In this document: piece after piece, positions 1-36,687 of the stretch
Layout: the number at the start of each line of letters is the position of its first letter
Numbering within the stretch: position 1 is the stretch's first letter
NCBI RefSeq assembly: GCF_000003605.2
Contig: NW_003133849.1
Location: forward strand, 123,073 to 159,759
Length of the DNA: 36,687 nucleotides
Source of the DNA: Saccoglossus kowalevskii
Taxonomy: Eukaryota; Hemichordata; Enteropneusta; Harrimaniidae
Reading direction: 5' to 3'
Notes under the pieces: generated by a model
The model's input: only the letters and a program-made list of their open reading frames with translations
The model's database searches: none
What the model was told of the DNA's origin: nothing
Position numbers and translations under genes: made by a program

Positions 1-538
1 GTATCATCAGTTTTACCGCCAATTAGTTGATATTTATCGGATTCTGCCGTAAATTTGCACTGGGCCGTTAAACGACAGTCTGGGTTAAAGAAAAATAAAA
101 TGTGACAAAGAAATCGCCCAGCGTTTTTTCGACAGTTTTTTAAAGCGAACCTAAATGCTGCCTTAATTTATGGTTGTGTATATTCTAAACTGTATTCGAA
201 ACAATATTGCAGTGGTTTAATTTTGTTTTAATTATAACTGTAGCTTGGATAGGCATTTGAAGTGCTTGCAATTAAACACCATGGAGGCCATTCATGGAGG
301 GGAATAAATAACGAACGAACATATTTAACAACCGGGTATTTTTCAAAGCTATGACGTTTTAGTATTTGATCGCATTCGTATACGCCATTGTACGTAGCCG
401 TTCATGCTGCCAAGCATTGTGTACTACTAGTATAAACTCAACTTTTATATGCACAATGTGCTTTTTAGAACTTGGGTTAGAGCATTATGCGTTTGAACCA
501 CAGTATTCTGAGAGTGAAAGCCCAATTGCGTTAAAGTA
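1..538. other. No gene recognised
   Basis: AT-rich sequence. The only long frame (366-575, plus strand) has no signal peptide, domain or plausible splice context. Confidence 0.4.
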
Positions 539-1501
539 CCGTACTTCCCCGATCGTAAGCCACTCCCAAGTATGAAGCCCATCCCTCTATTTTTTACTAG
601 GTATTTATCGAGTTTAGGCCATTCACGATTATAAGCCCAGAGTGTTTTTACTAGGCGTCGACGATATTCTTTAAAATATGCGTGTAAAAAGTGTGTTTCA
701 TTTCACAATAATCGTGATTAGCATGGTTATTTGGTTCGTGCTTTGAAAACTCGCATTAATTTCAGAGTGCATGGCGAACGTACACAACGTGGTTCGCATT
801 CTTCCTATTCTGTCATTTACTCAGGATGAACCCCGATGTTGCAATACTGAAGTAATCCATATTTCTTTGAGTGGTAGCTTTCGAAAAGCCAAAAATAAGA
901 TCGTTAAGTCGTGTACCTGGTTATTGGACATGGTTTACTTTGAGACTATCATGAAAGGCCTAGGGGTTGAACGATGTGACATGTTGGCGACCGTTAAAGG
1001 TGTTTAAATTTTTCCTCCACACTCAGTTTACCCACGGTTACTATTAACCGTCGTGTACTTTTCGGAAATTGTGAATCGCCAGTTTTCAGGTCAAATCGTG
1101 CTGAAAAACCTCATTGTTTTTGCGTCGAGAGTTTGCTACATACCAAAACGAAGATAATGATAAATGCCTTCGTCCACTGTTTCCTCACAGACCCTACCCA
1201 TTTTTACACCGTAAATTCAGATGGTATGTAAATCGTATTGTAATAAATGTTTGTTTCTTCATTGTAAGTGTCGTGGAAATTAATGACGCGTTTTTTTGTT
1301 CAAAAATATGTATTATTTTCCCGAGCCCGGCGTGGTGAACGAATAATTTTTTTTGGATAATTTTTCGTTGTTGGCAAGATGGTTACAGTGTTTAACCCGA
1401 AAACAAAATAATCTTTTCTGAGTTGGTCCTCGAGTATAAACTCATCCCTTACTTTTCCCTTACGTGTTCATGCCTCCGGGCTTATGATCAGGGAAGTACG
1501 G
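539..1501. mobile_element. Non-autonomous Tc1/mariner-like element with terminal inverted repeats
   Basis: The left end CCGTACTTCCCCGATCGTAA and the right end, whose reverse complement is CCGTACTTCCCTGATCATAA, are near-perfect inverted repeats. Both are flanked by TA, the target duplication of Tc1/mariner elements. The 963-bp interior has only short frames with no recognisable transposase, so it looks like a non-autonomous or decayed copy. Confidence 0.55.
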
Positions 1502-1503
1502 TA

Positions 1504-3149
1504 TAATGTGAAGATTCAGATCAGTCCAGTGTGAGTGATGAGAGTATATAGTCGACGATGCCCCTTGTTCGGATGATAGTTTTATTTCAAATTACACGGA
1601 AGTCATTGAACAATCTGCTTGGTGTTCCCGTGACACTTGTCTCTTGATTTGCCAGTGCAGCCCCGTGAATAAATTGACGAAAATGTTTCCACCACCACCC
1701 TACGAACTCAAGATTGCATACTCCAGCATCCAGACTTTTGAAATAATTTGCACGCACAGTGCAGTACTGGAAACAGCATTTATTAGACAGTTAGACAAAA
1801 ACAAAACAAAATGCCTGTCTCTATCAATCGCACATCCATAATGTTTGTATGTTGATACGCTTGTAAACAAGCCGGTAGGCTGGTTGGCGATCCGCTCCGC
1901 TCAAAAACAAGCAACATGTTTTTGGTTGTTTCCATAGTGTGACATAAACGTGAAGCTAACGTCGGTATATAACTAAATGGGCCCTTATACGAAGTTTGCA
2001 AAAAACATTCAGTCTTTAGAAGTCACTTAGTTTATTACTAGGACTTATTCTTTTGTTACATCATTTATTATTTCCATCCGTTTTGCGATAGTATTTTCTA
2101 GAATGAAGGCAGCATTTACAACAGTTCATTCAAAGTTCAAAGTTGCGTTGAGATTACGTTGATACAGTGTAACAATGTCGGCGCCGGCGATCTCCTACCA
2201 GTGCGCAACGTAGCCAAAATAAAAAGCATGGCCATTTGAACACTGCTATTACAAAACCACAGTCAGCTGGCATCGGTGTCGCTGGGTGTATATGATAGAG
2301 GGAAGTTGTGCAACCAAATTTGCCGAGTTCGCAGTTTTTTGCCGATAAAAAATAATTAAGGCAAAAACTCACGGTTTTTCAGCATTTTTGTAATAAAGAC
2401 CAAAATAGGAACATTTCTACTAATTCTTGTGTTTTTTCGACGTTTTTCGAAAAACCTGCGATTAGGCTGCGAAAGTAGAACATTCCGGAGGAGGTGAAAC
2501 TTTGGCAACGACCACTAACGTATCGTGTCCAGCCATTGGTTGGCCACAAAGAGGTCAAAATACGCGTTTTATTTTTACGCGTTAAATTTGGCTCTTCCGG
2601 CAAATCTCTTTCGCGTTGTGTTTAATAACATTAACATATTTAAATGAGCTATGGTGATTTGAACACGTTGGCATTATCCATCATGTTTTGATTGGTAAAT
2701 TAGCGACTTGTTTAATCATTTGACATTATTCCAACTTACCAGCAGACAGTGCACAATAGAGTATCATTATTGAGGTACAATTATTAACAGGAACGTGTCT
2801 TGGTATTAGGGTTAGGGTCGGGACAGGTAAAACGCAAATGGCAAACACCAAATTGGTTGAGACTCAAGATGTACACTAACGGGTTACGGCATACATATAG
2901 TTTACACAAGGAGAACACACCAAATTGGCAGTATTGTTGACAATTGTAACTCCATAATTGAAAATGTAGTGTATTTTATAGATATACACAGTCACTAATA
3001 TAATCTTATCAAATGCATGAAGTCAGTCCATCATGGTCTTGTGGTTCACTTGTGGTCTTGTCTGCTCAAATCTCACCCGTGCCTGTCTTTTCTCACAAAC
3101 ACTAACTTGAAATAAAGCTAAGTATTACAACAAATTATTTATTTCTGTG
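1504..3149. other. No gene recognised
   Basis: The short frames on both strands lack domains, secretion signals or splice support. A doubled TTAGGG-like motif near 2808-2818 is too short to be an interstitial telomere array. Confidence 0.4.
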
Positions 3150-3330
3150 ACTACCCACATGGTTCAGTGGATATGTACACTGTCAGCAATGTGAGAGATC
3201 GCAGGTTTGAATCCTCTGGTTTGCGGAATTGAAATGCCGACCACTTTCTCCTGTGTTCCGGGCCTTCGAATATTCGTTTCAAAACGAAGCTTTATTGATA
3301 CCGATTTCCAGGTCTACGTATGAAATTATA
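3150..3330 (+). mobile_element. tRNA-derived SINE (pol III promoter boxes)
   Basis: An A box, TGGTTCAGTGG at 3160-3170, and a B box, GGTTTGAATCC at 3204-3214, lie at tRNA-like spacing (34 bases between boxes). The flanking sequence does not fold into an obvious intact tRNA, as expected for a tRNA-derived SINE head. The limits of the body are estimated. Confidence 0.55.
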
Positions 3331-4269
3331 GTCACGTAACAGAATTTGTATCAAAGTGTTTAAAACACAGTACTTACGAGACAGTGGCACGTAATTGCGT
3401 TAAAAATATCGGTATATCTACATCGATCAGGTGCGTAAGGAAGATCTTATTGAAATAAAATAAAAATAACCAGTATTACTGCAATGCACAGGTTCGTTAC
3501 GGTGTTTAATATGTATGTATAAAATATGAAATACAAAATAGCTATAAGATATCAATGTTTATTTTAATCACAATAAACATGGATGTTAAAAATATGTGTT
3601 AGCTCCATGCATTAAACAACCAATGTTAACTTTCCGATCATATACTTAAACTCAGACTATGCCAGAAGTCTGAGACGTAAATGACACAGTTTTGAGCAAA
3701 GAAAATTTAAAAATGAATCTGTAAAAAACATATTATTATATAGAAATGAATAATTCAATAAAATATATAACTATTCTGTACATATTTAAAACCATGTCCC
3801 AAATATCGCGTCATTTACTCAAGCCCATACGTTAATATTAAAGCACCACCCCCACGATACTTCACGAATTTCACTCGCTTCGAAAAATGATGCGTTGTAT
3901 TTCTTGAAATATAACGGTGCACATCGTTCATATTCACATGATGACGAGCATTTAATATGTAGATTCGACGTGATCGTATTTTCAGCATCTTTGGACAAGT
4001 CCGTCGAATCGCACGCGCAACATTCTTCTAAATCGGCCAAGTAATTATTCAAAATAACCATGTCGGAGAATTTTCTTGATGAACACTCACTTCTAAAGTT
4101 GTCCAGTCTTTTTCTTTATAAATTCATCAATGTTATATGAGATTACATAGCATATGTATCTGATTGCTGTGTACAAGACACACAACGGGGGACATTGCAG
4201 TTTAGATATCTCTAATTATGGATGTCTGTATATATGTTTCTGTTCCAACAATATTTCAAGAACCAATTA
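3331..4269. other. Downstream flank or 3' UTR of the receptor gene
   Basis: No sure gene. TTTATT at 3558-3563 reads AATAAA on the minus strand and could end the receptor transcript, about 1.1 kb after its stop. A minus-strand frame at 4061-3819 is 80 codons with several cysteines but no signal peptide or known motif; I could not tie it to any gene. Confidence 0.3.
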
Positions 4270-4486
4270 CAGAGGCGGCGGCACGGAATTTGGGGCGAGA
4301 TCTGCCCACCATCCCTCTCACCGAAGGCGCGACTTAACTAGGGGGTCCGGGGCATAGTCCCTCGGGAAAAAATGAAATCTAGACCCTCTGAAACGCTATT
4401 TCCTGCATTTTGAGTGGCAAATTTTGCTGACACAAAGGGTTTCAACTTGATTGTGGGGGTGGCCACCCCCCGTGCCGCCGCCACTG
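4270..4486. mobile_element. 217-bp GC-rich MITE with 17-bp inverted ends
   Basis: Left end CAGAGGCGGCGGCACGG and the reverse complement of the right end, CAGTGGCGGCGGCACGG, differ at one base. AATTA flanks both sides (4265-4269 and 4487-4491). The CAGWGGCGG start is shared with the partial element at the window's right edge and is typical of hAT ends, although hAT elements normally make 8-bp duplications. Confidence 0.65.
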
Positions 4487-4659
4487 AATTATTAGATTTC
4501 AATGATGTTTTGTGATAATGCAGAGACCTAATATAGTTCCAGTCGGTAATATGTTATAGTATTATACACTGCCTGAAAAACCGTTGAGCGACGGGTCAAT
4601 TGGTTTACTTATACTAATAATTATTCACCCATTGAATGTTTCTGCGTAATTAGGATGTG

Positions 4660-5286
4660 CTAGCCGTCTGTCTGGTCATCGTTAGGCGTGTTCAGTCGTT
4701 CAGCAATATCGTAAATGTTCACATCGGTGTCTCGAAGATCTTCATAATCTGACATATCTGGGGGTATCAAGAGATCCAAGACATTAACGTGAGTCTACAT
4801 ACAGATATGAAAAGTAGATCACAAAAAATGTGAGAAATAAAAATTCAAGCGATTTTAGGAATTTTCAACTCAGATTGGTGTTATCCGTGTGTCTACAGTT
4901 TTTGCCTTATTCTTCTGTAAAATCCTCGCTCATTTCTATTCACATACTTGTACATGTACTTTGATTTCTCGACTAGTGTCCATAAAGTTATCCGACGCCT
5001 CTGATGAGAACATTTTCGATTTATACACGGTTTCGCGTGGGATTCATTCATCAATGTGAATTCCACGCTATCGTAAAACATGTGCACCCACCCCACATAT
5101 TTACAGTTGGAATCTCGTTGCGTGTCAGTGTCTATGATTATGATAGTTGCCCATTGCTTATTCTGCATTTTTTGTTACCGACTGATAGGACGAACACTGT
5201 TGTAGATTTATGTCAAATATTTACCTTTGAGCTCTGTGGGATGTTTGTCACGCGCTGCGCTATATTTGGAACTCGTTATTCTTCGG
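4660..5286 (-). CDS. Receptor exons 27-29: cytoplasmic tail and stop
   Basis: Exons 5286-5225 (62 nt, phase 2-1), 5000-4948 (53 nt, phase 1-0) and 4794-4660 (135 nt with TAG at 4662-4660) code for residues 1434-1516. Splice sites are good (acceptor TTCTTTTCGCAG, donors GTAAAT and GTATGT, acceptor TGTATGTAG). The tail is hydrophilic, with tyrosines in SKYS (1442), SDYEDL (1489) and NIYDIAERL (1500). Nothing resembles a kinase glycine loop, HRD or DFG motif here, and no kinase exon was found in the remaining 4.6 kb to the window edge. The small exons were found by phase matching, so each alone is less sure than the chain. Confidence 0.75.
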
Positions 5287-8200
5287 CTGCGAAAAGAACA
5301 AAACATTCAGTAACATTCATATTAATATTGATCTTTTCTTAGTTAAATGTGGACAAAATGGGAAACAATCCTAGATATTAGTCAAAGTTTTGAAAAGAAA
5401 TAAAAAAAAAATGTTTTGTGAACAATGACGAAATTTGACTTTGGCGCTCGAGGGTTAACAACATAATAAAAGCAATGTATGTGAAACACAGGTATATGTT
5501 CCGTTATGGAGGGACACACACAACAAACAGTCCGAAATCTAATAATTAAACTTGCATATTATTCCCCGATGTCTTCGTTCAACTGGGGGGAAATACGAGT
5601 GACGTGAGAGCCATAAGGGCCAAGTAGTGATGCGGCCCTTATGTTATGAGTACCCCCCCCCCCGGATGAACGAGGAAAAATATTAGGGATATTATTATCA
5701 CATATACAAGTTGTTGGTTTCTTCAATGAATTATGATTTTTTTTCATCTGACTTTCTTTGGGACTATGTTTTGAAAAATTACATGTAGTCATGCGCTAAA
5801 CTGATAACATAGTACATATTGTTACAGCTGACAATTTCGTTTTAAGAATATTTTCGTTCGTGTACAACATTCATTTTAACGAAGTGATGATCCACGCTAT
5901 GGAAAAAACAATGATGCCATTTAGTGACAAATAAAATTGATATCATGAACTTAATTATAGGCATAGTTTCTTCGGAAAACTATACTATTTGAACTTGAGT
6001 TACTCCCCTGGGTTATTCTAAACGAAAGCAGAGCAACTCCCAAATCGTCTACGACTTTCACGGTTTTTTCGGTACGTCCATAGACCATATTGCAAAACAA
6101 AATGTTAGTGCATTGTGGGGTAGTTAGTTAAAGTTGCACGCGCGCGCGGCTTGCGATGAAAATTAACGGAGTTGTGTTCGATCGAAGTTTGATTCGGTCA
6201 AAACTATCCCACAATGCACTAACATTTGGATTTGATTATAATTTTTGAATTCCCCTTTTATAGCTCAATGTCGATCTTTGAGAGGGGAATATTCCCTTAA
6301 AATACCATAACTTCATCAAAGTTGAATATCATTAAATGTGTATAGCACATTAATAGACGTGACAATACCCCGTCCCAAACTTGTCGAATCTCACGCGGTA
6401 TGTTGACATAACTGCGACGATATAAATATTCTTTGTCCTGTTTGTACGTTCGATGTCACGCATACCGCCAGATCTCACCAAATTGTTCGCGCAATTTTTC
6501 ATCTACTAAAATGCAATACACAGAATGAAAGAAAAGTTCCTTTCAAAACAAGATGGATTTCGTTGCTGTCTTACCTGAAAATTGGCTGTTTATGTCTTTT
6601 CCAAAAAAACGCCACCAGTCCAATAGTAATGACTATAAGAATAACAAGGAGGCCCACAAAAATTCCAATATATGTTCCAGACCTATTTCCCCCAGTTGAT
6701 GTCGATGCCACTGCAGGTATAAAAATATTCAATGAAATTGATATTTCAAATACAGTTACATACACAAATCGAAGGAAAGTATAAATATAATTTGTTATCA
6801 CCGAATCGTATTTCGGATATTCGTCATCATCGAAAAGAACACAATTCTAAAAATATAACTCGCCTGAAAATGTTCTGAAAGGTTTGTTGAATAAATGAAT
6901 TTCTTGAATCTGTTTTTAAAAAAACGTAAAATGATTCTTTATAATAATCACAAAGTATTCTAATAATTGGGTTTATGAAATACAGATTATACATTTAATA
7001 TCTAGACTAGCCTCAGTATGGAGAATGATACATGGGCGTAAGATCAATAGTTTCCCTAAAACAGCATGTGACGTTAGATAAAAAAAAATGCCCCAAATGG
7101 TGATACTGATTTCGCTTTTTAACACTATTAAGAACTAAAACCGCGCAATAAGAAAGACAACTGTACATATGAATTACTTTCACTTACCCCCGTTGTCATT
7201 ACTAAGACGCCATAATAAACATAGTACCGATTTCCTTCCGTCAATGGAGCGTTATAATAGCCATTGTACATCATGCCGTCCCCCAGGGTAAATTCTGCTG
7301 GGATCTCATTAAGTGTGAACACAGCAGCGATGTAATAAGGCGCACCACCCTGGTTATAAGTAGACAGTTTGGCTAAATTTTCATCCCATCTAAGATCGTT
7401 CGCTGCATCAACGTTAACAGCAATAATGTATTTCCTAGGCGAAGATAGATAATGTAAAACATTTAAAAAATGCAGTGTTTTTTTTTCTTTTGTTGTAAAA
7501 CAAATTTAATAAAGACGCATTGATATATAGCAACGACTATAACAAATACAGTTTAAAAATTCCAGGGCGATAGTTTAAATAACAACAACCATGCGTTCGA
7601 GCCGGATAACTCAAATTACTAGTATGATATTGTAATAGTACAGGTGTATATGCAAACTAGCTAATTTTCATATCGCGCTCACTTTTCTTATTTATTTCCG
7701 GTCAGTATCGCATAATTAAAAATGGCATTTTCATTCAAGTTCACAAAAAATGATGACTTTTAGCTGAATTGTCATGTTACCAGTGAAATTTAATCCTACA
7801 CCAACAGAACAAGTTTGTCATTGTCTTGAATGCTTCAATTCCCACCAAAAGTACACGCATCAAAAAACATGCACGTGATTTGCTTTGTATATCAAAATAT
7901 TGTATACAAGACTTGAATTCATTTCATCCAAATTGTACAATTTGAATCATTTCTTCACTTGTAGTTTCTTCCGGAAGTCGTTTCAGTTATGGAAGTCATT
8001 TACACTGGTAACCAAACTAGCCAACCTCAGCCAATGGTATGATGAAATAACTCTTGATTGCCAAATAACAAAAGAGACCACGTGATCATTAGATTCAAAT
8101 AAATCCTGAACTAGCCATATTCCACATTGAAATAAATCTTTCCAGAAAACCGACCTGTTATCCACGAGGAACAATTTATTGTTCCAGAGTAGAATACATG

Positions 8201-11200
8201 AAACCACAGAGGGACTGTGATGAAACAGAATTTTGTTTTTATACTTGCAACCAACTATATCCCGCCCCAAATAAATTTATCAATTATTTTGTTAATATTT
8301 TTGACATAATATTCTTGCATTAGAATTAGTGAAGAAACAAAAATAAACTTTGAAATAATAAATATTTCTCTGTCTCCATATATTAAACACATTTTTGCTT
8401 TTTATTCTATGTTCAAAGTTACTTTTAGCAGCCTCGTTCCTATCATAAGAAACAAATATTCCCAATATTCGATATGTCAAGTAGTTTTATTTTGCACATG
8501 CGCAATGAACCAAGCCACATAGCTTCCGTTTTGCCCTTGTTAATGTTTAAACCCGAAAAACGACCGAGTTCTTCCACGGTTAAAAAAAAATTGCGGAATC
8601 AATATCAGGTTAACAAAAACATTTGTATCGTCCGCATATTGGGCTAATTTTAGTTCTTCATTACAAATATTAATACCCTTATATTGTTTATTTTGCCTGC
8701 TCGAGATTGTCAGCAATTCTACGGCGGTATCAAAAAGATAACGCGATAAACATGCCGTTTGATATAGCAAGCTAAATTTTATCATCAATTAAAAAAACAT
8801 GCTTTTACAGACGGAAATGTGCATTATTGTTGACAAATATCCTATTGTATGCTGGGTATGACGCTCACACCGGTCAAGTTACCGACAGTGCAAGTAGCCA
8901 ATCAGCACCCCGTTTCTTTCAATAATGAGAGATACGTCATAGTGTTACAGATCATAATTGCCCAAAAGTTTCAGTGTGTTGTTGAGAGGGTGGAATTATA
9001 TTGTGATGTCGTAATGCAGGCTTGGTTCTGGCCCGGGGTTCTGGCTTCTGAGTGGTCGGTGTCAACAGATGGCGATAATTAGAGAAGGATTTGTTGATAG
9101 GGAACGTAGTTCACCTTGCCTGGTACAAATTGAATTAAAGCTACCAGTGTATAAGTAGCCTCGGGACATCGAGTGAATGTTTTGACCTAAGCCTATCCAT
9201 CGACCCTGTGTTGGTTACTACACTTCAACTATGCATGGACATGTGCGTGCATACTTTGAGGTATCCTCGTAATAACCTTAATATTATACACCTTTTCTTT
9301 CCAAGGATACATTATAAGATTGCCATAATCCAAAACGTTTTGAACAGAATCAGCGAACTTCTTTGTATGGATTCCGGTCAAACCCTGGTGGCAGCCATAT
9401 TTCTTTTTATTATTAGAGGACGCTTACGCGCGTAATCATTCCATATTTGGAATTCTTATTTCCTAATATGGTAGGATGAAAATACCCTGTAAAATACCGC
9501 AAAATTACGGCACGTTGTAATGGCGTTACGGTGACAGATGTATAATAATATGTGTCATTGAGCATTCATTTATTTTGTGGTAATTTGAATATTCAAAAAT
9601 ATTATTTGTGCTGTGCGAATTTGTTAAGCCATATATAGTATATACAACATGACGAAGTTCCCTACTTTGTCAATGCATCTCACGTTAGGATAAAAAAAAA
9701 CAGAATTGTTGCATGCGCTTGTCAATTCTCTCACTATTCAAACACACTTTGTTCGTGTACATACAGAAGATTTGTTTCTTTCTTGATATTGCTGTCATCA
9801 AGTTGTGGAAGATAAAAAGAAGAAGAATGACCATGTCCTTGTATTTCCTCTATTCCGGCAAATATGTCAATTTCTAGTTGAAAATAAAATGTGAAAGATT
9901 AGTAAGAACGCTCTGTGAACATATAAGCAGAAAATAATTCACTTGGTGTTATACTTTATAACTTAACAATACGTAGCATTACCTTTCATTTTTGTTCCAG
10001 TGAGTATCGTATCCGAAGCTCCAAAACCTGCCTTTGTACTTGCAGAAACGGATATCACAAATTGAGTTCCTGGCGACAATCCATGTAAAGTATATGTATC
10101 GATATCGCCATGTAGAGTAATGGTGCGGGACGTTTTGTTGGCGTTTAAATATATCGAGTCCCTATATGAAAGCGTTATCTGAAACACAACAAAAACCGTA
10201 ATGAGTACGTGAAATGGGAGTGAATATGATTGCTAATGTAAATGAGTGCCAGTGTAGATCGTGTGTAACTTATGCGTACAGTAAAACCAGTGTAACCAGA
10301 CATGTTGTGTTCTAAACAGATGACCTATATATGAAAGATACTTTTCGGCGAATGGAAATATGACATCAATTTGTCAGCTTGAGAAGCAAATATAGGGTCG
10401 TTTCACTAAACCAGTGCCAGATGCATGGTAACACGAACTGAAAGCTGATTTTTGTATATATATGGTTGTATCGGGGATGGTCAGTAGTGGTAACCAGCAA
10501 AGGTTTTATCACTGTAACTTTTTACCGACACTGTTAAATTGATATATTACGATAAGAAAGTCTTTTGGAGGGGTAGGTCAATCCGAATAAGACGACACAT
10601 AGTAAAGAACACACACACAAGACAAACATACATATAGCATATCTCAACCAACATTGATTTTCAAAGGCTTTAAACTGTGAACAAGTATTATGGTTAATAT
10701 ACTAATCTTGATTAATGCAAAATTGTACAATTACTCACCATATATTTGATAATATTTCCGCTGAATGTAGCTGGCGCAGACCATTTTAGTACAATGATAC
10801 TATCACTGCATATGAGAACTTGGAGACGCGTTGGTTTCGCTGGCACTATGAAAGTATAAACTATCGTCGATTACAAAGATGACTTGCCTAAAAATATTAA
10901 ATAATCTTACAATTGTCATAAATATGAAATTCTGAACAATTGACATATACTGAATTAATAATTGGAATAAACTTACGTGTGTCTGATGTACGGATAGTCA
11001 CAACATCACTTGACATTCCCTGACCTGCTTCAACACTAGCAGCGACCTTTCCGTACAAAACATAGCGATATATCAGTTTATTTCAATAATTTGTTTACAA
11101 ATTGTGCTACTACATTGTTTTTTTTGTGTAACCACATGAATATCCTGTCGAAGAACATTTAAAGGCACCGTTTTCAGAATCATCAAACACGCAAGGCTAA

Positions 11201-12720
11201 ATTGAAGCCAGACGTTAGTGATATACATCATACTCTGTTGTTATAGCAACAATTACAGTGATGAAATCATAATTAAATTATATAACTGCAATATACTATA
11301 CCTGTATTTTATAGTTTACATTATATTCAAGATTATGTATAGTGTATGTATTATAATTGCCCAAGTTGTCAGTGATAACAATCGTCTGTGTAGTAGTGAT
11401 ATCTCCAGACTTCCAGTAAAATAAACAATAGTTTATAATGCTTTCGTTAATATACTCTGGTATGTTCCATTCAACTGTGATTGAGCTAACCGTGGCGTGT
11501 AGTGTCACATTTCGTGGAGCCCGTGGAACTACAATCAGAAATATATGCAAAACAATGTTACTTACTTGTAGACATCAAGTTTCATGCAGAAACCATTTCA
11601 TTACGACTCAGGATGATATCTGGGAGCAGGTTGTGTTCACTCATTTTGAAAAACCTCATATCAATTCATGTATACAATGGGGTCCATACATTTCTCTATT
11701 ACTTATGTGACCATGTTTTATAGTATACCTGTTTTGTTCTTGTACATTGTTTTGTCGATTGTTTTGTCATTTGTTTGTTTAAAATGAGATATAGTTTGGT
11801 ATGTTATTTCTATTGTGCTACTCACGTGACTGCACGGAACATAAAGTTTATTAAATATATTAATCAATGGAATAAACATACGAATATTCAGACATTCCGT
11901 TACCTGTCAGAATGCCAATGGGTCGGTATATTAATTGAACTGTCTGTACCTAAAATAAATACAGATGGTATGTACGTGATCATGATATCTGGTACTGGCA
12001 AGTGTAGACAGGTATTAATATTTCTTACGTATTCAGTATGCCCAAATATCGGTTTACAAAATATCATTTAACATATGATAAACATATATATAAATATATA
12101 ATCAAATATTGCTGTTTGACGATGGTTGATTTTTCGTAAATTATAATTGTTACTTTAACAACACGCTTTATAGCGTATTCGATTGATGCCAAATGTAAAA
12201 CAGTAATACGCATGCGCAGTAATTATTATTGTACGTACCAAAACAGTGTGCATTTATGTATTAGAGAATTTCCCCCGAATGGGTACGCCGTTGTTTTATC
12301 ATCCATATTGCATATTATAATAACGAATATATTAGGATCATTTACAAAGGTTCCTTACCCCGCTTGTCAATACGGATAAACCATATAATAAGTTAAAAGA
12401 CCTGCCAGGAGTTAGTGGAACATTGTAATACCCGTTGTACACCATCCCATCGCCTACAGTGAACTCAGACGGAATTTTATTCAGTTGAAATGAGGCTGTT
12501 ATGTAATATGATGACGAGCTGTCATTGTACGCAGTTAGCATGACGACGTCTATGTCACTTCCGTCGTCTATGTCACTTCCGTTATTATGTGGACTTTTAT
12601 GGTGGACGACAATAATGTAGTTCCTGTATGAGCACGATAGTAAGAGTAAAATAAAAAAAATACATTAAATAAATAATACTCTAAAAAATCTTTAAAAAAG
12701 GCTGAACGTTGGACAAAACT

Positions 12721-12755
<35 letters not shown>

Positions 12756-15700
12756 CATCGTAATTTAACAGGTGAATGAAACACCGTCAAATACTGAAAA
12801 GTTACATTCTATTGGCGCATTGTTTCTATGTATGGAGGGGGAAAAGGATCTTTTCTACCTCCGGTGAGAACGGATGTCTTCAACTTATTATTTCGAAAGA
12901 GTAATAACACGCACACCTGATACCCGCAAATGATAGATTAACAAACTGTGTAATGGCGTTGTATATACATGTGTAAATTTATGGTATACGTACAGTAGGC
13001 TTGTATTCCTGTCAATCCTATTATCTGCTATCTGTGGTAGTTGAATGTCGACTGTCGCATTAGTAAGTTTAAGCTGCTCCGTGACGTCAATAGCGTCAAG
13101 AATACTTGTCACTGGAAAATAAATTTCCGACATTCACATTGTGAATACATTTTTTTAAATAATGCATCTCAATGAGTTGTATTTGAAAAATGAATAATAT
13201 GAAAGTGTTCCAAAATATGTACATAGTATTTGGAATGGGAAGGTCAATTTATTATATTTTCATATGGTATTACCTGATATATCCGTTCCAGTTATTATTG
13301 TATTCGCCTCACCGAATCCTACCCCTGTACTAGCAGACAGGGACACACGAATCATTGTGCCTGGAGGTAGGTCTTGTAATGTGTACTCGTTAATATGACC
13401 AAAGACTGTGAGGTTTTGAAATATATTGCTGGCATTCCAGTAGACAGATTCGATTGATGAATATGCTACCTACAAAAGTAGGATAGTTATTTCAATACAG
13501 TAGGGGTCTGATGTTATACATATTCACGGCAGTTTTTTAGCATCATCTTCCAGGCGAAGTATTACCATGCAAGGTTTTTATATTTCAATTTATTTATACA
13601 AACATGAGAGTGATATATGATCTCAGACCCACCTCGTACTTAGTGATATTACCACTGAATACAACAGGTTCGTTCCATTCCAGTGTAATAGAATTGTTGT
13701 TTGTAAACACTACGTTGAGATAATCTGGTTTGCCTGGAACTGAAATATTAGCAACATAGGGAAAACAGGAAACACTGTCAATAATAGCTTTCTATCATAT
13801 AATATATAAAATGAAATTCTGCTCAAAGTCTGAAGTCCATTATGCACAATTTAATAGTGTACTATCGTACACTTGTAAATGTTGAAAATAGAACGTGTAA
13901 TCACATACCCGTGTCTGCTGTCCGTATTTTGACAACATCGCTAGCCATCCCGGTCCCTGCCCCTGTTGTTGCTGATACCTAAGGAATAAAACAGAAAAAC
14001 CAAATAGTTCATGTCTCTTGATGAACTTGTTACCACTGCTATATGGCCACGGGCTTTATGAGATACTAGATAAACGTGAATTCACCTGTATAGAATACTG
14101 GACATTGTAGTTTAGATCTCTTAGTATGTACGCATTCACATAATTCAATGTGTCGGTGATATGCACCACTTGTACTGTGGTATGGTCGTCTCTCTTCCAG
14201 TATGTTATCATATAATTACGAATTATACCATTGACATATTCGGGTATGACCCACTCAACAGTTATCGAATGCGCCGTGTGCTGTAGCGTTACATTTCTAG
14301 GTTTAGTCGGAGCTGTAAGATACGTATAGACAATTGGTATAAGACATTTTACAAATGTTCACCCGAACAGAAGACGGGCAGTTTTAGCGACTTGAAGAGC
14401 TCATTGCCGCGCGGGGTGAAATTAATGTGTTCTCTGTTGCGCCCAAATATTACTAACCTCGCGTTTTTTACAGGGGCAGCCACTGAAACATGCTAACGAT
14501 GGTGCTTACCCACAGATAAGCGATTTATTGCTTATTTTTTTCATTTAACTAATTATTACGCAATTAATAGTTTACAGCCTTTGACCTTTAAATGTTTAGG
14601 ACCACAATTCACTTACAAAACCCTTGCGAATAGTCGCCGTGTGATGGCGTTTTAAGCCTCGTTTCATAGTCGGCGAAATGGTTACGTAATATTTGAGTTG
14701 ACGCTGATACCTATGACATTTTACATTTTGGTTTGAGTATAACGTTTATTCTTGCTAGATGATGGCTAGCGTTAACATCGTTGCAATATCCTGACATGGT
14801 TCAATATTTAATATAATAATAATTTATAAATACATACTTACTGGCTTCTGGTGTTAAAACCGTGATAAAGTTACTTATTGGGCTTTCGAAATTGTAGTTT
14901 CTAACAACTGTAGTTACTTCGTATATAGTGTACGGTATCAAAGAATCACTTGCAACCACATACGTATCAACACTGGATAGATTCCCTCCGATATCGAACT
15001 GTTTCGTTTGGTACTCATCGTCCATGTTCGCTTTCCGATATTTGACTTCGATGTTATCGATGTAGCCATCAACATTATTTACATTACATCTTATTTGATT
15101 GGCAGTCGGTATCTAACAGAGAAAGAAAATAGTTGGTAATGCCCCACAATAGAACGACCCAGGAAACATGTACAATGTATGTGCGTGTTGCAAAATGGCC
15201 ATTTTATTCCACCCGAAAAAGATGGTAAGTTTTACAAAAATAGCCAAGTGGCCCATGAACTTGTTACTTAAAGGGCGGTAGTCGTCGCGACGCGTCCTGT
15301 TCGATATGCGACTCATAGCGACGTATACAACGCGTGTAAAATACATTGTTTATTTACATGAAATTCGAACACGCGCTGCGCGACGACCACCGCGCTTTAA
15401 TATAACTAACACTAGACGTCGCCCAAGTCCATGGTGTACGTCCATATACCACGCACGAAAATACAGCATATTTGGGTAAACATTATAAGAGAGTAGACGA
15501 TACAAGGCGCTTAGTTGTAGTCATTGCGTACCTAAAATAAGTACACGGGTAAGGATCATTATTGTTATAAGCGTAAACACAAACATTATTGGATTATATC
15601 AGACAGCCACATTGAATACATGAATATTTAAATTAATTAAATACCTGTATTTTAATATGAATCTCTTTTTGACGGGGAGCTGATACATCTATAACAGTGA

Positions 15701-18700
15701 GTTTATCTGGCTCTGAAATATATAAAGCGATTTCTTAAATCAGCAACAGTAGTATATGTGATATTATTCCTAGTAACTAGATTTATCATAATCGTTCTAA
15801 TATTATTATCGTATTGATGAGTAAAAAATAGATGTTACTGTCTCATAATTTATTATACAATATATCGTACATCTTGCCTATAGTTATTTCATTATTCAAC
15901 TTCTCATGGTAATGTTTTGTGTATATGCATATTATAATGGTAAAGCTGCTGGCCACGTGATCGCATATCGCTCGTTGCGTCTTTATATATTCGTAATGTG
16001 CTTGTAATTCCATGTACTTATCATTTCCGAAAACACGTAATCATCAAGTTCCTTGTGAAGGAAACAGTCAAACATTGCAGTGATATTTAATAACTTCGCA
16101 ACCTACTGCCGCATGTTGTAGTTTCTGTAACAGTTATCTCGTCGCTGCCTTCACCAAACTTTCCTGGTCTGGTCACAGTCACCGTGAACTCGTAAGTGGT
16201 AGACCAACGTAATCCTATGACGTTTGAACTATAATTCTGTACATGTGTGCCATTCGCTGCCTGATATTCTACATACATCCAATTACTGATGTTACTCTCT
16301 CTGTAGTACACTGTGTAACCTTCGATCGGACCATCCCCTATATCCCCAGCAAGGGGATTCCATCTATTCCAAGATATTCTGATTACATCTGGATAAATCT
16401 TTGTGATATATGGGTGGTTATTAGAATGAAATCTTGGAAGTTCTGTAAATGAAATGCATTCATATATTCACAAAGATGAACAGCCGTGCGTATATGATTT
16501 AAGTGTTAGCATATGGGAGACGGAGTCAAGGGGATTGGCACGAGAGGGCGCCGTCCGATCTGGATGAAATTCTAAGGTTCTATACTCCTGTTCACTCAGC
16601 AGTGTGAACTTCACTTGCTTTCGACATTTATTGGAGAATAGAATCCAGTTGAGGTAGACGTAAAGCCAAAAAGTCTGACTAGGAACATATTTAATTCAAC
16701 CATTTAGTGTATAACAGATGCATTTTTATTTGACGTGATTTTTATCGTTTTTAAAATATCATTATTGTCAGGTTACACGTGCAGCCCTGCCATCAGTCGA
16801 TATCAAAGCAGTGTTTGCTGCCAATATGCGAATACTGCTACTGCACTACTGTGTACTGATCGTGTAAACCATGCATCCATAATAATTATTTGGTTTGTTA
16901 AAATTGAGAAATCCTGGACACTTTCGTCTGGTAATGTATGTATGTGCGTATATTCGCGTGTCGTTTGCTCGCGAGCTTCTGCACATACCGGTAAATAAAA
17001 TACAATCTCCTACGACGCGCTAACCACACTCTCTCTTTCTTTATTAGGGACAACATCAAAAGTTCAATGTAGGATAACAAACTTAATTTCTTTAGCTTTT
17101 TCCCCAAACCCCCTACCCCCCACTGAAACTTAATTGATAAATATTGATCACGTCGTCAGACTACATTCACCATTAAATACAAATTGATAATCGGACAGTA
17201 GTATGGCATAGCAGTTGGTTCTAGGTCCATGCCCTGAAATTGACCTCATTGGACGCACATATTTACACTCGGACCAAACCATTTTCTCGTCTTGGATGTG
17301 TGTTTTTTTTCATTTTCTGTTATTTTTTTCCATGATTGAATAGAAAAAACACGAACTACAAATACTCCATGATTTTTTTGACTTCATTAAAAAATAAAAT
17401 CGTTTTTGTAGGATGGAAATTTTTTGAGGTCACCCCCCCCAACCCCCAAACTAAAGCAAATAAGTTTTTTATCCGACATCGATCTTTTGACGTCGTCCCT
17501 TACTATGCTACCACTGCACGTATAATTCATTTTGTAACAATTTATGGACATTATATTTGAACCCATTATTGTGTGAAAACAAGGCTCGGATGAGGATTTT
17601 CGCTTAAATAATGGCCTCGCTACGTCTTATCTATTATTGAACATAACACAGTTTTTAACTATTATCACGTCACGCAGTAATGGACAGTCGTTCAATATCC
17701 ATTACTACTAAAGACATGGATTATATATATAGACTTTCACGATGCCCGTCCCAATCAAGCTCGGATTAGACAAACCTCGTAAATGCTATGAAACTTACCA
17801 TATAGTTGCGTGGTTATAGCAACCGAAATCATTTCATGTGGAACATGGCACACAAAGTCACGTGTGCTGTTCACAACCACGCCACTGTAGTTACCAACGG
17901 CAATGTACGTGTCACGCGTGTAATAATCACTTATAGTGACGTATTCGGCTGTGTCCTCGTTCACAAGCATCATGTGAGTCTGCTGTATGACAGGATTACT
18001 AATGACTTCACATATAAAGTAGGTCTCTTCACCAGGATTGACTTTTTTGGTGTAGTGGTCTCCAAACTTGACACTGCCGTCTAACAGAAAAAGCATCATA
18101 GAAGTAATATCCATTGCGTGAATTATTTGAGATTGAGCTATTTATATTCTTCTGCTATTTTACATTTGGAAACTTAAAGGTTGTAAATACTTAGTCTCAA
18201 TACTGTCAGCCGTATGCCAAATGGTCGACAGAGGGCAGTATCCTTATTGGTTATGTTCTGCTCACATGATTGCACGATGCAGCCAATTACCAAACACTTA
18301 TGAAGAATTTGATCATTTTAGATTTCGTAAATTTCCCCACTACTTAATCCATTTTTTTCTTGTTCACTTAGTCTCAATACTGTCAGCCGTATGCCAAATG
18401 GTCGACAGAGGGCAGTATCCTTATTGGTTATGTTCTGCTCACATGATTGCACGATGCAGCCAATTACCAAACACTTATGAAGAATTTGATCATTTTAGAT
18501 TTCGTAAATTTCCCCACTACTTAATCCATTTTTTTCTTGTTCACTTAGTCTCAATACTGTCAGCCGTATACCAAATGGTCGACAGAGGGCAGTATCCTTA
18601 TTGGTTATGTTCTGCTCACATGATTGCACGATGCAGCCAATTACCAAACACTTATGAAGAATTTGATCATTTTAGATTTCGTAAATTTCCCCACTACTTA

Positions 18701-21700
18701 ATCCATTTTTTTCTTGTTCACCTTCTACTGCACCTTCGGCCTAATGTAATTGTGTATTCTAGACATTAAAATGCCGAAGTTGTTTGATGGGACTTACACT
18801 TCCTGTCCCGGCGTTCGCAATTTATACACGCCTATTACGTTTATACACAATTTGTATTAATAATATAGATTAATATTAGATACGACCGACTGTCGACAGT
18901 CTACATACTAACCTAAGACACATACATACCTTGTTGACAATCCGAATCTATAGTATCTAGATTTATCCATCCTGGTGCACAATCTCCATTTGGACAAACA
19001 CCAGTGTTCTTATCACATGCTGCATTGTTTTTACAATGACAATTATAGTTGCATAATTCACCATAGAAACCAGTGGAACATGAAGATGAGACTGTAGATG
19101 AAGTTATTCAAGAACGATGTATGTGTTTTGCGTAATTCACGTGCAATGCATATGAATGTCCAGTATTGCGATACTTTGAGCATTCGCACTGGACACAGGA
19201 AAGAATGGTGCGACTGTTTCTTACACATCTGCCTGCGAGGCACTTGTTATGCACGTGCACCAAGGGTACTACACTCACTGAGTCTGCGTCAACTATGAGC
19301 GATGAATGATTTCTGTGTAACGTGGGATTGTAAAAAAACCTCGTGGTAAATAACAAATACACAAGGACGATATTGATAATTTGTGTAGTACAGATCACGT
19401 ATACATATATTATATCACATATACTGTGAAATACTTTATTTTCGCTGAAAGAATGATTGAGTGAAAATAAAACCCAGCGAATATACTTTTTTCCTATACT
19501 TTAAATTCAACATGTCAAAAATCAGTGAAAATAAATTCCATACAAAACACCCAACAAGTTTTTTTTCAGCGAAATTTAATTCCAGCTAAAATAAAGTATT
19601 TTAAAGTATGCACTTTGTATCCTGGAAACTTGAAAGTGAAATATCTGTGTGAATATTTCGATGTTTATACCTTGGCAGTTATGTCCACTAAATCCAGTTA
19701 TGCAGGAGCCGCCATTATTACACGCTCCTGTTTCCTTATTACAACCGGTGGTGCAATGACAAGTCTGTGTGCACCCAGATCCGTATTTTCCCTGAGGGCA
19801 GTCTGAAAATAATACATTTAATGACACATAAAAAATGAACTTTGTTTTATATGAGCTGCGTTTTCGTACTATTTAATTTATGTATCACTGTGGTAATATA
19901 CTATGTAAATGCGAATAGCAGTAACTAGAAAATGAATAAAAAAAAACTATTTTTCATGTATTATTCGCATGTTATTATTATAGATGTCAGACGGCATATC
20001 AATATCATAGTTTCACATAGGTAATTATTACATTGATTACAAAATGTAAAAAATGTGAAAGGTCAGCTCATGTTCCTTTATATTAAAAAGTAAAATAACC
20101 CCTCATTAACGAAATATTGAGAAAGCACACTCGTTCTAAGGTGCATGGTGCTGTGAAATATCGGAAATGCACGAATCAAAACTGCGCTACAAATATTCGA
20201 AAAGGTGGTACTCGTTAGACAGGGCGCTGTAACGTACTCTTTCGGTCATATTGACCAATCGAACATTTTCAAAATCCTGACGATTCCTGATTTTCGCATG
20301 TTTATCACTTTTTATGAAAGCTCAAATCGCACCATATGAGATTCGGATGAATTGTTTACATAAACACTGATTGAAACTCCAGATACATCCCGGGAAAACA
20401 ACTTTTGTAGTCTAAGGGCCAGTAGACGGTTTGCCTAATTCTACTTCCCCAAGTAGTTCACGCTCTCCAAGGTTGTGGTGTTTTGTTTAGTTACTGCATT
20501 CACCTTCAAAGCAGTCTAACCCTGTGTAAGACGCCTGACACGAACATCCATACGGGTCCTGCAGACATAGCAGTCTACTACGGCATACGTCAGATTTGTG
20601 AGACGAACATTGTCGGTCACAATTATGTCCCCAGTAGTTATTTCCACACCCTGAAATTAGAAATACACGTCATCAGATAAATTAGACATACCAGACATGT
20701 TCACATGATAACTACTAGTATATTGTTTTTTTGTACTTTTGATTCAATCAGTTGTTACATTGCCTCAAACACACATTGTTGATGCTCTCAATCTATAGGC
20801 ACCAGTATTCACAATTCTACAGTCTGATACAGGATAACTTATGATTTTTTTCGTGGCTCGACTTTTACACTTCCACAAAAAAGAAACAGACCCAGTGATA
20901 TGTCATACCAGAAGGAATGTTCCCCGCCAAAGCTTAATAAATGGGTTAAAATTCTGAATCGGCAGATTGAGACTGCATAGTTTGAGTTATCTCATATTAG
21001 CTGGGACATTTTTTGAAAAGAGCTTCGTGTATTATATTAAGGAATGAATATTCATGACCAGATGGCCATATAGCAATGTTTTAGAACAGGTGAAAACACA
21101 TCTTTCAGTTAATATGTTTGATTAGTTTCATTTATGTGTGATAGAGTGCAGTTGGTTTTTCCGAGTAAACTATAAACTAAATAGCATGATAGTATAATTC
21201 TTAAATAATTTCGTCATTTTCGTTTTTTTAACGTATGCCTCAACCTGGGACAATGCGTGTCAGCAACCAATTGCTAATAACATTAACTGCGTCTCGTACA
21301 GAATAGTACGCGCACAAGAAACTTAAAGGGCGGCATGCGCAGTCGTCGTGTCGCGTCCTGTTCGTTATGGAACTCATAGCGACGTATACAACGCGTGTAA
21401 AATACATTGTTTATTTACATGAAATTCGAACAGGCGCTGCGCGACGACCACCGCGCTTTAAGTTATCGGACCATAGACCACATCGCAATACCGAATTATA
21501 GTGCATTGTGGAATAGTTTTAAGTGAATCAAATACAAGTCTATCAAGAAGGGGGATGTTGCATGGCACTATTTGCTGAAAAACTTGTCTCATTTGCCTTT
21601 GCATAAATGTTCCACGAGCAATGAAAAATTCGTCTTTTCAGGAAAATTGTGCCAAACATTGTTCTCCGTTTGAAAATCTCCGCCCAGGAACAGAAAACAC

Positions 21701-24700
21701 ACAAGTATTACTAGGCACAATAATTAAAACGTGTATTAATGCGTAAGTTTTCTCTACCTTCCTTGCACAGATTTCCCTTGAATCCAGGTGGGCATACACA
21801 CTCTCCAGTCTCTGCATTGCATATTCCTCCATTGTAACAAGATGGGCAATTGTTCAGGCAGTTCGGCACACCATATTTACCGTTAGGGCACCCTTTAAGA
21901 TATGCAGATGACGTCACGGTCACATTCGTCATCAGGATTGTTTGTTAGTACTAACAGATGTGTGTTATTGCTTCTTAAATACTTCACAATCATTTCGAAT
22001 TTATGTTTATTTAATGAATGCAAATACTCTGCAAACCAGATTGTTTTCATTCTATTCCCTCTGGTGGAGTTGTTTTCATCTAAATAGAATCATAGCCATT
22101 TCATCGCACGGGAATGTTGAAATATTATTTTGGGGGGCATTATTATTATTATTTATGTTTGTAAATATACGTGCCTCTTATCGAATGGTTTAGACGCTCG
22201 TCAAAATCATTTTCATGATTATTCAGCTCTTACCTATTAAATAGACTGTAAAATTACAAATAATGTAAAATTACAAATACAGATACTAAACGCAACTGAA
22301 ATGTGCGGACAGATTCAATTGACGTATTTGCCTTAAAATGTTTGCTTTCTATTTTCATATTTTCGTTCTATCTTGCATGCTGGGATAAATCCACTGAATA
22401 CAGTGTGACTTCCGAGAGAAAATCAATAAAATGTGTAAACACGCATGCGCACTGCTTCATCCGAATAAACACCATGTTTGCATGCAGCACAACAACGCTC
22501 AACGTGTGCCTTAGAATCTAAACAAGAGTATCAAAAAACACACGTGTTAATAAATGTAGTGGCATATACAACAACGTAACATATGAGCGTATATTAAAAC
22601 ATGGTTGGTATAAACTCCTTGCACATGGGACTGTGAGCAAAATATTCATGCTCAACATATTAAGTAAATGTTACTCACCTCTCACGATAAGTCTCATGAA
22701 ACCATGTAAACCATTTCGTCTCTGTTCTTCGCTAGAGTAACATTCATAAATTCCAGCATCTGATGGTTTAGCTGATGTAATTGTAATACTACTTTGTCCA
22801 TTCCATGCTTCTATATCCACACCATTATGTTTCCATTTCAGTTGTGTTGCTGATATTGTTGTTGATTTTATAACCATACCAAGGCTCATATTTTCACCCC
22901 AACTCACGGTCTTAGTATGACTTTCCGGAAGTATTGAAGCTAGAAAAATAATACACTGGTGTATAGAATGCGAAGCATACCTCAACTAAAAGTATGCGCC
23001 TACTATTTAAAAGAAACACGGCCCTTATTCATTTTGCAATGAGGCGTATCCGGTACTTCTGGGTAATATATTTTGGTGGGATTACCAAATTATTTTCATA
23101 CCTTTGGTTTTATTTTAGTAAATAGTGGCCGATTTGTCTGTATAAATCGATCATATTTTTAACTAATTATCACTATTTCTAGGACAATACTAAAGTTATG
23201 AAACTCGGCAGCCATGAAAACCGCGTATCGTTTATCCAGTTCTTAATTAGAAAAATAAATTACCCATAGGATTACCCATTCCTTCAAAATTGTACTAGGA
23301 TTCTGACATTTTCCACTGAATTCATGAAGTAACCATGGTCTCTTGATGCCAGGATTTATGAATTTCACAAATAAATAGAGCCCTGTTTCTATTTACCCTT
23401 TTTAGAATACACCCACATGTATGTTTTCATAAAGTTTGACTACGAAATGTAGACATGCCCATTTGGTCAACAATAAAAGAAATTGTAGAAAATACGTAAA
23501 ATATGTTTCAGTGATTGTGACGTTGTTGGGGCTACCTTATTGCATGCGTCAGAATGCATAATTTTGTAGTGGTGTTATAAGTCACCTGATCACCCGAGTG
23601 TATTGATATATGTAAAAAATAGTGCCTTTGGGGTAACTGAAAGTAAACAAGAAGTTAAACTTGAAAGCTCTCTGGTATATTTTATGCTTCGTGTGTTCGT
23701 GAGTCAACATATCACAGTGATATATTGTCGGAAAAACAATATGGCGATCAAATGATTGAAATATGCGGTTACTAAGCTAGAATGCAAATTACATCGGTGA
23801 TATTTTGTTTTTAAGGAAAATACAAGAGCTTCGTTCACACAAAATCTGGACATATTCATATTGGTTGTTATATTCATAGTTATATCGGCCTATCATTACC
23901 ATCGCTCATAGTAGAGTTGAGTCGAAGCGTATATATAACGCCGAATTTGATACGCCGACAAAATTGTCAACAAACAAGCTGCTCTCTGATTGGTCTAACT
24001 CATAGGTGCCATGTACGCCTCTGTGTCATGTGATCCATGGCCATACTTCGTGCAAAAACGTCATACCATATATTGGTTTGAATTACTCACCGTCCAGTGA
24101 CAAAACTACCGTTTGGAATCTTACGTCCATGACGTCACAGTAGTATACACCCGGTCGTCCAGCCCCTTCTGGTAAATAGAGACGCTTTGCAAAATCGTAC
24201 CTGTCTCTTATACGGAATCCATCTGGCAGCTCACCTCCCGTACCTATGTCGATTACTCTGCCGTATTTAAATGAGGACCGAAGTTCTTCCGCGGATTCAC
24301 CTGATGAATATCCACCAATGAAATAATCGCCCGATTGTCTCACCACAGCCTTGGCGTTGAAGAATGTCACCTCTATATAAGCAACTGATTAAAATATATC
24401 GAATTATTGTATAAGTCTTTCCGGGAATCTTAGAACCTTACTGCGCATTTTATGATAGGAAATTTGTTTTATGTGTAATACAGCAAACACGCACATGCAA
24501 AGACCTCAACGATATGTAGCCATAAATGTAGCTAAACATATGAGCGGAATACATATGGAAATGGAGTGATCATATGCTTCTATTTGTCGAATTGGAAAAT
24601 ATAAATACGCACCGTGACATTATGTTTACATGTGAAATGTGGCTACGAGTTTTTGACCGAACAATTGTACACAACATCGGAAGTTTGATGATACGATAAA

Positions 24701-25453
24701 TTGTGTCCGGTTCGAATAACATCTTCTTGTAAACAATTATTGTTTATGTCGCCTTATTTATAGAAACGGTAAATTTCAGGCAATGAATGATAACGCAAAC
24801 CCGGAATACATACACGCTGTGGGGCACAATGTCTGCTGCACTGCACATTGCGCGACAGGACTAAGGCCCGGGAACGAGCATACTTTCCTGGTTATGATGA
24901 TATTTTGACAGGACATGCAGAAAATGTTCATATATATTATTTGGTGCAAAATCAACCAAAAAAATTAAAAAATTTAAAATTGAACCAAAATTAAAATTCT
25001 GGGTTAATATATGACGCATGGTCTTATAGATTTTCATGTGAAAGATGTAAGTTCGGTTATTTTCGGGTGAAAGATGTAAGTTCGGTTATTTTCGGGTACT
25101 ATCAACTGAGCAAATGCAGATAATATATAAGGAAAATCAACCAGGTTGATGTATGCGAGAACAGTGTAAAAACGAAAGGCGTTAGTATCAGACAAACTGC
25201 CGTCGTATAATTGCATGGTTATTCGTCTTTTTCACTATCAAATATGTTCTTCAAATATGTGTTGTCACATCAAGATGAACATACAATTGGAGTACTAGTC
25301 TAGTTACAGATGTTAATCACGTACGTCCTTTCGACATAATTGTCACGTTCGTACAACATATGAATATGAAGATATTCGTAACAGTATATACCCACCTCCT
25401 GCTGAGATCTGTAAAACTATCAGTAGTGCATGAAATAAAAACGTAACTTCCAT
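4660..25453 (-). CDS. Tie/angiopoietin-receptor-like transmembrane receptor without kinase domain (29 coding exons, 1516 aa)
   Basis: Type I membrane receptor rebuilt from splice sites and phases. Exons in transcript order: 25453-25396, 24372-24091, 22939-22679, 21892-21758, 20650-20504, 19802-19671, 19091-18930, 18080-17799, 16442-16107, 15712-15645, 15112-14842, 14312-14086, 13978-13909, 13739-13633, 13469-13274, 13111-12994, 12623-12359, 11949-11904, 11528-11302, 11046-10977, 10845-10739, 10178-9983, 9873-9765, 7434-7188, 6909-6864, 6710-6575, 5286-5225, 5000-4948, 4794-4660. They sum to 4551 nt with every phase matching. Domains: signal peptide 1-19, Ig 20-113, Ig 114-200, four EGF-like 201-392, Ig 393-486, FN3 487-598 and 599-711, then two FN3-FN3-membrane-proximal blocks (712-1054, 1055-1388), TM about 1402-1425, tail 1426-1516. 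Ig-Ig-EGFs-Ig-FN3s is the Tie1/Tie2 ectodomain order. Vertebrate Tie has three EGF and three FN3 domains plus a kinase; here there are more of each and no kinase. A soluble or membrane ligand receptor role is inferred; the ligand is unknown. UTR limits were not determined. Confidence 0.85.
6100..6227. mobile_element. Foldback MITE in receptor intron
   Basis: AAATGTTAGTGCATTGTGGG at the left end pairs with CCCACAATGCACTAACATTT at the right end, giving a roughly 128-bp inverted-repeat element in the intron between exons 26 and 27. A related half, ATAGTGCATTGTGGAATAGT, sits at about 21498-21517, and similarity continues upstream into CCATAGACCA in both, so the true element may start earlier (near 6078). 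Confidence 0.55.
6575..6710 (-). CDS. Receptor exon 26: transmembrane helix and stop-transfer
   Basis: Codes for residues 1389-1433, phase 1-2. A Ser/Thr/Gly-rich stalk (VASTSTGGNRSG) precedes a hydrophobic stretch of about 24 residues (GIFVGLLVILIVITIGLVAF) and then the basic stop-transfer WKRHKQ. This fixes the topology as type I with the Ig/EGF/FN3 part outside. Acceptor ACCTGCAG; donor GTAAGA. Confidence 0.92.
6864..9873 (-). CDS. Receptor exons 23-25: membrane-proximal module, second copy (block B)
   Basis: Exons 9873-9765 (109 nt, phase 1-2), 7434-7188 (247 nt, phase 2-0) and 6909-6864 (46 nt, phase 0-1) code for residues 1255-1388. They duplicate exons 16-18: KYIIAVNV, PYYIAAVF and EFTLGDGMMYNGYYNAPL match the first copy. 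Exon 25 (IQEIHLFNKPFRTFS) equals exon 18 in length and phase and shares its I/V-Q-x-I/V-x-L and K/R-P pattern, but the following donor reads GCGAGT, not GT. The intron between exons 23 and 24 (9764-7435) holds a LINE fragment. Confidence 0.78.
7940..8800 (-). pseudogene. LINE reverse-transcriptase fragment, 5'-truncated and frameshifted
   Basis: Minus-strand frames carry successive pieces of a non-LTR retrotransposon ORF2. The first has RT motifs ending NEELKLAQYADDTNVF (YADD at 8627-8638). Next is ELGRFSGLNINKGKTEAM in another frame after a poly-A slip near 8581-8590. Then come RILGIFVSYDR...VFNIWRQR and finally LWNNKLFLVDNRSVFWKDLF. The last two motifs are typical of the L1/Tx1 type. Broken frames and loss of the 5' half show that it is dead. 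It lies in the intron between exons 23 and 24 in the same orientation as the host gene. Confidence 0.75.
9983..10845 (-). CDS. Receptor exons 21-22: fibronectin type III domain 6 (block B)
   Basis: Exons 10845-10739 (107 nt) and 10178-9983 (196 nt) code for residues 1154-1254. FN3 motifs are KPTRLQVLI, SIIVLKWSAPATFSGNIIKY, LHGLSPGTQFVISVSAST and TILTGTK. Lengths and phases equal those of exons 14-15. Confidence 0.85.
10977..11528 (-). CDS. Receptor exons 19-20: fibronectin type III domain 5 (block B)
   Basis: Exons 11528-11302 (227 nt) and 11046-10977 (70 nt) code for residues 1055-1153. They are the duplicate of exons 12-13: the first exon matches at about 42 of 76 residues by eye (APRNVTL, SITVEWNIPEYIN, NLEYNVNYKIQ) and the second ends VVTIRTSDT. 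The acceptor of exon 20 (GGAAAG) is poor in pyrimidines but its position follows from homology and phase. Confidence 0.85.
11904..13111 (-). CDS. Receptor exons 16-18: membrane-proximal module, first copy (block A)
   Basis: Exons 13111-12994 (118 nt, phase 1-2), 12623-12359 (265 nt, phase 2-0) and 11949-11904 (46 nt, phase 0-1) code for residues 912-1054. Key motifs are NYIIVVHH, SYYITASF and EFTVGDGMVYNGYYNVPL. This resembles the domain that lies just outside the membrane in many receptor tyrosine phosphatases and related FN3 receptors (Y-I-V-V-V, then A-A-x-F, then G-D-G-x-x-Y-x-G-Y-x-N-x-P-L). Here it is internal, followed by two more FN3 domains. An 18-bp unit coding GSDIDD/V is doubled at 12545-12580. 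Exon 18 is a 15-codon micro-exon with acceptor TTATTTTAG and donor GTAACG. Confidence 0.78.
12724..12754. repeat. (TA)n microsatellite
   Basis: Thirty-one bases of uninterrupted AT/TA dinucleotide in the intron between exons 16 and 17. Confidence 0.9.
13274..13739 (-). CDS. Receptor exons 14-15: fibronectin type III domain 4 (block A)
   Basis: Exons 13739-13633 (107 nt, phase 1-0) and 13469-13274 (196 nt, phase 0-1) code for residues 811-911. FN3 features are KPDYLNVVF, SITLEWNEPVVFSGNITKYE, the LQDLPPGTMIRVSLSAST strand and TIITGTD. The exon lengths and phases are identical to exons 21-22. Confidence 0.85.
13909..14312 (-). CDS. Receptor exons 12-13: fibronectin type III domain 3 (block A)
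   Basis: Exons 14312-14086 (227 nt, phase 1-0) and 13978-13909 (70 nt, phase 0-1) code for residues 712-810. KPRNVTL, SITVEWVIPEYVNG and the LRDLNYNVQYSIQ strand are standard FN3 motifs, with the G strand VVKIRTAD in the second exon. It opens the first copy of a duplicated seven-exon block; the partner is exons 19-20. Confidence 0.85.
14842..15712 (-). CDS. Receptor exons 10-11: fibronectin type III domain 2
   Basis: Exons 15712-15645 (phase 1-0) and 15112-14842 (phase 0-1) code for residues 599-711. Exon 10 gives KPDKLTVIDVSAPRQKEIHI, a degenerate FN3 start. Exon 11 carries the C-to-G strands, including IDNIEVKYRK and PYTIYEVTTVV, and ends LTPEA. The usual B-strand tryptophan is missing, so this is the most diverged FN3 of the set. 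The intron between the exons carries a piggyBac-like MITE at 15268-15400. Confidence 0.75.
15268..15400. mobile_element. piggyBac-like TTAA MITE, copy 1
   Basis: This 133-bp element begins TTAAAGGGCGGTAGTCGTCG and ends, read on the other strand, TTAAAGCGCGGTGGTCGTCG. It is bounded by TTAA on both sides, the piggyBac target. The centre (ACTCATAGCGACGTATACAA) is identical to copy 2. It lies in the intron between exons 10 and 11 of the receptor gene and has no coding capacity. Confidence 0.75.
16107..16442 (-). CDS. Receptor exon 9: fibronectin type III domain 1
   Basis: Codes for residues 487-598, phase 1-1, as one exon. FN3 hallmarks are the B-strand tryptophan (VIRISWNRWNPL), the GDGPIEGYTVYYRE strand, and the G-L-R-W-S-T-T-Y-E-F-T-V-T-V strand with the conserved tyrosine. 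The acceptor is CATTTACAG. The GTAGGT donor at 16106 was chosen because it keeps phase 1; the open frame runs a few codons further. Confidence 0.83.
17799..18080 (-). CDS. Receptor exon 8: third Ig-like domain
   Basis: Codes for residues 393-486, phase 1-1. Unlike the first two Ig domains it has a normal cysteine pair (TYFICEV, Cys416; DFVCHV, Cys470). N-glycosylation sequons occur at NYS (456) and NST (463). Its place between the EGF block and the FN3 block is the place of the third Ig domain in Tie1/Tie2. Donor GTAAGT. Confidence 0.85.
18191..18721. repeat. Tandem array, three 177-bp units
   Basis: Units start at 18191, 18368 and 18545 with the word TTAGTCTCAA (TACTGTCAGC follows). The copies look almost identical; the clearest difference is GTATACC for GTATGCC in the third. 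Because 177 is divisible by three, a 182-codon plus-strand frame runs through the array (18221-18769), but it is antisense to the receptor and merely repeats itself. The array is in the intron between exons 7 and 8. Confidence 0.9.
18930..19091 (-). CDS. Receptor exon 7: EGF-like module 4
   Basis: Codes for residues 339-392, phase 1-1. CSTGFYGELC, CHCKNNAAC and NTGVCPNGDC show the EGF-like cysteine spacing, with a longer final loop before the last cysteine (Cys390). Vertebrate Tie receptors have three EGF repeats, so this fourth one is an extra. Donor GTATGT. Confidence 0.83.
19422..19608. mobile_element. TACTGTRAA-family MITE, copy 1
   Basis: It begins TACTGTGAAATACTTTATTTT and ends in a near reverse complement, AAAATAAAGTATTTTAAAGTA, over about 187 bp. 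CAGTGAAAATAAATTCC inside is shared, in the other orientation, with the copy at 34481-34653. It sits in the intron between exons 6 and 7. Confidence 0.65.
19671..19802 (-). CDS. Receptor exon 6: EGF-like module 3
   Basis: Codes for residues 295-338, phase 1-1, with cysteines at 296, 305, 309, 311, 315, 322, 328 and 337. The pattern CPQGKYGSGC, CHC, CNKETGAC and GFSGHNC is that of tandem laminin/EGF-like repeats in Tie, MEGF and scavenger-receptor families. Acceptor TATTTTCAG; donor GTATAA. Confidence 0.85.
20504..20650 (-). CDS. Receptor exon 5: EGF-like module 2 with Tie signature
   Basis: Codes for residues 246-294, phase 1-1. It begins GCGNNYWGHNC and contains CLQDPYGCSC (residues 274-283), then YTGLDC. 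The C-L-x-D-P-Y-G-C-S-C string is characteristic of the second EGF repeat of vertebrate Tie2, as recalled from family knowledge, and is the strongest single sign that this receptor belongs to the Tie lineage. Acceptor TAATTTCAG and donor GTGAAT are clear. Confidence 0.88.
21323..21461. mobile_element. piggyBac-like TTAA MITE, copy 2
   Basis: This 139-bp relative of 15268-15400 is in the same orientation, again bounded by TTAA, in the intron between exons 4 and 5. It differs by a few substitutions and a short insertion near the left terminus (GGCATGCGCAGTCGTCGTG region). Confidence 0.75.
21758..21892 (-). CDS. Receptor exon 4: EGF-like module 1
   Basis: Codes for residues 201-245, phase 1-1, with eight cysteines (202, 212, 216, 219, 225, 232, 234, 243). 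The second half reads CNAETGECVCPPGFKGNLC, a classic EGF/laminin-type ending that closely resembles the first EGF repeat of vertebrate Tie receptors (T-G-E-C-x-C-P-P-G-F). Acceptor AAAG is weak in pyrimidines, but the frame and phase fit. Confidence 0.88.
22679..22939 (-). CDS. Receptor exon 3: second Ig-like domain
   Basis: Codes for residues 114-200, phase 1-1. It has the core tryptophan (LKWKHNG, Trp149) and the late motif SDAGIYEC (Cys180), both hallmarks of Ig domains. The expected B-strand cysteine is replaced (NMSLGMVI), so like the domain before it this one has a single cysteine. Donor GTGAGT and acceptor TTTTTCTAG are both strong. Confidence 0.85.
22940..24090. other. Receptor intron 2, nothing recognised
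   Basis: 1151 bp between the first and second Ig exons. No exon-like segment, RNA gene or recognisable repeat was seen on either strand. Confidence 0.4.
24091..24372 (-). CDS. Receptor exon 2: first Ig-like domain
   Basis: Codes for residues 20-113, phase 1 to phase 1. The end of the module carries GVYYCDV, the Y-x-C motif of an Ig F strand (Cys98), followed by a strand-like FQTVVLSL. There is no partner cysteine in the B-strand region, so the usual Ig disulfide cannot form inside this domain. First position in the protein and exon symmetry match the first Ig domain of Tie receptors. The assignment rests on the F-strand motif and context, so the fold is likely but not certain. Confidence 0.75.
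25038..25095. repeat. 29-bp tandem duplication
   Basis: Two perfect adjacent copies of a 29-bp unit starting GTGAAAGATGTAAGTTCGG, in the intron between exons 1 and 2. Confidence 0.9.
25396..25453 (-). CDS. Receptor exon 1: start codon and signal peptide
   Basis: The ATG at 25453-25451 opens 19 codons reading MEVTFLFHALLIVLQISAG, a typical cleavable signal peptide with a hydrophobic core and small residues at the end. The exon ends in phase 1 at a GTGGGT donor. This start was chosen because it gives a secretion signal exactly in phase with the next Ig exon. An AG preceded by a pyrimidine run lies four bases before the ATG, so the 5' UTR may itself be spliced; no promoter motif was recognised upstream. 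Confidence 0.8.
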
Positions 25454-26867
25454 TGTACTATGCAGTAAAAAAAACGGCAGAAGTTAACGTAGACGTACTC
25501 GAGACCCTTTTGCGCTGTCGGGCAAAAATGAAAACGAAAAAACTATTGTAGCTATACAATCACGTGACCGGTATGTTTAAGGTTGACTAGTATTATTTCA
25601 GTTGGTGGACGTTAAAGCCGAATAAAAGAACAAATGTAGATTGGACAAAATAAACCAAAACAATTGGTACGAAGGAAGACGCACACCACGCATCAACTGA
25701 AAACAATTAACATTATTACCTGGTGAACAACCATACATCTGCGTGGTTGAACGGCAACCGAGCTAACCCCCCACCCACTGCTAATGGTCCAACCTTCTTG
25801 AGTCCAGAGGCGGATGCGAGGGATGTATGTGAGATGAGATAGGATGCTTACATTAGTTAACGGAAGTTGTCGAATTATCTCGTTGTGTACATCTGTTTGC
25901 AATCATTCGACAAAAAAAGTGGAATTGTGCTAAAGTGTCCTTGTTCAATCAGCTTCCAACACTACATGGAAACAATGCAACGTTAACAAAACAAAAACAA
26001 ATATCTATGTTGCCCGTAATTCGAAGTTTGATTAACTGTTAAATTATGTTAAACTGTTTCACATACAGTTGTAATTCACTTTTGTAATATTTTAACAACA
26101 AAACTACCAATAATATGTATGTGTGCATGTCGTTTTTTGCAACGACAACCATTTGATTGGTAACTGATATCGATTTCATACAAGGGTAAAACAAATCTGA
26201 ATGGGTTTGATCTGCTCTATCACCCTCTCAACATGAATTCTGAGCCGAGCGATTTTTCTAGCCTCTAGTATTTTAATTTCTTCTCCTTAAGCCACTTCTC
26301 TTTTCTTGAGTTACACTTCCTAGTATATGGCGGAATGACAAGTTTTGCATTTACTTTTAAAAGCAGTCCCGTAATATTAAAACTACGAACATCGAGTTAC
26401 AATTAGGGCGTGGTTTCTAAAATATGGCGTGATTATTTGTGTATTCGATGTCTGTATCTCGAATAATTCAGCATCTACTTCTATCATTGTATACAATGAA
26501 TTTGTTTTTAGTTATCAACAGAAACCACAAGACCAAACAGACCAAATCATAACAAATCGCAGTAAACTATTATATTTAAAAGACTCTCAATTGTTGCAAT
26601 GGCTTGAACTGGGAAGTCTTGCTGAACGCTATTAAGTACAGAGCGATCAGAAATTGCTTACATTAAGCCAGACATCGTTTTGGTCAAGCTAGCCGTCTCA
26701 GTCACACAATCGTGTAAAAATATAATATTGAATATTTAGTTTTGTCAGTGACGTATTTAACGACATTTAAAAATGTGATGTGTATCTGTAATTGTCTTGC
26801 ACACAACGTTAAATGCTTGTTCAAGATAGAATTCGCGATTAGTGGAACATCTTTATACTAGTACATG
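25454..26867. other. Upstream flank of the receptor gene, no gene recognised
   Basis: This should hold the receptor promoter and 5' UTR, but no clear TATA box or CpG-rich stretch was seen. The short frames present have no domains. Confidence 0.35.
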
Positions 26868-27080
26868 TACTGTAAAGGGTTAATTATTCACTGGGTTTTA
26901 ATTTTGCTTAACATTTCACTGACTGGAAAATGCGCTAAATTAAAACGAAGTGAATATGTCAAATTTAGCATAGAACTCATTATATAAATGATAAAACCAT
27001 GAATTTTAAATCCACTAAATATACCTGAAATGCTAAATCGGTTATATTTAAACCCAGTGAAAATTATTTATTTTACAGTA
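26868..27080. mobile_element. TACTGTRAA-family MITE, copy 2
   Basis: This 213-bp element runs from TACTGTAAAGGGTTAATTAT to a matching end ATTTATTTTACAGTA. CACTGGGTTTTAATTTT near the left end pairs with AAACCCAGTGAAAATTAT near the right, so the inverted repeats are about 40 bp with gaps. It is intergenic. Confidence 0.6.
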
Positions 27081-28012
27081 TTTGTTCTATGAAATCGCCG
27101 GTACACTTCGTTACGCACGCCGACGATTCGGTTTATGATGTCTAAATCAAAATAAGAAGATGGTTACATTTTCTCGCTGCCGACATTGACACACAAATGC
27201 TAGTGCTAGTTTACTGTCTGGCGGCGTACCCGTACGCATGTATTGGTATTGTGCTGGTAGCTTTGTATGCGTAATTCAGCGATAACCCTGTAATTATAGG
27301 TAGATATCGTATCGAACTGATCAGAGTTTGGCTGAAATCGTAGACTAAACCCGCTTTTAACGATTGCGTCAGATTTGTATTATCTTTCACGGTGATTCTG
27401 ATAATATCTGATCGTATTAAAAAACATTGATTCAGTGTTTACATGTAACGTTATAAATCACATACACCGCCACTCAGATTCTCTCGAAAACGCCTTTTAG
27501 CGTGCGTAAAATTGTTTCTCTTGTTTTTATGTCTGTGGTGGATTTCTACGTGGTGTGTGTGTAGTCCCGGTCTATATCCACCAATATAACATGGATATGA
27601 CAAACGTTCCACGGCCAATCCACAATAATGATACGTACCCCATGATGCACGTCGTAGTTTAGTCGCACTATTTTGTCTTTAGACACAAATATTCGAGATT
27701 CGCACATCAGAAATAATGTGGAGTTCATGTCTTAATTTGACCGGCGCCGACTAGACAATGCCAATAAGCAACATGAAAACTATGGTTTCACACATGTATA
27801 CGTGTATTGTCACACTGTCATTGCTCGTAAAGAATAATTTAGTTTTATCTGTAGTATAGTTTACCCCTTTTCACACTGGCGTACCTCCATAAATGAAAAG
27901 GAGCGATTCTTAATTTCAAGGTGGTACAACTTGAAATCATATGGGGTTTCCTGTTGATCATACAAACATGGATACTTACATTGTTGGAAATTTATATTAA
28001 ACGTTCAAAATC

Positions 28013-28045
<33 letters not shown>

Positions 28046-31000
28046 GTATGTTTGGATGCTGTGGATTGTTTTGGCTTTACGTTTGTTTGTGTCATATTCC
28101 AGCGCTTTTGACTACTAATAGTGTTTGACGTACGTGAATCGGAAAAAAAGTTTCTGTGTCGTAATACTGCGGCTCGCCGCAATTTGGAATGGGGCTAATC
28201 TAATCCGATTATCAGATATTTCCCACTATTCGCGTATCTTTTGGCTATCATTCTTGGTATAGTCAAGAAGCCAATGAAGATCCAGAAATGATCGCAGAGG
28301 ACAACTTTGAGTTAAAAAATATTTCCATCCCAATATTGACCCGGGTATAGCTTTTTAAAAATTCTCTGGTCGGGAAAATGATACCCAGTTTAGTTTCCTG
28401 GAGCACATAGTCACGACAAGTTTTCACAAAGTTTAATCGGGCCTAAAATAAAAGTACAATGGTAATTTTGAATGTGCCCACGTAATCATCATCGATTGTT
28501 GATCTGTGCATATTAATTAGGTGTTAATTAATGTAATTGGCCTCAATCACTGGCGCCTACCGTCTCTCGCGTGCGCCGCCTGTAATTCACACTTATGGAA
28601 ATCTGCCGAGAAATGCGTTACAAATAAGACAACAATCGGCACGTTTTAGAACGACTCAATGTGACCATCGTTTTTACATCACCATCCTTCCTTGTAGCGC
28701 GATCTAGCGGTAAAAAAACGAAAGCATCGGTTATAAAAACATACCATCGTCGAGGGCGTTAAATTAGGTCAAACAATAAAACTACTGTATTTGACCAGCA
28801 AAAAAAAAAAATATGTTTACCAGAAAGCTACATTTATTACTTGTTTTACCACGAATAATGGTTTCAATACGGCACGAGCATTGCGCATACCTATACACAG
28901 ACTGAGCGTATGATACATTAAGTTGTTATGGTATTCTGGCAAACAAGACGTGACCAGGCTAGGGTTTATAGTCATGAAAGTATAAGTATGATAACATACA
29001 CATTACATGCAGGGCAACACAGATTCTTTCAGTTGACATTCATCGGACGATGACCCCACTGTGCCATGATCCGACGAATATTCACGTTGGCGTCAACGTC
29101 TTCAGACGATCGTGCTTTTATCGCAATGGCAAGGCATTTATCATCATCGAACAAGTCAGTTTTCTACAGCCGGGTCGCCATCTAACATCTAACTCGCAAG
29201 CATGGTGTCGCCTTTACGGTTAATTTAGATGGTGTGCGGTGCCGATGAAAGGTGGATGGTGCCGCTGGCAACGTATACAGAACCGTGAGAATGTAGCATG
29301 CTGCAATGGGGGAAGGAGTCAGCTAAAGGCCTATTAACCAGTGTTAAGAAGTTTAATAACAAAAGAAGAACAGTTTGATAAGGATCGCTCTATTGAGATA
29401 TTATCTGTGTTTGGACAGGGGGGCACAATAGTTGACGTAGTGAGTGGCGACAATGTAGGATATGGATACGTGGTTCCATACACTTTAACCTATTATTCAC
29501 GTTGACAACTGCCTTGGCTTTCCCTGGCGCCATTTAATGGCCCGTCTTTTTGAAACAGTCTCCGTCTCTTGTCTGCAACAGTGGGTCCATTTCGCGGTTT
29601 CAGGCATTCTTTCACACCTCGCTACGTTTCCGTTTGACAACTTCTGATTAGAGCGTTTATCGATTGCTTCGCCAGACATTCGCACGCTGAGATCGTCGAT
29701 GGTGACATCCGTCACAATAACTGTGTTTTTCTCAGGCGAGATTAGTTATTGCCAAAAAAAAAAAAAAAACGTTTTACCGCGATTTAATGTCTATCGCATT
29801 ATGAGTGGTCCGTTAGCCAAACAACCCCTCCCTTTAAAACAACAGGGGATTATCACTGTTTAGGGGGTCTAAAAACAAGTTGTCGAACTACTTGATAGCG
29901 TATGACCAAGTATAATCTCCAGTGTTCCAGGTTCGGCGGTGTTCATCATATACTTGGCTCACAAATCAATATTGTATTTTAGATTTTTTTGATAACATTT
30001 CAATTCTTGTTAGAAATACCATGAAAGTTGTTTATTTGTGAAGACGAAAACAAAATAATTCACGTACATTTAATTTGATATCTTATAATAAGTAGTTTTA
30101 ATCAAATGAAAATAAATATGGCTATGTACAGAGCAGAATTAGATATTTTAATTGGAATGCAGTAATATGCTGTGGTTATTCTAAATGTAGATATATTTTC
30201 TGTCGATATTAATTTACAAATCTGGGATGTACCAACTATTGCACCATGTATGTCAAATTTGAGTTAAATTGAGTGTGGAAATCATTGGCGCGGCTAATTC
30301 GTAAAACCCTGTGTTACCGATCCGTATAAACGAGCAGTCACATGACATGAGAATTCACGATAAATCACACAGGAAATTGAACGGAAATTCTTTTTTTTTT
30401 ATTTAAAAGTTCCAACACTACCAGCATCCGTTTACTTGACTCATCCGTCATGCATCCCACGCTTCGACATGTGGGATCGCTTGTCTTGACCGTTTTAGAA
30501 GAGAATTCGAGGCGTTGTCTGGCAGAGAAAAGATATGAACACAATCATCAATCCGTCTTATGTCGGAACCAAGGTGTTAGGTCCTTTGTATGTTCCACAT
30601 GCCACCCAGGTTGAAAAAAAAATTATTTCCGCTTGCTTGGCAGCTAATACACAATTATTTCGTCAAATTCCAGTCAAGTAATTTGTCATCTTAAGGCCCT
30701 TTTAATAAGAAATTCCTCAATTGTTCGATGATCATCCGCAAAAAAATCTCACTTCACGGCACTTTTGTTTCAGAAGTCATACTCGACGTTGTTACCATCG
30801 TAAATGTCTATACGTTGTAACACAAGGACTGAGTGAAATTCCAATTTCGATATTTCAATAAAGGGGCTATAATTATAATGTGTACCCTTCATAGTGTGTT
30901 TGTGTCGTTAATTTGATATTGTATTAGGTTTGCTTTCATCAAATATTAGCCGTATTGGTAACCCGGCGCATATTATATACACTATTTGCCGTGAGGGCAA

Positions 31001-31499
31001 CGAAAATAAATCATTATATGTGTGTACAGAGCTTCCTTTTATTTTACTAGCTTCCGGCAAAACCTTAAAGTGAAGTGCGGCAATTCCTCCGTCAAAACAC
31101 ATCGTGCTCAACAGGGTAATAATTACCTGGGCGAAAGTGGTGGGTTTTATGGAGCTGTGAGAGAAACCGACTTCATTTCCCCCGTGTATTGACATTAAAA
31201 TAAAACGAATTGTGTGTATTTGCTGCTTTAACGCCTTTCTTTTCAGTGTCAGTTCAGTGTGCTCACCAGGCTTGATAGGCGATCCTGGCACCACCATTTA
31301 ACACCGAACAGGCGCTAGGAAGTCCGTGGATACAGCGATCGCGTCAGACTCTGTATTCATCATGCTTATCCAATTAGCGCTAATTATCATCTACGATAAC
31401 ATCTGAAATACACCCCGTGACTCCAGGTTTGACATTGCTAAACGTGGGTAAAAGGGGTGGTGTTTGCGCGTCGCAGACAATAGACTGCACAGCAAGCAG
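27081..31499. other. Intergenic region between the divergent genes, no gene recognised
   Basis: Only short frames without motifs. The longest (31297-30908, minus, 129 codons) has no signal peptide, domain or splice support. The region may hold regulatory DNA for either gene; I cannot define an element from sequence alone. Confidence 0.35.
28013..28045. repeat. (TAA)n microsatellite
   Basis: About eleven uninterrupted TAA/AAT units in intergenic sequence. Confidence 0.9.
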
Positions 31500-31781
31500 C
31501 CAATGGGCGTCTTTTAAATCACATTAAGTCACCACCAAATGGATATGTGTGAACCGTCATATATCAGTGGAACCTCGTGTTTTGTTGTGCCATATACGGC
31601 TGCAATCTGCAAGAGTCAACACCGTGGTCTTCTTGGTGAATGTACAACCACTCTGTTTCACAGTGATTGTATGCATAACTTTGAGCTGGTACTTATATCT
31701 CACACGAGCAGTGGAAGACATACATCTATAGCCACGTATAGCGGGTTACATTCATATTCACCGTGTTATACCAGCAACTAG
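31500..31781 (+). other. Probable 5' non-coding exon of the gremlin-like gene
   Basis: A strong donor, CTAG|GTAAGA, occurs at 31781/31782, and a strong acceptor with a long T run, TTTTTTCAG, ends at 32209, about 100 bases before the CDS. Together they define a 428-bp intron in the 5' UTR. Vertebrate GREM1 has the same layout of one non-coding exon then a single coding exon. The exon start is not visible; 31500 is only a nominal limit. The 80-codon frame at 31539-31781 inside it shows no protein features. Confidence 0.45.
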
Positions 31782-32310
31782 GTAAGAAATTCTCTCGTCT
31801 TCATTTCCATATTTCCACATGAAATATCGTATGACTATTAATTAATAAGTTTTTAGTACGATCTTCTTGGAACGTACGTGTGATACAAATACACATTGTC
31901 TCTTGCACTTATCATTACACGTTCCAGACATATCGAGATGTAATATTATTACTACTACCGCTACCGAGTACTAGAAACTAGCTTACTTGTTAACCGACTC
32001 GACCTCACCGATCAACACCTCGTTGCATTTTATTTGCACAACATGTACGTTCCTTTGTTGACCGTGCATAAATGGCTTAATTGAAAAAATTACGATTGAT
32101 GAGTTTATTTTGTGTATTGCTTGGTCGCTGTCAGAGACCATCCCATTATAACATGTAGCTAGCCATGGCGTCTAACTTACAGGCATTATCAATTTTTATT
32201 TTTTTTCAGAGAGCCACTGAGAGTGTAACAGCAAGGTTTAGCTTATACGCAAGATACGACTGCCTCGGGGACAATTCATTTGTGTATATCCATTCATCGC
32301 GTACCACTTG

Positions 32311-33195
32311 ATGTTCACAATGTGTAGAGTTCTTGTAGCATCTGTTTTATTTATGCTGTTGAGCGGCCCCGTTGTATACGCTTGGTCATTGCAGCAGCTG
32401 ACTATGAAATCAATGGACAAGGTACGACAGAGGCAACAGGAGTTGGAATTGGAGGATGCAGCATCCCTGCTTTCCGTCATGTCGACGTCTTTTGAAAGCG
32501 GACCAGGGACGGACACCACTGAGGTGGATGGTATGGCAAGTGAGATTATGGACAAACCCGCAGAAGGAGAGGTGCGTCAACGACACCAGCGAGAACGAGA
32601 TGGACGACGTGACGATGGCGAGAGTACGGGTATCGACATTAGCTCGTCGACGATTCCCGCGTCTGCATTTCGAAGACTTTCGTCTTCTGCACCTAGTAAA
32701 AGTAGGCACAATCACGGAGCAGCCAGCAAGGCAGAGGAAGATTCGAGTGGAGACTCGGCAGATGTTGCCACGGAAAATGAAAATGAGCAAGGACAATTTG
32801 TCAGCGGATTGGAAGCGTTTATGGAAGAGATTGAAATTAACCCAATTCTGAATCCGCTCGACTTTTTGCAAAGTGGCGACGAAGGAATGTTACTTCCATT
32901 AAAAGCGAGGCAACTGAAGCGAGACTGGTGTCTCGGTGCTGTCTTCGAGCAAGAAATCAAACACGACGGCTGTAAAAGCGTCTTTGTGAAAAACAAACTC
33001 TGTTACGGACAGTGTGGCTCCTTCTTTGTTCCTAGGGCAAAACACGGACATTTCGAGTCATGCAGCTATTGCACTCCTGTTAGGTCGCGAGTGGAAATTA
33101 TTTCGCTTACGTGTCCGGGGAGGGCGAACAGAGTGAAAAAAGTTGAAATAGTTGAGAGCTGTGGGTGCAGGCCGTGTGGACATAGGTACATATAA
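32311..33195 (+). CDS. Gremlin/DAN-family secreted BMP antagonist
   Basis: Secreted cystine-knot protein of 294 aa. Residues 1-24 form a signal peptide (MFTMCRVLVASVLFMLLSG). Residues about 25-200 are a hydrophilic, Ser/Glu/Arg-rich pro-region of low complexity. The C-terminal DAN domain (about 207-289) has ten cysteines at 207, 221, 231, 235, 251, 254, 268, 284, 286 and 289. LKRDWC, KLCYGQCGSFFVPR, FESCSYC and SLTCP match the gremlin branch (K-x-D-W-C, C-Y-G-Q-C-x-S-F, S-C-x-x-C) better than cerberus or sclerostin. Family members bind BMPs outside the cell and block signalling; that role is inferred here. The protein is longer than vertebrate gremlin (about 170-185 aa) because of the N-terminal region, a length more like cerberus. 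The whole CDS is in one exon, as in vertebrate GREM1. An in-frame stop at 32239 and the signal peptide support this start; ATG at 32320 is an alternative. Confidence 0.9.
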   Translation: MFTMCRVLVASVLFMLLSGPVVYAWSLQQLTMKSMDKVRQRQQELELEDAASLLSVMSTSFESGPGTDTTEVDGMASEIMDKPAEGEVRQRHQRERDGRRDDGESTGIDISSSTIPASAFRRLSSSAPSKSRHNHGAASKAEEDSSGDSADVATENENEQGQFVSGLEAFMEEIEINPILNPLDFLQSGDEGMLLPLKARQLKRDWCLGAVFEQEIKHDGCKSVFVKNKLCYGQCGSFFVPRAKHGHFESCSYCTPVRSRVEIISLTCPGRANRVKKVEIVESCGCRPCGHRYI

Positions 33196-34231
33196 CTAAA
33201 GCACATATATTTATAGATTTATAAGTCTTGCATTTTTTAAATATAAGTTGTAAGATAAATTAGTAATATTTGTTCTTACTTATTTATCACGCGGTTGAAC
33301 AACACCCGACACTGGACTTTGCACGAGTTCTATTTTTTGAGAAAACAAAATATTATGTGACGTTTTGTTCTTGAACAATAGCATAATTATTTGCCACCAG
33401 GCGCTTCAGAAGACACGACCCGACAAACCATTTCCCTTGCACAAACATGTATGGTGGCACCGCCTCCAAGCGTGCTTCGTGAACCAGGCGATTCCAGTTA
33501 CGGGTGTGGGAACCATGACCGTTATTATAGAGTATATAATGCAGCTTTCGGATTGTCACAATCCACACGACATAACTACAACAGTAGCACGTCAGCAAGA
33601 ATTAGCAGCCTTATAGGCGTCTTTTCTCGACGCATCGGACATGAGAAGCAAAACTACAGTGCCTAATACATGTTAATTAATGTATTATTTATGTATATTT
33701 ACCCCCATGGACGTGCTCGTGCATTTATTTTATTATTATTTTGTGATTTCCCCTGAGTATGCACCAATGGCACTGCCATTCAGCATCAACGATGTACACA
33801 TAGTCACTATTTATTAAACCCATGTTCACAGCCGGAAAGTCAGAAGGAACAAAAACGAAAGTCGCTGTATTACTTTTGTCGTGTGGTACAACAGACGTTG
33901 TAAAGGCTCGCACAATAGACAAACGAGTTTCCAATGAAAAAAAAAATAATACCACTCTCCACAGCTACACACGATGGCCGTATAATATAATATACGATCG
34001 CATTCACTGGGACACGTTTACGTACAAGTTTACACAAAACCCCACTGTTCGTACAGGTGTAATTGCTTCCCGTTTTATTAAGTTTTACTGACTTTGTATA
34101 TATATATTTGAGTTCCGCTTTGTAAGCGGCAAACTTCAACTACGTGCGCAGCCAAGTGTCCTTTATTGTAAATAGCCAATCAAACTACCCTTTTTACCTA
34201 AGAGATGTTTTTACAGAGTTTATTACTATAT

Positions 34232-34237
34232 AATAAA
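34232..34237 (+). other. Candidate polyadenylation signal of the gremlin-like gene
   Basis: This is a canonical AATAAA on the plus strand about 1.0 kb after the stop codon. I saw no earlier AATAAA in the AT-rich 3' flank, which would make this a long 3' UTR. Only the hexamer supports it. Confidence 0.35.
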
Positions 34238-34480
34238 ATAACTTTGACAGTAATTAATCGAACTTTATCACTCTCCGTGTTGTTATAATCTTTTTTTAGT
34301 GTCTCAAGAAATGATGTGTGTGCAATTCTGAAGTGAGTTGTGGTAAAATAGCATGATTGCAATATCTCGTTTCATTTTCTATGTTGGAATAATAACAGAA
34401 AACAAACTATGTTTTTGTTACTCCATATTCCTTTGGAAGAATGAGCATGTGAGTGAAATGTGTCTGTACACTCTATTTAT

Positions 34481-34653
34481 TACTGTAAAATACTTTAAAT
34501 TAATTTTCGCTGAAAAGACTATTTAGCTGTTTTGTATGGAATTTATTTTCACTGATTTTTGACAAGTTTAATGTAAAATATAGGGTTTTATTTTCACTGA
34601 ATCATTTCTTAAGCGAAAATTAATTCCAAACGAAAATTAAGTATTCTACAGTA
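34481..34653. mobile_element. TACTGTRAA-family MITE, copy 3
   Basis: A 173-bp element from TACTGTAAAATACTTTAAAT to TAAGTATTCTACAGTA, with TTAATTTTCGCTGAA and its near complement inside. It shares the GGAATTTATTTTCACTG core with copy 1 in opposite orientation and lies downstream of the gremlin-like gene. Confidence 0.65.
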
Positions 34654-36665
34654 TACCATACACCACTCATATATGGCACGTGGGGCTAAGCGCAATAATA
34701 ACGATTTTTTGTGTTCGTTATAATTATCATGATTGCATCATTGTTGAAAATATGAAGAACATGCAGTAGGGACAAATTGTTTTCGTACTAAAATGTAAAT
34801 TAGCTGGTTCCCAAGATGAGAGCATTGATGCCCTGCAGGTAACATTGGACGTGTATTGTTCTTCTAGACGTTAAAGTTGTTTGGGTCGACGAGTACGGTA
34901 TTTGCGATGTATCCGCACTAAAAGTTTCTTGCTAATAGCCGAGCAGTTTTGTAGATTCGGCTGTGATTTAGGTCTCTGTACAGATTCTCTCTATCGTAAA
35001 ATTAATATTCGAAGCATTTGTCTGAGATACGCAACATAATTTCGAGTTGTTTCTCTTGTATGGCCATAAGGACCCTTCCCTTGAATCTACAGTACGAAAA
35101 TATTATTTGTGTTACCACTGCGAACTTCAAACTGTGACCGTATTGAGTATGTTGTGGATGCCCTGTGGCCGAGGGGGAAGTCGTTTTGTGACGTGAAAGC
35201 TTAGGCTGAATAGGGTCGCAATGTCCCAAATACAGTCTAACATTAACATCTGCTGAAAATAAGCCTTCAAAATATCCCAGACCCGTAGTTCAAGACTCTA
35301 ATATTTAAAACTATGTCAGAATAGGTCTCCTAGCTTACACAATGCCTAATAAAAATCAAGCATTTATTTATCCGTTTTACAGTTTTAAACCTACACCCCA
35401 TATGCCTAAAGGAAAACTGAGAAATAAAAGTGGACACAAACTTGAACTTATAAATTTAATAACAACATTCATCGTCGCCATCCATAACATCACGTCACGG
35501 CACCCATCCAGTCGGTCACTGCGTCATTCTAACTCAGCGCAGACCGTGAAGCAAGACATCACACAGTCGTGATTTTCCCGACAATATTGACATGAGAATC
35601 GTTGGCGTGACGAATATACTCATTCAAAATATTCCCGTCGTTTGTTCAGTCTAATTAGAGCATTCATGAATTAAAGTACCAACTCAGCTATCTGCTTCCA
35701 GGGACGTTTGCTAAACTGCCAAATTGCACGAATTTACACACGATTTTACCGTTATGATATATATTAATTGAGTTTTAAAATAAATAAATAAACAGATATT
35801 ATTATTACTATCCGGTAGTTGCCAAAGGCAAAATACGAAGCCTTGGTTCATTTGAGAGTCTTGTCATTACTCCTTGCATTAACGCTCACTTCGATCCAGT
35901 ACGGACAATACACCGAGCCGCCGAGCGATTGTTGTCAGTGCTCTATCTCATCGGAAAGAGCGTCTGCGCCTTGTTACAGTAACGTCGCCGCAGAGACACG
36001 GTGGCCACTAACCTACCAAGGCACCAATTAAACGCACCCCACTTATCTCTCTACTTGTTATTGGCGAGACAAATGAGTGTTGTGACTTGAGAAATTTTGA
36101 AATTGGACAACAAATTAAGGGACAATGCGTGAAATTATCGGGTGTGTACCATAATAGCTGACGGATCATACTGTGATAATAGGGGTCACCCAATCACATT
36201 GTCCGCCTTCAAGTCGGTGGTATTTTTTTCTGCTAGGTTTAATTGAGGACCTGTCTCCAGCTCACCATTGTAGGCGACGATTATTAACATAGTTCACAAA
36301 TTACTGTAATTTAACAACATAACATGGGGGAATCGGTTTTAATTGGCGCTTACCGCAACTGACAAAGGTACTTGATTATTATTGCGCCGCCAGACACCAT
36401 TAAAGACTGACAATAATTCGAGTTGCCCAGGAACTAGTAGACGTCTTTGAAGGTGGGAAAACGAACGAAATTAACCAGAAAATTAATCACATCTAATTTG
36501 TTTAGCCCCATTCGTAACACAACGACTTCGGTCTAGGGTGGAATCAACAGGTGTCCTGAACGGATGTCACGTGGTTTGTCGAGCGGCGCCGACATGGTAT
36601 GTTAAACATACATACCAGCAATACGAAATACTGGAAAAGTTGCGCTAGTAATTCTCAGTTTTTCG
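34654..36665. other. No gene recognised
   Basis: Short frames only, without domains or good splice context. It could include further downstream sequence of the gremlin-like gene or an intron of a gene beyond the window. Confidence 0.35.
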
Positions 36666-36687
36666 CAGTGGCGGATCCAGAGGGGGG
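36666..36687 (+). mobile_element. hAT-like terminus, cut by the window edge
   Basis: CAGTGGCGGATCCAGAGGGG at the extreme right end matches the commonly seen hAT inverted-repeat end (CAGTGGCGGATCCAG). Only 22 bases are inside the window, so the type of element and its coding content cannot be judged. Confidence 0.5.

Follow-up and report, generated by a model that had tools for sequence, protein, structure and literature searches.

The gene and its domain order

The window, by which we mean the whole 36,687-base stretch of DNA analysed here, lies at the right-hand end of a contig of 159,759 bases (C2565:123073-159759) in the 572 Mb assembly of Saccoglossus kowalevskii. Its minus strand carries a gene running from 25453 to 4660 (window positions), for which we built by hand a spliced model of 27 exons that encodes 1520 residues. 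As a preliminary description of this DNA had proposed, the frame is continuous, includes a membrane span and ends in a TAG: it stays open from the ATG at 25453 to the stop at 4662-4660, with no internal stop, and it needs 27 exons in place of the 29 then counted. The window gene is real, and because its exons were picked by hand, so that GT-AG at 26 of 26 introns is true by construction, the weight of the model rests on homology. The order of domains then proposed likewise stands for the signal peptide, an Ig-type exon, an Ig domain, four EGF domains, an Ig-like exon, the FN3 domains and a single membrane span (Table 1), but the stalk comprises eight FN3-type modules: the six FN3 domains already described are present as six Pfam fn3 stretches (four plus two), and two Fn3_PTPRU stretches (PF23144) had been missed.

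Elsewhere in the window, a single-exon frame on the plus strand (32311-33192), divergent from the receptor gene, encodes a cystine-knot protein of the DAN type (E = 8.5e-29 to PF03045). Three near-identical 177-base tandem copies (18189-18721, 99% matches) sit in the intron that separates exons 7 and 8, and the Rfam scan gave 0 matches.

Table 1. Exons of the window gene and the features assigned to them (window positions; exon limits in brackets where a feature spans several exons)
Exon	Feature	Position	Strand	Basis or remark
1	ATG and signal peptide MEVTFLFHALLIVLQISAG	25396..25453	-	in-frame TAA upstream of the ATG
2	first Ig-type domain	24091..24384	-	Tie2 alignment over its end only; no match in Pfam
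3	second Ig domain	22679..22939	-	Pfam Ig_3 7.2e-6, below gathering score; PDB Tie2
4	EGF 1	21758..21892	-	Pfam EGF_2 3e-4, just below gathering score; Tie2 alignment
5	EGF 2, CLxDPYGCSC as in Tie2	20504..20650	-	Tie2 alignment
6	EGF 3	19671..19802	-	Tie2 alignment
7	EGF 4	18930..19091	-	paralogous exons at 66-91%
8	probable third Ig	17799..18080	-	position and cysteine spacing only
9	FN3 a	16107..16442	-	Pfam
10-11 (15712-15645, 15112-14842)	FN3 b	14842..15712	-	Pfam
12-13 (14312-14086, 13978-13909)	FN3 c	13909..14312	-	Pfam
14-15 (13739-13633, 13469-13274)	FN3 d	13274..13739	-	Pfam
16-18 (13111-12994, 12623-12359, 11949-11904)	Fn3_PTPRU module e	11904..13111	-	PF23144; RPTP-mu 2v5y
19-20 (11528-11302, 11046-10977)	FN3 f, copy of c	10977..11528	-	Pfam
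21-22 (10845-10739, 10178-9983)	FN3 g, copy of d	9983..10845	-	Pfam
23-24 (9873-9765, 7434-7188)	Fn3_PTPRU module h, copy of e	7188..9873	-	Pfam
25 (provisional single exon)	linker and membrane span, span codons about 6678-6604	6575..6846	-	
26	first cytoplasmic exon RRITSSKYSAARDKHPTELK	5225..5286	-	
27	last exon MSDYEDLRDTDVNIYDIAERLNTPNDDQTDG and TAG	4660..4757	-	YEDL 4746-4735, YDIA 4713-4702

Head, stalk and membrane junction

When compared with the PDB by phmmer, residues 93-342 of the window protein align with residues 70-319 of Tie2 (E = 2.4e-36), across the end of Ig1, Ig2 and three EGF domains. Matches of this strength represent three distinct Tie2 sequences (9lv4, 2gy5, 4k0v), whereas the best non-Tie match reaches 7e-5, and the compact second EGF with its CLxDPYGCSC is common to the window protein and Tie2. 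The head is thus, as judged from these alignments, Tie-type beyond chance, as had been supposed. Its finer order of Ig-Ig-EGF(4)-Ig is borne out where the Tie2 alignment runs, but support is weaker for Ig1, EGF4 and the third Ig. Pfam scores one EGF stretch in the window protein, below the gathering score; EGF2 and EGF3 are assigned by the Tie2 alignment, and EGF4 by the paralogues together with a weak phmmer match to SCARF1 in the PDB over residues 214-386 (1.6e-4). For exon 8 as a probable third Ig there was no Pfam match, and a five-sequence profile reached only an scFv (E = 0.23). Vertebrate Tie receptors contain three EGF domains. Angiopoietin is contacted in the Ig2 domain of Tie2 by residues that we take to be F161 and R167-E169, of which the former aligns with an Asp in the window protein and the latter fall in a five-residue alignment gap. 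Because the contact loop, so numbered, lies in a gap, the angiopoietin-like ligand proposed earlier finds no support in the sequence.

The stalk had been taken as Tie order as well. Instead, it resembles that of the mu-group receptor phosphatases: PF23144 is matched in two stretches (3.9e-14), and modules c-d-e are collinear with the RPTP-mu ectodomain (2v5y, E = 1.2e-21; 8a16, 1.2e-17), with a titin chain (8g4l, 1.2e-22) outranking 2v5y for these modules, as FN3 arrays will. As far as such matches can tell, the stalk is not Tie-like and resembles RPTP-mu. A Pfam scan of the whole window model revealed no MAM domain at E values up to 1, and no EMI domain was matched in it. The PTPRU modules raised the idea of a phosphatase instead of a kinase, which was set aside on a motif scan alone: the signature HCxAGxxR[ST] is absent from the readable parts, those not given as N, of C2565 and of the stretches L042, L043 and L053. 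Exons 19-24 repeat exons 12-17 in the same phases, with 42/75, 15/23, 16/35, 28/65, 10/38 and 40/92 identical residues. Since one paralogous contig (C4507) has a single set of the c-d-e type and another (C4521) part of such a set, with FN3 c unmatched, the window gene holds an internal duplication.

The membrane span, set by eye, comprises residues 1434-1458. A short tail had been claimed and is indeed predicted, the TAG following soon after the span, but its length is about 62 residues from the span end, or 87 from the span start, and not 91. The end of exon 24 is in phase 0, but the membrane exon must be entered in phase 1, a step that the model bridges by the long exon 25. The first Fn3_PTPRU module is closed by a 46-nt exon leading from phase 0 to phase 1 (exon 18). 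For such a 46-nt linker, no candidate located between exons 24 and 25 passed the splice filter, which is a weak negative given that the control stretch lacked the exon 18 donor. On C4507, a 46-nt candidate of the same length and phase before the span (EQRIVLREERLAFFT) ranked first, and on C4521 a 46-nt candidate (VEELMLHDSQLTSFT) ranked second, behind a candidate of 73 nt that shares its donor. Exon 18 would splice in phase to the membrane exon, and a one-module isoform is therefore possible.

Paralogues and tyrosine-bearing tails

Residues 1-491 of the window protein have 52 matches in the genome (76 of 76 candidates scored), 7 on C2565 itself and 45 on 13 other contigs. Ig-type exons are found on 9 of the 13, and C1385 has an EGF exon at 70% identity; C894, C257 and C2 show EGF matches only and may belong to other EGF receptors. 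The Ig2 exon is 76, 73 and 70% identical to that of three paralogues, with dN/dS of 0.14/0.59 and 0.17/0.56 against two of them. Only two paralogues could be read past the membrane. That on C4507 has Ig2, EGFs, an Ig3-like exon, FN3 a-d, one Fn3_PTPRU module, a membrane span and tyrosine exons; that on C4521 (stretches L053 and L043) has EGF4, an Ig3-like exon, FN3 a, b and d, an Fn3_PTPRU module, a span and tyrosine exons, the DNA before EGF4 reading N. A stretch of C3108 (4,090 of 10,000 bases N) yielded FN3 a only and one of C772 FN3 a and b only, and neither reached the membrane exon; hydrophobic frames on C772 precede FN3 b and do not represent the span. The contig C3279 stops 0.4 kb past its matched module exon. 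On the same contig, tandem near-copies of the Fn3_PTPRU exon, the later ones with stops, occupy positions 455-966 of the stretch L044 (C3279:101501-102524).

The EGF4 exon also occurs in tandem, some copies with stops, at C772:130424-130915, C4507:64094-64422 and C4194:90326-90633, from which it follows that EGF number varies within the family. One of the two EGF4 copies on C4507 has an in-frame stop, and an in-frame TGA interrupts the full copy of this exon read on C4521; the C4521 paralogue may be broken, or it may skip this copy. Could the window gene itself be a decaying copy of a larger family, with its lesion at the point where exon 24 meets the membrane exon? Stops in paralogous EGF4 exons and the linker missing from this junction would suit such a pseudogene. 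Against it stand 27 exons that are open without an internal stop, an Ig2 dN well below dS, and an exon 18 that could join the membrane exon directly in phase, and we consider decay the least credible of the readings weighed here.

How might the cytoplasmic part of these proteins be built? For C4507 and C4521, we predicted the tail exons by following frames and splice signals, with not all of the exons linking span to tail found, and the predicted tail exon phases on C4507, as read, fail to join. An ITAM has the consensus YxxL/I-x6-12-YxxL/I. On C4521, the span (KLPMLIGSFAVGVAVGVVVTIVIVVLLLYVIRR) is followed by exons with YGEI-x7-YQDL-x7-YEEL and by a last exon with YQDL-x7-YQSL, GKI and a stop; on C4507 (L042), the span is followed by YEEI-x7-YQTL. 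Among 209,304 six-frame residues, the pattern Yxx[LI]x7Yxx[LI] occurs 14 times, with 4 occurrences in the tail exons of these two paralogues and 10 elsewhere. By this count, the putative ITAM-type motif of the paralogues is far from chance. The Y-x2-L/I-x7-Y spacing recurs in the window gene as YEDL-x7-YDIA, which keeps the ITAM-type distance with YDIA as its second half; the exact consensus is absent from the window tail, the half pattern that it displays, in which the second Y stands alone, has 59 occurrences in the same 209,304 residues, and an ITAM-type motif in the window gene is only suggestive.

The window tail contains SDYEDL, and S-x-Y-x-x-L fits the ITIM consensus. Conceivably, the window gene might thus encode an inhibitory receptor, in which SDYEDL, resembling an ITIM, would engage an SH2 phosphatase and which would oppose the ITAM-bearing paralogues, much as Draper-II is reported to oppose Draper-I (PMC4503800). 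The x7-Y spacing of an ITAM is nevertheless retained in the window tail, and an inhibitory role appears very unlikely to us.

Kinase search and the nature of the family

In vertebrates, Tie receptors are familiar as the kinases of vessels, and the preliminary description had given the window gene a non-kinase end. No kinase-like exon was found in the readable DNA past the window gene, but the 12.9 kb beside the window read N and could hide kinase exons. In total, 74,120 of the 159,759 contig bases (46%) are N, in three runs and a fourth (C2565:110184-123072) that ends exactly at the left edge of the window and whose 12,889 N begin 4,660 bases past the stop of the window gene. On C2565, tblastn with eight kinases of this genome produced only chance-like matches (best E 0.073, alignment inspected), and two local kinase profiles reached at best 0.53 and 0.1 on its readable DNA, both in one plus-strand frame (C2565:79662-79802) that was rejected as lying on the wrong strand for the window gene. 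The kinase profile was built from three kinases, among them a TIE2 query. Of 2866 ORFs of C2565, the one that it scored best lies on the opposite strand and reached E = 0.1; the profile found nothing at E 1 in 318 ORFs of L042 or in L054 and L055 (minus strand), and at best 0.5 in 258 ORFs of L043. As a control, it recovered 16 ORF pieces in 8 loci at 2.3e-11 or better; although these loci were not part of the profile, they had been chosen by means of the TIE2 query inside it, so that the controls favour the profile. No kinase was found in the 3.9 kb (C4507) and 7 kb (C4521) that follow the paralogous membrane spans.

Genome-wide, PF07714 has at least 158 matches (142 of 521 candidates scored), and among the matches listed none lies on C2565, C1567, C772, C4269, C3108, C4194, C4521, C1385, C2202 or C2668; those on C4507 are located at 402-464 kb, over 330 kb from its head exons at 62-67 kb. 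The TIE2 kinase query has at least 95 genome matches (150 of 198 candidates scored), and none of those found lies on the ectodomain contigs checked with PF07714. The activation-loop part of this query is matched, at 53-70% identity, by short exons spread over 17 contigs (C2265, C4445, C2390, C1241, C1237, C2031, C2189, C1372, C665, C1501, C1750, C2478, C3408, C4032, C768, C1010 and C4613). They represent an expanded receptor kinase family, whose exon pieces, looked at more closely on C2390, C4445, C2265 and C1237, may be of the Tie, the Ret or another class.

Might the window gene then be an ordinary Tie receptor tyrosine kinase, with its kinase exons in the N stretch and with exon 27 as an alternative short 3' end of a truncated isoform? 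The N run that begins at the window edge, the Tie-type head and the many exons resembling the TIE2 kinase elsewhere in the genome would accord with this. Against it speak the two paralogues that show no kinase over 3.9 and 7 kb, the ectodomain contigs, which among the matches listed are free of kinases save for the distant ones on C4507, and an RPTP-like stalk unlike that of any known Tie, and we regard a hidden kinase as rather unlikely.

Of the possibilities raised at the outset, a separate receptor family with a Tie ectodomain fits best, because paralogues exist and because the two readable tails are short and tyrosine-bearing, with no kinase within 3.9 and 7 kb. We envision, and judge somewhat probable, a lineage-expanded family of receptors that combine a Tie-type head, an RPTP-mu-type FN3 stalk and a short tyrosine tail, and that borrow kinases of the Src/Syk type. 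Ligand binding would cluster the receptors, a Src-family kinase would phosphorylate tail tyrosines, and SH2 proteins would relay the signal, with a Syk-type kinase in this role for the paralogues that have the full ITAM pattern; the tail of the window gene might instead partner with a reader of a single YxxL or with a phosphatase. More tentatively, and as something plausible rather than probable, we propose that a Tie head was shuffled onto a receptor-phosphatase-like stalk with an ITAM-type tail and that this combination was multiplied over ten or so contigs with a variable number of EGF exons, giving rise to an immunoreceptor-like, kinase-borrowing family in which the motif of the window gene has drifted or become specialised.

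A decoy or co-receptor, also suggested earlier, would bind the ligand of a kinase receptor with a tail that does not signal. The lack of a catalytic domain in readable DNA and of an exact ITAM pattern in the window tail would be expected of it, but the window gene, for all its degenerate motif, shares its tyrosine spacing with paralogues whose tail exons carry exact ITAM-type motifs, and among the matches listed no contig has both a matching head and a nearby kinase. A pure decoy is not our first choice and seems to us distinctly unlikely.

If the family does keep a Tie head while signalling through borrowed kinases, then this head is an independent ligand-binding unit, which bears on what it bound before there were angiopoietins and vessels, and ties it to ITAM-type signalling in defence or engulfment. 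A corollary is that an automatic label such as 'Tie-2-like' or 'angiopoietin receptor' in an invertebrate need not imply a kinase. The same genes may already be in databases under Tie-like names. In the titles and abstract beginnings of a partial library, we found no report of Tie-type receptors that lack a kinase or bear an ITAM; for starfish coelomocytes, a 'Tie-2-like' protein has been reported and is termed a receptor tyrosine kinase (PMC13409769).

How does the window gene compare with known systems? With Tie2/TEK (2gy5, 4k0v) it shares the Ig-Ig-EGF head and the same unusual second EGF. It differs in its four EGF domains, its RPTP-like stalk of eight FN3-type modules, the lack of a kinase in readable DNA and an angiopoietin-contact loop that is not retained; Tie receptors have three FN3 domains followed by the membrane span. 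The R2B phosphatases (PTPRM/PTPRU; 2v5y, PF23144) offer a similar FN3 stalk with a long membrane-proximal FN3 module, whereas the window gene lacks a Pfam MAM match and, in readable DNA, the phosphatase signature, and bears a Tie-type head. ITAM immunoreceptors such as CD3 zeta have an unrelated ectodomain, and the second half of the window motif is YDIA, but YxxL/I-x7-YxxL/I as found in such receptors is present in the tail exons of C4521 and C4507. From Draper/MEGF10 the window protein is set apart by its Ig and FN3 domains, its degenerate motif and the missing EMI match; what it has in common with them is the plan of an EGF-bearing single-pass receptor relying on tail tyrosines, and Draper/Megf10 are reported to be EGF-bearing receptors that work via Src, ITAM and Syk (PMC8092387, PMC4503800).
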